Below, in pieces: positions 1 through 51,777 of a DNA stretch of 51,777 nt. Made by a program: the position numbers and the translations under genes. Within the stretch, counting starts at the first letter, position 1. Each line of letters begins with the position of its first letter. Below the pieces are notes generated by a model, which was not told the DNA's origin, did no database searches, and worked only from the letters and a program-made list of their open reading frames with translations. The stretch comes from Lachnospiraceae bacterium (GTDB lineage: Bacteria > Bacillota_A > Clostridia > Lachnospirales > Lachnospiraceae), in the NCBI GenBank assembly GCA_028694115.1, contig JAQUUB010000023.1, positions 1-51,777 on the forward strand, read 5' to 3'.

Positions 1-112
1 TTGTTTTCCTGATTCAAATCTCAACCGTTTTCACATGCCTTTTCTTAACTAAACAGATTTTTCAGAGGCTTGTAACCTGTGAGATACCTTTCCTAACAGA
101 CGAAATGCTTAT

Positions 113-673
113 CTAAATGACATTGACCTTTTTATACTGCATAGTAACTGTTACATCCGCCTTGATTGCATCCTGCATGATTTTACCTGTTAATGCATGA
201 ATACCAGATGGCATATCAACAGAGAGCACTCTCGTATCCATTCGATTGACTCTTTGTGCAACTTCTAAATAATTTCCCTCCAAATCACGGTTCAAAGAAA
301 TTCCAAACAGGCAATCAACGATTGTCGTATACGGATACTCTATTAGCTCTTTAGATATTTCAACATCTAATGCTTTTAAGATTTCTAATTGTTCCCTAAC
401 CTCTGTTGTCGCTTTCTCTTCGTTTCCGATGAATACGATTTCAGGTGTATTACCTTCTTCTATCAATAATCTGGAAAGAGCAAGACCATCTCCACCATTA
501 TTTCCTATCCCGCAGACAACAAGCACCCTCGATAAATCAAACGCTTCCTGCTTTAATACCTCCATCGTCTGCAAGGCAGCACGCTCCATCAATACCAAAC
601 TAGAAATTCCATACTCCTGTATGGTTATTTCATCCGCACGTTTCATCTCTTCCGGCGTTACAATATATTCCAT
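113..673 (-). CDS. nnrE: NAD(P)H-hydrate epimerase, stand-alone and C-terminally short
   Basis: YjeF N-terminal-type Rossmann protein that would interconvert the R and S forms of damaged NAD(P)HX in the cytoplasm. The family hallmarks are visible: an N-terminal helix with EMKRADEITIQEYGI, the VCGIGNNGGDGLALSR loop, a VDCLFGISLNRDL segment and the VDMPSGI motif. I start it at the ATG at 673 because AAAGGAG lies 8 bases upstream; a GTG at 691 is inside that ribosome site. At 186 residues it lacks the ADP-dependent dehydratase domain common in clostridial fusions, and it stops right after ADVTVTMQYKKVNVI, roughly 20 residues before the usual end of the epimerase domain (final strand and LYPG-like loop). 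It is the last gene of the rex operon. It may still be functional, or it may be a decaying remnant. Confidence 0.8.
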   Translation of the reverse strand: MEYIVTPEEMKRADEITIQEYGISSLVLMERAALQTMEVLKQEAFDLSRVLVVCGIGNNGGDGLALSRLLIEEGNTPEIVFIGNEEKATTEVREQLEILKALDVEISKELIEYPYTTIVDCLFGISLNRDLEGNYLEVAQRVNRMDTRVLSVDMPSGIHALTGKIMQDAIKADVTVTMQYKKVNVI

Positions 674-695
674 CTGCCACTCTCCTTTCACAATC

Positions 696-730
696 AGAAG
701 GCGCTTGCGACTTCTTCCGTGTGAGTTTTA
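696..730 (-). repeat. Structured repeat copy 1 (partial)
   Basis: A 3'-half copy of the element described at 45236-45336 and 49782-49868. In mRNA sense it begins at the TAA stop of acpS, reads AACTCACAC and then the hairpin GGAAGAAG-TCGCAAGCGC-CTTCT. It fills almost the whole gap between acpS and the nnrE ribosome site. The upstream ATTCTAAGGAGC hairpin of the full copies is missing. Confidence 0.75.
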
Positions 731-1102
731 CTTTTCTCCAATTGCAAATGCAGTTGCTTCCTTTTCCGTATTGGTGATAGAAATATGAATTGTTTTAATC
801 ATTAACGATTTTGCAATTCTTTCTGCCTCTTCATATAGGTTTACATAAGGTTTCCCGAGTTCATCTCGAAGCACCTCAATATCACTTAATGCCATGGTAC
901 GAAATCCTGTACCAAATACCTTTGATACTGCTTCCTTTACTGCAAAGTTACCAGCCGCTCTTTTCGCATCGAGTGTCCCATCTTTTCGAGTCAGCAGATT
1001 TATTTCTGATTCACGGTAACAACGCGTGAGAAAAGCCTCTCGCTGTAAGGCCTTTCTCACGCGCTCTATTTCGATACAATCAATTCCAATTCCGATAATC
1101 AT
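728..1102 (-). CDS. acpS: Holo-[acyl-carrier-protein] synthase
   Basis: Transfers 4'-phosphopantetheine from CoA to the serine of apo-acyl carrier protein, activating it for fatty-acid synthesis. The 124-residue length matches the trimeric AcpS family. Visible motifs are GIGIDCIEIERV with the metal ligand Asp8, NFAVKEAVSKVFGTGF with Glu57, and the C-terminal HISITNTEKEATAFAI segment. Its ATG overlaps the TGA of the upstream coiled-coil gene (ATGA), which suggests translational coupling. The stop codon is also the first base triplet of a structured repeat. Confidence 0.95.
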   Translation of the reverse strand: MIIGIGIDCIEIERVRKALQREAFLTRCYRESEINLLTRKDGTLDAKRAAGNFAVKEAVSKVFGTGFRTMALSDIEVLRDELGKPYVNLYEEAERIAKSLMIKTIHISITNTEKEATAFAIGEK

Positions 1103-1833
1103 TGTTTCTTATCCTTTTCTTCTTTAAAAATGATTTTATTATCGTTATTTAATTCACTCTTTTCTGAGGCAGTGGCTCTTTGCATAGCTTTTACCTCTCT
1201 CTGCTTTAATAGCATTTCTTGTTTTTTTGATTCTACATCATATTGAATATCAAATAAATCCATCACATCTGAACCAAAAATATCATTCATATAAGAATAT
1301 AATTCCACATTCTTAACTTCCATATCCTGCTTTTTTACCACATTCTTTTTCAGCTCTATGCGAATGGTCTTAATCCATTTTCCAATTTCATCTATTTCCT
1401 GGGTATTGTTCAGTATCACTTGATAACATTGCTCCATCGTCAACAACATTAACTCTTTATTAATCTGTTCAATTTCTCTTGGCAAATCTAAAAGCTCTTC
1501 CTGATATTCTTTTAACTTTTCATTAATCTCATTAATCAGACGTTTGCTCTCCTCTACGATTTTAATGACCTTTTTATCAGTTCCATCCTGAGAGTCATCC
1601 ATATTCGAAACAATTTCCTTCATGAGATTGTTTTTGATTTTCCGCAAATCTTTTGATTCTGTATTTAATTTGCCCTCCTTTTTAATCAGCTCTCCCAAAT
1701 CCTGTTCCAGTTTCTTGATTTGTGGTGTTGCTTCTGCCTGATTAAATAGGCGATGCCATTTATTATCAAGGATTAAAAGAGGAATGGTTTTCCCATCCAA
1801 TGCTCCCTTAAACTTCCCGTTCTCTTTTTCCAT
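1099..1833 (-). CDS. Coiled-coil protein of unknown function in the rex-acpS operon
   Basis: I do not recognise a named family. The protein (244 residues from the chosen ATG at 1833, preceded by AGGAG at a 10-base distance) is charged and almost wholly helical, with long Lys/Glu/Leu heptad-like stretches from about residue 35 to 150 and again near the C-terminus, so it is probably a cytoplasmic coiled coil. The N-terminus (KFKGALDGKTIPLLILDNKWHRLF) looks globular. No signal peptide or membrane segment is seen. The start lies 26 bases inside the 3' end of rex and the stop overlaps the acpS start, so the three genes are tightly coupled. A longer frame to 1911 lacks a ribosome site. Confidence 0.75.
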   Translation of the reverse strand: MEKENGKFKGALDGKTIPLLILDNKWHRLFNQAEATPQIKKLEQDLGELIKKEGKLNTESKDLRKIKNNLMKEIVSNMDDSQDGTDKKVIKIVEESKRLINEINEKLKEYQEELLDLPREIEQINKELMLLTMEQCYQVILNNTQEIDEIGKWIKTIRIELKKNVVKKQDMEVKNVELYSYMNDIFGSDVMDLFDIQYDVESKKQEMLLKQREVKAMQRATASEKSELNNDNKIIFKEEKDKKQ

Positions 1834-2476
1834 AACTTTTATGCTCCTGTTCATAACAATTGATGTTATATGAAAGCCGCATAAGACTCTCAGAGAGATG
1901 TACATTTTCAACGACTATATTCTTTGGTACATTTAAATCAACATGTGAAAAATTCCATATTGCTTTAATACCACATTTACAAAGCTGTTCTGCCACACCT
2001 ATGGCAGCAGATTTTGGAATTGCAATCACTGCAATATCTATTTGATTCTCGATGACAAATTTCTCCATAAGACTCATCTTCATAATCGGAATATCACGAA
2101 TTGTCTGATCAATCAAATCTGCATTATTATCAAAGATTCCCCGTATAATAAACCCACGTTTTTCAAAATTTACATAGCCAGCCAATGCCTGTCCCAGATT
2201 TCCTGCACCAACCAGGATCAAATTATGTTTTCTACCTAACCCCAATATCTTTCCTATTTCTTCGTATAAGAATTTTACATTATATCCGTAACCCTGCTGT
2301 CCAAATCCTCCAAAGTTGTTTAAATCCTGTCTGATTTGGGATGCAGTTACCTTCATTCTCTCACTTAATTCCTGTGAAGAGATTCTTTCCACTCCGCTAT
2401 CCTTCAATTCTCCTAAATATCTAAAATACCTGGGCAATCGACCGATAACGGCTCTTGATATTTCCTTGTCTTCCAA
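1808..2476 (-). CDS. rex: Redox-sensing transcriptional repressor Rex
   Basis: Rex binds DNA as a dimer and releases it when NADH rises relative to NAD+, usually controlling fermentative and electron-flow genes. The 222-residue protein has the N-terminal winged helix (ISRAVIGRLPRYFRYL, then SSQELSERMKVTASQIRQDLNNFG) and the Rossmann nucleotide site GAGNLGQAL, followed by the family's GIFDNN and the AVIAIPKSAA stretch. It begins with TTG at 2476, justified by GGGAGG 8 bases upstream. It leads an operon with the coiled-coil gene, acpS and nnrE. A partial Rex-type operator overlaps its own promoter, suggesting autoregulation. Confidence 0.95.
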   Translation of the reverse strand: MEDKEISRAVIGRLPRYFRYLGELKDSGVERISSQELSERMKVTASQIRQDLNNFGGFGQQGYGYNVKFLYEEIGKILGLGRKHNLILVGAGNLGQALAGYVNFEKRGFIIRGIFDNNADLIDQTIRDIPIMKMSLMEKFVIENQIDIAVIAIPKSAAIGVAEQLCKCGIKAIWNFSHVDLNVPKNIVVENVHLSESLMRLSYNINCYEQEHKSYGKREREV

Positions 2477-2506
2477 TATTGCAACCTCCCAGTAAATTAT
2501 GTTATT

Positions 2507-2535
2507 ATTATAGACGCATGTTAAAAAAATGTCAA
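2507..2535 (-). promoter_or_regulatory. Sigma-A promoter of the rex operon with a Rex-like operator
   Basis: Minus strand: consensus -35 TTGACA (2530-2535), a 17-base spacer and consensus -10 TATAAT (2507-2512). The 18 bases at 2518-2535 match 10 of the 14 fixed positions of the known Rex operator TTGTTAA-N4-TTAACAA (right half-site TTAACA intact), overlapping the -35 box. Confidence 0.75.
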
Positions 2536-2552
2536 AATAAATAGGAGTCGAT

Positions 2553-4460
2553 ATGCTATTACAATGTTCAAAAATAAGTAAAACTTTTATATCAGAGCCC
2601 GTACTTAGTAATTGTTCCTTTCATGTAGAAGATAAAGAAAAAGTTGCTATTATAGGAGCAAATGGTGCTGGAAAATCCACACTATTAAAAATCATTACTG
2701 GTCAATTACCTCCAACCGATGGCATGGTCACTCTGTCAAAAGGGAAAACAATGGGGTATCTCGCCCAGCAGGAGGCTGTTTCTTCCGAAAATTCCATTTA
2801 TGACGAGCTTCTTACTGTCAAAAAAGATCTGATGGATATCTGGGACAACCTGCGTTCCATGGAAGAGTCTATGAAAACACTTACTGGGGATGCACTTGAT
2901 GCTATTATGCACAGGTATTCCGATTTAAATCATACCTTTGAAATTCAGAATGGGTATGCCATGATTAGTGAAGTGACTGGTATTTTAAAAGGACTTGGTT
3001 TTAAAGAAGAAGATTTTAAAAAGCCAATTAAAACATTATCAGGCGGACAGAAAACCCGTGTTGCTCTAGGTAAATTACTCTTGCAAAAGCCTGATTTAAT
3101 TATGCTTGATGAGCCTACTAACCACTTAGATATTGATTCTATTACATGGCTCGAATCCTATCTTTCGAATTATGACGGTGCTGTCATAATTGTAGCCCAT
3201 GATCGCTATTTTCTTGATAAAATAGTTACGAAGGTGGTTGAAATTGAGCGCACGAATAGTATGGTATACTCTGGGAACTACTCAGATTTTGCCATGAAAA
3301 AACAGATGCTCCGTGAAGCCGCTATGAAGCAATATCTAAATCAACAGCAGGAAATCAAACATCAGGAAGAAGTCATTCGAAAGTTGAAATCCTATAACCG
3401 TGAAAAATCAATTAAGCGTGCGGAAAGCCGTGAGAAAATGCTTAAAAAAATTGATGTAGTTGAAAAACCTACTGAAATCAATGACTCCATGCACATAGAA
3501 ATTACTCCCTCCATAGAGAGTGGTAATGATGTACTTACTGTAAAAAATCTAGAAAAATCCTTTGGCTCTACTCTTCTCTTCAAAGGTCTAGACTTTGAAA
3601 TCAAACGTGGTGAGCGTGTTGCTTTAATTGGGAAAAATGGTACTGGAAAGACAACGATTTTAAAAATCATTAATGAAATGCTAACGAGTGAGCAAGGCTC
3701 TGTAAGACTTGGTGCCAAAGTTCATATTGGTTATTATGACCAGGATCATCAGGTACTCCATGCCGACAAAACCTTGTTTGAAGAAATTTCTGACGCCTAT
3801 CCTGATTTAACGAATACCAAGATTAGAAATACTCTTGCAGCCTTTCTTTTCACTGGCGATGATGTTTATAAACGAATTAGAGACTTAAGTGGTGGCGAGC
3901 GTGGACGTATGTCTCTTGCAAAATTAATGCTTTCCAATGCCAACTTTCTAATTCTCGATGAGCCTACCAACCATCTTGACATGGTTTCCAAGGAAATCTT
4001 AGAGCAGGCACTGGTGGGTTATACCGGAACAATCCTTTTTGTAAGTCATGATCGTTATTTCATCAATAAAACTTCTACCAGAATATTAGAATTAACAGGT
4101 CAGACACTCATTAATTATATTGGGAATTATGATTATTATTTAGAAAAGCATGATTTACTCTCTGCTTCTATCACAGAATCCGCTTCCACCGCACAAGTTA
4201 CTGTGGAAAGTGAAGTGAAACAGGACTGGAAAACAGAAAAAGCTCAAAAGGCGGAACAACGTAAGCGTGAAAATCAGATTCAAAAGATTGAGGAGCGAAT
4301 TGAAGAGCTAGAACTACGCTCCTCTCAAATTGACGAAGAGATGGCCCTCCCTGAAAACGCAACCAACGTAGCAAAATGCGTGGTATTTTCAAAAGAAAAA
4401 GAGTTAATTGACGAGGAGCTTATGAATCTTATGGAGGAATGGGAAAGTCTACAGGAATAA
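2553..4460 (+). CDS. ABC-F family ATPase (YdiF/Uup-like)
   Basis: A cytoplasmic ABC protein with two nucleotide-binding domains and no membrane segments, as in the ABC-F ribosome-associated translation factors. First domain: Walker A GANGAGKS (residues 35-42), signature LSGGQKTR, Walker B LIMLDEPTNHLD. Second domain: GKNGTGKT, LSGGERGR and FLILDEPTNHLD. Between them is the charged inter-domain linker (about 250-310), and at the C-terminus a Glu/Lys-rich coiled coil (about 555-635). Length 635 is normal. AGGAG precedes the ATG. It is divergent from rex. Its substrate is not an exported drug; whether it protects against antibiotics or acts in housekeeping translation cannot be told from sequence. 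Confidence 0.93.
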   Translation: MLLQCSKISKTFISEPVLSNCSFHVEDKEKVAIIGANGAGKSTLLKIITGQLPPTDGMVTLSKGKTMGYLAQQEAVSSENSIYDELLTVKKDLMDIWDNLRSMEESMKTLTGDALDAIMHRYSDLNHTFEIQNGYAMISEVTGILKGLGFKEEDFKKPIKTLSGGQKTRVALGKLLLQKPDLIMLDEPTNHLDIDSITWLESYLSNYDGAVIIVAHDRYFLDKIVTKVVEIERTNSMVYSGNYSDFAMKKQMLREAAMKQYLNQQQEIKHQEEVIRKLKSYNREKSIKRAESREKMLKKIDVVEKPTEINDSMHIEITPSIESGNDVLTVKNLEKSFGSTLLFKGLDFEIKRGERVALIGKNGTGKTTILKIINEMLTSEQGSVRLGAKVHIGYYDQDHQVLHADKTLFEEISDAYPDLTNTKIRNTLAAFLFTGDDVYKRIRDLSGGERGRMSLAKLMLSNANFLILDEPTNHLDMVSKEILEQALVGYTGTILFVSHDRYFINKTSTRILELTGQTLINYIGNYDYYLEKHDLLSASITESASTAQVTVESEVKQDWKTEKAQKAEQRKRENQIQKIEERIEELELRSSQIDEEMALPENATNVAKCVVFSKEKELIDEELMNLMEEWESLQE

Positions 4461-4477
4461 GGGATCATCTCTTTATC

Positions 4478-5116
4478 TTATTTGACCCATGCTCTATTTT
4501 GGACCGGATCTCCGTGTCCAAAATAAATTCTCCTATTCCCATACCTACTGATTTTATTGGCACTTTCAATCATTTTTTCATAATTATGATATAACAAAGA
4601 AAAAGTCGGATAAAGTATATTCATCAAAGCATCACCCACAATAATTCCTTCATTTTCTATATCTAAACCTATGGATCCATCTGTATGACCTGGCAATGCA
4701 ATAATTTTTGCTTTTACTCCATACTCATTTAAGGAATCCCCTTCTGATAAATAAATGGAAGCATTGAAAAATGGAATTTCATCAAATTGAAATGATTTTA
4801 TTGATAAAAATAATACTATTTTCCCTAATAATGTTTTTGCTGATAGCACTTGTCTCATATTATTACTAATCAATTCTTCATCATTTTTTGATATTGCTAT
4901 TGGAATATTAAGTTCTTGTGAAAGAAAAAGAGCATTTTGACAATGATCCATATGGGTATGTGTTAGCACGATTAGTTTCACATTTTCCTTCTTACAATTT
5001 TCCAAAATTAAATCTCTATATTTAGGTCTTGCTGTATCAATAAGAATGCTACTATTTTCATCTCCAACTATGTAGCAATTTCCATTTCCGCACTTTATTC
5101 TTTTAACTTGAGTCAT
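4478..5116 (-). CDS. Metallo-beta-lactamase-fold hydrolase
   Basis: A 212-residue MBL-fold enzyme with the metal-binding HTHMDH motif (His53, His55, Asp57, His58), the GHTDGSIG histidine, a VGDAL aspartate and a final FGHGDP histidine, so both metal sites look complete. It is of the glyoxalase II-like general group; the substrate is unknown. AAGGAG lies 8 bases before the ATG. It converges with the ABC-F gene (17-base gap) and is divergent from a PadR regulator, which may control it. A promoter GTGACA-17-TATAAT reads towards it. Confidence 0.85.
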   Translation of the reverse strand: MTQVKRIKCGNGNCYIVGDENSSILIDTARPKYRDLILENCKKENVKLIVLTHTHMDHCQNALFLSQELNIPIAISKNDEELISNNMRQVLSAKTLLGKIVLFLSIKSFQFDEIPFFNASIYLSEGDSLNEYGVKAKIIALPGHTDGSIGLDIENEGIIVGDALMNILYPTFSLLYHNYEKMIESANKISRYGNRRIYFGHGDPVQNRAWVK

Positions 5117-5152
5117 ACATATCTCCTTCTTTTTAAACGAATTTCACTTATA

Positions 5153-5181
5153 ATTATAATATTTCAATTTTAATATGTCAC
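5153..5181 (-). promoter_or_regulatory. Promoter of the MBL-fold gene
   Basis: Minus strand: -35 GTGACA (5176-5181), 17-base spacer, -10 TATAAT (5153-5158), ending about 37 bases before the MBL gene start. Confidence 0.55.
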
Positions 5182-5190
5182 TCCTTTTTC

Positions 5191-5219
5191 TTGACATTTT
5201 CTGTTTAATATAATACTAT
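5191..5219 (+). promoter_or_regulatory. Promoter of the padR-like gene
   Basis: Plus strand: -35 TTGACA (5191-5196), 17-base spacer, -10 TACTAT (5214-5219). The -10 lies inside the 14-bp palindrome ATACTATAAAGTAT (5213-5226). Confidence 0.6.
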
Positions 5220-5226
5220 AAAGTAT
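5213..5226. promoter_or_regulatory. Palindrome overlapping the padR -10 box
   Basis: ATACT-ATAA-AGTAT, perfect 5-bp arms, positioned on the -10 element of the padR promoter. A candidate regulator site. Confidence 0.5.
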
Positions 5227-5238
5227 AGCAATAAATGA

Positions 5239-5267
5239 CTTTACAATTATTAATAGTAATTGTAAAG
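5239..5267. promoter_or_regulatory. Inverted repeat, candidate PadR operator
   Basis: Perfect 11-bp arms CTTTACAATTA / TAATTGTAAAG with a 7-base spacer, located between the padR promoter and its ribosome site. The symmetry and position fit an operator for the dimeric PadR protein encoded 26 bases downstream. In RNA it would also form a weak AU hairpin. Confidence 0.6.
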
Positions 5268-5292
5268 AATATGGTTAACAAGGAGATTTCGT

Positions 5293-5805
5293 ATGGCGAC
5301 AATAGATTTGATTGTATTAGGGATTTTAAAGAAAGAGCCCTTAAGTGCATATGACATTCAGAAATTAGTGGAGTATCGGAATATCTCCCGTTGGGTTAAG
5401 ATTAGTACTCCTTCCATCTATAAAAAGGTAATACAGTTAGAAGAAAAAGGATATATTAAAAGCACTATGGTTAAGGAAGGAAAAATGGCAGAAAAAGCTG
5501 TTTATTCTTTAACAGAGGATGGCGAAAAAGAATTTGAAAAATTAATGCTTCAAATCTCTTGTGAACCGATTCATATTTTTTTGGATTTTAATGCTGTAAT
5601 TGTAAATATTGATAGTCTCTCACCAGAAAATCGGAAAGCTTGTTTAGCGGAAATTAAAATTAACGTTGAAAAATTGAAATCATATTTGGAAGAAAATATT
5701 ACTTCTAAAGGAAAAATTCCCGAGATTCCTGATACAGGAAAAGCAGTATTGCAACAGCAATTTATTTTAGCTGAAGCAATAGAAAAATGGGTGAGTACAC
5801 TATAA
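5293..5805 (+). CDS. PadR family transcriptional regulator
   Basis: A 170-residue regulator with the PadR winged-helix start (DLIVLGILKKEPLSAYDIQKLV), recognition region STPSIYKKVIQLEEKGYIKS and wing (EKAVYSLTEDGEKEFEKLM), followed by a helical dimerisation half from about residue 85, which includes a conserved-looking FLDFNAVIVNIDSLS segment. This is the longer PadR layout with a Vir-like C-terminal region. Ribosome site AAGGAG precedes the ATG. It is divergent from the MBL-fold gene, with two palindromes between them, so it probably controls itself and that gene. The ligand is unknown. Confidence 0.85.
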   Translation: MATIDLIVLGILKKEPLSAYDIQKLVEYRNISRWVKISTPSIYKKVIQLEEKGYIKSTMVKEGKMAEKAVYSLTEDGEKEFEKLMLQISCEPIHIFLDFNAVIVNIDSLSPENRKACLAEIKINVEKLKSYLEENITSKGKIPEIPDTGKAVLQQQFILAEAIEKWVSTL

Positions 5806-5806
5806 T

Positions 5807-5963
5807 CCCGTATCCCAAAAAAGCAGTAACTGGTGTCTGTAAAATCAAAAGTTGCCATTGCCTTTTCAATCTTTTCTTCTACACTACGATTTTCCTTCTC
5901 ATAATCAAACGGCCCATGATCAAAAACAATATACTCCGCTTCTGGAACATCAATTAGGAGCTA
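5807..5963 (-). pseudogene. Remnant of an AraC/GyrI-like effector-binding domain
   Basis: On the minus strand, one open frame from an in-frame TAG at 5961-5963 reads LLIDVPEAEYIVFDHGPFDY, then about 30 further residues ending MATFDFTDTSYCFFGIRDY near 5807. This pattern (AEYxVFxHxPF near the start, later a FDF segment) is typical of the C-terminal effector-binding domain of AraC/GyrI-like regulators. There is no start codon for it, no DNA-binding domain, and the frame then runs into the antisense of padR. It is a truncated fragment. Confidence 0.6.
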
Positions 5964-6022
5964 CCACCCTACATTTATTATAAAGAAATAGAGAGATTAC
6001 TGCTTGATTTTACTTGCTGTTA

Positions 6023-6487
6023 TTATATCGAAAATTTTTTTCTTAAGATATCTTGAGATGTCTTAAATTTATCTTTTTCAAATTTTATTCCACAAATGTT
6101 ACATTCTGTATCAGACTCACGCACATTTCGATTGCTACAGTAACCACATTCATATTTTCCATTATTAAGATTTATCTTAACTTTCTTATGACTTTGGTAA
6201 TACTTATCAATCTTCTTATCTTGACTTAATTCTATTGTAAGATGGATTAAAAACAAAATTTCAATGGTTATTCCGACAATAATTGATGTATAAGTAACAT
6301 AAGTTAAAATCTTATTTTGTAAAAAATGATTTAGGCTAAATAATATTAAAGGAATAGGAATCAAAAAAATTAATCCAATGGAAATCACACGACTACCATA
6401 ATTAATTGAGTTTATTTTTTTCATAGTTTTTCCAAACCTGTTTTCTTTTTTCATTAATTCTAAAACAATATCAACAAAATCAAACAA
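6023..6487 (-). CDS. Small membrane protein with C-terminal zinc ribbon
   Basis: No named family recognised. The frame encodes up to 154 residues: a short charged N-terminus, two hydrophobic segments (about residues 33-50 and 61-85, likely membrane helices) and a cytoplasmic C-terminal zinc ribbon, YECGYCSNRNVRESDTEC then NICG, with four cysteines as CxxC...CxxC. The start is uncertain: TTG at 6487 directly follows the stop of the upstream MBL gene, while ATGs at 6454 and 6424 are alternatives without a better ribosome site. It is downstream of, and probably cotranscribed with, the MBL-fold gene. Confidence 0.6.
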   Translation of the reverse strand: MFDFVDIVLELMKKENRFGKTMKKINSINYGSRVISIGLIFLIPIPLILFSLNHFLQNKILTYVTYTSIIVGITIEILFLIHLTIELSQDKKIDKYYQSHKKVKINLNNGKYECGYCSNRNVRESDTECNICGIKFEKDKFKTSQDILRKKFSI

Positions 6488-7300
6488 CTATAGTTCAAAC
6501 TCCATTCCCGTATATAGTTGCTCAATCTGATCCTGTAGCTCTTCCTTCAGAATGGCAAAGGACTTCTTTCCCGTACAATGCCCTGTGAAAACTTTCTCGA
6601 TTCCTGTATCCTTGATTCTTTCTGCTAATGCTCGTACATCTTTTGGTGGTGATTCATACAAATGAAATCCCCCAATTAAGGCATGTATTTTCTTATTTGA
6701 AAATGTGTCAGAAACCTCATTGATAATGTTGTCCGCGCCACCATGAGAACAACTATTAAAAATAACAAGCCCCTTTGGGGTATCAAAAACCAGACTCTGC
6801 TCGTGTACAAAGGAGTCCGGATACCATTTACGGTTTTGTTTTACATACATATTGGCCTTTTTCCCAATCTGCTCCAATCCAGCTGTCTTATGAGGAATTA
6901 AGTATGCACCTGGTATGATCTCATAATCTCCCTCCGCATAAACGATACGATCCTTGTAAACTTCTAACAACCCTTTCCGGATTCCAACATACTTTCCAAA
7001 AAGCCATTTTCTCCAATAACAATTTTCCAAAGAACCATTCCTTATGTAAAAGTTTGCTTTCTGATTATTCTCAAAAAATGATGCCATTCCATCTGAATGA
7101 TCATAATGTGCATGAGACAATATTCCAAACTCTACTTCTTTCAAATTTACATTCATCCTGGGAGCATTTCTTACAAATTTTCCTGTTGCACCCGTATCTA
7201 ATAGAAATTTATGTCCTTCATATTCAATATATATTGATAGCCCCCACTCGTGGAACATCTCATCTTTTGTAATATTATCAATTAGTATTTTTACAATCAT
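6488..7300 (-). CDS. MBL-fold hydrolase of the DHPS-like (MJ0301) group
   Basis: A 270-residue metallo-beta-lactamase-fold protein. The N-terminal LLDTGATGKFVRNA strand-turn, LSHAHYDHSDG (His63, His65, Asp67, His68), NSCSHGGADNI, IGGFHLY and a late FTGHCTG form the set seen in proteins annotated as 7,8-dihydropterin-6-yl-methyl-4-(beta-D-ribofuranosyl)aminobenzene 5'-phosphate synthase-like. The real substrate in bacteria is usually unknown, so I do not assign one. AAGGAG precedes the ATG. The two-cysteine NSCSHGG loop is characteristic of this subgroup. Confidence 0.85.
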   Translation of the reverse strand: MIVKILIDNITKDEMFHEWGLSIYIEYEGHKFLLDTGATGKFVRNAPRMNVNLKEVEFGILSHAHYDHSDGMASFFENNQKANFYIRNGSLENCYWRKWLFGKYVGIRKGLLEVYKDRIVYAEGDYEIIPGAYLIPHKTAGLEQIGKKANMYVKQNRKWYPDSFVHEQSLVFDTPKGLVIFNSCSHGGADNIINEVSDTFSNKKIHALIGGFHLYESPPKDVRALAERIKDTGIEKVFTGHCTGKKSFAILKEELQDQIEQLYTGMEFEL

Positions 7301-7352
7301 TCCATAGACTCCTTTTTATCTTCTGGTAAATATCCCTATATTTAATACGTCA

Positions 7353-7766
7353 TCATTTTTTATTTGGTTTTCGCTTGATTTGCAGCAACTTCTCCATGTC
7401 GTTAAACAGAGATGTATCAACTAATTCAAACATCATCCATTTTCCATCATGGTAGGTTGTTGAAGAATCATAGACTTTTTGTACTTCCATGGAGTAATCA
7501 TCCCTGCTTGCTTCAAATTTTACTCTTTCCTCTTTACCAAAAATAATCATAAAACCAAAAATATTTTCTTTTGCATAGAAAGCACATAAAGATTTCCCAC
7601 CTCTACGATATTTGTACTCATATTTCCATGCTTTACCACCACGATTCCAAAGTTTTTCCATATCATATCTTGCTTCAATTAATTCACTTAACTTAAGCCA
7701 AATTTCGAAAAGGGACGGCCCTATCAATTCAGTCATTTCCTCATTGGTTGGTATTTTTTCAAGCAT
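7353..7766 (-). CDS. DUF3788 family protein
   Basis: A 137-residue soluble protein resembling the DUF3788 family: N-terminal helix with a PT-x-EE-x-x-x-x-IG opening, then a strand containing WKYEYKYRRGGKSLCAFYAKE and a hydrophobic FGFMIIFGKEE strand, then a basic C-terminus. The family's function is unknown. The ATG at 7766 is chosen because AGGGG lies 8 bases upstream; the TTG one codon earlier is less likely. It sits between the MBL gene and the CAT-like gene on the same strand. Confidence 0.7.
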   Translation of the reverse strand: MLEKIPTNEEMTELIGPSLFEIWLKLSELIEARYDMEKLWNRGGKAWKYEYKYRRGGKSLCAFYAKENIFGFMIIFGKEERVKFEASRDDYSMEVQKVYDSSTTYHDGKWMMFELVDTSLFNDMEKLLQIKRKPNKK

Positions 7767-7791
7767 CAATATTTCCCCTTATTCACTTATA

Positions 7792-8421
7792 TTAAAACAT
7801 GTTTAAATCCTGTTGCAAAGAATCTACCAGTTTTCCAATATGTATTCCATCTACGAAAGAGTGATGTACCTGAACGGAGAAAGGAAGAATCATTTTCCCT
7901 TCTCTCTCAAAATATTTTCCCCAATCGAATAACGGCGTAGCATTATCCTTTTTACCAGAGTTCGTATGTGAAATATGTGTGTAGGATACCCATGGCATGG
8001 GTGAAAATTGAAATACATCATTACCTAATGGCCCTGTAAAATACTCTTTTTGATTTTCAGCTTTCTGAGTAGCTACCGCTACATAGTTTTCCATTGTGTC
8101 TTGCATTTCGACATTCACTACCTTAAAAAGCTCGGTGTTCTTATCCAGATAGGTGCAAGCCGTATTAATTCTATCATAAAGTACAATCTGATTGTCTAAG
8201 AAACGATATCGGAACTCTTCTATATTATTTGCACATTTTGAGGCAACAAAAATGAGGGAAAAAGTAAAGGATAAATTCATTTCCCGCACGCATTTCAAAA
8301 ATTTTGTGATATCCAATTCAAAGGTAACACAGAAAGATGGTTCGACACTATTTCGAAATATTTGACAATGCAAAGCTCTTTTCCAATTAGTTTCGTCAAT
8401 TACCCTATATTTATTATCCAT
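7792..8421 (-). CDS. Chloramphenicol acetyltransferase-like protein (CatA type)
   Basis: A 209-residue member of the CAT fold, which transfers acetyl groups from acetyl-CoA in trimers. The C-terminal catalytic motif reads HHSFVDG (residues 186-192), with His187 and Asp191 in the HxxxDG positions of classical CAT and lipoyl acyltransferases. The N-terminus (INETNWKR-like start, CVTFELDIT) and the FSPMPWVSYTH segment follow the CAT pattern. The family position HHAVCDG is changed to HHSFVDG, so it may not use chloramphenicol. Resistance should not be assumed. GGGAGGG precedes the ATG. Confidence 0.8.
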   Translation of the reverse strand: MDNKYRVIDETNWKRALHCQIFRNSVEPSFCVTFELDITKFLKCVREMNLSFTFSLIFVASKCANNIEEFRYRFLDNQIVLYDRINTACTYLDKNTELFKVVNVEMQDTMENYVAVATQKAENQKEYFTGPLGNDVFQFSPMPWVSYTHISHTNSGKKDNATPLFDWGKYFEREGKMILPFSVQVHHSFVDGIHIGKLVDSLQQDLNMF

Positions 8422-8454
8422 AAAATTACCCTCCCCTTAATATTTTTTATTAAT

Positions 8455-10395
8455 TTAATCCGAATTCAATTCATTTACAGGTGGCAAACAACTGTGTTTG
8501 TCGCAAACATAGTAAGTTGTTTTGTTATGAAGTAGTTGGTACTCATCCGTAGGTTCATCTAATATTTTGATGATAGTATCTGGTGCTACCATAAAAGGCA
8601 GGTCCTTAATATCTTCATTATTCTTTGGCACTACCGTAATCATTTGAGAAGGCTCAAAATAATCGGAAAGTGCAATCAAATACATTGCATACCCGGCAGG
8701 ATAATGCTTTGCCTCTCCATACATAAAATTCAGCTGGCTCTTGAGTATTGGATCAAGTTCCTCATCTGAAGATAGATTAGATAATCTCACAAGATTATAT
8801 GCCATTATAGAGTTTCCACTTGGAATTGCACCATCATAGCTTTCCTTTGGACGCATAATTAATCTTTCATTATCCTTACCATAGAGAAAAAACCCTCCAT
8901 CTGTTTCATCAAAGAAATCGGTGATGGATTTGTTTAACCATTGCTTTGCTTTCTCAACATAACTGGTATCAAGGGTTGCATTAAATAATGCCAAAAGTGC
9001 AAAAATATTATTTGCATAATCATCTAAGAATCCATTTTGATTTCGTTTCCCATCCCGAAAACTTACAAACAGGGTTCCATCTTGGCATAGATGATTTTCA
9101 ATAAACTGCTGTGCTCTTTTTGCTGCATTAAGATACTCGTCGTTTCTGCTAATACGATATAACCAGCACATAGCAGCAATCATCAGAGAATTCCATGAAG
9201 TGAGTATCTTATCATCCAAATGAAGTTTGTTCCTCTTTTTTCGGTAATCATATATTTTTGATAGGTATCTGTCAAACTCATTTGAAGTGTTGTGGTTTTT
9301 CAAAAGATTCGGGATATTTTTCCCCTCAAAATTACCCTTCTCTGTAATGGAATAGTATTCATTAAATTCTTTCCCTGATTTTTCACCAAGAAGCATGATA
9401 ATTTCTTCTGGTTTGAAAACATAATACTTTCCCTCTTCCCCATCACTGTCAGCATCTTGTGCACTGTAAAATCCACCTTCTGCTGATGTCATCTCACGGA
9501 GTATAAATTGTGCAGTTTTTTCTGCAATCTCCAGGTAAAATGAATTCTTTGTTATCCAATATGCTTTACTATAAACAAGGATTAATAAGGCATTATCATA
9601 AAGCATTTTCTCAAAGTGTGGCACAAGAAAATATTGGTCGGTAGAATATCTACTAAATCCATATCCAATATGATCAAATATTCCACCTTTGTACATTTGC
9701 ATCAAGGTGTGTTCCACCATTTCTAAAGAATGTTGATCCCGGCTTTTTTCATAATACTTTAGAAGAAACAACAGATTATGGGCGGCTGGAAACTTAGGTG
9801 CTACCCCAAATCCTCCGAATTCTTTATCATAGCTGTGTTTGTATAAATCTACTGCTGAATCAATTAACTTTCTATCTGTTTCATCCTTGGAAGGTCGTTT
9901 CGTATTTAAAGCCGTAACAATATCATCTGCTGACTGAAATAATTCATCACGATTTTTTTTCCACTTCTCATAGACCACAGCTAGCAGCTCTTTAAAACCA
10001 ATCATGCCATATCTAGTCTCCTTTGGAAAATAGGTACCTGCATAAAAAGGCTTCTGATCTGGTGTCATAAAAATACTCGTGGGCCAGCCACCACTTCCAG
10101 TAAACGTCTGGCACACTGACATGTAGATACTATCGATATCAGGTCGTTCTTCTTTATCCACCTTGATAGAAATATAATTTTGATTGAGAACTTTTGCAAC
10201 CTCCTGGTCTTCAAAGCTTTCATGTGCCATTACATGACACCAGTGGCAGGTGCTGTAACCAATACTTAAAAAAATTGGTTTGTCCTCAGCTTTTGCTTTT
10301 TGAAAAGCTTCTTCGCACCAAGGATACCAGTTGACAGGGTTATTTTCATGTTGTAAAAGATAGGGACTGGTTTGATTACTTAAATGATTGCTCAA
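8455..10395 (-). CDS. Thioredoxin-domain protein of the YyaL/SSP411 (DUF255) family
   Basis: A 646-residue protein with the strongly conserved N-terminal thioredoxin-like region [20 protein letters not shown], then [14 protein letters not shown] with the CxxC pair, DKEERPDID and [11 protein letters not shown], followed by a long alpha/alpha-barrel-like part resembling six-hairpin glycosidases (for example [11 protein letters not shown] and [10 protein letters not shown]). The biochemical role is not established. It starts with TTG at 10395, supported by GAGGTG 7 bases upstream. No signal peptide. Full length for the family. Confidence 0.92.
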
Positions 10396-10463
10396 GCATA
10401 TTCACCTCGTATTTTCATTTTAATATGGTCATCAATAAACCTTCCATTATTTATTCCCATCTA

Positions 10464-10508
10464 CATGCTTAAGCATGCACTCAAATACTTTCCACTCAAA
10501 TACTTTCC
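10464..10508. repeat. Palindrome and 15-bp tandem duplication upstream of the YyaL gene
   Basis: A perfect 14-bp palindrome CATGCTTAAGCATG (10464-10477) is followed at once by two exact copies of ACTCAAATACTTTCC (10479-10493 and 10494-10508). The stretch lies in the 168-base gap upstream of the YyaL-type gene, so the palindrome could be an operator; the duplication looks like replication slippage. Confidence 0.6.
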
Positions 10509-10563
10509 ATTCCAACACTACTGTTCATCAACTATGAAGGATGCTTATTTAACTATCTTACTA

Positions 10564-10656
10564 TTATAAAAATGAAAATTGCATAGATCTTGCCCACGTG
10601 CAATTGTCTGTTATTACAAATTCTTTCCCACATTGCACGCATTTTTTCTTTTCCAT
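10564..10656 (-). pseudogene. Truncated zinc-ribbon mini-gene downstream of ogt
   Basis: A 30-residue frame with ATG at 10656 and AGGGAG just upstream starts MEKKKCVQCGKEFVITD and then runs into NCTWARSMQFSFL and a stop. The opening matches the widespread small zinc-ribbon proteins that continue with a second cysteine pair; here only the first CxxC and a stray cysteine remain. It lies 10 bases after the ogt stop. I read it as a truncated copy rather than a working gene, though translation is possible. Confidence 0.45.
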
Positions 10657-10666
10657 ATACTCTCCC

Positions 10667-11137
10667 TCACGACAAAGAACCTTCTAAATCTAACAAATAT
10701 TTCTTTGCATTAACCCCACAGCCGAATCCCCCAATACTCCCATTTTTATTAATCACTCTATGGCAGGGAATTATGATCATAATTGGATTTTTGTTATTGG
10801 CTTGTCCTATTGCTCTTACTGCTTTTTTATTTCCAATTCCAATCGCAATATCCTCATAGCATCTTGTTTCACCATATGAAATCTTTTGTAATTCGTTCCA
10901 GACTTCTTTTTGAAAAACTGTTCCATTACTTTTAAGTGGCAGATGGAAGCTCTGTCTGTTACCTGCAAAATATTCATTTAGCTGTTTATATGCTTCATAC
11001 AATAAATCAGAATGTTGGTGAAACTTTGATTGTTCCGTATTTGTCTCCACTGTCTTTAAATACAGATTCACAATGTTTCCTTTTTCTTCACAAATATTTA
11101 AAATTCCTATTGGACTATTGATATCTAAACTATTCAT
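10667..11137 (-). CDS. ogt: Methylated-DNA--protein-cysteine S-methyltransferase
   Basis: Repairs O6-alkylguanine by moving the alkyl group to its own active-site cysteine in a single turnover. The 156-residue protein shows the catalytic IIPCHRV motif, the preceding helix-turn-helix with GETRCYEDIAIGIGNKKAVRAIGQANNKNP (recognition helix and Asn hinge), and the GGFGCGVNAKKYLLDLEG tail. The N-terminal domain is the short Ogt type rather than the Ada fusion. It is on the same strand as a flavodoxin-like gene 27 bases upstream. Confidence 0.93.
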   Translation of the reverse strand: MNSLDINSPIGILNICEEKGNIVNLYLKTVETNTEQSKFHQHSDLLYEAYKQLNEYFAGNRQSFHLPLKSNGTVFQKEVWNELQKISYGETRCYEDIAIGIGNKKAVRAIGQANNKNPIMIIIPCHRVINKNGSIGGFGCGVNAKKYLLDLEGSLS

Positions 11138-11163
11138 TGACCCCTATCTTATCCCTTATATTT

Positions 11164-11835
11164 TTATATGTATTTTTTATATGGCTTTGCTGACAAGCTT
11201 CCCCTACAGCCGTTCTGCCTAAAGAAAATCATAAAAAACAGCTTGTTTAAAGGACTTAAAAATCTATGTGAAACCATAAACATTTTTGTAAAAAACTCAG
11301 GTGCTGCAAACAGATTCACCTTTTCTTTCTCAAAGTAACCGTCTTTTGCAAAAATCTCTCCCATATTTGTAAATGGTAACACCATATTTTGAGCGCTCGC
11401 ATCGGGTAACATATGGATAGCAAACATGTTGCCTTTGATTAGTGTTCCCCCATATTCGCAATTCAAAAATCCAGGGAGTTGCTCTAGATACCGTTCTCCG
11501 CACCTTAATTGAGATGCTTCAGCAAAACCTCCCTGTAGGAGAAAACTTATCTTTGTTTTAGGCTGATTCTCCTGAATTGTTTTTGGCGTCAGCGTTTCCA
11601 AAAATTCCATCATGATTCCCGGAATGCTCTCAACATATAAGGGTAATGCCATAAGAATATTCTCATTATTATTAAAGGCATCTCTTATGTCATCCCATTT
11701 CCCCCTTTCAAAAAGATGGTATAGGAAAGCTGTATTTCCATTATTTGTAAATCCCTTGATAAAAGCCTTGATAATAATATTTGTATTGCTTTTTATTGTT
11801 ACGCGAGGCGAACAGTTAATAATTACTAATTTCAT
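11164..11835 (-). CDS. Flavodoxin-like NAD(P)H-dependent oxidoreductase
   Basis: A 223-residue flavodoxin-fold protein. It opens with MKLVIINCSPRVTIKSNTN, the strand and phosphate-binding loop of FMN reductases, then has ILMALPLYVESIPGIMMEFLE (the second FMN loop) and a KISFLLQGGFAEASQLRCGERY strand. The ATG at 11835 is preceded by AGGGAGG; the longer frame to 11865 is unsupported. It overlaps the upstream oxidoreductase gene by 20 bases, so the two flavodoxin-like proteins are coupled and could work together. The C-terminal tail (FFMIFFRQNGCRG) is hydrophobic. Substrate unknown. Confidence 0.75.
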   Translation of the reverse strand: MKLVIINCSPRVTIKSNTNIIIKAFIKGFTNNGNTAFLYHLFERGKWDDIRDAFNNNENILMALPLYVESIPGIMMEFLETLTPKTIQENQPKTKISFLLQGGFAEASQLRCGERYLEQLPGFLNCEYGGTLIKGNMFAIHMLPDASAQNMVLPFTNMGEIFAKDGYFEKEKVNLFAAPEFFTKMFMVSHRFLSPLNKLFFMIFFRQNGCRGSLSAKPYKKYI

Positions 11836-12604
11836 TATAAAATCCCTCCCTGTCTTTAAATTCATAGGCTCCTAATGAATGGGAATGTAAATTTATATTT
11901 ACACGGTCAAGCCATAAATTTAGATAATCATGATCCACATCACCGGTATAAAGTAACGCCATATCCGGCTGTCTTCCATATCTGGAATAGTGGCGCATTT
12001 GACCATCTTTAAATTTCAAGTGCATTGTAGCTAATGGTAAAATCCGGTCAACCAGATTTTTCATCTGACTGCATACAAATCCAAGCTTTGTTTCGGTAAG
12101 GAAAATAACGCAGTCAGCCTGCAACATTTTTATCAGAATCTGCTCATAATCATCTTTGATACAACACAGTCCTGGAGTTTTGATCCAACAGTCGTTGCAT
12201 CCTATGCAATGTTTAATTTTCATTTCGCTTGTTGAAATAGCTTGCAATTGGCCTACATGCTGTAAAAGCTCCTTATGTACGCTCTGGAATTCCGGACTAT
12301 CCTCCGGCATAGTACTAATCAGAAGATAATTTTTTTCTGTTTTATTCTCTTTTCTCATTGTTGATGAACCTCTCTTTTTTTGTATTATCAGTACAGCGGT
12401 TGCAATAATGCTAACTACAACACCTACAATAATGAGTACCGTAGAAAAGTCTCCACTTAACTTTCCTGACATAAATACAGCTGTAGGTCCATCAGCACCA
12501 CCAATAATAGCTACTGAAATCCCATTTTTACATTTTATAAAAATCCCTATCATTGCAGCAATAATTCCTGCTACGATTCCCATAATAGATATTTCCTTTT
12601 TCAT
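11816..12604 (-). CDS. Fusion: OadB-like GGADGPT membrane segment plus flavodoxin-like oxidoreductase
   Basis: An unusual two-part frame. Residues 1-78 (from the ATG at 12604) form two membrane helices around VAIIGGADGPTAVFMSGKL, the sequence signature of sodium-translocating decarboxylase beta subunits and of small clostridial membrane proteins annotated from it. The rest is a flavodoxin-like NAD(P)H oxidoreductase with the cysteine cluster HCIGCNDCWIKTPGLCC typical of iron-sulfur flavoprotein relatives. An internal ATG at 12358 has AGAGAGG 10 bases upstream, so the oxidoreductase may also be made alone; the apparent fusion could be two genes whose frames have merged. It overlaps the next flavodoxin-like gene by 20 bases. 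Confidence 0.7.
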   Translation of the reverse strand: MKKEISIMGIVAGIIAAMIGIFIKCKNGISVAIIGGADGPTAVFMSGKLSGDFSTVLIIVGVVVSIIATAVLIIQKKRGSSTMRKENKTEKNYLLISTMPEDSPEFQSVHKELLQHVGQLQAISTSEMKIKHCIGCNDCWIKTPGLCCIKDDYEQILIKMLQADCVIFLTETKLGFVCSQMKNLVDRILPLATMHLKFKDGQMRHYSRYGRQPDMALLYTGDVDHDYLNLWLDRVNINLHSHSLGAYEFKDREGFYNEISNY

Positions 12605-12640
12605 TTTATTTCCCACCCTTGTTCGATATCTGTTTTTCTC

Positions 12641-13480
12641 TCAAATTTTCCGTTCCATGCAAATGGAATCTGGCATATCAGCATACTGTCCATAATTTGG
12701 AATGACTTGATATCCTAACTTTTTGTATACATGGCAGGCTGCTTCTAGTGGTGCTCCCGTCTCTAAAATACAAAATCTGAATCCCTTGATTTTTGCTTTT
12801 GCCTCTAATCTTCTTACTAGTTCTGCACCCAATCCTATATTTCGAACAGACGGCTCTGTAAAAATACGTTTTAATTCTGCATGATCTTCATCATACATTT
12901 TAAAGGCACCACATGCAACCGGATTGCCTTCTCGATAGGCCACTATTACGTCATGAATACGATCTCTTTGATTATACTGTTCATACTGACTTCTTTGAAA
13001 TTTCTTTTCAACCATTTCATCCAGAGTATCGTCTAGTCTGCTACAAAGCTTTGCAAAATCTAGATTCTCCCCATCCGTATCCCTAAATTCCAATTTTGAT
13101 AGCGTGAGTAGCTGTTTTTTTGCTTTTTTACTAAGCTTTTCTACTACCGACTCATATGCTTCATCAATCATCTGAAATAATACTTCCTTATCAGAAAACA
13201 GATCTAAATTAACGGTATTCCAATATGGCTGTTGTACCGGTGGACAATGATATCCTCGCACAATGATCTCCGGATAAAGCTGCCGATAAAGATACGATTT
13301 TTCTGGCTCATTTTTTAATGTCACCCTATAAAATTTTTCTTCTGGATTAAATTGCGCAAATATTTTTCCCATTACCCTATAACAGATGGGATATGTTCCA
13401 AATGGTCTTGTCTCATATGCGCCTAATTGATTCAAACAATAATCCTCGATTGCCTGAACTATCTTTTTATTATATTCCAT
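12641..13480 (-). CDS. MmcQ/YjbR-like domain fused to a GNAT acetyltransferase
   Basis: A 279-residue two-domain protein. Residues 1 to about 120 match the MmcQ/YjbR fold (EDYCLNQLGAYETRPFGTYPICYRVMGKIFAQF... RGYHCPPVQQPYWNTVNLD), a small DNA-binding-like or unknown-function domain. From about 140 it is a GNAT: HDVIVAYREGNPVACGAFKMY, then the acetyl-CoA loop RNIGLGAELVRRLE and the YKKLGYQVIPNYGQY end. Acceptor unknown. AAAGGA precedes the ATG. It heads a minus-strand set with the OadB-like/flavodoxin fusion. Confidence 0.85.
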   Translation of the reverse strand: MEYNKKIVQAIEDYCLNQLGAYETRPFGTYPICYRVMGKIFAQFNPEEKFYRVTLKNEPEKSYLYRQLYPEIIVRGYHCPPVQQPYWNTVNLDLFSDKEVLFQMIDEAYESVVEKLSKKAKKQLLTLSKLEFRDTDGENLDFAKLCSRLDDTLDEMVEKKFQRSQYEQYNQRDRIHDVIVAYREGNPVACGAFKMYDEDHAELKRIFTEPSVRNIGLGAELVRRLEAKAKIKGFRFCILETGAPLEAACHVYKKLGYQVIPNYGQYADMPDSICMERKI

Positions 13481-13608
13481 GCTATATATCCTTTTTTATT
13501 CCAATCATAATAATACAAATTATGATTACTCCAAAACCATAACATCCGATTCATATTGTTTCTCTATCGCCATTCCACTGCTCCCCTTAATATCTAATTC
13601 TTGTACTA

Positions 13609-14085
13609 TCAATCCCCTGCAATTTTCTTAAGTGTATCGCCTGCGATTCTATAAACCGTCCAGTCTTCCAATTGCTGTGCTCCTAACGATAAATAGAAAT
13701 CGATGCTAGGTCTATTCCAGTCAAGGCAACACCATTCCAACCTACCACATTCACGTTCGATAGCAATTTCAGCAAGTTTTTTGAAAACAGCTTTTCCATA
13801 TCCCAACCCTCTGTATTCCGGTTTTATGTATAAATCTTCAAGATAGATACCGGCACGTCCTAAAAATGTAGAAAAGTTGTGAAAAAATAGGGCGAATCCG
13901 ATTTCAGTTTCATTTACCACGGCGAAGATAACCTCCGCCTTTTCCTTAACAAATAACCATTCCCTCAAAGTATCCTCTGTAGCGACTACCTCATCAAGCA
14001 TTTTTTCATACACGGCCAAGTCTTTAATAAATTGAAGAATCAGCGCGGTATCCGATTCTTTTGCATATCTAAAAGTTAAATTCAT
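13609..14085 (-). CDS. GNAT acetyltransferase of the diamine (SSAT)-like group
   Basis: A 158-residue acetyltransferase. It opens MNLTFRYAKESDTALILQFI and has EDLYIKPEYRGLGYGKAVFKKLAEIA (acetyl-CoA pyrophosphate loop) and CCLDWNRPSIDFYLSLGAQ, the arrangement of spermidine/thialysine N-acetyltransferase relatives. The substrate is inferred only loosely. The start at 14085 is set by GGAGG 6-7 bases upstream; the longer frame to 14160 runs through the promoter. That promoter belongs to a module repeated at 28.2 kb. Confidence 0.85.
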   Translation of the reverse strand: MNLTFRYAKESDTALILQFIKDLAVYEKMLDEVVATEDTLREWLFVKEKAEVIFAVVNETEIGFALFFHNFSTFLGRAGIYLEDLYIKPEYRGLGYGKAVFKKLAEIAIERECGRLEWCCLDWNRPSIDFYLSLGAQQLEDWTVYRIAGDTLKKIAGD

Positions 14086-14128
14086 TTTTTGTACCTCCAA
14101 ATTTCTTTCATCACACGAAACATTTGTT

Positions 14129-14170
14129 CTAATTATACCACAACAGGCTAAATTTTCCATATTTATTTTT
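14129..14170 (-). promoter_or_regulatory. Promoter module copy A (extended -10)
   Basis: Minus strand carries TGG-TATAAT (extended -10; TATAAT at 14132-14137) about 47 bases before the GNAT start. The 42-base block is 34/42 identical to 28230-28271, a second promoter-like block 14 kb away. Confidence 0.55.
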
Positions 14171-14193
14171 AATACCGACTAATTTAGACTTAT

Positions 14194-15471
14194 TTAGCAC
14201 TCCGTCATAATACGAATGATTTCCTGATCGGTTTCTGCCATTCCTATTTTCCCAAGGCGTCCAATATTATTAATTGTGTTTTCTACTCCCTTGGAAATAA
14301 TACCATCACCACCGTAAAACTGCTGTCCGCAGCAATACATTTCATACCCCATTACTCCAGCATCAATCGCAGCCGCTATTTTCCCAGCACAGGAAGGCTT
14401 TGCTCCATCACATACAATCCCCGAAACAATCCCCAGCGCATTGACTAATGTATGTGTAATGGTCTTATAATCACAGCCAAGCAGATAGGCAATCCCACAT
14501 CCTGCCCCACAGCCCGCACTAACTGCTCCACAATATGCCGAAAGTCTCCCTATTCCTGTTTTCTGATGGATTGTGATTAGATTAGAAAGAACCAGTGCAC
14601 GATACAATTTTTCTTTTTCTTTTTTGTACTCTTCTGCATATACAATAACAGGAATTGATGATGTCATTCCCTGATTTCCACTTCCAGAGTTAATAATAAC
14701 TGGCATTTCACATCCGCTCATTCTTGCATCGGAACCGGCTGCCGCATAGGCTCTTGCCTTGTTTTTCACAGTATCTGCATCCATCTTTGCAATTACCTTC
14801 CCTATATTCGCTCCGTATGGATTCTTCATTCCCTCTTTTGCAATTGCCATATTATAGGTAATCTGTCGTTCTAAAAGGTTCTCTATATCTTCAATATTCA
14901 CCGTTTCTGCAAATTCATAAATTCCCTGTACATTGAGCAGACTCCGATCCGTAAGCTCAATTTTCTTTGCGGATATCGTTCCCGCTTCAAATAAGATTTC
15001 TCCGTTTTTTATGATTTGAACAATATTTGTATGAAAACCTGCTATCCGGACACTTGCTTCCTCTCCCTTTGCATAGACATGAATTTTCACATCCAGCTGT
15101 TCTTCACTCCTTGCCTGTTTCACAACGATATCTGTTTCCTGAAGATACCTTACTGTCTGTAGTTTTTCTTCTTCTGATACTTTTGAGATCACTTCTAACA
15201 CTTTAGAGGCATCTCCTGCAATAATTCCCACCGCAGCAGATGCCTCTATCCCTTTGAGTCCATTGGTATTCGGCACAATGACACTCTTAACATTTTTAAT
15301 TATATTTCCACTTACCTCAATTACTACTCTATCTGGGTTTTTTTCCAATACTTCTTTTGCCTTTGCTGCACAGTATGCAATGCAGATTGGTTCTGTACAT
15401 CCCATAGCTGGAACCAGTTCTTCCTGTAAAATGGCAAGATATGTTTTGTAAAGTAAACTGTTTTTTTTCAT
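14194..15471 (-). CDS. cyuA: L-cysteine desulfidase (CyuA / UPF0597 family)
   Basis: A [4Fe-4S] enzyme converting L-cysteine to pyruvate, ammonia and sulfide, formerly annotated as a serine dehydratase alpha-like protein. The 425-residue frame shows the conserved opening with LVPAMGCTEPICIAYCAAKA (Cys25), INSGSGNQGMTSSIPV, the cysteine-rich SAYCGAVSAGCGAGCGIAYL cluster and GIVCDGAKPSCAGKIAAAID. These cysteines fit the cluster ligands of the archaeal enzyme. An Lrp-type regulator lies 44 bases upstream on the same strand, as with cyuR and cyuPA in enteric bacteria, so cysteine-responsive control is likely. GAGGAA precedes the ATG. Confidence 0.88.
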   Translation of the reverse strand: MKKNSLLYKTYLAILQEELVPAMGCTEPICIAYCAAKAKEVLEKNPDRVVIEVSGNIIKNVKSVIVPNTNGLKGIEASAAVGIIAGDASKVLEVISKVSEEEKLQTVRYLQETDIVVKQARSEEQLDVKIHVYAKGEEASVRIAGFHTNIVQIIKNGEILFEAGTISAKKIELTDRSLLNVQGIYEFAETVNIEDIENLLERQITYNMAIAKEGMKNPYGANIGKVIAKMDADTVKNKARAYAAAGSDARMSGCEMPVIINSGSGNQGMTSSIPVIVYAEEYKKEKEKLYRALVLSNLITIHQKTGIGRLSAYCGAVSAGCGAGCGIAYLLGCDYKTITHTLVNALGIVSGIVCDGAKPSCAGKIAAAIDAGVMGYEMYCCGQQFYGGDGIISKGVENTINNIGRLGKIGMAETDQEIIRIMTEC

Positions 15472-15515
15472 CTTTTTTCCTCTTCTCTTTATTCGTATTT
15501 ATTAATTACCTCTTA

Positions 15516-15950
15516 TTATTCCATCAGTACTCCTCTGTTCTCCACAATTGTAGAAAACACAATCTGTGTGCTGGTTTTACCAAATCTCTGGACTTCACCA
15601 ATAAAAGCATCTAGTTCCATTGTACTTGGAAAAGCCACCTTAATAAGTACCGAATAATTCCCAGTTACGCAATCACACTCCAGCACATTCGGATTCTTTT
15701 CCAAAATAGGATACACAATCGGTTTTTGATGTGGACTAATTTCAAGACTTACAAAAGCTTTAATCGGATACCCCATTTTCATCACATCCGTTTGCGCCTG
15801 ATATCCCTTAAGAATTCCTTCCTTCTCCAGATGATCAATTCTTACAGAAACTGCTGGTGAAGACAGATATACTTCTTCAGCAATCTGTTTTAAGGGAGTT
15901 CTTGCATCCTTTTGTAAAATTGTCACTATTTTTTTGTCAATTGCATCCAT
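15516..15950 (-). CDS. Lrp/AsnC family transcriptional regulator
   Basis: A 144-residue regulator with the AsnC-type helix-turn-helix (DAIDKKIVTILQKDARTPLK... YLSSPAVSVRIDHLEKEGIL) and the RAM ligand-binding domain (KAFVSLEISPHQKP... VLECDCVTGNYSVLIKVAF). GGAGG precedes the ATG. It is encoded just upstream of cyuA on the same strand and therefore is probably the cysteine-sensing regulator of that gene, by analogy with the E. coli DecR/CyuR pair. It follows the terminator of the glutamate dehydrogenase gene. Confidence 0.92.
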   Translation of the reverse strand: MDAIDKKIVTILQKDARTPLKQIAEEVYLSSPAVSVRIDHLEKEGILKGYQAQTDVMKMGYPIKAFVSLEISPHQKPIVYPILEKNPNVLECDCVTGNYSVLIKVAFPSTMELDAFIGEVQRFGKTSTQIVFSTIVENRGVLME

Positions 15951-15993
15951 ATGGTGTCCTCCTGTTTATCCTTACGATCAATAAAAAAATTTC

Positions 15994-16026
15994 AAAAAAA
16001 ACAGAGGCAAAATTTCTTACCTCTGT
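15994..16026 (-). terminator. Rho-independent terminator of the glutamate dehydrogenase gene
   Basis: Minus strand: stem ACAGAGG / CCTCTGT (16020-16026 and 16001-16007) with a 12-base loop, followed by a run of seven to eight T. It separates gdhA from the lrp-cyuA pair. Confidence 0.85.
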
Positions 16027-16074
16027 GTAATGCAATCATTATACTATTTTCAAGTAAAAAAGAAAACCCTTACA

Positions 16075-17343
16075 TCATGGGAATATCCCTTTAATTTTCT
16101 CTGCATAAATTAATCTTCTAAGTGCCACAATATATGCCCCCATTCGGTAGGTACAATGTGACTTCTTGGTTTCATCTGTAATTTCTTCAAAAGCCTTTGT
16201 CATAATTTCCTCTAACATTTCATTCACACGGCTCCTCTCCCAGGAAAGGATTTGGATATTTTGCACCCACTCAAAATAAGATACAATGACACCGCCGCTG
16301 TTAGCAAAAATATCTGGAATCAGCGTAATGCCGCGCTCCTGTAATACGTTATCAGCTTCCTTGGTAGTTGGTCCGTTCGCACCCTCAATAATGTAATTGC
16401 ATGTTACCTTTGCTGCAATCTCTTCATTAATCTGATTCTCCATTGCTGCGGGAACTAATACATCACAATCACATAGCAACACTTCCTCATTGGTTAAATG
16501 TATCACTCCTAAGGCATCATAATCCTTTAATAGTTTCTTTGTCTTGCCGTCTCCTTCAACAAATTCAAATATTGCAGGAATATCAAGACCCTCTTCACAG
16601 TAAATTCCACCTGAAACATCACTCACAGCAACTACTTTTACGCCATTCTCATAGAAAATTTTAGCAGCATTTCCACCAACATTTCCCATTCCCTGAATCA
16701 CTACTTTTGTACCTTTTAATTCCTGATTATTTGCTTTTAAAATTAAATTGGTACTGATTACAACTCCTCGACCAGTTGCCGAACTTCGTCCTTTGGATCC
16801 ACCTAGCTCAATTGGTTTACCAGTTACTACCCCAGGACATGGTCTTCCTTTTAGCATACTGTATGTATCTAACACCCACGCCATCGTCTGTGCATTCGTG
16901 TTAACATCTGGAGCCGGGATATCACAATCTGCACCAATAACAGATTCAATAGCAAACGTATAACGGCGGGTCAGTCTGCAAAGTTCTCCTTCCGACAAGG
17001 TTGATGGATCAACAGTAACACCGCCCTTAGCTCCACCAAATGGAATATTTACGACAGCACATTTGAGTGACATCCATGTTGCCAGTGCCTTAATTTCATT
17101 CAAATCACAATTCTGATGGTAACGAATTCCACCCTTAAATGGACCTCTAATATTAGAGTGCTGAATCCGGTATCCTTCAAATACTTTAATGGTACCATCA
17201 TCCATTTCTACCGGAAGATAGACTTTAAGTTCTCTTTGTGGATTCTTAATAATCTCAAACATACTACGGTCGATATTACCTTTTGTTATTGCTTCATCCA
17301 TAACAGCAACAACATTTTCATATGGATCATACTTTTTCGCCAT
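16075..17343 (-). CDS. gdhA: Glutamate dehydrogenase (Glu/Leu/Phe/Val dehydrogenase family)
   Basis: Interconverts glutamate and 2-oxoglutarate plus ammonia. At 422 residues from the ATG at 17343 it is the usual hexameric length. Visible features are YRIQHSNIRGPFKGGIRYH, the catalytic lysine region VNIPFGGAKGGVTVDP, CDIPAPDVNTNAQTMAWV, the Rossmann motif QGMGNVGG, and VPAAMENQIN. The start is set by GAGGAA upstream; the longer frame to 17406 lies across the leader. It has its own promoter and terminator. Cofactor use (NAD or NADP) is not certain from sequence. With Re-citrate synthase and icd in the window it forms the glutamate route. Confidence 0.93.
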   Translation of the reverse strand: MAKKYDPYENVVAVMDEAITKGNIDRSMFEIIKNPQRELKVYLPVEMDDGTIKVFEGYRIQHSNIRGPFKGGIRYHQNCDLNEIKALATWMSLKCAVVNIPFGGAKGGVTVDPSTLSEGELCRLTRRYTFAIESVIGADCDIPAPDVNTNAQTMAWVLDTYSMLKGRPCPGVVTGKPIELGGSKGRSSATGRGVVISTNLILKANNQELKGTKVVIQGMGNVGGNAAKIFYENGVKVVAVSDVSGGIYCEEGLDIPAIFEFVEGDGKTKKLLKDYDALGVIHLTNEEVLLCDCDVLVPAAMENQINEEIAAKVTCNYIIEGANGPTTKEADNVLQERGITLIPDIFANSGGVIVSYFEWVQNIQILSWERSRVNEMLEEIMTKAFEEITDETKKSHCTYRMGAYIVALRRLIYAEKIKGIFP

Positions 17344-17414
17344 TTTTCGTTCCTCTTCTCTTTTTCTGTTCGTACGAATCCCAGTTGCAATTGACAATGG
17401 GCTCAACAGCTGTC

Positions 17415-17443
17415 ATTCTATGCAACTTAAAAATTAACGTCAA
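17415..17443 (-). promoter_or_regulatory. Promoter of the glutamate dehydrogenase gene
   Basis: Minus strand: -35 TTGACG (17438-17443), 17-base spacer, -10 TAGAAT (17415-17420), about 70 bases upstream of the gdhA start. Confidence 0.65.
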
Positions 17444-17531
17444 TACTTATAAGGAACAATCGAAGAATGTTTCGAAAATTAACCTGTATCCTTTAAAAAT
17501 AATGTTTTTTGATACTTCACACCTAATTTAA

Positions 17532-18083
17532 TTAACTCACCTCAAGCTTTATGTGTCTCCCTAGTTCATACGCATCGTCTAATGCTTGGTTTCCCTTAAT
17601 GTCTCCTTTTTCACTTACTCCATTTACAAAAATCCTTCCTACATCCTGCAAATTAAAATAATCCAAAACGAGTTGATATTGTAATTCTATGGATTCAAAT
17701 ACGTTCGGAAGAGCTGCACCTGCTACTAATAATAAACCTAATTTTTTAACTTTGAATGTATTTCTTAATGGGGAATGCAAACGATCAATTATCGCCTTTA
17801 ACTGAGCACTAATCCCATAAAAATATACTGGAGACGCAATAACTAAGACGTCTGCTTCTGCCAAATTTTTGTAAACCACCTGCATATCATCATTCTGAAC
17901 ACAGGCATTACCTTCTGTTTTAAAACACATGTTACAACCGATGCAGGGATTCACTTCATAATCAGCTACTGAAATTATTTCAACCTCATGATTATTATTT
18001 GCTCCGTCAGAAAAGGCTCTTGCTAAAATTTCTGTATTTCCATCCTTTCTAACACTTCCTACTAATACTACTATTTTGCTCAT
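17532..18083 (-). CDS. Flavodoxin family / iron-sulfur flavoprotein-like oxidoreductase
   Basis: A 183-residue NAD(P)H-dependent FMN reductase relative. It has the FMN phosphate loop GSVRKDGNTEILARAF, the cysteine cluster PCIGCNMCFKTEGNACVQND and the second flavin loop SPVYFYGISAQLKAIIDRL. The spacing of the three to four cysteines fits a possible cluster or disulfide site as in iron-sulfur flavoproteins. Physiological substrate unknown. AGGAG precedes the ATG. It shares its cysteine motif with the fused oxidoreductase at 11.8-12.6 kb. Confidence 0.88.
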   Translation of the reverse strand: MSKIVVLVGSVRKDGNTEILARAFSDGANNNHEVEIISVADYEVNPCIGCNMCFKTEGNACVQNDDMQVVYKNLAEADVLVIASPVYFYGISAQLKAIIDRLHSPLRNTFKVKKLGLLLVAGAALPNVFESIELQYQLVLDYFNLQDVGRIFVNGVSEKGDIKGNQALDDAYELGRHIKLEVS

Positions 18084-18125
18084 GTTAATCTCCTGTTCTT
18101 ATTCTTTCTGTTCTCTTAATCGTAC

Positions 18126-18779
18126 TTATAAATACTTGCTTGCCTCTTTTAAGCTCAAGTCGGATAAATCAGCTTTATATCTTTCTAAAAAAACATGAAC
18201 CCAATCTGGATTAATCTTGCTATAATCCCGCAAACTCCAGCCTATTGCTTTGTTAATAAAAAACTCATTAGTTCCAAAATTATTACATATGATTTCTTCC
18301 AATAGAGCAGCATCCGTTTTCTCTTTATATTTTTGCTGAAAGTCTATTGAGACACGTCGTAGCCATATATTTTCAGATAACGACCACTGCAGCATTTTTT
18401 CTTTTAGATAAGGATATTTCAAAACAATCGCTCCTGCAACAGAATCCAAGCTATCAACGGTTTCCCACCATGATTTTGTAGTAATTAATTCCTTTACTCT
18501 ATTTATATCCGTATCTAAAAGTTGCTTTTCATGTTGTAGAATATATTCCACGGCTATATACTGTGCTTCACGATATGGTTTTTCCCAACACAAGGAAACA
18601 AAATCCCAATCGAATTCAAGTTTCCGACTTTTTTGAAGATATGGTTTCATGTGCTGTTTCAAAGCTGGTTTTGGTACACCTAAAAATCGGAAGCGATTCT
18701 GCATATATGCCGACATCTTTGCTCCTTGCTCATTATCCTGCATTTCTTCTAACTGCTCAAATAAATCTTGATACCACAA
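18126..18779 (-). CDS. DNA alkylation repair protein, AlkD-like
   Basis: A HEAT-like-repeat DNA glycosylase that removes 3- and 7-alkylpurines without base flipping. Key residues of the Bacillus enzyme are present: the SWWETVDSLD segment (aromatic and aspartate of the active cleft) and WLRRVSIDFQQKY (arginine). NKAIGWSLRDY near the C-terminus is also family-typical. I start it at the TTG at 18779, because GAGGAGGG lies 7 bases upstream; an in-frame TTG at 18800 would put that ribosome site inside the gene. About 217 residues, full length. Confidence 0.87.
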   Translation of the reverse strand: MWYQDLFEQLEEMQDNEQGAKMSAYMQNRFRFLGVPKPALKQHMKPYLQKSRKLEFDWDFVSLCWEKPYREAQYIAVEYILQHEKQLLDTDINRVKELITTKSWWETVDSLDSVAGAIVLKYPYLKEKMLQWSLSENIWLRRVSIDFQQKYKEKTDAALLEEIICNNFGTNEFFINKAIGWSLRDYSKINPDWVHVFLERYKADLSDLSLKEASKYL

Positions 18780-18823
18780 AACCTTACCCTCCTCATGCAA
18801 TAATTAACTTCTGATTCCTAGTA

Positions 18824-19201
18824 TTACGTAATAATTCTAGAATCCATATTGAAATAGAGTTTCCATAAATGATTCTTCATTTTCCAAAGTGATACAACAT
18901 GGAAAACTCCCCCTAAATCAGATGCTTCTGGTATGTCTGTTTTCACATCAATCACATAATGGATCTGAACAGCCTCTTCACTTGAAAAAATAACTTCTTT
19001 ATTTATTATCTCATATTCCTTTATATCAAAGTCTTTAATATATTCTGCATATTCGGCTCCAAGACATCGATAATTTCCACATATCATAACTGCATCATCT
19101 GCAACCAACTCTTTATAGGCCACATCATCCCTTCTAATTGCCGCTTCCCACATATCAATTTCTTTTTCAAATACTATTTTTTCACTGTTAATATCACTCA
19201 T
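18824..19201 (-). CDS. NTF2-like (SnoaL/DUF4440-type) protein coupled to the Rieske oxygenase
   Basis: A 125-residue alpha+beta protein with the cone-shaped NTF2 pattern: N-terminal helix (EKEIDMWEAAIRRDDVAYKELVADDAVMICG), strands with INKEVIFSSEEAVQIHYVIDV, and a final VVSLWKMKNHLWKLYFNMDSR. Its ATG overlaps the TGA of the Rieske oxygenase gene (ATGA), so they are translationally coupled. Beta subunits of ring-hydroxylating dioxygenases have the same NTF2 fold but are longer (about 170-190 residues). It may be a short partner or an independent small enzyme; this is inference. Confidence 0.7.
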   Translation of the reverse strand: MSDINSEKIVFEKEIDMWEAAIRRDDVAYKELVADDAVMICGNYRCLGAEYAEYIKDFDIKEYEIINKEVIFSSEEAVQIHYVIDVKTDIPEASDLGGVFHVVSLWKMKNHLWKLYFNMDSRIIT

Positions 19202-20175
19202 TTTACTTCCTCCAAATTTTTCAGATCTTGTCTTTTCCTTCTGAACTCAATGATTGGTAAATCACCTTGAATTAGATTTTCTCCCATCATGAATTCACTT
19301 TTCTTTGGAATTTGGGTTAAAACCACTCTTCGATCCTGATGTAAAACGATTTTATTAAATTGATTACTAAGTGCATTTACAATTTGTTTTAAAATTGGAA
19401 GCTTCATAAAGCTTTGATAAAATCTCAAATAAATTTTCGTATTTTCCTCATCAACTGGTACAAAAACTGCTACGATCCTAACCTTATCCGATATCCTATT
19501 CTGCCATAGATTCGGCATTTGAAGCTGTAAGCTGAACAGCATCTCATAATTCTCTATTTCATTAGGCATTTGGGGTGTTTGACCATCATCCATTACATTC
19601 TTAACGTAAAACGTCATCAAGTTATCCTTCCACTTTACTACAGGACCATGAACAAGCGTTTTGTTCCCTTTGCCTATGGTTGAGTTATGAACAAAAGGTA
19701 AATGAACAACATCTAACTGATTCTCAATAGATCTTGTATAATGAACTCCCCAGGTTTCGGAAAATTCACCATAAGAAAATCCTTCTTGTAATTCTTTGAA
19801 AAAGTTAATATCAGGTAAATCCTCCCTTGGCTCACCATACCAGATCCATATGTAATCATAAGCTTCTCTTGCAATATAATAATTGACCTTAAAGTTATCT
19901 GGAACCACCCTATCTTTTCCATTTGCTGGTATCCTTGTAACCTTTCCGGAGGAATCATATTGGAATCCATGAAAAGGACATTCTATATGATTATTGATAA
20001 CTTTTCCAGGAGATAGACTTGCTCCTCTATGACAGCACTGATCAAAAATACAACTAATATCATTCGACTCATCCCTCCAAAATACTAATTTTTCAGAAAA
20101 TCTTGTTACCCCTATAGGCTTATTTTTCTTTAGTTCTTTAGAATTTAAAACCGCATACCATTGATTTTTGATCAT
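19198..20175 (-). CDS. Rieske non-heme iron oxygenase (alpha-subunit-like)
   Basis: A 325-residue oxygenase. The N-terminal Rieske domain has CCHRG and CPFHGF, giving ligands Cys47, His49, Cys66 and His69. The catalytic domain has the mononuclear-iron motif IENQLDVVHLPFVHNS (Asp155, His158, His163). These are complete, so the enzyme looks active. This layout is of the short VanA/pheophorbide-oxygenase type. Such enzymes use O2 and reductant from a separate ferredoxin or reductase, none of which is encoded next to it. GGAGG precedes the ATG. Substrate unknown. Finding it in an apparently anaerobic genome is odd. Confidence 0.88.
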   Translation of the reverse strand: MIKNQWYAVLNSKELKKNKPIGVTRFSEKLVFWRDESNDISCIFDQCCHRGASLSPGKVINNHIECPFHGFQYDSSGKVTRIPANGKDRVVPDNFKVNYYIAREAYDYIWIWYGEPREDLPDINFFKELQEGFSYGEFSETWGVHYTRSIENQLDVVHLPFVHNSTIGKGNKTLVHGPVVKWKDNLMTFYVKNVMDDGQTPQMPNEIENYEMLFSLQLQMPNLWQNRISDKVRIVAVFVPVDEENTKIYLRFYQSFMKLPILKQIVNALSNQFNKIVLHQDRRVVLTQIPKKSEFMMGENLIQGDLPIIEFRRKRQDLKNLEEVK

Positions 20176-20202
20176 ATTCTTCCTCCGTCCTGTATTTTAC
20201 TG

Positions 20203-20844
20203 TTAGTGGATTACAGAATTACTATGAATGTAGAATTCCTCCTGACTAGGTTTGTACATTTTCTCCTTGGGTTCGAACTGTTCGTCAAAGCTCTGTACTT
20301 TTGCACTGTCGATTTGATAAAGTGAACTATCCTGAAAACGCCATTTTCTCCCATCTAGAACTCCTACCTTAAGCTCCTTCACAAGCATTGCAGAAGGATA
20401 CGAATCATTTTCTAAACACACATTGTATTTTTTACAGCTCTTGAAACCACGACTAACATAATTACCTGGATTTCCAAAAATTACGATTACATCATACCCC
20501 AGTTCCAATGCCCTCTGAAAGGAATGTTCCAAAATGGCTTTCCCATACCCTTCTCGCTGATATTCCGGTAGAATACAGATTGGACCAAATGTCAGGATCT
20601 GCTTTTCCTCGCCTGATTTATCAATCAGCTTAGATTTTGTGTACATGACATTCCCAATCACCTGTCCATCTAATTCTGCTACAAAGGCAAGCTCAGGAAT
20701 GAAATCTTCATGATTTCGCATAATATGTACTAAATAATGTTCATCACATCCTGGAACGTACAAATTCCAAAATGCATTACGAGTAATATTTTCAACAATC
20801 GTGTAATCACTCTCTGTTTCATTTCTGATAACTAGTTTTTTCAC
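20203..20844 (-). CDS. GNAT family N-acetyltransferase (YhbS-like)
   Basis: A 213-residue acetyltransferase: IRNETESDYTIVENITRNAF opening, LTFGPICILPEYQREGYGKAILEHSFQRA acetyl-CoA loop and the IVIFGNPGNYVSRGFKSCKKY region characteristic of the YhbS group. The C-terminal third (about 150-213) extends beyond the core. It starts with GTG at 20844, supported by GGAGG 7 bases upstream. Acceptor unknown. Confidence 0.87.
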   Translation of the reverse strand: MKKLVIRNETESDYTIVENITRNAFWNLYVPGCDEHYLVHIMRNHEDFIPELAFVAELDGQVIGNVMYTKSKLIDKSGEEKQILTFGPICILPEYQREGYGKAILEHSFQRALELGYDVIVIFGNPGNYVSRGFKSCKKYNVCLENDSYPSAMLVKELKVGVLDGRKWRFQDSSLYQIDSAKVQSFDEQFEPKEKMYKPSQEEFYIHSNSVIH

Positions 20845-20862
20845 TAATAATCCTCCGTTCCT

Positions 20863-21852
20863 CTATGATGATGCATTTGCACTCGAACTTGCTGCTGCAC
20901 TAGCAGAAATCGCTGCAAACATGGCTGCTTCCTGTGCAATGATAAGTGAAATCGTACTATTCAGTGCTGTTGATTGCATAGTATCTGAATTAATATATTG
21001 GCACTGTGCAACAATTCCTGAATACATCAACTTCTGCTTTGCCGTTACAGAGCTAAAGAGGCCAAATCCCTTTTGGCTAGCAAGCCAGTTGTTAATCTCT
21101 AACATATCCCTTATGATTTCATCTTTCAATCCCTCTGATAAAGCCATCACTCCTAATGTTGGTAATTCATAGGAGGTTCCATACTTATATCCAGCAGCTT
21201 TTAACCCATTAAATAGGTCCATCGTTTTTCTACATTTCTCCTCAGCTGTTCCCTGTCCTAGTGCCAATACATGACTGAGTGACAGTATGGCATTTGATGA
21301 GAAGAAATTAGGTTTCAGGAGTTGATAACAATGCTCTATTTCATTAATTAATTCATCATCCGATTTCTCTGACAATGCTAATAATGCACAATTGGCACTA
21401 TCCTCACATGAAGTCAGGAATGGATGCTTTTCCTTAATCTGATTATAAATCCTTTTCGTTCTGGCTGCGATAGTTTCATATTGATGCGGTTCTGCCATCT
21501 GTGCAATTACCATAGCTGTAAGAGGTAAATATGTAGATGTAAAGAATTCCTTTTTCAATAATTGGTATACGGTCAATCCATTATTAAGTGTTCGTTCAGG
21601 ATTTTCGCTGACTGCAATCATTGATGCGATGGTTGCTTTTGCAGTACCTCTAAAATTAGAGAAGATTCCGACTTTTTGATCTATCAATTCCTTACAGTCC
21701 TTTAATACAGATACCTCTACTTCCTTTTGTTTGAGCACATAGATCCCTGCACATGCCAAGTGGATTAGTCCACCCTCCCATCGAAACACTGTTTTTATTT
21801 TTTCCCTGCTATCTAATAGTAAATTACAACTCTTCGTTATTTGATCATTCAT
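20863..21852 (-). CDS. DUF4003 family protein
   Basis: A 329-residue, mostly helical protein resembling the DUF4003 family of unknown function: an opening CNLLLDSREKIKTVFRWEGG, later YLPLTAMVIAQM, a TYELPTLGVMALS-like segment and a C-terminal Ala/Ser-rich tail (ISASAAASSSANASS). The start at 21852 is set by GAGGAG upstream. No signal peptide or membrane helix is obvious. It lies between a GNAT and a CPBP protease on the same strand, with gaps of about 20-30 bases, so the three may be one transcript. Confidence 0.72.
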   Translation of the reverse strand: MNDQITKSCNLLLDSREKIKTVFRWEGGLIHLACAGIYVLKQKEVEVSVLKDCKELIDQKVGIFSNFRGTAKATIASMIAVSENPERTLNNGLTVYQLLKKEFFTSTYLPLTAMVIAQMAEPHQYETIAARTKRIYNQIKEKHPFLTSCEDSANCALLALSEKSDDELINEIEHCYQLLKPNFFSSNAILSLSHVLALGQGTAEEKCRKTMDLFNGLKAAGYKYGTSYELPTLGVMALSEGLKDEIIRDMLEINNWLASQKGFGLFSSVTAKQKLMYSGIVAQCQYINSDTMQSTALNSTISLIIAQEAAMFAAISASAAASSSANASS

Positions 21853-21882
21853 AATAATACTCCTCACTCTATTTTTTAATAT

Positions 21883-22611
21883 TTACTTTCCCAATACCAC
21901 TAAAACGAAACTAATTGTCATAAATAAATTACAAAGGCAATGAAAACACATACTTATATATAAATTCTTTTTCCTGTAAGCCACATATGCAACTGGTGCA
22001 AACGCCAAAATGCGAAATATATTATTAAAAGGTATCCAAAAATGATATAACGAAAACAATATCGCTATTAATATTGGTGTAAATGAACCCTGCTTTTTAT
22101 AATGAGATGTTAAATATCCTCTAAAAAACAATTCTTCCGTTATAGGACCCAGTAGCACATTAAAAATACTATAATATACACAAGTAAAAATTAACACTGG
22201 TCTGGAATAAGATTTCAAATATTCATAATTTGCCCAATCAAAGCTAGTTGGTAAATTATTAAGTACATTAGCTCTCATTTCTGCAAAAAAATGATTTTCT
22301 ATAGGTGCAATAAATGCTGAAAGTAGCCCTGTAATTCCAAAGAATATAAATGCAATTAATAATACTTTCCATACAGGCATCCCTTCTTGCCCAACAAATG
22401 CACTTTTAAGTGAATAGGAACCATTTTCTTTTTTTGTTGCATATAAAATTACTCCCAACTCCATTGGCACTAAAATAACAGTTCCCAATATACAAAATAG
22501 TAATAATTGTGGTATCTTGCTAAAATGTCCTAATAACAAATATGTTAAACTAAAAACTGTTGTAGGAATAAAAATTCGTGCTAAAAGTCCTTTTGTACCT
22601 ATTTTGTTCAT
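21883..22611 (-). CDS. CPBP family intramembrane glutamic protease
   Basis: A 242-residue polytopic membrane protein with about seven hydrophobic segments. The catalytic motif of the CAAX/bacteriocin-processing (Abi) family is visible as GPITEELFFRG (Glu159, Glu160, Arg164), followed by LFSLYHFW and a CFHCLCN histidine segment. Members cleave prenylated proteins or provide self-immunity to bacteriocins. No bacteriocin gene is seen beside it, so its role is open. AAGGAG precedes the ATG. Confidence 0.88.
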   Translation of the reverse strand: MNKIGTKGLLARIFIPTTVFSLTYLLLGHFSKIPQLLLFCILGTVILVPMELGVILYATKKENGSYSLKSAFVGQEGMPVWKVLLIAFIFFGITGLLSAFIAPIENHFFAEMRANVLNNLPTSFDWANYEYLKSYSRPVLIFTCVYYSIFNVLLGPITEELFFRGYLTSHYKKQGSFTPILIAILFSLYHFWIPFNNIFRILAFAPVAYVAYRKKNLYISMCFHCLCNLFMTISFVLVVLGK

Positions 22612-22793
22612 CTTAAATAAATCTCCTTCTGATAAGACTTCTCATGTGCCATCGCTTTTTGTAAAAGTTTCTCTATTTCTTCTTAGTCTCAATTATTATG
22701 TTGGATATTATTGCATAAATAATCGTAATAATTATGGTAACTACAACTATATCAGAAATCCATCCGCTACTTCGTTATAACTTTTAGTTTTAT

Positions 22794-23414
22794 TCATTTT
22801 TCAAATTCCATTACCACACTATAATTACAATTAATTTCTTTCTTCATATGAAAATTGAATTTATTAAAATAAATTTCTTTATCACACTTGTAAAAATCGT
22901 TAAAAGATAAGCATCCCATACTTTCACTTATATATAACGGCAAAAACTTTAATTTTCTAATCATTGATTTTTGTTGTTCCCATTCTAAAATAATTAGCTT
23001 TCCATCTTTTTTCAGAACTCTAAATGCTTCATTAATTATTTTTTTGCGAAGGCTTGGCATAATCTCATGGAGTACTAATCCTATGACTACATAATCAAAA
23101 GTCTCATTTTTAAATTTTGTATTTGTCGCATCTTCGCATCTCAAATATACATTTTGTAGATTTGCGTCTTGACACTTTTTTTCTGCTACATTTAACATTT
23201 CTTTTGAAATATCCACGCCTGTAATCTCTATTGAAGCTGATGCTTTTGCAATTGAAAAAGTATTTGCCAATGTCCCGCAACACATATCCAGCACTTTAAT
23301 AGGCAAATTTGGTATTATCGATTGTATCACATTTCTCGGATTTTTCCCTTTTTCAGAAAAGTATGTCTTATCCAATAAATCATATGCTTTGGAAATAGTA
23401 CCATAAATATTCAT
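22794..23414 (-). CDS. Class I SAM-dependent methyltransferase
   Basis: A 206-residue methyltransferase with motif I VLDMCCGTLANTF, motif II EITGVDISKEML, a DATNTKF acidic turn, FDYVVIGLVLHEI and the RVLKKDGKLIILEW strand. It resembles ubiquinone/menaquinone-type methyltransferases in general layout, but the substrate is unknown. GGAGG precedes the ATG. It is at the edge of the AT-rich accessory island. Confidence 0.87.
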   Translation of the reverse strand: MNIYGTISKAYDLLDKTYFSEKGKNPRNVIQSIIPNLPIKVLDMCCGTLANTFSIAKASASIEITGVDISKEMLNVAEKKCQDANLQNVYLRCEDATNTKFKNETFDYVVIGLVLHEIMPSLRKKIINEAFRVLKKDGKLIILEWEQQKSMIRKLKFLPLYISESMGCLSFNDFYKCDKEIYFNKFNFHMKKEINCNYSVVMEFEK

Positions 23415-23460
23415 TTTTCCTCCTCTGCAAATTCAAATTTGTACTAGTCATTACTTAAAT

Positions 23461-23478
23461 AAATATAATGGGCAGTTC
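23461..23478. repeat. Short direct repeat, left copy
   Basis: AAATATAATGGGCAGTTC; 17 of 18 bases match 26000-26017. The pair brackets the DUF5677-like gene, the integrase remnant and the GIY-YIG gene. Confidence 0.5.
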
Positions 23479-23611
23479 CCTGCTAGAAATTGTGAATCAA
23501 ATTGTCTTATCAAATTGTAAGTTAACCAATTAATATTTAGATCAAAATCATTCCTAAGTGGGAATAATAAATCCCATCATGATTATTATCATAAAGTTTT
23601 TATCAAATCCT

Positions 23612-23737
23612 CTAAAGCCGGTAATATGTTTCCAACTCATCCCGCCAATTCCTGCTCTTATAATCGTATACTACTGATATACCGTACTCCAGAGCATATA
23701 ATCTCACTCTCTCATTGTACTCTAATAACTTTAACAT
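23612..23737 (-). CDS. Possible 41-residue small protein
   Basis: A short frame starting 7 bases after the stop of the DUF5677-like gene. It encodes MLKLLEYNERVRLYALEYGI followed by 21 more residues ending ELETYYRL, charged and probably helical. The ribosome site is weak (AAGAG region), so it could be a leaderless coupled gene or a fragment of a larger protein. No family recognised. The rest of the 329-base gap holds only AT-rich sequence and one short direct repeat. Confidence 0.3.
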   Translation of the reverse strand: MLKLLEYNERVRLYALEYGISVVYDYKSRNWRDELETYYRL

Positions 23738-23743
23738 ATTGTT

Positions 23744-24709
23744 TTACTCTTGTTTATTATCATTTTCTTTTGGTAACAACTCATCCCAAATATTATTATC
23801 AATAGAGCAAATAATTAAATATTCCATTGTTACATCTTCACTAAAGCTATTTTTATAGTTACTAATAAAAAATCCTAAATACGATAGTACAAACTTAATT
23901 ACAGTATCTATCCCCTCATCACTAGGTGAAGTATTCCAAATACTCTTACCGTTATCATCTTTACGAATATCCAAACTTTGTAATGAAGATAAAAGGCTAG
24001 GATGTACAAAATTACAGGTCAATTTATATGTAGCCTCTTGGCTTTTATACTCTGTTAACTTAAGTAGGTCTGCAAAATTTATTTTTGTCTTATTTTTAAA
24101 TAAAATATTAGCCCATCCGTTATCATATATAAATTCTTTTTCATAATTAAAAGATTTAACGGTTTTACTTATCTCTTTAGTTTTTTCATTGTTATTTAGC
24201 TTTTTTGCTAATATATAGCTCTGGGTATTACAATGTTTGCAAAACCTAGTTGCTAGGTTTTCATCATTTTTGCTAATTATCTCAATATAAACACCCATTT
24301 CATATAGTCTACGAACTCTGGATAATGCACAATCGGAGTATCCACCACTTAGCAAATATAATATTTCCCTAAGCGTTTTAAGATACATCATATATAATCG
24401 TATTTGTGCTTCTAACTTCATAGACGGACTTTCTGATATCATTCCACTAACTTTAGAATAAATTTTTTCATCTGATAAGTAATAATAAATGTACAGTTTC
24501 TTAAGTTTTTCAGCATGTTCATTTTCTCTTATGCCAAATATATCATAAGTAAAACTATCAAGTAATATAGCATGCATCTTTTTATATTCATCTAAAGCCG
24601 TGCTTTGATACTCTTTTTTTATGGTTCCATCTTCATCTGCAATATTGCTTTTGAGTTCATCATATTTTTTAATATAATCTCTGATTTTTTGTCTAATTGT
24701 GCCCTCCAT
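23744..24709 (-). CDS. DUF5677-like protein
   Basis: A 321-residue, helix-rich soluble protein. The segment LLSGGYSDCALSRVRRLYEMGVYIEI and the later LTCNFVHPSLLSSL are the conserved Arg/Glu and His regions of the DUF5677 group; its function is unknown, though such proteins are often found in islands and defence neighbourhoods. The ATG at 24709 is set by GGGAGG upstream. It sits in the accessory island with a dead integrase beside its 5' end. Confidence 0.6.
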   Translation of the reverse strand: MEGTIRQKIRDYIKKYDELKSNIADEDGTIKKEYQSTALDEYKKMHAILLDSFTYDIFGIRENEHAEKLKKLYIYYYLSDEKIYSKVSGMISESPSMKLEAQIRLYMMYLKTLREILYLLSGGYSDCALSRVRRLYEMGVYIEIISKNDENLATRFCKHCNTQSYILAKKLNNNEKTKEISKTVKSFNYEKEFIYDNGWANILFKNKTKINFADLLKLTEYKSQEATYKLTCNFVHPSLLSSLQSLDIRKDDNGKSIWNTSPSDEGIDTVIKFVLSYLGFFISNYKNSFSEDVTMEYLIICSIDNNIWDELLPKENDNKQE

Positions 24710-24765
24710 ATATGAACCTCCCTTAAATTTCATTTATTTCGCTTTTATATTTTTACGACAAAATG

Positions 24766-24950
24766 ACCACGCATAAGCTAAAAGACACATCAGCTTCCTT
24801 AATGTAAAAGTATGGTCATGTAGATATCCTTTCTTTACGACAAATACTCGGGCATGAAAGTATTGCAAAAACAGAAATTTATAGTATATTGATGATGGAA
24901 AACTACAGGCTGCTGTTATTTCAAATCCACTTGCAATAATGTTCAGTTGA
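24766..24950 (+). pseudogene. Dead tyrosine recombinase (phage/ICE integrase) C-terminal fragment
   Basis: On the plus strand, frame 24766 reads TTHKLKDTSASLM, a stop, KYGHVDILSLRQILGHESIA and then KTEIYS; after a frameshift it continues DDGKLQAAVISNPLAIMFS. This is the recombinase C-terminus (HxLRH box, LGHxSI box, catalytic Tyr in EIY, THVDDEKL tail). The first box has lost Arg and His (HKLKD), and there is an in-frame stop and a frameshift, so it is inactive. It fills the 360-base gap between the DUF5677-like and GIY-YIG genes; nothing else was seen there. Confidence 0.8.
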
Positions 24951-25069
24951 GCATCATTGCTTATAGTTTTTCTAGCAAACCCATTATTTGCTCCCCCTTA
25001 GTCCGACAAATCACAAAATAACGTAAGATTATCTGCTCTACTTCCGCTGTTACCTTTAGACTTTTAAAT

Positions 25070-25882
25070 CTAATTCTTATTGTATCCAAACCGTTCATCA
25101 CGCGTCAACAAAACTCGTTTCCAATGGCTCTCTCTGTTTATTATGACATTATCATTAGTAGTTGATTTATAAATATCTAATACCGAGTATCTGAAATTTG
25201 TCTTTATATATTCCATGGGCAATCCCATTAATTCAACATTTCCACCATGGCCATTATCTACATAATTTCTCCATCTGCCAAGCAACATGTCCTTCCCGTA
25301 TGCGGAACCTACATATCTTTTACCAGTCGCTATGTCAGTAATTAAGTAAACACCTTTCTGATTCTCCAAAGCTGTCTTCCAATCTTTTTTTTCAATAATC
25401 CTATTAAGTTCATTCCATGACAAATTTACATTTTCATATCCTGGAAAAATATCGTCCTCAAATATATCATCAATTATTTCCAAGACTATGCATTCTTCAA
25501 TTACACTTTCAGCTTTCCTTATCATATTTTGCGATTTATTTGAATAACCAACAATTAGCCGTCCAAAGTACTTTCTATATTCCTCAAGTGTACGGTACTC
25601 ATATCCAACTGCGTCATACTTTTCTAAATCCTTAGTTATTTCACTTATGTCAAATAACAACCATTTTTTAGTTTCAATCTTTACAAATCCAATTGCAATC
25701 TGGCCTGCTTTAAAAGATTTTGCTTTTGAATAATTCCAAAACTGTCCGTCATACAGTCTTTGATTTCTCTCTTTAAATAATGTAATTGGATCAAAATCAT
25801 CGCCATTACTTTGATTGAAACGAATTTTTATATCCTTCAATTGATCTTTCGAAAAATTCAAAATGTCATTCAATAAAATCAT
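25070..25882 (-). CDS. GIY-YIG nuclease family protein with novel N-terminal region
   Basis: A 270-residue protein. The C-terminal 95 residues form a GIY-YIG nuclease domain: KGVYLI (Tyr179), KRYVGSA (Tyr190), LGRWRNY (Arg203) and NRESHWK (Glu251), so the catalytic set appears intact. The N-terminal 170 residues (DILNFSKDQLKDIKIRFNQS... then WLLFDISEIT) match nothing I know and could be a targeting domain. The ATG at 25882 has GGAG upstream; earlier ATGs do not. It lies between a caspase-like operon and a dead integrase, a context often seen for restriction or defence nucleases. Confidence 0.75.
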   Translation of the reverse strand: MILLNDILNFSKDQLKDIKIRFNQSNGDDFDPITLFKERNQRLYDGQFWNYSKAKSFKAGQIAIGFVKIETKKWLLFDISEITKDLEKYDAVGYEYRTLEEYRKYFGRLIVGYSNKSQNMIRKAESVIEECIVLEIIDDIFEDDIFPGYENVNLSWNELNRIIEKKDWKTALENQKGVYLITDIATGKRYVGSAYGKDMLLGRWRNYVDNGHGGNVELMGLPMEYIKTNFRYSVLDIYKSTTNDNVIINRESHWKRVLLTRDERFGYNKN

Positions 25883-25999
25883 TATGTTCTCCATTCTCAA
25901 TATTACTTGCTTATTGGTACTTGATGTTCCCAAGCCACTCTAAATATCTATATTTTGCAGGGTGGTGCGTTCCCCTATTTACATTTAAAAGTATTTTAT

Positions 26000-26017
26000 A
26001 AATATGATGGGCAGTTC
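26000..26017. repeat. Short direct repeat, right copy
   Basis: AAATATGATGGGCAGTTC; one mismatch to 23461-23478. It lies between the caspase-like gene and the GIY-YIG gene. A short palindrome AATGAACAGTTCATT (26050-26064) follows. Confidence 0.5.
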
Positions 26018-26109
26018 AATTCCTATAAAATAGCTTGTCTAATATAGATAATGAACAGTTCATTAAGCATCTGATTATGATGAAAGATTTTCGCTTGACA
26101 TTTATACTA

Positions 26110-27495
26110 TTATCCTATCGAGATGATTTGTTGAAATTCAACGGTCTTTCCGCTTATTATTGATGAACTGATATAGGTTCCAGTCAGATTACATCCTCTG
26201 TCACCAATAAGTAATTGTACGTCCTTTGGTTGAACGCTGGCAATCGGCATCGAAATGGTCACATTGTATTCACCACACAGCAAAGCGTCTTTATCCTGTG
26301 TAAAGTACTCACTACAAAAACTTCCATACGGTCGAACTTGTGCTTTAGATTGAGCAGAATATTGTAAATCAGTATTCTTCAACCCTATCATAAGATTCGT
26401 ATTTAATGGCAAGCTAGTTATCCCCTGGATTTTGCAACCATCTGAATCAATACTCGGTTCACATAAGCTAAATGTAACATTTATTTCTTTGCCCGAAGGC
26501 TCCAATGCAATTTTAGATGGGTCATGGTAGAACTCTCCCATCACAACGGCTTTATTTTCGTACATCCAGCGATAGTGTTTAAACTCAAACCCAAACTCAA
26601 GTATCTGATGCAAAATATAGGCTTCAAATTCTGCTTTGTCGCTAAAGTGGATACCGCCTGGCTTTTCACTTTTTTGATGGTGATAGATTCTATAGATTGC
26701 TGAAATAGGGTGCTGGTAATGGTTAGATAAGTATATTAGAGTATCTGCTGTACTATTATCCCTTATCACCTGATAAATATCTTCATTTATCTGATCTTCC
26801 GACATTATGTTGAAAAAGAAATCATCGGTAAGGGAGGTGCTTTCCCAAGGATTCTGTGTTCCCCCGCTTCGAATTAATACATCAGAACGAACTTGCTTAA
26901 ATAAATCTTCAATCTTGACATTCGGCTTATCAATGTGATGGAGTAGACAAGCTGTAAATACACTATTCTCATCTGGCGAAGATGATCCAATCGCAACTGT
27001 GTTAGGTGCTGTTGCAAAGGAGATAAATGTACCACGTCCAGATTTTATTTCAGCCAATCCTCCGCTTAGAACATCCTTTGTAAACGACGGTGATGTTCTG
27101 CAAGCATCCAGAATGATGATGTTTGATTTCTGTGGGTTTTCATACATGTAGTCTACAATAATCCTTATCGGAACTAAGCCCGTGTTTATAAGAATTGACT
27201 TATTTGGTGTTGGGTTACAGTCAATTGGAACAATATAGTTTTCGCCATCGATTTGAACACCATGTCCAGAATAGTAAAGAAGGACTGTCGAGTATGAAAC
27301 TGCTTCAACGAGAAACTTACCAATTAAGTCAAACAAATCAGTACGAGTAAAATCATGCGCAGTAAAAGTGTCAAATCCAAGTACCTTCAAAGTTTTCTCC
27401 ACATCAGAGCCATCTTTCTTACATGAAGGTAGTTGATTACAAAACTGATACTTATCATTGGATACTACAAGGGCAAGTCCTCTGTGTATGTTCAC
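26110..27495 (-). CDS. Caspase-family (C14) peptidase with C-terminal helical and beta-rich domain
   Basis: A 461-residue protein. Residues 1 to about 230 form a caspase/orthocaspase domain: GLALVVSNDKYQ opening, LLYYSGHGVQ with His78, the NYIVPIDCN strand, and IIILDACRTS with Cys132, so the His-Cys dyad is complete. Residues 235-300 look helical and 300-461 look like a beta-sandwich with no family I recognise. Bacterial caspases of this kind act in regulated cell death or immune signalling, usually with partners. It starts with GTG at 27495 (GGAGGAG upstream) and overlaps the preceding 65-residue gene (GTGA), so the two are coupled. No signal peptide. Substrate unknown. Confidence 0.85.
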   Translation of the reverse strand: MNIHRGLALVVSNDKYQFCNQLPSCKKDGSDVEKTLKVLGFDTFTAHDFTRTDLFDLIGKFLVEAVSYSTVLLYYSGHGVQIDGENYIVPIDCNPTPNKSILINTGLVPIRIIVDYMYENPQKSNIIILDACRTSPSFTKDVLSGGLAEIKSGRGTFISFATAPNTVAIGSSSPDENSVFTACLLHHIDKPNVKIEDLFKQVRSDVLIRSGGTQNPWESTSLTDDFFFNIMSEDQINEDIYQVIRDNSTADTLIYLSNHYQHPISAIYRIYHHQKSEKPGGIHFSDKAEFEAYILHQILEFGFEFKHYRWMYENKAVVMGEFYHDPSKIALEPSGKEINVTFSLCEPSIDSDGCKIQGITSLPLNTNLMIGLKNTDLQYSAQSKAQVRPYGSFCSEYFTQDKDALLCGEYNVTISMPIASVQPKDVQLLIGDRGCNLTGTYISSSIISGKTVEFQQIISIG

Positions 27496-27689
27496 TCTTT
27501 CTCCTCCTTATTCATGTAGGACATAAGGATGTTGATAACATTGCCACCATCCGTGTCATATTTATCAGCAAGCCGCCACGCTTCACGTTGCAATAACGGT
27601 AATCCTTTATCAAACGGCATTTTCCCTATTTCTTTTAGTTTCCCAGACATTTCTTGGTATATTGCGTTCTCAATTTCATACTTATTCAT
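27492..27689 (-). CDS. 65-residue helical protein coupled to the caspase-like gene
   Basis: No family recognised. MNKYEIENAIYQEMSGKLKE starts a small charged, probably all-helical protein with LPLLQREAWRLADKYDTDGG and NVINILMSYMNKEEKE. A strong GGAGGAG site precedes the ATG, and its TGA overlaps the GTG of the caspase-like gene by four bases, so the two products are likely made in a set ratio. It could be an adaptor, inhibitor or sensor of the peptidase; this is inference from coupling only. Confidence 0.7.
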   Translation of the reverse strand: MNKYEIENAIYQEMSGKLKEIGKMPFDKGLPLLQREAWRLADKYDTDGGNVINILMSYMNKEEKE

Positions 27690-27738
27690 AACTACTCCTC
27701 CACATAAAAGATAATAAACAAAATTAAATACATATGGT

Positions 27739-28017
27739 TTATCCGTAATATTGATTTATCAATTCCATTCTAAATTTCCAATAAGTAACCGTGTTTTGTT
27801 TTTCGTTCTCACGAGCAGTTCTCATCAGTTCGTTATTCGTAAATATCATGCCATGTGTTCGTAAATCATTGAAATCTGCTTTAGATATTGTAGGGTGGAA
27901 TGAATCTAAACCAGACCCAACGTCTTTTGTAATAATGACATAATTCGAACCGTTATCTAAAATTATGTCATTTTCATTTATAATATAGTTTTCATGTCCT
28001 AATCTAATAATAGCCAT
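27739..28017 (-). CDS. 92-residue unknown protein heading the caspase-like operon
   Basis: No family recognised. The N-terminal 45 residues look beta-rich (AIIRLGHENYIINENDIILD, then NYVIITKDVG) and the C-terminal half helical, ending TVTYWKFRMELINQYYG. GAGGTG precedes the ATG. It is 49 bases upstream of the 65-residue gene on the same strand, so it is probably part of the same operon. A promoter-like block lies 220 bases upstream (28230-28271). Confidence 0.65.
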   Translation of the reverse strand: MAIIRLGHENYIINENDIILDNGSNYVIITKDVGSGLDSFHPTISKADFNDLRTHGMIFTNNELMRTARENEKQNTVTYWKFRMELINQYYG

Positions 28018-28229
28018 TTGTTTTTCACCTCAAATTTTAAAATAAAGCAGTTTTTCGTGTTCATAGGGAGAACAATGTTCAGTGGCCGATTTATTTATAA
28101 ATCTATTTACTCGTTGCTTAATTGCTCAAATCTAACATCTCTTTAAGCACGTTAAGCGCAGTTCAGCTAACTTCTCATTATTGCTATAATCCCTACTCAA
28201 CTTCCCATCCTTCACACCACATACTCGAC

Positions 28230-28271
28230 CTAATTATACCACAGTAGACTAAATCCGCCATATTTATTTCA
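28230..28271 (-). promoter_or_regulatory. Promoter module copy B (extended -10)
   Basis: Minus strand TGG-TATAAT (TATAAT at 28233-28238). It is 34/42 identical to copy A at 14129-14170. It reads towards the caspase-like operon and would give a leader of about 200 bases. Confidence 0.5.
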
Positions 28272-28307
28272 ATATTTTCCCAATACATCACCTGACAGAC
28301 AAACAAA

Positions 28308-28332
28308 GCGCCGGGCGAAAAACGCCCGCCGC
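28308..28332 (-). terminator. GC-rich hairpin, probable terminator of the isochorismatase gene
   Basis: Stem CGGGCG / CGCCCG with a 5-base loop, extended by three pairs beyond one C.C mismatch. On the minus strand it is followed by a T-rich CTTTGTTTGTCT run, 25 bases after the gene's stop. Its GC richness contrasts with the surrounding sequence. Confidence 0.6.
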
Positions 28333-28357
28333 ACTATGCGGTCAATATGAAAAGAAC

Positions 28358-28849
28358 TTAATCTAATAGGTCATTCAAACAAATAATTTTACTGCCTTTA
28401 CTTTCATAATAACGTAGCATTTCGTCAATTTTCCTTTTATCATAACTGGTAATGCAATCGGATAGAACATGAACGTTATAATTTGCTTTGCGTAAGTTAT
28501 AACACGTTGATTTAACACAAGCAACAGCATCTGCTCCTGCTATGTAGAAATCACATATTTCATTTTTACTAATAAAGTCTGTAAATTCTTCACAGCTTAA
28601 TGCGTTTCCTTTGTATTTTGTAAAAATATTTTTGGATACTATTTTCAAGTCTGGAGCTAATTCAGCTCCATAGGTATTGGTTTTAAAAGTCCTCGTACCG
28701 GCTGATAAATTTTCATGCCTAATATAAATAACATGAATACTATTTTTAATTGCCAGGTCAATAGCTTTATTAATATTGCCAATAACTTCCTTGTAATTCT
28801 TTGTTATGTCATTTTGAATATCGATGATTACTAAGGCTTTTTTCTGCAT
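28358..28849 (-). CDS. Isochorismatase-family cysteine hydrolase (nicotinamidase-like)
   Basis: A 163-residue cytoplasmic hydrolase. The catalytic triad positions are visible: Asp in ALVIIDIQNDI, Lys in FTKYKGNAL and Cys in AGADAVACVKSTCYNLRKANY. HVLSDCITSYD follows, as in the family. Members hydrolyse nicotinamide, isochorismate or ureido compounds; the exact substrate is not clear. GGAGG precedes the ATG. It is divergent from a WYL-domain regulator, which likely controls it. Confidence 0.85.
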   Translation of the reverse strand: MQKKALVIIDIQNDITKNYKEVIGNINKAIDLAIKNSIHVIYIRHENLSAGTRTFKTNTYGAELAPDLKIVSKNIFTKYKGNALSCEEFTDFISKNEICDFYIAGADAVACVKSTCYNLRKANYNVHVLSDCITSYDKRKIDEMLRYYESKGSKIICLNDLLD

Positions 28850-28909
28850 GGTATTTCCTCCTGATCGGTAGATTGATTTGTTTTCTTTTCTTTTTTACTA
28901 TACCTCACA

Positions 28910-28935
28910 ATTGTTGACGCCAGTATGGCAACAAT
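28910..28935. promoter_or_regulatory. Inverted repeat between isochorismatase and WYL genes
   Basis: ATTGTTG / CAACAAT arms with a 12-base spacer that itself contains GCC/GGC. It lies over the -35 and spacer of the WYL-gene promoter, a good place for autoregulation. Confidence 0.6.
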
Positions 28936-28942
28936 CTATAAT
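28914..28942 (+). promoter_or_regulatory. Promoter of the WYL regulator gene
   Basis: -35 TTGACG (28914-28919), 17-base spacer, consensus -10 TATAAT (28937-28942). Confidence 0.7.
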
Positions 28943-28974
28943 AATAAAAAGTAATTTTGGAAGGCGGATATCAG

Positions 28975-29907
28975 ATGAAAGTTGACAGGCTTGTTAGCAT
29001 TATTATGATACTCCTTGATAAAAAGCGTATAGGCGCACAGGAGTTAGCAGCTATGTTTGAAGTTTCACCCCGCACAATCTACCGAGACATAGACGCGATC
29101 AACATGGCGGGGATTCCTGTTCACGGATCATCGGGAGTGGGCGGCGGCTTTGAAATTATGCAGAAATACAAGATTGATAGAAAGGTTTTTTCAACTACCG
29201 ACCTTTCCGCTATCTTGATGGGGCTCTCCAGTCTTTCCAACATGATACGAGGTGATGAACTAGTAAACGCCCTTGCGAAAGTCAAGAGTTTTATCCCCGC
29301 CGACAGAGCGAAAGACATTGAATTAAAAGCAAATCAAATATATATAGATTTAAGTCCGTGGATGGGCAACACGAACATACAGCCATATTTAGAAATTATC
29401 AAAACAGCATTACAGGAAAGCAAGCTACTTTCGTTTGAATATGTAGCCCACCACGGAAATAAGACCACACGAACAGTTGAACCGTATCAGCTTGTATTAA
29501 AAAGTAGTCATTGGTATTTGCAAGGGTATTGCCATAAAAGAAATGATTTTCGCTTATTCAGACTATCCCGCATATCAAGCCTACAAATACAAGAGGAATT
29601 TTTTACGCCACGAGATTATCAAAAACCGCAGTTAGATTTTGCTGATGTTTTGGTAACAATGCAAACAAAAATCAAAATTCGTATTCATAAATCTGTCATG
29701 GACAGGGTACTTGATTATTGCACTTATGAACACTTTTCGCCAGACGGTGATGAGCATTACATTGTTAATTTTCCTTTCATAGAGAACGAATACTACTACC
29801 ATATTCTTTTCAGTTTTGGGGATAAATGCGAGTGTTTAGAGCCGTTACATATCCGCACAGAAATGAAGCGTAGAATACATGATATTGCTACCCTATACGA
29901 AAGTTAG
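28975..29907 (+). CDS. WYL-domain transcriptional regulator (YafY/DeoR-type HTH)
   Basis: A 310-residue regulator: N-terminal helix-turn-helix (RLVSIIMILLDKKRIGAQELAAMF... SPRTIYRDIDAINMAGIPV, then GVGGGFEI wing), a central WYL domain (LLSFEYVAHHG... VEPYQLVLKSSHWYLQGYCH, DFRLFRLSRIS) and a WYL C-terminal extension. I start it at the ATG at 28975, preceded by GGAAGG; the frame is open from 28957. WYL proteins sense small ligands or nucleic acids. It is divergent from the isochorismatase-family gene, with an inverted repeat over its own promoter. Confidence 0.9.
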   Translation: MKVDRLVSIIMILLDKKRIGAQELAAMFEVSPRTIYRDIDAINMAGIPVHGSSGVGGGFEIMQKYKIDRKVFSTTDLSAILMGLSSLSNMIRGDELVNALAKVKSFIPADRAKDIELKANQIYIDLSPWMGNTNIQPYLEIIKTALQESKLLSFEYVAHHGNKTTRTVEPYQLVLKSSHWYLQGYCHKRNDFRLFRLSRISSLQIQEEFFTPRDYQKPQLDFADVLVTMQTKIKIRIHKSVMDRVLDYCTYEHFSPDGDEHYIVNFPFIENEYYYHILFSFGDKCECLEPLHIRTEMKRRIHDIATLYES

Positions 29908-29929
29908 TACATAGAGAAAGACACCAAGC

Positions 29930-29955
29930 AAAAAGGAGCTGTCACCAGCTCCTTC
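29930..29955. terminator. Hairpin between the WYL gene and icd
   Basis: Stem AAGGAGCTG / CAGCTCCTT with a TCAC loop. On the minus strand it is followed by TTTTTG, so it best serves as the terminator of icd; in the other direction it may also stop the WYL transcript. Confidence 0.75.
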
Positions 29956-29987
29956 CTCATTTTACCCTATTTACTTCTTAACTTCCC

Positions 29988-31193
29988 TTACATTCTCTCT
30001 ATCGTTTTTCTAATCTCTTTTATAAAGTTTTCACTATTCAGAACCGTCACCTTTTCTAAATCTGTAATTAAAGCCAAATCCTTTGTCATTTTGCCTTCTT
30101 CGATGGTCTGGAGTGTGGCTTTTTCTAACTTGTCTGCAAAATCCATTAATTCTGTGTTTGCGTCGAGCTCACCGCGCTTGCGGAGTGCGCCAGACCATGC
30201 AAAAATGGTTGCAACGGAGTTCGTAGAGGTTTCTTCTCCCTTTAGGTGCTTGTAGTAATGTCTTTGTACCGTTCCATGTGCTGCTTCGTATTCATACACA
30301 CCGCTTGGGGATACGAGGACGGAGGTCATCATTGCGAGGGAACCGCAAGCACTTGATACCATATCACTCATGACATCACCGTCATAATTCTTACAAGCCC
30401 AGATAAATCCACCCTCTGCCTTCATGACACGGGCAACTGCATCATCAATCAAGGTGTAGAAATATTCAATTCCAGCTTCTTCAAACTTTTCTTTATATTC
30501 TGCTTCAAAAATATCTGCAAAGATATCTTTAAAGGTATGATCATATTTTTTTGAGATCGTATCTTTGGTTGCAAACCACAGGCTCTGTTTGGTATCCACC
30601 GCATAGGTGAAGCAGCATCTTGCAAAACTTGAGATTGATTTTTCTGTATTATGCATTCCCTGAATGATTCCAGGCGCGGTAAAGTTATGTATCAATTCTC
30701 TTGTTTCATTTCCATTTTCATCCGTAAAGACAAGTTCTGCCTTTCCGGTACCAGGGATTTTCATCTCTGCATTTTTGTAAACATCGCCGTAGGCATGTCT
30801 TGCAAGGGTAATTGGTTTCGTCCAGTTTTTAACACAAGGAGTGATTCCGTTTACCGTGATGGGTGCACGAAATACCGTACCATCAAGGATTGCACGGATT
30901 GTCCCATTGGGACTTTTCCACATTTCCTTTAAATTATATTCTTTGACTCTTGCTGCATTTGGTGTAATGGTAGCACATTTTACGGCAACACCATATTTTA
31001 ATGTTGCATTTGCACTGTCTGTTGTTACCTGATCATTTGTCTTATTACGATACTCAAGACCTAAGTCATAATATTCTGTTTTTAAATCAACAAAAGGAAG
31101 CAGAAGCTCATCTTTAATTATCTTCCATAGGATTCTGGTCATTTCATCTCCATCCATTTCCACTAATGGAGTGCTCATTTTAATTCTATCCAT
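29988..31193 (-). CDS. icd: NADP-dependent isocitrate dehydrogenase
   Basis: Oxidatively decarboxylates isocitrate to 2-oxoglutarate. The 401-residue protein is of the eukaryotic-like dimeric type: [21 protein letters not shown], the substrate-binding [24 protein letters not shown]-region [41 protein letters not shown] and the [23 protein letters not shown] cofactor loop. AGAGGAG precedes the ATG. It is the third gene of a set with a GntR regulator and Re-citrate synthase, so this operon makes 2-oxoglutarate for glutamate. Confidence 0.95.
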
Positions 31194-31268
31194 CTTAGTT
31201 ATTCTCCTCTTTCTTACTTTGATTTCAATTTTTATAAGAATATTTTACCATTTCATTTCCGTAAGTGT

Positions 31269-31964
31269 CTATCCATTTTTTTGACTTTCTACCATGTCCC
31301 TTAGTCCATTGTCAAGGGCATTTTGAAGGGCATTCAGAATATGCTGATGAGCGAGTGATTCTGCCTGATTGGCATCTCCATTCCGAATCGCCTCTGCAAT
31401 CAATCGATGCTCTTCGTTCGAAATTCTGCCTCTCTCCTGCACGGTGACAGACATCTTCCTGATATTATAAACGTATTGATGAAAATCTTTTAGTATATGT
31501 TCTAATTTTTTGCTTCCAGATGCTTCGTACATGATTTCATGAAAATTACTGTCAAGCTCTGTCACTTTATCAAAATGACCTCTTCTGGAATGGAAATCGG
31601 ACATATAACAGCATTCATCCATTGCATCGAGCTGCGCATGCGTGATATTCTTTGTTGCCCAGCTGGCACATAAACCCTCTAGTCTGGAACGAATCTCATA
31701 AATATCAACGACATCCTTAGCCGTAATTCCATCCACATAAGCACCTTTATTGGGAATCAGACTAATCAGACCCTCGAGCTCTAATTGGTGAAACGCTTCC
31801 CTGACTGGAGTCCTGCTGACTCCATATTCTTCCCCAATTGCGTTTTCTTTGAGTTCATCCCCATGCTGATATTTCCCTGTGATAATATCTTCCCTTAATT
31901 TTTGGAACACTTTACCCCTAAGTGAATATTTATCAGATACTTCTTTTTGAATCCGTTCTTCCAT
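31269..31964 (-). CDS. GntR family regulator (FadR/FCD subfamily)
   Basis: A 231-residue regulator with an N-terminal GntR winged helix (KVFQKLREDIITGKYQHGDE... GVSRTPVREAFHQLELEGLI) and an all-helical FCD ligand domain whose metal/ligand histidines show in DSNFHEIMYEASGS and AESLAHQHILNAL. AGGAG precedes the ATG. It lies between Re-citrate synthase and icd in one transcriptional direction. The 38-bp palindrome with core TTGTATACAA upstream of the citrate synthase gene is the expected operator type for this subfamily. The ligand is probably a di- or tricarboxylate (inference). Confidence 0.92.
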   Translation of the reverse strand: MEERIQKEVSDKYSLRGKVFQKLREDIITGKYQHGDELKENAIGEEYGVSRTPVREAFHQLELEGLISLIPNKGAYVDGITAKDVVDIYEIRSRLEGLCASWATKNITHAQLDAMDECCYMSDFHSRRGHFDKVTELDSNFHEIMYEASGSKKLEHILKDFHQYVYNIRKMSVTVQERGRISNEEHRLIAEAIRNGDANQAESLAHQHILNALQNALDNGLRDMVESQKNG

Positions 31965-31977
31965 TCGATTGCTTCTC

Positions 31978-33375
31978 CTAAAGAGTCATGCCAAGCTCCA
32001 TACAACTGTCGGTAATAACGGTTACCAATTCTTCATCCGTTAATACCGTAACGCGGCCTGACTCATATTCTTTGTCTACCCATTCCTTTACCTTTTTGAC
32101 AAGCAGGGAGTTTTTATCTACATGCTTCTCTTCTGGCAGACGATAATAAGTATTAATCCAATGAGCGATTCCAGCAAGACCAGATGTATTTGACACGGCA
32201 CATAATACTGGTCGTCTCAGGAATTTCTCTGTATCAAATATATTGTAGATTTCCTCATTCTTCAAAAGTCCATCGGCATGGATTCCAGCTCTTGTAACAT
32301 TGAAATTTTTGCCTACAAATGGAGTTCTTGGAGGAATCTGATATCCTATTTCTTTCTCATAATATTCTGCAAGCTCTGTGATGATGGTCGTATCCATTCC
32401 ATTCAAATCACCTTTTAGCTGTGCATATTCAAATACCATTGCTTCCAGTGGTGTATTTCCTGTTCTTTCCCCAATACCAAATAATGAGGTATTAATCGCT
32501 GCGCAACCATATAACCATGCGGTCGTCGAATTGGAAACTGCTTTATAGAAATCATTATGACCATGCCATTCGATCATATTCGTTGGCACTCCTGCATGTT
32601 TATGAATTCCGTAGATAATTCCCTGCACAGAACGTGGAATTACGGCACCTGGATAGTTTACACCATATCCCATGGTATCGCAAGCTCTTACTTTGATTGG
32701 AATATTATATTCATTTGATAATTTCATAAGCTCAAGGCAGAAGGGAATGACATATCCATAAATATCTGCACGTGTGATATCTTCTAAATGACATCTGGGT
32801 CTGATTCCTGTTTCCAGACATTCTCTTACAACGCTTAAATAATGCTCCATTGCCTGTCGTCTTGTCATTTTTAATTTATAGAAAATATGGTAATCAGAAC
32901 AGCTAACGAGGATTCCTGTTTCTTTCATCCCAATATCTTTTACTAATTGAAAATCTTCTTTACTAGCTCGAATCCAGCTCGTGATTTCTGGAAACTTATA
33001 TCCTAGCTCCATACATTTATAGACTGCATCACGATCTTTTTTACTATAAAGGAAAAATTCACTTTGGCGAATCATTCCATTTCGACCACCTAGTTTATGT
33101 AAATAGTCAAATATTTTAACCATCTGCTCCGTAGAATAGGGTGCACGGCTCTGCTGTCCATCACGAAATGTGGTATCCGTAATCCATATTTCATTTGGTA
33201 AGTGATGAGGTACGATACGATCATTAAATGCAATCTTTGGTACTTCATCATAAGGAAACATATTACGAAATGTATTTGGATTTGGAACATCTGCAAGATT
33301 GTACATCTTTTCCTCTATCTCAAGTAAATTCGTATGAATATTCATTTTTATAGGTCTATCCCCATTATTTGCCAT
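31978..33375 (-). CDS. Re-type citrate synthase-like enzyme (HMGL/isopropylmalate synthase family)
   Basis: A 465-residue member of the DRE-TIM family. WITDTTFRDGQQSRAPYSTEQ is the catalytic Arg-Asp segment; GIRPRCHLEDITRADIYG, KVRACDTMGYGVNYPG and IEWHGHNDFYKAVSN hold the metal ligands, and GIGERTGNTPLEAMVFEY and GIHADGLLKN follow. The length and sequence style resemble the Re-citrate synthase of clostridia, and the adjoining NADP isocitrate dehydrogenase strongly supports citrate as product. Homocitrate synthase is the main alternative. I start it at the ATG at 33375 (AAAGGA 8 bases upstream); the frame upstream crosses the promoter. Confidence 0.82.
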   Translation of the reverse strand: MANNGDRPIKMNIHTNLLEIEEKMYNLADVPNPNTFRNMFPYDEVPKIAFNDRIVPHHLPNEIWITDTTFRDGQQSRAPYSTEQMVKIFDYLHKLGGRNGMIRQSEFFLYSKKDRDAVYKCMELGYKFPEITSWIRASKEDFQLVKDIGMKETGILVSCSDYHIFYKLKMTRRQAMEHYLSVVRECLETGIRPRCHLEDITRADIYGYVIPFCLELMKLSNEYNIPIKVRACDTMGYGVNYPGAVIPRSVQGIIYGIHKHAGVPTNMIEWHGHNDFYKAVSNSTTAWLYGCAAINTSLFGIGERTGNTPLEAMVFEYAQLKGDLNGMDTTIITELAEYYEKEIGYQIPPRTPFVGKNFNVTRAGIHADGLLKNEEIYNIFDTEKFLRRPVLCAVSNTSGLAGIAHWINTYYRLPEEKHVDKNSLLVKKVKEWVDKEYESGRVTVLTDEELVTVITDSCMELGMTL

Positions 33376-33403
33376 CTTCATTATCCTTTCTATGTGCATA
33401 ATT

Positions 33404-33441
33404 AAATCCATGTATAATTGTATACAATTATACATGGATTT
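33404..33441. promoter_or_regulatory. Perfect 38-bp palindrome, operator of the citrate synthase operon
   Basis: A fully symmetric 38-bp palindrome: 17-bp arms (AAATCCATGTATAATTG on the left) around a TATA centre. Its centre reads AATTGTATACAATT, the classic core for FCD-type GntR regulators, and such a regulator is the next gene of the operon. It lies between the -35 box and the ribosome site. Confidence 0.85.
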
Positions 33442-33446
33442 GTCAA
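33418..33446 (-). promoter_or_regulatory. Promoter of the citrate synthase operon
   Basis: Minus strand: consensus -35 TTGACA (33441-33446); possible -10 boxes TATACA (16-base spacer) or TACAAT (18-base spacer), both inside the palindrome, so regulator binding would block RNA polymerase. Confidence 0.6.
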
Positions 33447-33462
33447 CCACAATTTCCCTACT

Positions 33463-34356
33463 TTAAATTCCAAGCTTTGTAAAGTTGATCATGCCATTCC
33501 CTTGTATGGTTCTAGGCAGCCCACAATCGTTGGTAGCTCTTTTTATAATACGTTTTACCTCTTCATTTTTTAATTTCGGATATTCTCCTAGTAATAGCGC
33601 ACAGGCACCTGATATCACAGGGGTCGACATGGAGGTCCCACTCATTTTGACATACTTATGGAGCTTCTCGGATCCACAGCTGATCACATTACTTCCAGGT
33701 GCTATAATATCTGGCTTTAATATTTTTGATTTCATAGATCCTCTCCCCGTATAGTTACTACACATGCCATATTGACCATTATAGGGAATGGTATCATTTG
33801 CACAGCCTACCGTGATTACTCGTTCGCAAAGACCTGGGGCTGTGATTGTTTCATCGAGCGGACCAGCATTTCCAGCTGCGGCAACTACAACGATTCCACT
33901 GTTCCATGCTTCCTCTGTCGCTTTCATGATGGATTCTTTCTTTTTTAAATCACTGCTTTCAACAAGTCCTATTGATATATTCATAACCTGAATATTTAAT
34001 TCTTCCCGATGTCTGAGCACCCAATAAATTGCATTGATTAGATTCTCTGCATTTCCTTCCCCTATATCATTTAAGATTTTAAGAATTACAAGATTACACT
34101 CTGGTGCAATTCCACGATAAGTTCCAATAGAAGCCCTTCCGTCACCTGCCAAAACTCCTGCCACATGTGTTCCATGCCCAAAGTCATCATATATATTTTT
34201 TTTATCTTGAATAAAATCTTTAAATACCTTGATTCTATGATCAAAATCGATATGCCCATAAATTCCTGAATCGAGCACTGCTACTGTGACGCCTTTCCCT
34301 CTGACTCCTCTCTTATATAGTTCATCACAAAATACCATCTTTCTTACTCTGTCCAA
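33463..34356 (-). CDS. Subtilisin-family serine protease, apparently cytoplasmic
   Basis: A 297-residue S8 peptidase with a complete triad: AVLDSGI (Asp29), FGHGTHVAGVLAG (His61) and MSGTSMSTPVISGA (Ser241), plus the oxyanion Asn162 in AAAGNAGP. There is no signal peptide or propeptide, so it resembles intracellular subtilases of the AprX/Isp kind. It begins with TTG at 34356, supported by GAGGTG 8 bases upstream. It lies 60 bases downstream of the second LRR gene and may be the last gene of the sortase/LRR transcript, though its place in the cell seems different. Confidence 0.9.
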   Translation of the reverse strand: MDRVRKMVFCDELYKRGVRGKGVTVAVLDSGIYGHIDFDHRIKVFKDFIQDKKNIYDDFGHGTHVAGVLAGDGRASIGTYRGIAPECNLVILKILNDIGEGNAENLINAIYWVLRHREELNIQVMNISIGLVESSDLKKKESIMKATEEAWNSGIVVVAAAGNAGPLDETITAPGLCERVITVGCANDTIPYNGQYGMCSNYTGRGSMKSKILKPDIIAPGSNVISCGSEKLHKYVKMSGTSMSTPVISGACALLLGEYPKLKNEEVKRIIKRATNDCGLPRTIQGNGMINFTKLGI

Positions 34357-34416
34357 AAGAAAAGCACCTCAAACCTTTTTACATTAATGTATGGTCTGGA
34401 TGCTTATCTCTTTCCT

Positions 34417-35487
34417 TTATTTCCCTTTATTTTCAGATATAATTACAAGTACATTTCCATTTACGATTTTTCCTGCCCCTATTAATCCATCTGGAGAATG
34501 TAAGTCGATTTCTGTCTTCTTTACAGAGGAGCTTGTAATTGATTTTCTTTGATTTTTGCTTGTACTTTTATTTGTAGATACGCTAGTTTTTTGTTGTGAA
34601 CCTGTATTATTTGCTTTGGTTGTATTCTTTTGTCTATTGCTTTGATAGGTCTTTTCATCAATCCCCATCTGCGTTACCAGTTTTTTATTACAACCCTCAA
34701 ATGCATGATCAGCGATTTTCACTGGATCACCTTCCATTCCTACATAAGTTAGTTTTCCGCAATTCTGAAATGCATAATCCTGTATTTCTGTAACACTTTC
34801 TGGCAGAAAAACCTGTATCAGACTCACACAATTAGAAAAAGCATAATTAGGTATTTCTTTCACCTGATTAGAAACTCTTACTTCTGTTAAAGAACCGGTT
34901 TTCCAAAAGGCATATTCCTCAATCTCCTTGACAGAAAATGGCATTGTGTAGGTCTCGGCTTTCTTACCTGGCAGATATTGAAGTAAACGTGTAGAATCAT
35001 AATTATAAAGCACCCCATCATTTAGAAAGAAATTTGTATTTCTAGAATCAATCTGCAAGGTGCTTAAAGAGGAACAGCCTGCAAAAGCACCTGCACCAAT
35101 TTCGTTAACGGATGCTGGAATCATGACTGAGTTCAATTTCTCACATCCTGCAAACGCACTTCTTCCAATGGATGTAACTCCATTCTCTACCGTTACCCGT
35201 GCAAGCCTTTTACAATTATAAAATGCACTATTTCCAATTGTCTTTACAAAAGAAGGGATTGAAACTTCCGTAATATTGGAACCAGAAAAAGCCTCTGGTG
35301 CAATGGAAGTGACGCCACTTGGTATCGAACACGAGCTACCCTTCCCCGAATATTTTAATAATACGGAACCTTTGATATCAAAATCAGACGTACCGCTTTT
35401 GGCAAGCACATCTGATTTTGGAATTAGAATCATAATCAAGGAGACAAGAATCAAAGCTCCCAAAAAAGAAATCAGTATCTTTTTCAT
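34417..35487 (-). CDS. Secreted BspA-type leucine-rich repeat protein
   Basis: A 356-residue extracellular protein: N-terminal signal or anchor helix (KKILISFLGALILVSLIMIL), then about eight LRR_5 repeats of the form A-F-x-x-C-x-x-L-x-x-V-x-I-P-x-x-V-x-x-I (for example AFAGCEKLNSVMIPASVNEI), then a Ser/Thr/Lys/Asn-rich stretch (about 285-325) and a short C-terminal strand region. No sorting signal is seen. Its ATG overlaps the TGA of the large LRR gene (ATGA), so the two are made together. A surface-binding role is likely; the ligand is unknown. Confidence 0.87.
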   Translation of the reverse strand: MKKILISFLGALILVSLIMILIPKSDVLAKSGTSDFDIKGSVLLKYSGKGSSCSIPSGVTSIAPEAFSGSNITEVSIPSFVKTIGNSAFYNCKRLARVTVENGVTSIGRSAFAGCEKLNSVMIPASVNEIGAGAFAGCSSLSTLQIDSRNTNFFLNDGVLYNYDSTRLLQYLPGKKAETYTMPFSVKEIEEYAFWKTGSLTEVRVSNQVKEIPNYAFSNCVSLIQVFLPESVTEIQDYAFQNCGKLTYVGMEGDPVKIADHAFEGCNKKLVTQMGIDEKTYQSNRQKNTTKANNTGSQQKTSVSTNKSTSKNQRKSITSSSVKKTEIDLHSPDGLIGAGKIVNGNVLVIISENKGK

Positions 35488-38400
35488 TGTACTACTTTCT
35501 CTGGCTCTTTTTTAATAAAGAATAAGATTGACAGTGCAGCAAGGCCAATTACAAGAAACCATTTTGGATGAATAGGATCTCCTGTCTTTGGTGATGCATC
35601 GAGCATATCTCCAGCTGACAAGTTTGTAACATCTACATATAATCCATATGGTGAAAAATGAGTTGCTGTAAATGTAACACATGGTGTTCCATCGATGGTA
35701 GAAAATCTGGTTCCTAATTCCTCCAGCTGATTGTTTGCAACTGCTCCCGCTTTATTATTACCACCATACAGTGCAAGCTCCTCTGGTATCGGAATGGTTA
35801 AGGTAACTGTTACCCCTACCGGATTATCTATTTTTGTTGTACCTGTAGAATCATATAAACTAATGTCCATTGGATAATATCTTAAATTATCTAAATTACC
35901 ATATTTTGCTTGTAAAGCTGCTTCAAACGCCTTGGTTGCCTCCTCGGTATCTGATATCTTAATTACATAATTATCTGTGGTACCCTCAACACTACCAGAA
36001 ATCAGATCTGTATTTTCAAGTCCTGAATTTCCAGAGTCCACCTGCGCATTTCCATTCGTGCCAGCTCCACCTGTTGTTGTGTTTCCACCCGTACTTGTTA
36101 AAGACGCAGCATTTGAGGATGTTGTGGAAGACGACGTTTTACTTGATGAACTTGAACTTGAGCTGGAGCTGGAGCTTGAGCTTGTGCTTGTACTCTTACT
36201 TGTGCTGGTACTCTTACTTGTACTCGTGCTCTTACTTGTGCTCGTACTCTTACTTGTACTCGTTGTTTTCGATGTAGTTGATGAAGTAGATGACGTTGAA
36301 GTGCTTGAACTACTCGAAGTAGTCGACCCACTGGATGTTTCATTTTCTTCTACAAATGTATAATTCCATTTATTTGCAAAGCTCTGTGCAGTAGTTCCTA
36401 CTACACCATAAACGGTTAAAGATTTTACTCCCTGCGCTGCGGTATCACTGATATATGTTGTTTCCTTGGGAATATGGATTTCAGCAAGTTTTGTATTTGC
36501 AAACGCGCCCTCATCAATTCGTTTGACGGCAGAGGAAAGTTTGGCAATGACTACGCTGCTATCCCTGAAGCAATCTTGTGGAATTACAGATACTCCATCT
36601 GTAAATGTAATCTGACCTAAATTTTCTAAGGAAGCAAAAGCCTCTGACTTCAATTCAACAATCGAATTGGGAATCACATAGCTTGCATTCGCAGAAGACC
36701 CTGGTAACATTTCAACAATACTTGTTTTACTTCCGCCAGTAAGTCCATAAATAATACCATCGGTACATGCAAATTTACTATTATTTGCTGCAATCGTAAC
36801 ATTGGCAAGACTCTTACACTTCAAAAAGGGAGCTTTTCCCATACTTGCTACGGTAGCTGGAATAATGACATCATTCAAATTGGTACAATTCTGGAATTCA
36901 TGATCCTTAAGTGTTACAACTTCGCCTGTATTCACTGTTTTAAGATTCTCATTCCCATCAAATAAACTTGTACTAGAGCTACCACTTGTTTTATATCCAA
37001 ATGCATCAATTCCTGTTGGAATTACAAGATTTTCAACAGTAGTATCATAATCGATTAAGGTATTATAACCTGTGGTACTATCATGCTTCACTTTATAAAA
37101 ATCACTATCATTTACAAAGGTAATGTCATTCGCCATTGCATAAATGAATGGCTTGGAATCTTTTGAAACCGTTCCATACATAATAAAGTCAGAATTAACT
37201 CCTTTAAATGCGTTGGCTCCGATGGAAGTGTTCAAAGAATCAATGGTTGCTCTAGATAAATTTTGACATCCATTGAATGCATCACTTGCAATCGTTGTTA
37301 CCGTTTCTGGTATCACTACACCTACGATGCTTCCATTTCCCTTAAATACATCCGTAGAACCTGTAATTGTTTTGACCTCAATATCACCAATCGTCTCTGG
37401 AATTGTTATGTAATTACTCGTTAACATCAGTTTAGAAACATCTGCAAACGTTATTTCTCCACTACTATTTACACGGTAGTAATTTTCCTCATACTCATTA
37501 TCCATCGTCTGGAAGCAAATACCAAATGCCTTTGCATAACGATAGGAATCATCCGTCAGATTACCCTTAATACAAAAATCCCCATTATTCATATCCGTAA
37601 ACTGATTCGTATCCCCCATTATGGTATTTCCCGGAACGGTGAGGCAGATCATATTCTTACAATCTTGGAATGTGGTTGGGTGCAAATTAGCTAAGTTCTT
37701 TGGTAAGGTAACATATTCAAGTCCAGAACAGCCCTCAAATACAGAGCATCCCTCAACTGCAGAAGCATCAATGGATCCTATTGATTCTATTGATTCTGGG
37801 AATTCAACAGTTTGTAAATTTGTGCAGTTTCTAAATGTACCCTGTGGAATATTTTTTAGTAAGGTATCACTCTCAAATTTAATCGTAGTCATTCCGCTAC
37901 AGCCGTCAAATACATAAGTACCCATATCACCTAATTTACTTGGTATCGTAATTGTCCTTAAAGCAGAACAATTTTGGAATACACTACCACCCATTGTTAA
38001 TAAGCCCGTAGGCATTGTAATGCTTTGTAGCTTGGAACACCCTTTAAATGCCTCGTACTTAATTTCTTCTATGGAGGTACCAAGTGTTACCGTATTTAAA
38101 TTGGTACATCCGCTAAAAGTCCCTTTTTCAATAACCTTTATATTTCCATTTGGTATCACTACTGAGCTGATCATACAATCCCTGAATGCATATTCACCAA
38201 TACTTGATATGGTAGAGGGCATCGTAAACGTTCTTAAATTATAGTCTCCATCAAAAACACTATCACCAATTGTTGTTAACATACTATTTGTTGTAACAGT
38301 TGATAGATTCGTACAACCCTTAAATGCATTATCTCCGATTTCTTCACATGCCGTAGGAAGTTTGACTGTTGTTAATCCTATGCTGTCCATACATGCATTT

Positions 38401-38765
38401 GCCTGAATCCCCTTAATATCTTTTGGTGTATCGGATTTATCAGCAGTCGTATAATACTGATTTGGAATATTCAATGTCTTGATTTGATCCTTAGAGGTAT
38501 ATAGCGCCCCATCCAGTGGACTTGTATCATTTGTGTATCCTGCTAAATATCCATTTGACGTAATATAATAGATGATACCGTCGTCTGCATGGTATTCAAC
38601 ATCATACGCACCTACTGCGTCCTCTTCCATTTCAAAATCATTGCTGGCCTCTTCTGCCTGAATGAAATCAGAAGGAATCGCTGCGACGATCAGGGCTGTC
38701 ACCATGAGCAATGCGGATATGGTTCTTCTGATACTCTTTCTTAATAACTTTTTCTTCTTCCTCAT
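35484..38765 (-). CDS. Large LRR_5 (BspA-like) cell-wall protein with SPKTG sorting signal
   Basis: About 1093 residues from the ATG at 38765 (AGGAG 8 bases upstream). Order: signal peptide (RKSIRRTISALLMVTALIVA), some fifteen or more LRR_5 repeats to about residue 815, a Ser/Thr/Lys low-complexity spacer (about 820-905) with repeated KSTSTS units, a beta-rich domain (about 930-1045) and a C-terminal sorting signal SPKTGDP, hydrophobic helix WFLVIGLAALSILFF and positive tail. SPKTG is a known type of recognition site for class B sortase in C. difficile, and a class B sortase is encoded 22 bases upstream. It is therefore probably anchored to the wall by its neighbour. Confidence 0.92.
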   Translation of the reverse strand: MRKKKKLLRKSIRRTISALLMVTALIVAAIPSDFIQAEEASNDFEMEEDAVGAYDVEYHADDGIIYYITSNGYLAGYTNDTSPLDGALYTSKDQIKTLNIPNQYYTTADKSDTPKDIKGIQANACMDSIGLTTVKLPTACEEIGDNAFKGCTNLSTVTTNSMLTTIGDSVFDGDYNLRTFTMPSTISSIGEYAFRDCMISSVVIPNGNIKVIEKGTFSGCTNLNTVTLGTSIEEIKYEAFKGCSKLQSITMPTGLLTMGGSVFQNCSALRTITIPSKLGDMGTYVFDGCSGMTTIKFESDTLLKNIPQGTFRNCTNLQTVEFPESIESIGSIDASAVEGCSVFEGCSGLEYVTLPKNLANLHPTTFQDCKNMICLTVPGNTIMGDTNQFTDMNNGDFCIKGNLTDDSYRYAKAFGICFQTMDNEYEENYYRVNSSGEITFADVSKLMLTSNYITIPETIGDIEVKTITGSTDVFKGNGSIVGVVIPETVTTIASDAFNGCQNLSRATIDSLNTSIGANAFKGVNSDFIMYGTVSKDSKPFIYAMANDITFVNDSDFYKVKHDSTTGYNTLIDYDTTVENLVIPTGIDAFGYKTSGSSSTSLFDGNENLKTVNTGEVVTLKDHEFQNCTNLNDVIIPATVASMGKAPFLKCKSLANVTIAANNSKFACTDGIIYGLTGGSKTSIVEMLPGSSANASYVIPNSIVELKSEAFASLENLGQITFTDGVSVIPQDCFRDSSVVIAKLSSAVKRIDEGAFANTKLAEIHIPKETTYISDTAAQGVKSLTVYGVVGTTAQSFANKWNYTFVEENETSSGSTTSSSSSTSTSSTSSTTSKTTSTSKSTSTSKSTSTSKSTSTSKSTSTSSSSSSSSSSSSSSKTSSSTTSSNAASLTSTGGNTTTGGAGTNGNAQVDSGNSGLENTDLISGSVEGTTDNYVIKISDTEEATKAFEAALQAKYGNLDNLRYYPMDISLYDSTGTTKIDNPVGVTVTLTIPIPEELALYGGNNKAGAVANNQLEELGTRFSTIDGTPCVTFTATHFSPYGLYVDVTNLSAGDMLDASPKTGDPIHPKWFLVIGLAALSILFFIKKEPEKVVQ
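36180..36263. repeat. 18-bp tandem repeats coding the Ser/Thr spacer of the LRR protein
   Basis: About 4.5 imperfect units of 18 bp (ACTTGTGCTCGTACTCTT type, plus-strand view), encoding repeated KSTSTS. It is next to runs of GAGCTT/GAGCTG coding poly-Ser. Such tracts change length by slippage, so the spacer may differ between strains. Confidence 0.75.
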
Positions 38766-38787
38766 CTGTATATCTCCTATTGAATTT

Positions 38788-39564
38788 CTAATTAATTCTC
38801 TTGCATACAACAACAAAACGTCCGTCTTCTTCTTCATAGTCACAGGTAGACAAGGTTAATAACTGATCCCCATACTCTGCTTTTACACCAGTATCATACA
38901 AGGATAACTGGGCCATTTCTTTTAATCCTGATTCAAATTCCTGTTCTGAATTTACGGTAATAAATTGATAATATTTAAAAACAATTTCTGCTTCACTATA
39001 AATTCTGGAAGGAAACGCATACATCACCTCATAGACTCCTTCTTTATAAATAGTATCAAACTTTATTTGTTTATGTTTCTGATAAAAGCTTTCACTCTTG
39101 TAATGATCTAGTTGTCCAAACATCTCACCCGATTTCATATTATGACCATATATAATAAGATTGTCGCTGGGTGCAATTGGATCGCATTGATCCTCCATGA
39201 AAAGAGTTCCGTTCCGGTCTTCTTTCTGGTCGAAATTATGATTTAAATAAAAAGAGCCTTTTCCATTTACAGACTTCATAACTGGATAGTCAATATTTGT
39301 ATCGTCAATTTTAAGCCATCCAATTAGGTTTTTGTTCTTATCTAATAAAGTTTTATATTGATCAAGGACAATTAATTCCTCGTCTTCATTTGTTGGTATT
39401 GTCTCATATACAGAAACCGGATCTTTTTGATTTTCCTTGATTTCAGATAAATTGCCAAAATCCTTTGAACTCTTGCCAGCCATTGCATAATAATAAAATA
39501 AATAGGCAAAACAGCTAATTACAATGATAACAAGAAACCAAGTAAAAATATTTCTTTTGTTCAA
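38788..39564 (-). CDS. srtB: Class B sortase
   Basis: A 258-residue membrane-anchored transpeptidase with an N-terminal membrane helix (IFTWFLVIIVISCFAYLFYY) and the sortase core: NGTLFMEDQC, LIIYGHNMKSGEMFG with His141, and TLSTCDYEEEDGRFVVVCKR with Cys241 and Arg249. The TLSTC and GRFVV context fits class B. It starts with TTG at 39564 (AAGGAG 7 bases upstream). The downstream LRR gene carries the matching SPKTG signal, so this looks like a dedicated enzyme-substrate pair. Confidence 0.92.
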   Translation of the reverse strand: MNKRNIFTWFLVIIVISCFAYLFYYYAMAGKSSKDFGNLSEIKENQKDPVSVYETIPTNEDEELIVLDQYKTLLDKNKNLIGWLKIDDTNIDYPVMKSVNGKGSFYLNHNFDQKEDRNGTLFMEDQCDPIAPSDNLIIYGHNMKSGEMFGQLDHYKSESFYQKHKQIKFDTIYKEGVYEVMYAFPSRIYSEAEIVFKYYQFITVNSEQEFESGLKEMAQLSLYDTGVKAEYGDQLLTLSTCDYEEEDGRFVVVCKRIN

Positions 39565-39595
39565 AATCTTTCTCCTTAATTGTAATCATGCACAG

Positions 39596-39627
39596 ATATA
39601 ATCTATTTTACTATATATAGATTATAT
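39596..39627. promoter_or_regulatory. Inverted repeat upstream of the sortase gene
   Basis: Perfect 10-bp arms ATATAATCTA / TAGATTATAT with a 12-base spacer in the 202-base gap between sortase and the Gly/Cys-rich gene. Each arm contains a TATAAT in one direction, so it may hold two facing -10 elements or an operator. Confidence 0.5.
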
Positions 39628-39766
39628 TTCAAGTCTATTTCCAGATAAAGTTTTCAAGATAAACTTTCCAATTCAAAAAACTATTTTAAAAAATAATATT
39701 TTTTTGTAACAAGAAAATTAACTCCACATAGTATATATCATAAAAAAAATTTTTGGAGGCACATAT

Positions 39767-40084
39767 ATGAGCGATTTATCAGCTACTGGATGTTGTGATG
39801 GCGGTTTCGGACCTGGACACCAAGGCGGATGTGGAGGTTGCGGCGGATGCGGCGGCGGCGGTATTTTCGGCGGTGGAAGTTGCTGTTGGATTATCCTTAT
39901 TCTTCTCTTCTGCTGTGGCGGTTTAGGCGGCAGTGGATGCGATAACGGCTGTGGTGGCGGCTGTGGCGGCGGTATTTTCGGCGGCGGATGCGGCGGCGGA
40001 GGTATTTTCGGCGGCGGATGCGAATGCATCATCATCATTATTTTACTTCTTTGCTGCTGTGGTGGTGGAAATTCTTGCTGTTAA
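39767..40084 (+). CDS. Extremely Gly/Cys-rich small protein
   Basis: A 105-residue protein with 43 glycines and 20 cysteines. Order: MSDLSATGCCDGGFGPGHQG, a GGCGGCGG tract, GIFGGG, then a hydrophobic segment flanked by cysteines (SCCWIILILLFCC), a second Gly/Cys tract with two more GIFGGG units, and a second hydrophobic segment (CECIIIIILLLCCC) near the end. TTTGGAGG precedes the ATG with good spacing, and a hairpin follows the stop, so it looks like a real gene. In composition it resembles clostridial proteins annotated as high-cysteine chorion-like or YjcZ-like spore proteins; this is resemblance, not shown homology. Spore coat, membrane or metal binding are possible. Confidence 0.75.
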   Translation: MSDLSATGCCDGGFGPGHQGGCGGCGGCGGGGIFGGGSCCWIILILLFCCGGLGGSGCDNGCGGGCGGGIFGGGCGGGGIFGGGCECIIIIILLLCCCGGGNSCC

Positions 40085-40094
40085 GATAAAATTT

Positions 40095-40119
40095 TGGCGC
40101 TCGATTTTATCGGGCGCCA
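40095..40119 (+). terminator. Hairpin after the Gly/Cys-rich gene
   Basis: Stem TGGCGCTCGAT / ATCGGGCGCCA (11 pairs, one G.T) with a TTT loop, 10 bases after the stop. The following TTGTCATAT tract is only moderately T-rich, so it may terminate or process the mRNA. Confidence 0.65.
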
Positions 40120-40179
40120 TTGTCATATCATAAGGATTTTTTTCATAAGATTTCTTAAGCCACTAAAGGAGTATGATGT

Positions 40180-40821
40180 ATGGGACAGGATAAACCAACT
40201 ACTGACTTTGATAAAGTAACCACTACAAACCATATTCAAATCTTAAAGACTGTCCTTCCCTATGTCGACCGTGGAAGCCAGCAATATCTTTCTGTCTACA
40301 TTAAAGTAAAGGAACTCTTTTACACGGTATCTTTTTTTCAAGAAGGAAATTTTATTGAATACAATAATTCTTGTAATAAAGAATCCTCTTTTCCTATAAA
40401 TTCTCCTCTTCTTTCTGCTTTACCAATAGACATTGCGGCTCTTCTAAATTCCGATTTTATATCAAAAATCAAGCCATATTGCAATGAAGAAGAAATGAGT
40501 ATGGTGAATCAGATTCAAACCATGATTCAGGCTTATGAAATGTACAAAACTTATAGCAGTATGATGGGAAACTTTTCAGATATGAATAATATTTTCTCTT
40601 CTGGTGCCATAAACCCTGAGATGATAAAGCAGTTTGGCTCCTTTTTTAACCAAAAGTCAGAGGAATCACAAAAAGCAGATTCATCGACCACAAATACACA
40701 AGAAACACAACCTCATGACACACCATCTCATGATGCGAACGGTCCATCACCAGACTTCTTAATGAATTTCCTAGATGAAGAACAAAAAGCCGTCTATCAT
40801 AAATTTCTCTCTGAAGATTAA
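40180..40821 (+). CDS. Unknown 213-residue protein
   Basis: No family recognised. The N-terminal half starts MGQDKPTTDFDKVTTTNHIQ and has an IKVKELFYTVSFFQ strand; the central part is helical with many Met/Gln (MVNQIQTMIQAYEMYKTYSS); from about 155 to 195 it is a Ser/Thr/His/Pro linker, and it ends with a helix FLMNFLDEEQKAVYHKF. AAAGGAG precedes the ATG. It lies between the Gly/Cys-rich gene and another unknown gene on the plus strand, 63 bases from the latter. No signal peptide. Cytoplasmic location is likely. Confidence 0.7.
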   Translation: MGQDKPTTDFDKVTTTNHIQILKTVLPYVDRGSQQYLSVYIKVKELFYTVSFFQEGNFIEYNNSCNKESSFPINSPLLSALPIDIAALLNSDFISKIKPYCNEEEMSMVNQIQTMIQAYEMYKTYSSMMGNFSDMNNIFSSGAINPEMIKQFGSFFNQKSEESQKADSSTTNTQETQPHDTPSHDANGPSPDFLMNFLDEEQKAVYHKFLSED

Positions 40822-40884
40822 ATCATTTTTTAATAAAGTCCATTTATAAATTATCTTAGTAAATAGAAGAAAGGAGGAAATAAA

Positions 40885-41157
40885 ATGAGTAATACTGCAT
40901 GGATGGATGATGTTACCTTAAAAAAAATTCCAAAGGAAAAACTATTATTTCTACAAAGTGCCGTCTTTGATACGCAGAATCTAAGTCAAAAAGAAATGAT
41001 GCCATTTATTATGGCTATGGCTACAAAAGCGAGGAAACAAAAAATACATTTTAGTAATGAAGAAACAAACCTGATTATAGAAGCAATTAAAAAAAATAGC
41101 ACAAATGAAGACCTAGTCCGTATGAACCAGGTCCTCTCACTTGCGAAGATGTTCTAA
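40885..41157 (+). CDS. Unknown 90-residue helical protein
   Basis: No family recognised. The protein is basic and helical (KKIPKEKLLFLQSAVFDTQN, QKEMMPFIMAMATKARKQK, then SNEETNLIIEAIKKNS and VRMNQVLSLAKMF). Strong AGGAGG precedes the ATG. It is downstream of the 213-residue unknown gene, probably in the same transcript, and its stop codon directly abuts the stop codon of leuS on the other strand (TAA then TTA), leaving no intergenic base. Confidence 0.72.
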   Translation: MSNTAWMDDVTLKKIPKEKLLFLQSAVFDTQNLSQKEMMPFIMAMATKARKQKIHFSNEETNLIIEAIKKNSTNEDLVRMNQVLSLAKMF

Positions 41158-43569
41158 TTATTTCATTACAATATTTACGATTCTACCAGGAACATAGATT
41201 TCCTTTACTACACTACCTGTAAGCTTATCGCTTAAAGCTTCTTTACCAGCAGCAATTGCAGAATCCTTGTCGATATCAGCAGCCACCTTAATAACAATCT
41301 TTGTTTTACCATTAATCTGAACTGCTACTTCTATTTCATCGTCCTTCATGGCTTCTGCATCTGCCTCTGGCCATTTGTTCTCAAAGACAGATTTCTCATG
41401 TCCTAATTCACTCCATAATTCCTCCGCAATATGAGGTACAAATGGGGCTAATAAAACAACTGCATTTTCAAGAGTTTCTTTATCAATTCCCTCTTTTTTT
41501 GCCAGATCAATCATCTTATTGTTGTATTCCATAAATCCTGAAACAACTGTATTTAAGCTGAAATTATTAAGTCTTGTAGTAATATCATGCGTCATTCTAT
41601 GGCGAATCTTAATCATTTCAGGTGTCGCCTGTACCTTGCTGTCTTTGTTTTCCATCACAAGATTCCAGAAACGGGTTAGGAAACGGTAAACGCCTTCAAT
41701 TCCTCGATCATCCCATTCTGAGTCAAGCTCTGGTGGTCCAACAAATAATTCATAAAGTCTTAAAGCGTCACATCCATAATCTCTTACCAAATCATCAGGT
41801 GATACCACATTACCCTTTGATTTACTCATTTTAATACCATTCTTACCAGTGATCATACCCTGGTTGAATAATTTTGTAAAAGGTTCATCAAAATCAACCA
41901 CACCGATATCATTCAGGAATTTTGTATAAAATCTGGAATATAATAAGTGCAGAACTGCATGCTCTACTCCGCCAATATACATATCTACTGGTAATAATTT
42001 GTCAGCAACTTCTCTATTTACAAGTTCTTTGTCATTATGGCTATCTACATAACGTAAGAAATACCAGGAAGAACCTGCCCATTGAGGCATCGTATTGGTT
42101 TCTCTCTTTGCTGGTTTTCCACAAACAGGACAAGTCGTATTAACCCATTCATCAATATCTGCTAATGGTGATTCTCCTGTTCCCGTGGGCTGGTAAGTTT
42201 CTACCTCTGGCAGTAACAATGGTAATTGATCTTCTGGAACTGGCACACATCCACAATCTGGGCAATGCACGATTGGAATTGGCTCTCCCCAGTAACGCTG
42301 TCTTGAGAACACCCAGTCACGCAATTTGTAATTCGTCGTTTTCTTACCAAATCCCATTTTTTCAATCATTTCAGGAGCTTCTTTTTTCAGAACGGCTGAT
42401 TCCATGCCATTCCAATCAGCAGAATTAATCATGGTACCAGCAGCCTCTGTATAAGGCTCTGTCATATCCTTGATTTCTTCTCCGTCTTTTGCAATTACCT
42501 GAATAATTGGAATATTAAATTTCTTTGCAAATTCAAAATCTCTGTCATCATGTGCAGGAACACACATAATCGCTCCTGTACCATAATCTGCTAATACATA
42601 ATCAGATAACCAGATGGGTGTCTTTTCTCCATTTAATGGATTGATTGCATAAGAACCTGTAAATACACCAGTCTTTTCTTTATCCTGTAAACGATCTACA
42701 TTTGATTTCATAGAGGAATCATAAATATATTGATCCACTGCCTTTTTTGTATCAGGTGTAGCTAATTTCGCAGCAATGGCATGTTCTGGTGCTAATACCA
42801 TAAAGGTAGCTCCATAAAGAGTATCTGGACGTGTGGTATAAACAGTAATCACTTCCTCTGAGCCATCTACTTTAAAATCAACCTCAGCGCCATAAGATTT
42901 ACCAATCCAATCGGTCTGCATCTTTTTCACTTTTTCAGGCCAGTCTAATTTATCTAAATCTGCAAGAAGTCGATCTGCATATTGGGTGATTTTAAGCATC
43001 CATTGCTTTAAGTTTTTCTTTGTTACCTCTTCCCCACAACGTTCACACTTGCCATCCACAACTTCTTCATTAGCAAGTCCTGTTTTACAGGAAGGACACC
43101 AGTTAATCGGCATCTGTTTTTCATAAGCAAGACCAGCTTTAAACATTTTTACAAAAATCCATTGGGTCCATTTATAGAAATTAGGATCTGTTGTATTGAC
43201 TTCCATGTCCCAATCATAAATAGCTGCGATCTCATTAATCTGTCTCTTAATATTCGCTACATTCTCTGCAGTTGATTTTGCAGGATGTACTCCCATTTTA
43301 ATCGCATAGTTCTCTGCTGGCAGACCAAATGCATCCCATCCCATCGGATGAATCAGATAGTAACCATTTAATATCTTGTAACGGCTCCAAACATCAGAAA
43401 TAACATATCCTCTCCAATGGCCTACATGTAGTCCATTTCCTGAAGGATATGGGAACATATCCAAGCAATAGTATTTGGGTTTCTTTCCATCATTTACATT
43501 AATGGGTTGTTCTTCCCAGTTTTTTCTCCATTTTTGCTCCACTTCTCTGTGGTTATAAGGTACAGCCAT
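41158..43569 (-). CDS. leuS: Leucyl-tRNA synthetase
   Basis: Class Ia synthetase charging tRNA-Leu. The 803-residue protein has the HIGH-type motif MFPYPSGNGLHVGHWRGY, zinc-knuckle cysteines (WCPSC and CERCGEE; VHCPDCGC and TTCPVCGK), the CP1 editing domain with TTRPDTLYGATFMVLAPEH and the GTGAIMCVPAHDDRDFEFA editing site, and the KMSKSKGNVV motif. The ATG at 43569 has AAGGAG 9 bases upstream. No T-box leader is seen in the 92-base gap; a promoter TTGACA-18-TAAGAT lies there instead. Confidence 0.97.
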   Translation of the reverse strand: MAVPYNHREVEQKWRKNWEEQPINVNDGKKPKYYCLDMFPYPSGNGLHVGHWRGYVISDVWSRYKILNGYYLIHPMGWDAFGLPAENYAIKMGVHPAKSTAENVANIKRQINEIAAIYDWDMEVNTTDPNFYKWTQWIFVKMFKAGLAYEKQMPINWCPSCKTGLANEEVVDGKCERCGEEVTKKNLKQWMLKITQYADRLLADLDKLDWPEKVKKMQTDWIGKSYGAEVDFKVDGSEEVITVYTTRPDTLYGATFMVLAPEHAIAAKLATPDTKKAVDQYIYDSSMKSNVDRLQDKEKTGVFTGSYAINPLNGEKTPIWLSDYVLADYGTGAIMCVPAHDDRDFEFAKKFNIPIIQVIAKDGEEIKDMTEPYTEAAGTMINSADWNGMESAVLKKEAPEMIEKMGFGKKTTNYKLRDWVFSRQRYWGEPIPIVHCPDCGCVPVPEDQLPLLLPEVETYQPTGTGESPLADIDEWVNTTCPVCGKPAKRETNTMPQWAGSSWYFLRYVDSHNDKELVNREVADKLLPVDMYIGGVEHAVLHLLYSRFYTKFLNDIGVVDFDEPFTKLFNQGMITGKNGIKMSKSKGNVVSPDDLVRDYGCDALRLYELFVGPPELDSEWDDRGIEGVYRFLTRFWNLVMENKDSKVQATPEMIKIRHRMTHDITTRLNNFSLNTVVSGFMEYNNKMIDLAKKEGIDKETLENAVVLLAPFVPHIAEELWSELGHEKSVFENKWPEADAEAMKDDEIEVAVQINGKTKIVIKVAADIDKDSAIAAGKEALSDKLTGSVVKEIYVPGRIVNIVMK

Positions 43570-43625
43570 CACACATTTCTCCTTTTATGTTAATTATTAC
43601 TTAAAATCCTTGCAAACTACAGAAT

Positions 43626-43655
43626 ATCTTACCTCTAAAGTACAAAAGCTGTCAA
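43626..43655 (-). promoter_or_regulatory. Promoter of leuS
   Basis: Minus strand: -35 TTGACA (43650-43655), 18-base spacer, -10 TAAGAT (43626-43631). It lies between the glycosyltransferase-like gene and leuS. Confidence 0.6.
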
Positions 43656-43661
43656 GTAATC

Positions 43662-45137
43662 TTACTCATCCATTCTACGATATAATTGCTCTGCCGAGTT
43701 AGATGCAATCATCTCGTAGCGATTGTAGACAGCAATCTTAACATCATCATCATCAAAATCACTGAACTTTTCAGAAATTATCCATTTGGGGGTCTCCTCT
43801 GTAATCACATGGAGGACCTCTTTTTTAATCACAGGGTGTAAATCCATAAAATATGGTAAATTGACAGGATATTTATTGGAAGGTAACATCTGATTTACCT
43901 CATAAAAAATCATTCCAGATTCCAGACAATAAATCTCATCGCGTTCGCTCTCTGGAATCAAATCTTTGATTTCTATGCAGTCCTTATAATAAGCAAGCTC
44001 TGTTTCCTTAAAAGCAATCTCCAAATTATCTTTCATCTTCTGGATGGTATCATTCCCATAGGCAAAGAGAACCAGTAGAATGGCAAGTTCGGCAAACAGC
44101 ATGGGTTTCACTGGTTTTTCTGTTTTATGAGTATTCACCTCACGCAGAAACTCAATACATAATAAGCACAAAAGGGGTAACGTGGTAATAAAATAATATG
44201 CAAATGGAGTTCCTAAATGAAGTAAGAGAAAAATTACAAGACTCATGTGAAATAAGAGCCATTTGATAGAATCCTGCTGTTTCCACTTGAATAGAAATAG
44301 GAAAAAGGCTCCATAACAAACAATCAAGTTTTTTTCCCACTTGAGACTAAATCCCTCATAATAATCAGTGGATCTTTGAAAAGCAAACTGAAATACACAA
44401 AATATCATATCCTTTAGTGCACCGTTTGTTATAAAGTATACAAGAATCGGTATGGTGATCATGGCTGCTCCAAACAGAAAATAAAGGATACACTGGAGTG
44501 CTTCTTTTAATTTCTTTTGATGCAACATTCTGGAAAATACCGTGATAGATACTGCAATCATGGGTGCTGCGACTGTCACCTTTGAAAAAAGCATTATGGC
44601 AAAGCTGATACCAAAAAATAAAGCGATTCCCTTGATATTTTCATCCTCTTCTTTTTCTAAATAGCATATTCCAAGGTATAAACATACCATTTGGAAAGGC
44701 ATACACAATTCCTCTACGGAATTTCCTCCCCAAAGACAGGTCGTATAAACAAAATAAAAAATAAGAAAAACAAATACCGTCTGTAGTTTTGTTATGTAAA
44801 CCATGCATATTTTATAAAGCGCAATGCCGGTAATTGAGATTGCAACGATTTGTAATAAGACAACCCCACCTCGATCCCTGATTAATAGCTGTCCTACTGC
44901 CTGCAGAAAGAAAAATGCCGGACCCTTTAAATCAAAGTAATCTCGGTAAGGTACTTTCCCCTCAATCACCGCTCTACCCATCATGGAGAAGAACGAAGCA
45001 TCATAACCATAGGAACCTGGAAAGAAAGGACTCGTCCAGGAAGAAGCCAATAATATAAATAGAATCCCACTACCAACTACCATTCCATATGCAACTATTT
45101 CTTTGATGTTCCATTTTTTCATATCATTTTCAACCAA
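43662..45137 (-). CDS. Polytopic membrane glycosyltransferase-like protein (GT-C/GT39-like)
   Basis: A 491-residue protein with about ten hydrophobic segments and a soluble C-terminal part (from about residue 375). The first extracytoplasmic loop has GSYGYDASFFSMMGRAVIEGKVPYRDYFDLKGP, with acidic residues as expected for the catalytic aspartates of GT-C enzymes that use lipid-linked sugars. The sugar donor and acceptor are unknown. The start is probably TTG at 45137, since AGGA lies 10 bases upstream; an ATG at 45122 is the alternative. It lies downstream of the EF-G-like gene, separated by a structured repeat. Confidence 0.75.
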   Translation of the reverse strand: MVENDMKKWNIKEIVAYGMVVGSGILFILLASSWTSPFFPGSYGYDASFFSMMGRAVIEGKVPYRDYFDLKGPAFFFLQAVGQLLIRDRGGVVLLQIVAISITGIALYKICMVYITKLQTVFVFLIFYFVYTTCLWGGNSVEELCMPFQMVCLYLGICYLEKEEDENIKGIALFFGISFAIMLFSKVTVAAPMIAVSITVFSRMLHQKKLKEALQCILYFLFGAAMITIPILVYFITNGALKDMIFCVFQFAFQRSTDYYEGFSLKWEKNLIVCYGAFFLFLFKWKQQDSIKWLLFHMSLVIFLLLHLGTPFAYYFITTLPLLCLLCIEFLREVNTHKTEKPVKPMLFAELAILLVLFAYGNDTIQKMKDNLEIAFKETELAYYKDCIEIKDLIPESERDEIYCLESGMIFYEVNQMLPSNKYPVNLPYFMDLHPVIKKEVLHVITEETPKWIISEKFSDFDDDDVKIAVYNRYEMIASNSAEQLYRRMDE

Positions 45138-45235
45138 TTCTTTCTTTTCCTAATTTCTTATTAAGTATACCTAAAAAAGGACTGTTTTTCAACAGCCCCT
45201 TTAATCTTTCAAGCATACGTTACATACAATTAGGT

Positions 45236-45336
45236 AGAAGAAGACGCTTGCGGCTTCTTCCGTGTGAGTTTAGTAATTCTTAGGAGCAGTATTTTTGCTC
45301 CTTAGAATTACTCCTCACACTTCACACTTCACACTT
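45236..45336 (-). repeat. Structured repeat copy 2 (full)
   Basis: In mRNA sense it starts in the TAA stop of the EF-G-like gene: three tandem AAGTGTG heptads, then a hairpin GTAATTCTAAGGAGCA / TGCTCCTAAGAATTAC, then ACTAAACTCACAC (complementary to the opening GTGTGAG) and a second hairpin GGAAGAAG-CCGCAAGCG-TCTTCTTCT. No T run follows, so it is not an ordinary terminator. Confidence 0.85.
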
Positions 45337-47429
45337 TATTCCACCGTATCTTCTACAACTTTGTCTTTTCTAGCTTCTATTTCCTTTTCCTGTACATCAC
45401 TTGGTGCCTGTTCATAGCGTACAAATTCATAAGAAAAATCTCCACTACCACCTGTCATGGAACGTAGCACGGTGCTATATCCATATAGACATGACATCGG
45501 TATTTCTGCTTCAATCGTTTGCTTTCCGTCTCCGGAAGGATTCATTCCTAATACACGGCCACGGCGTTTATTTAGATCGCCCATAACATCACCGGTGTAT
45601 TTTTCTGGTACCGTAACCTTTAGTAATTCAATTGGCTCTAGCAGGATTGGACCTGCCTCCATAAATCCCTTTTTAAATGCCTGCAATGCAGCTGTCTTAA
45701 ATGCCATTTCAGAAGAATCCACTGGATGATAAGATCCATCATAAAGTACTGCCTTTACGCCAACGACTGGATAAGCTGCTAATGGTCCCTTGATTACGCC
45801 TTCCTGTACTCCCTTTTCTACTGCTGGGAAATAGTTCTTTGGTACGGCACCACCCACAACGACTTGTTCAAATACATAGGCATGCTCGTTATCTCCCGAT
45901 GGTTCAAAACGCATTTTAACGTGTCCGTATTGTCCGTGTCCACCAGACTGCTTTTTATATTTGTATTCCACATCTGAATTTTTCTTTATCGTCTCACGGA
46001 ATGCAACTTTTGGTTTTGAAAGTTCGATTTCTACTTTATATTCATTCAATAATTTGCTGGCAGCAATCTCTAAATGCTGATCACCCATTCCATATAACAA
46101 GGTCTGACGATTTTCTACATCATTAACATTTCTTAATGTCAAATCTTCATGCATCATTTTTTGCAATGCCTGTGAAATCTTGTCCACATCTGCTTTGTTT
46201 TTTGGACGATATCTAAGATAAGTATAAGGCGTAGATATCTTAATCTTAGGGAATCTGATCGTATGATTCTTGGTAGAAAGGGTGTCTCCTGTTCTGGCAC
46301 CAGTTAATTTTCCAATTGCACCAAGGTCACCTGCGTGAAGCTCTTTTACTTCAATTGGCTTATTTCCTTGCATAACATACAGTTTATTAATCTTTTCTTC
46401 CATATCCTTATCTTCATTATAAAGGAGATCATCACTCTTAATAACACCAGATGCCACTTTTATTAATGAGTATTTACCGATAAATGGATCAACGATTGTT
46501 TTCCATATAACTGCTGATTTTGCTTTTGTAAAGTCATAATTTGCTTCAAAAACTTCACTTGTCTTTAAAGAAATTCCGGCAAGCTTTCTTCCTTCAGGAC
46601 TAGGTAGATATTTTACAATGTCATCGAGTAAGGTATAGACTCCCTGACAAAGAGTGTTAGAACCCATACTTATTGGTACGATGGTTCCATCACTGACCGA
46701 TACACGAAGTGCCGAACGTATTTCCGCATCCGAAAACTGTTCGCCACCAAAATAGCGATCCATAAAATCTTCACTTGTTTCTGCAACTGCTTCCATAAGA
46801 GATTCCCGGTAGATTGTTAAATTTTCCTGCGAATAATCTGGAATTTCACATTCCTCTGTCTCTCCTTTTGCATTCCAGCGCTGTGCATTTTCACCGACAA
46901 CATTTACATATCCCACAAATTTTTCATTTTCACGAATTGGGAAATGGAAAGGAGCGATTTTCTTACCATATCGTTCGGTCAAATCCTCCAGAACATTTTT
47001 AAAACTGGCATTATCTGCATCCATATTGGAGACATATACCATGCGTGGAATATTATATTCTTCACATAATTCCCATGCCTTAATGGTACCTACTTCCACC
47101 CCTGCCTTACCATTTACTACAATAATCGCTGCTGCAGCAGCACTAATTGCTTCTTCCACTTCACCAACAAAATCAAAATAACCTGGTGCATCCAATATAT
47201 TTATTTTTGTATCTTCCCATTCAATTGGTATCACAGAAGTACCGATTGAAAATTTTCTTTTCTGCTCTTCTTTTGTATAATCACTTAAAGTATTGCCATC
47301 ATCCACTTTGCCAAGTCTGGTTGTAATTCCAGCTAGGTTGCTCATCGCTTCCACAAGACTTGTCTTACCAGCACCACCATGGCCTAGTAATACCACATTT
47401 CGAATCTTTTCTGTTGTGTAAACATTCAT
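45336..47429 (-). CDS. Elongation factor G paralogue (EF-G2-like GTPase)
   Basis: A 697-residue translational GTPase with the EF-G domain order I-V. G1 is GHGGAGKTSL (residues 16-25), G3 is DAPGYFDF (80-87) and G4 is SNMD (134-137). Two of these depart from canonical EF-G: the catalytic His of DTPGHVDF is Tyr84, and NKMD is SNMD. That pattern belongs to EF-G2-type paralogues, whose role is less clear than that of EF-G; a canonical fusA is expected elsewhere in the genome. Domain IV shows SGGHGQYGHVKMRFEP and domain V EAEIPMSCLYGYSTVLRSMTGG. GGAGG precedes the ATG. Confidence 0.92.
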   Translation of the reverse strand: MNVYTTEKIRNVVLLGHGGAGKTSLVEAMSNLAGITTRLGKVDDGNTLSDYTKEEQKRKFSIGTSVIPIEWEDTKINILDAPGYFDFVGEVEEAISAAAAAIIVVNGKAGVEVGTIKAWELCEEYNIPRMVYVSNMDADNASFKNVLEDLTERYGKKIAPFHFPIRENEKFVGYVNVVGENAQRWNAKGETEECEIPDYSQENLTIYRESLMEAVAETSEDFMDRYFGGEQFSDAEIRSALRVSVSDGTIVPISMGSNTLCQGVYTLLDDIVKYLPSPEGRKLAGISLKTSEVFEANYDFTKAKSAVIWKTIVDPFIGKYSLIKVASGVIKSDDLLYNEDKDMEEKINKLYVMQGNKPIEVKELHAGDLGAIGKLTGARTGDTLSTKNHTIRFPKIKISTPYTYLRYRPKNKADVDKISQALQKMMHEDLTLRNVNDVENRQTLLYGMGDQHLEIAASKLLNEYKVEIELSKPKVAFRETIKKNSDVEYKYKKQSGGHGQYGHVKMRFEPSGDNEHAYVFEQVVVGGAVPKNYFPAVEKGVQEGVIKGPLAAYPVVGVKAVLYDGSYHPVDSSEMAFKTAALQAFKKGFMEAGPILLEPIELLKVTVPEKYTGDVMGDLNKRRGRVLGMNPSGDGKQTIEAEIPMSCLYGYSTVLRSMTGGSGDFSYEFVRYEQAPSDVQEKEIEARKDKVVEDTVE

Positions 47430-47623
47430 GCATTAAGTCCTCCAATACTTTTTTCATTTTGGTTTTCCTATGTAAGATACCAATAAGGATATTTTACTAA
47501 ATTTTTCTAAATTTATCAAGTGTCTTTATACATAATACACAAATTTCTACCTATTTCGGCAAAACTATTTACTTTTACACATAAAAGCGTTACACTTCAA
47601 CGTGTTAAACTACTGTATAATTT

Positions 47624-47652
47624 TTGACATTTAAGAGATTCTTTATTATGAT
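47624..47652 (+). promoter_or_regulatory. Promoter of the aroF-tyrA-aroA operon
   Basis: -35 TTGACA (47624-47629), 17-base spacer, -10 TATGAT (47647-47652), about 24 bases before the aroF ATG. A further TATAAT at 47616-47621 has no good -35. No leader peptide or attenuator is visible in the 246-base gap. Confidence 0.65.
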
Positions 47653-47675
47653 AGAAAAAGAAAGGTCGTAGAAAT

Positions 47676-48689
47676 ATGATTATTGTTATGAAGCCTCAGG
47701 CAACGAAAGTAGAAATAGAATCTGTTTTAACCTATGTTCGAAATGTAGGACTCGAAACACATTTATCAGAGGGAAAAGAAGTTACCATTATTGGAATTGT
47801 TGGTGATAAAACAAAATTAAATTTTGATAATCTCCAGATATTTGATGGTGTCGATCGATTAGTTCCTGTAACGGAAAGCTATAAGCTTACAAACAAAAAA
47901 TTTCATCCAGAGCCTACGATTGTTAAAGTAGGATCTACCATAATAGGTCCTGATTCCTTAACGGTTATGGCTGGTCCTTGTGCGGTCGAATCCGAAGAAC
48001 AGCTGATGTTAATTGCAAAAGCTGTAAAAAAAGCGGGTGCAACCATTGTAAGAGGTGGTGCTTATAAACCTAGAACTTCCCCCTACTCCTTCCAGGGTCT
48101 TGAAGAAGAGGGGCTTAAATATATGCAAACCGCTTCTAAAGAAACAGGACTTGCGACTATTTGCGAAGTCATAAGCCAGGAAGCAATTGAATCAGCCACA
48201 AAATATGTAGATATGATTCAAATTGGAGCAAGAAATATGCAGAACTTCCATCTATTAAAAGAAGCAGGTAAATCAGGTCTTCCCGTTTTATTAAAGCGTG
48301 GATTATGTGCGACGATTGAAGAATGGTTAAATGCTGCTGAATATATTATTTCCGAAGGAAACCCTAATGTAGTTCTTTGTGAACGTGGAATTCGTACCTT
48401 TGAAACTTCTACTCGCAACACCCTAGATATTAGTGCCGTTCCAGTTTTAAAATCAAAGACACATTTACCTGTCATTGTTGACCCTTCCCATGCGACTGGC
48501 GTCAGAGCTTATGTGAGTCCATTAGCAAAATCAGCGATTGCCGTTGGTGCCGATGGTCTTATGATTGAAGTTCATAATGATCCTGCAAAAGCATTATCTG
48601 ATGGACCACAATCACTTACTTTTGATCAATTCGATACCTTATGTGCGGAAATGAAACCTTTCTGTCAATTAATGAACAGAAAATTTTAA
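47676..48689 (+). CDS. aroF: 3-deoxy-7-phosphoheptulonate (DAHP) synthase
   Basis: First enzyme of the shikimate pathway, condensing phosphoenolpyruvate and erythrose 4-phosphate. The 337-residue protein has an N-terminal ferredoxin-like regulatory domain (MIIVMKPQATKVEIESVLTY, about 1-90), as in Thermotoga-type enzymes inhibited by Tyr or Phe, then a KDO8P/DAHP barrel: MAGPCAVES, VRGGAYKPRTSPYSFQG, QIGARNMQNF, LLKRG, ERGIRTFETSTRNTLD and VDPSHATG. AAAGG precedes the ATG. It leads an operon with tyrA (9-base gap) and aroA. Confidence 0.95.
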   Translation: MIIVMKPQATKVEIESVLTYVRNVGLETHLSEGKEVTIIGIVGDKTKLNFDNLQIFDGVDRLVPVTESYKLTNKKFHPEPTIVKVGSTIIGPDSLTVMAGPCAVESEEQLMLIAKAVKKAGATIVRGGAYKPRTSPYSFQGLEEEGLKYMQTASKETGLATICEVISQEAIESATKYVDMIQIGARNMQNFHLLKEAGKSGLPVLLKRGLCATIEEWLNAAEYIISEGNPNVVLCERGIRTFETSTRNTLDISAVPVLKSKTHLPVIVDPSHATGVRAYVSPLAKSAIAVGADGLMIEVHNDPAKALSDGPQSLTFDQFDTLCAEMKPFCQLMNRKF

Positions 48690-48698
48690 GGAGATTCC

Positions 48699-49787
48699 AT
48701 GAAAGTAGGATTTATAGGATTAGGACTCATTGGAGGTTCCATTGCGAAAACAATCAAACGGAAACTTCCAGAGACCATCTTAATTGCATATGATAGTGAT
48801 TTGAATTCCATAAAGGAAGCACTGGCGGAAGGTATTTTATCTTCCGCTCCTTTCGCAATAAATGAAGAATATTCTGATTGTGATTATATCTTTCTTTGTG
48901 CCCCAGTTCATTCAAATACAACATTTCTGTCTACTCTAAAGGGTCTAATCAAAGACTCTTGTATCCTGACAGATGCTGGAAGTGTAAAATCCGATATTCA
49001 AAATGCAATCGACCAAGAAGGCTTGTCCTCCTGCTTTATTGGTGGACATCCTATGGCTGGAAGTGAAAAGTCTGGATACTCAAATTCCACCGACCATTTA
49101 ATTGAAAATGCTTATTATATTTTAACACCCACAGAAAAAGTCTCTAATGAGAAGATCACTGCCTTCCAAGGCTTTATTGAAGTACTTGGTTCCATTCCTT
49201 TGATTCTGACTCCAGACGAGCATGATTTTATTACAGGGGGAATCAGCCATCTACCTCATATTGTGGCTTCTTCTCTTGTCCATCTCGTGAAAGATAATGA
49301 TTCTAGCGAAGGCATCATGAAGCTCGTGGCTGCTGGAGGATTTAAAGATATTACCCGTATTGCTTCCTCCTCTCCTGCCATGTGGGAACAGATTTGCCTG
49401 ACAAATAAAGATCACATTTTAGTTTTACTCGACCGCTATATTGCTTCTCTTTTTACTATCAAATCAAACATTACAAATTCCGATAAGCAGGCGATCTATG
49501 ATTTTTTTGATACGGCGAGGGATTATCGCAGCTCCTTTGTCGATGCTCCTCTGGGACCAATCAAAAAAATATATGCACTATACTGCGATATCATTGATGA
49601 ATCTGGTGCCATTGCTACCATTGCTACGATTCTTGCAACAAATGGAATCAGCATTAAAAACATTGGGGTCCTACATAACAGGGAATTTGAAGAAGGGGCT
49701 TTACGCATTGAATTTGAGGATGAATCCAGCAGGGAAATGGCAGCTCAGTTATTAGAAAAACATCGATATTTAATATATAAAATGTGA
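48699..49787 (+). CDS. tyrA: Prephenate dehydrogenase with C-terminal ACT domain
   Basis: Converts prephenate to 4-hydroxyphenylpyruvate for tyrosine. The 362-residue protein has an N-terminal Rossmann motif GLGLIGGSIAKTI, TDAGSVKSDI, the substrate region GGHPMAGSEKSGY, the helical domain with SHLPHIVASSL, and an ACT domain from about residue 290 (ATIATILATNGISIKNIGVLHN) that suggests tyrosine feedback. GGAG precedes the ATG. The stop TGA is formed within the first bases of structured repeat copy 3, which separates it from aroA. Confidence 0.95.
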   Translation: MKVGFIGLGLIGGSIAKTIKRKLPETILIAYDSDLNSIKEALAEGILSSAPFAINEEYSDCDYIFLCAPVHSNTTFLSTLKGLIKDSCILTDAGSVKSDIQNAIDQEGLSSCFIGGHPMAGSEKSGYSNSTDHLIENAYYILTPTEKVSNEKITAFQGFIEVLGSIPLILTPDEHDFITGGISHLPHIVASSLVHLVKDNDSSEGIMKLVAAGGFKDITRIASSSPAMWEQICLTNKDHILVLLDRYIASLFTIKSNITNSDKQAIYDFFDTARDYRSSFVDAPLGPIKKIYALYCDIIDESGAIATIATILATNGISIKNIGVLHNREFEEGALRIEFEDESSREMAAQLLEKHRYLIYKM

Positions 49788-49868
49788 GAAGAAATTCTAA
49801 GGAGCAATAATACCGCTCCTTAGAATTACTAAATCTCACATAGGAAGAAGTCGCAAGCGCCTTCTTCT
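49782..49868 (+). repeat. Structured repeat copy 3 (full)
   Basis: Sense to the aro mRNA. It begins ATGTGAG, which contains the TGA stop of tyrA, then a perfect 12-bp hairpin ATTCTAAGGAGC / GCTCCTTAGAAT (49794-49805, 49815-49826), ACTAAATCTCACAT (pairing with the opening GTGAG), and a second hairpin GGAAGAAG-TCGCAAGCGC-CTTCTTCT. It fills most of the 128-base gap before aroA. Confidence 0.85.
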
Positions 49869-49915
49869 GCTGAATTATATGATATTAAAATATAAAACAA
49901 AGACTGGAGATTATT

Positions 49916-51193
49916 ATGGAAATTACCAGAGCATCATGCTTACAAGGAGAAATCAATGTGCCGGGAGACAAATCGATTTCCCATCGGGCAATTATGTTTG
50001 GTTCCTTAAGTCAGGGAACTACCGAAGTAACGAATTTTTTGACTGGAGAAGACTGTCTTTCCACAATATCTTGTTTTCAAAGTATGGGAATCTCAATCAA
50101 GCAAAATGACACCTCTGTCGTAATTAAAGGAAAGGGGATTCATGGTCTGCAAAAACCAGACACTGTTCTTAATTGTGGAAATAGTGGAACCACAACACGT
50201 TTATTATCTGGTATTTTATCTGGTCTTCCCTTTGAGTCCACATTGACAGGGGATCTTTCTATCCAAAAGCGTCCCATGAAAAGAATTATGACTCCACTTT
50301 CTGCAATGGGAGCCAATATTCTAAGCTTAAAAAATAATGGCTGTGCTCCCCTTTTGCTATCACCGGCTAAGCTTCATGGAATTCATTATAATTCTCCCGT
50401 AGCGTCCGCACAGGTGAAATCCTCTGTTCTTTTAGCAGGTCTCTATGCAGAAGGTGATACAAGTGTTACAGAGCCTTATTTATCAAGAAACCATTCTGAA
50501 ATCATGTTGAAATATTTTGGTGCTGACATCGAATCAAGAGGTACCACTGCCACACTTCACCCTGGTTCTAAGCTTTTTGGTCAAAAAGTATCTGTTCCTG
50601 GCGATATCTCAAGTGCTGCTTATTTTTTAGTGGCGGGACTCCTTGTTCCAAATTCTGAAGTCCTTGTAAAAAATGTTGGGATTAATGAGACACGTGCTGG
50701 TATCATCACTGTTTTAAAAGCGATGGGTGGTGATTTGACGCTTCTAAATGAGCAGTATGATAATGGAGAACCTACTGCTGATATTCTTGTGAAATCAAGC
50801 AATTTAAAAGGAACTACTATTGGAGGGGATTTAATCCCAACTCTGATTGATGAAATACCAATCCTTTCCATTGCGGCTGCGCTTGCCTCTGGAACAACGA
50901 TTATTAAAGATGCAGGGGAACTGAAAGTAAAAGAATCAAACCGAATTGAAGTGATGGTAGAAAACTTAAGTGCAATGGGTGCTAAAATTACTGCTACTGA
51001 TGATGGAATGATCATCGAAGGTGGCTCTCTACTTCATGGAGCCATGATTGATTCTCATTTAGATCACCGGATTGCTATGAGTTTTGCAGTTGCAGGTCTT
51101 GCTGCCGATGGAACTACCCAAATATTAAATGCAAATTGTGTTTCCATTTCCTATCCAGCCTTTTATGATGATTTATTTTCTTTAACAAATTAA
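49916..51193 (+). CDS. aroA: 3-phosphoshikimate 1-carboxyvinyltransferase (EPSP synthase)
   Basis: Transfers the enolpyruvyl group from phosphoenolpyruvate to shikimate 3-phosphate. The 425-residue protein has the family motifs NVPGDKSISHRAIMFGS, LNCGNSGTTTRLLSG, LTGDLSIQKRPMKR, SAQVKSSVLLAGL, GDISSAAYFLVAG, LKVKESNRIEVM and DHRIAMSFAVAGL. The LNCGNSGTTTRL variant (Thr after NSG instead of the usual NAGTAMR) suggests the class II form common in Gram-positive bacteria. TGGAG precedes the ATG. It is the last gene of the aro operon, before a strong terminator. Confidence 0.96.
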   Translation: MEITRASCLQGEINVPGDKSISHRAIMFGSLSQGTTEVTNFLTGEDCLSTISCFQSMGISIKQNDTSVVIKGKGIHGLQKPDTVLNCGNSGTTTRLLSGILSGLPFESTLTGDLSIQKRPMKRIMTPLSAMGANILSLKNNGCAPLLLSPAKLHGIHYNSPVASAQVKSSVLLAGLYAEGDTSVTEPYLSRNHSEIMLKYFGADIESRGTTATLHPGSKLFGQKVSVPGDISSAAYFLVAGLLVPNSEVLVKNVGINETRAGIITVLKAMGGDLTLLNEQYDNGEPTADILVKSSNLKGTTIGGDLIPTLIDEIPILSIAAALASGTTIIKDAGELKVKESNRIEVMVENLSAMGAKITATDDGMIIEGGSLLHGAMIDSHLDHRIAMSFAVAGLAADGTTQILNANCVSISYPAFYDDLFSLTN

Positions 51194-51205
51194 AATTTTA
51201 AACGA

Positions 51206-51252
51206 AAAATCAAAAAAACCACTTGGCTTATCAAGTGGTTTTTCTGATTTTT
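51206..51252. terminator. Bidirectional terminator between aroA and the PilZ gene
   Basis: Core stem AAAAACCACTTG / CAAGTGGTTTTT (51214-51225, 51232-51243) with a 6-base loop; A-rich on the left and T-rich on the right, and extended by outer AAAAATCA / TGATTTTT pairs. It suits both converging genes. Confidence 0.9.
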
Positions 51253-51260
51253 ATTTATCT

Positions 51261-51602
51261 TTATTCTTTTTCCTGATATTCCTGATATGTTTCGTAAACT
51301 CTGATTCTACACCAGTCTGATTCTGGCATTCCAATAAATAGACCGCCAAAAATACCTCCGCCTACTTCTTCACTTACACGGACAATTTCGATAAACGCAT
51401 GAATGGTATCACCTGTCCATATTTTCAAATCTGTTTCATAAACAGCCCCCATATCAAGCTTCTCGTCACAGATAAATCCAATTCCTGAATTAGATATATC
51501 GATGATATCAATGGATACTCTCTGTGTCACGTTTGGATCTACACGGTTCATGATAATAATACCTTGCAAATCTAATCTTTTCGCTCTTCTTCTCTCATTC
51601 AT
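51261..51602 (-). CDS. PilZ-domain (cyclic di-GMP binding) protein
   Basis: A stand-alone 113-residue PilZ domain. It shows the binding motif RRRAKR close to the N-terminus and DISNSGIGF (the DxSxxG box), with a beta-barrel pattern and a GGIFGGLFI strand. It probably binds cyclic di-GMP and passes the signal to an unknown partner. I start it at the ATG at 51602; a TTG at 51620 lacks any ribosome site, and even here the site is weak (GGGGTG). The 175 bases upstream to the window end hold no gene; a TTATCCACA nonamer at 51648-51656 is noted. Confidence 0.85.
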   Translation of the reverse strand: MNERRRAKRLDLQGIIIMNRVDPNVTQRVSIDIIDISNSGIGFICDEKLDMGAVYETDLKIWTGDTIHAFIEIVRVSEEVGGGIFGGLFIGMPESDWCRIRVYETYQEYQEKE

Positions 51603-51777
51603 TTTACTTACACCCCACAATTCTAAATTAACACCGTTATTTGTATTTTATCCACAGTTTTGCAGTTAATTTTTAAGATAATATAGCTCGATTGCTTTAT
51701 TTATAAGGCGTTCGGGCATTTTTTATTCCTATTTTATGTCATATTTATGTTGTCTATTTCTGTCTAGTATGATATAA

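Follow-up and report, generated by a model that had tools for sequence, protein, structure and literature searches.

A caspase-family peptidase gene and its small helical partner, apparently carried as the first unit of an integron-like array in Clostridium-like bacteria

Bacterial caspases belong to the same enzyme family as the proteases behind animal cell death, and only a few of their partners and triggers have, to our knowledge, been described. A caspase gene lying next to two small genes in a Lachnospiraceae genome raises the question of which of these genes belong together, how they have spread and what they may do. The window analysed here is the whole stretch of 51,777 nucleotides that carries them. 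The original prediction, made from the letters of this window, was that the three genes could form an undescribed three-component immune system, set beside an integrase in an AT-rich defence island. All three open reading frames are present where they had been placed, on the minus strand:

26110..27495, minus strand: caspase-family peptidase, 461 aa; residues 1-233 form a paracaspase-like domain (His78/Cys132), residues ~234-337 are mostly helical and residues ~338-461 are beta-rich.
27492..27689, minus strand: acidic three-helix partner, 65 aa; overlaps the caspase gene (GTGA).
27739..28017, minus strand: accessory ORF, 92 aa; not conserved as part of the operon.

The assignment of a caspase domain to 26110-27495 is certain. 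Residues 5-227 match PF00656 in Pfam with 115.5 bits (E 3.8e-33; curated cut-off 21.4). The predicted His78/Cys132 dyad is intact, His78 lying within an SGHG motif and Cys132 within DACR, and both residues are invariant in nine of nine aligned sequences, the window's own caspase included. The protein thus combines the above-cut-off profile match and the His-Cys dyad of the Peptidase C14 (caspase) family. Its nearest solved relative is the MALT1 paracaspase, whose peptidase domain it resembles in sequence, fold and dyad; unlike MALT1, it has a bacterial operon partner, and no MALT1 match was detected in its C-terminal half. The structure model of the whole caspase is poor (pLDDT 56.8).

The C-terminal half was used separately as a query. 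In a search with residues 232-461, restricted to candidates of similar length, nine proteins other than the window's own were retrieved, and each has a caspase domain. The last ~125 residues also have weak relatives outside caspases, namely a Polaromonas surface-adhesin E family protein (30 of 89 residues identical, 34%), an Aeromonas plasmid ORF and a lipoprotein-like clostridial ORF (E 1.1e-5), all of which look exported. This region is beta-rich in a model of low confidence, and neither Pfam nor PDB gave a match for it. Since the weak relatives of this beta module are found in exported-looking proteins, the module is not specific to immunity.

The GTG start of the caspase gene overlaps the TGA stop of the 65-aa gene by 4 nt (GTGA, 27492-27495), as predicted. 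The product of the small gene, which had been described as helical, is confidently modelled as three helices (pLDDT 92.8; residues 3-21, 26-43 and 48-64). It has a pI of 5.1 and a best 19-residue hydropathy of -0.09, and no membrane helix was found by hydropathy. Neither small protein gave an above-cut-off match in Pfam, NCBIfam or PADLOC, in line with the original reading, which could not place them in any family; one annexin match (E 0.065) was below its cut-off. A search of the protein collection gave 124 relatives of the 65-aa protein, of which the best 120 were listed, and distant members found in profile searches A1, A4 and A5 share 25-34% identity with it. In a wide alignment of 12 sequences, P25, D27, W38, G48 and V51 are invariant and F26 is nearly so. 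Between the window and a Desulfosporosinus genome the gene shows dN 0.11 and dS 2.0, and it is under strong purifying selection at the protein level. The family is rare, with 1/397, 1/25, 3/341, 3/398, 2/118, 2/149 and 3/249 genomes positive in surveys whose sets overlap and include genomes already known as carriers. No prior description of the family, or of the cassette sites reported below, was found in the open-access literature searched.

The 92-aa protein has four relatives only (80-96% identity), and its gene is missing from the Desulfosporosinus operon. The core therefore consists of two genes, not the three proposed, and the 92-aa gene is best read as a passenger of the window's version. 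Conservation of both small genes next to caspase genes had been put forward as the check on the three-gene idea: the 65-aa gene is conserved beside this type of caspase, the 92-aa gene is not.

The pair was read directly at three places: in the window, in Clostridium sp. KNHs205 (L001) and in the Desulfosporosinus metagenome-assembled genome (L002). The L002 locus is ~71% identical to that of the window and shows the same pair with the same 4-nt overlap; 53 of 65 residues of the small protein and 315 of 460 of the caspase are identical, with dN 0.22 for the caspase (dS not computable). Nine full-length caspases carry this C-terminal half, counting the window's own and leaving out a tenth match, the truncated protein P0134. 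Two of them are paired by direct reading (the window's and P0129 in L002). For P0126, P0128, P0130 and P0133, the longest contigs are exactly equal in size to those of the 65-aa relatives P0009, P0007, P0011 and P0013, and each caspase is therefore taken to lie on the same contig as a 65-aa relative. No tie to any 65-aa relative was found for P0127, P0131 and P0132 (3/9).

Comparison with KNHs205 delimits a unit larger than the pair. The sites that bound it and the genes that follow it are listed here:

25995..28186, minus strand: unit (putative mobile cassette), 99.27% identical to KNHs205.
28230..28256, minus strand: extended -10 promoter-like sequence, TGTGGTATAATTAG; just outside RE and pointing into the array.
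28169..28186, minus strand: array start site RE, TAGCAATAATGAGAAGTT; agrees with both KNHs205 array starts at 17 of 18 bases.
25998..26016, minus strand: cassette end site LE, AACTGCCCATCATATTTAT; downstream of the caspase gene.
25070..25933, minus strand: UzuA (Uzume) homologue, 287 aa, with a C-terminal GIY-YIG; second cassette.
23744..24733, minus strand: DUF5677 protein (Pfam), 329 aa; second cassette.
23459..23477, minus strand: second cassette end site LE, AACTGCCCATTATATTTAT; closes the next cassette.
KNHs205 contig C5, ~783.7-794.7 kb and 659.7-662.6 kb: arrays L044 and L054, with a 71-bp leader and a 19-bp end site.

The match to KNHs205 stops sharply on both sides, and the flanks are unrelated. 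Within it, the 92-aa and 65-aa genes are without any difference and 11 of 1383 bases differ in the caspase gene. The start site RE, TAGCAATAATGRGAAGTT, occurs once per array, upstream of the operon, and the end site LE, AACTKCCCATNATATTTAT, lies downstream of the caspase gene and recurs between nine tandem cassettes of KNHs205. When the most frequent form of each site is taken, the final 13 RE bases and the initial 13 LE bases are reverse complements. In the window, the second LE closes a cassette that holds the UzuA and DUF5677 genes. Both window LE matches are without mismatch. The exact pattern is expected ~4e-5 times in the window by chance, from composition only; with up to three mismatches allowed, shuffled sequences contain 0.21 LE on average, and 2 of 100 shuffles reach the observed two. 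In L002, the first 17 of 18 RE bases precede the 65-aa gene by 40 bp, and sites resembling LE, with three mismatches each, follow the caspase gene and the next gene. In each of the three places read, the caspase operon thus stands first among the cassettes. Judging from these sequences, it seems to be transferred among Clostridium-like bacteria as a single unit of an integron-like array. At 28199-28210, just outside RE, the window also holds an additional, incomplete copy of the site core (GGATGGGAAGTT), perhaps the remnant of another cassette.

The arrays are best seen in KNHs205. In this 6.4 Mb genome, LE with at most one mismatch occurs eight times, all on one strand and seven times within 8 kb, against none for the reversed-pattern control. 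At the same threshold it was absent from six other 65-aa carriers (G1157 had one control match), so that KNHs205 is the one positive among seven carriers tested; the Desulfosporosinus sites have three mismatches. With two mismatches allowed, nine LE sites divide nine tandem cassettes of one to three genes each, all in one direction, with the caspase operon and a single RE at the head. A second, smaller array 132 kb off has an exact RE and three LE sites (zero to three mismatches). The two arrays share a 71-bp leader of 95.8% identity that ends exactly at the last RE base, and differ beyond it. By eye, a promoter-like arrangement can be seen in this leader, with TTGAAA in one array and TTGAAG in the other, then 17 nt and TATATT. 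The window sequence TGTGGTATAATTAG resembles GTGGTATATTTAG of the KNHs205 leader by eye; its extended -10 (28233-28243) was likewise read by eye and has no entry in the consensus promoter scan. Ten other proteins of the larger array were compared with Pfam. Four have no family, and the other six are a DUF5710 protein, a HAD hydrolase, GrpB, two GNAT acetyltransferases and a methyltransferase. With ordinary genes such as the acetyltransferases, GrpB and the HAD hydrolase present, membership of an array does not by itself imply defence.

Both KNHs205 arrays show the integron feature of tandem cassettes in the same direction, one site each, behind a common leader. The boxes of integron attC sites follow the consensus RYYYAAC and GTTRRRY. 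LE was compared with this consensus at 16 distinct sites (20 listed, four of them duplicates), and RYYYAAC is present at only one, a site with three mismatches to LE and with GTTRRRY 73 nt further on. Seven sites folded as single strands gave z values from 0.26 to -1.46, and 16 of 200 shuffles fold as well as the best of them. Inspection by eye of the ORFs adjoining the two arrays revealed no IntI or other integrase; a transposase-like ORF of 457 aa lies ~1.5 kb beyond the far end of the second. Since the sites fail the attC consensus and do not fold significantly into hairpins, and no integrase was recognised beside the arrays, we call the array integron-like and do not class it as an integron. 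It differs from integrons in its conserved 19-bp site, which lacks both the RYYYAAC/GTTRRRY boxes and a significant hairpin. It resembles integron arrays and CALINs (PMC8618304) in its tandem, same-direction cassettes of mostly one or two genes with one site each, in having a promoter-like sequence in the leader at its proximal end and, as for CALINs, in that no integrase is seen alongside. An exact RE also occurs on an IMG/VR contig (L059:13755-13772), ~100 bp past the end of a phage-like run of genes; the last of these looks by eye like a lysis gene, the ORF after the RE runs off the contig, and no LE was found on the contig within three mismatches. Arrays may also lie at prophage ends.

The claim that the operon lies beside an integrase was not confirmed, as Pfam recognised no integrase or recombinase among 39 window proteins, including the nine main neighbours at 19.2-29.9 kb, in a scan that left out about a dozen other ORFs of at least 100 aa. 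The AT-rich setting applies to the adjoining 22-26 kb (GC 0.27-0.32) and not to the operon itself, whose GC of 0.36-0.37 is that of most of the window. The idea of defence-like surroundings fared better: the adjoining gene encodes the UzuA homologue (PADLOC E 4.4e-56, residues 16-287), and an RdrB-like deaminase lies near the Desulfosporosinus copy. In L002, the region upstream of the caspase pair that encodes this adenosine deaminase (3894-6483, E 2.7e-32) contains two overlapping frames of 315 and 567 aa, of which only the 567-aa frame matches the RdrB model, and a protein kinase gene follows at 6627-7787. No MBL-fold pro-nuclease adjoins the caspase gene among the scanned neighbours in the window, L001 and L002; the window's two MBL-fold genes are ~19 and ~21 kb away. 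Within the cassette, Pfam recognised no gasdermin, MBL-fold nuclease or other obvious executioner.

Relatives of the 65-aa gene are also found next to genes other than caspases. Over eight genomic places, the family has five kinds of downstream partner, and all non-caspase partners lie directly downstream on the same strand, each kind in one or two genomes. They are a 967-aa TOTE primase-helicase-PLD protein (PF22548, E 3.6e-105) in a Peptococcaceae metagenome-assembled genome (L003), a 271-aa protein with a weak DnaJ tail (E 0.0013, below cut-off; L018), a 290-aa membrane protein encoded with a 4-nt overlap in two genomes (L017, L016) and a 265-aa protein (L015) encoded ~4 kb away from a tyrosine integrase. 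The membrane protein has a hydrophobic N-terminal half (best 19-residue hydropathy 2.8 in the L009 copy). PADLOC models were matched by one of the four non-caspase partners. In L003 the small gene (7998-8160) is broken by an internal duplication and a stop. Given these varied partners, the 65-aa family looks like a constant first gene followed by a changing second gene or effector.

Among tested systems, Canu is by analogy the closest precedent. In this system (PMC12799240), the MALT1-like caspase CanA forms a soluble complex with its partner CanB and activates a nuclease. Both systems combine a MALT1-like caspase with a separate co-encoded partner, a further domain after the caspase domain and a defence-island setting. 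However, no MBL-fold nuclease of the CanC type is recognised in our cassette, the partner is a 65-aa three-helix protein, and the C-terminal beta module, modelled with low confidence, could not be identified as Ig-like, as it is in CanABC. By analogy with the Ig-like domain of MALT1 or CanA, this module could have a binding role. The EACC1-caspase two-gene system (PMC7159879) likewise has a short constant 5' gene before the caspase gene, and its second place is sometimes taken by an alternative enzyme. In contrast to the 65-aa protein, EACC1 is membrane-bound, with a single conserved transmembrane helix, and the window caspase falls below the cut-off of NCBIfam NF047832 (47.9 against 140 bits). 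TOTE conflict proteins share with our system the single 65-aa relative directly upstream of a TOTE gene, but the effector is unrelated to caspases and that small gene is the broken one.

The operon is most likely a phage-defence or cell-death switch. In the reading that we favour, and hold to be on balance probable, the two genes form a module for regulated proteolysis, in which a protease of paracaspase type serves immunity or abortive infection under the control of its small partner, and the module is spread on an integron-like platform. The 65-aa protein would be translated just before the caspase, and the two made together. The small protein might bind the caspase, either inhibiting it or serving as an adaptor, in the way that CanB pairs with CanA or an antitoxin with its toxin. 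Infection or some comparable stimulus would then relieve the complex or bring about its assembly. The freed caspase would then cleave host or effector proteins, leading to growth stop or cell death and so to protection of the population. Since no nuclease was recognised in the cassette, the caspase would itself be the executioner or cleave a host protein. The operon would be moved by a recombinase as the first array cassette, just behind the leader with its promoter-like sequence.

Several observations could be read otherwise. The order of the genes, small gene first with a 4-nt overlap, and the acidic helical nature of its product would suit a toxin-antitoxin pair made up of a toxic protease (the caspase) and a labile antitoxin (the 65-aa protein), with the main role of maintaining the array or host element instead of sensing phages. 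The mobile cassette setting would suit it too, as two-ORF integron cassettes are known to include toxin-antitoxin pairs (PMC8618304). Against this, the caspase has no known toxicity and the 65-aa family is common to unrelated partners. The family is moreover strongly conserved, while antitoxins are usually less so, and we consider this explanation unlikely. Equally improbable in our judgement is a non-immune regulated protease, serving stress responses or protein quality control and carried by chance with metabolic accessory genes. The acetyltransferases, GrpB, HAD hydrolase and methyltransferase of the arrays point that way, as do beta-module relatives in proteins that look exported and non-immune, but two of the three carriers have defence neighbours, and the operon is rare and recently transferred.

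The diversity of partners bears on another reading, according to which the 65-aa protein is a signalling adaptor or sensor for several effector systems, a constant component like EACC1, and the caspase is one interchangeable effector. The five partner kinds in eight places, the invariant P-D-W-G-V core and the 124 relatives of the small protein, as against nine for the caspase C-terminal half, argue for it. Each non-caspase partner is, however, seen in one or two genomes, three of the four match no PADLOC model, and the small gene has decayed in the TOTE case. We regard such a shared adaptor as quite possible, if a little short of probable. The same tentative weight attaches to a broader proposal, that the 65-aa protein is an undescribed constant component controlling interchangeable effectors (the caspase, the TOTE helicase-primase, the membrane protein, the DnaJ-tailed protein and others), of which the caspase version would be spread among Clostridia by a non-canonical integron-like platform. 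This platform would consist of the leader with its promoter and of 19-bp end sites distinct from attC, and would rely on a recombinase beyond those recognised here.

The peptidase itself is a new variant among bacterial caspase systems. A minimal system of two genes with a 65-residue partner would allow caspase control to be studied experimentally in a simple setting. Should the 65-aa protein prove to be a shared switch, its sequence would be a handle to find more immune effectors in Clostridia, and should the cassette sites recombine, they would point to an integron-like gene-capture system with sites that escape the standard attC consensus.

Other parts of the window contain gene groups of separate interest. 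An isochorismatase-family gene and a divergent WYL regulator (28358-29907) recur with 79-84% DNA identity in two other genomes, and since their surroundings there are unrelated, this pair may also be mobile. Further on, at 34417-39564, consecutive genes encode a sortase-domain protein and two leucine-rich-repeat proteins of the BspA type (356 and 1119 aa).
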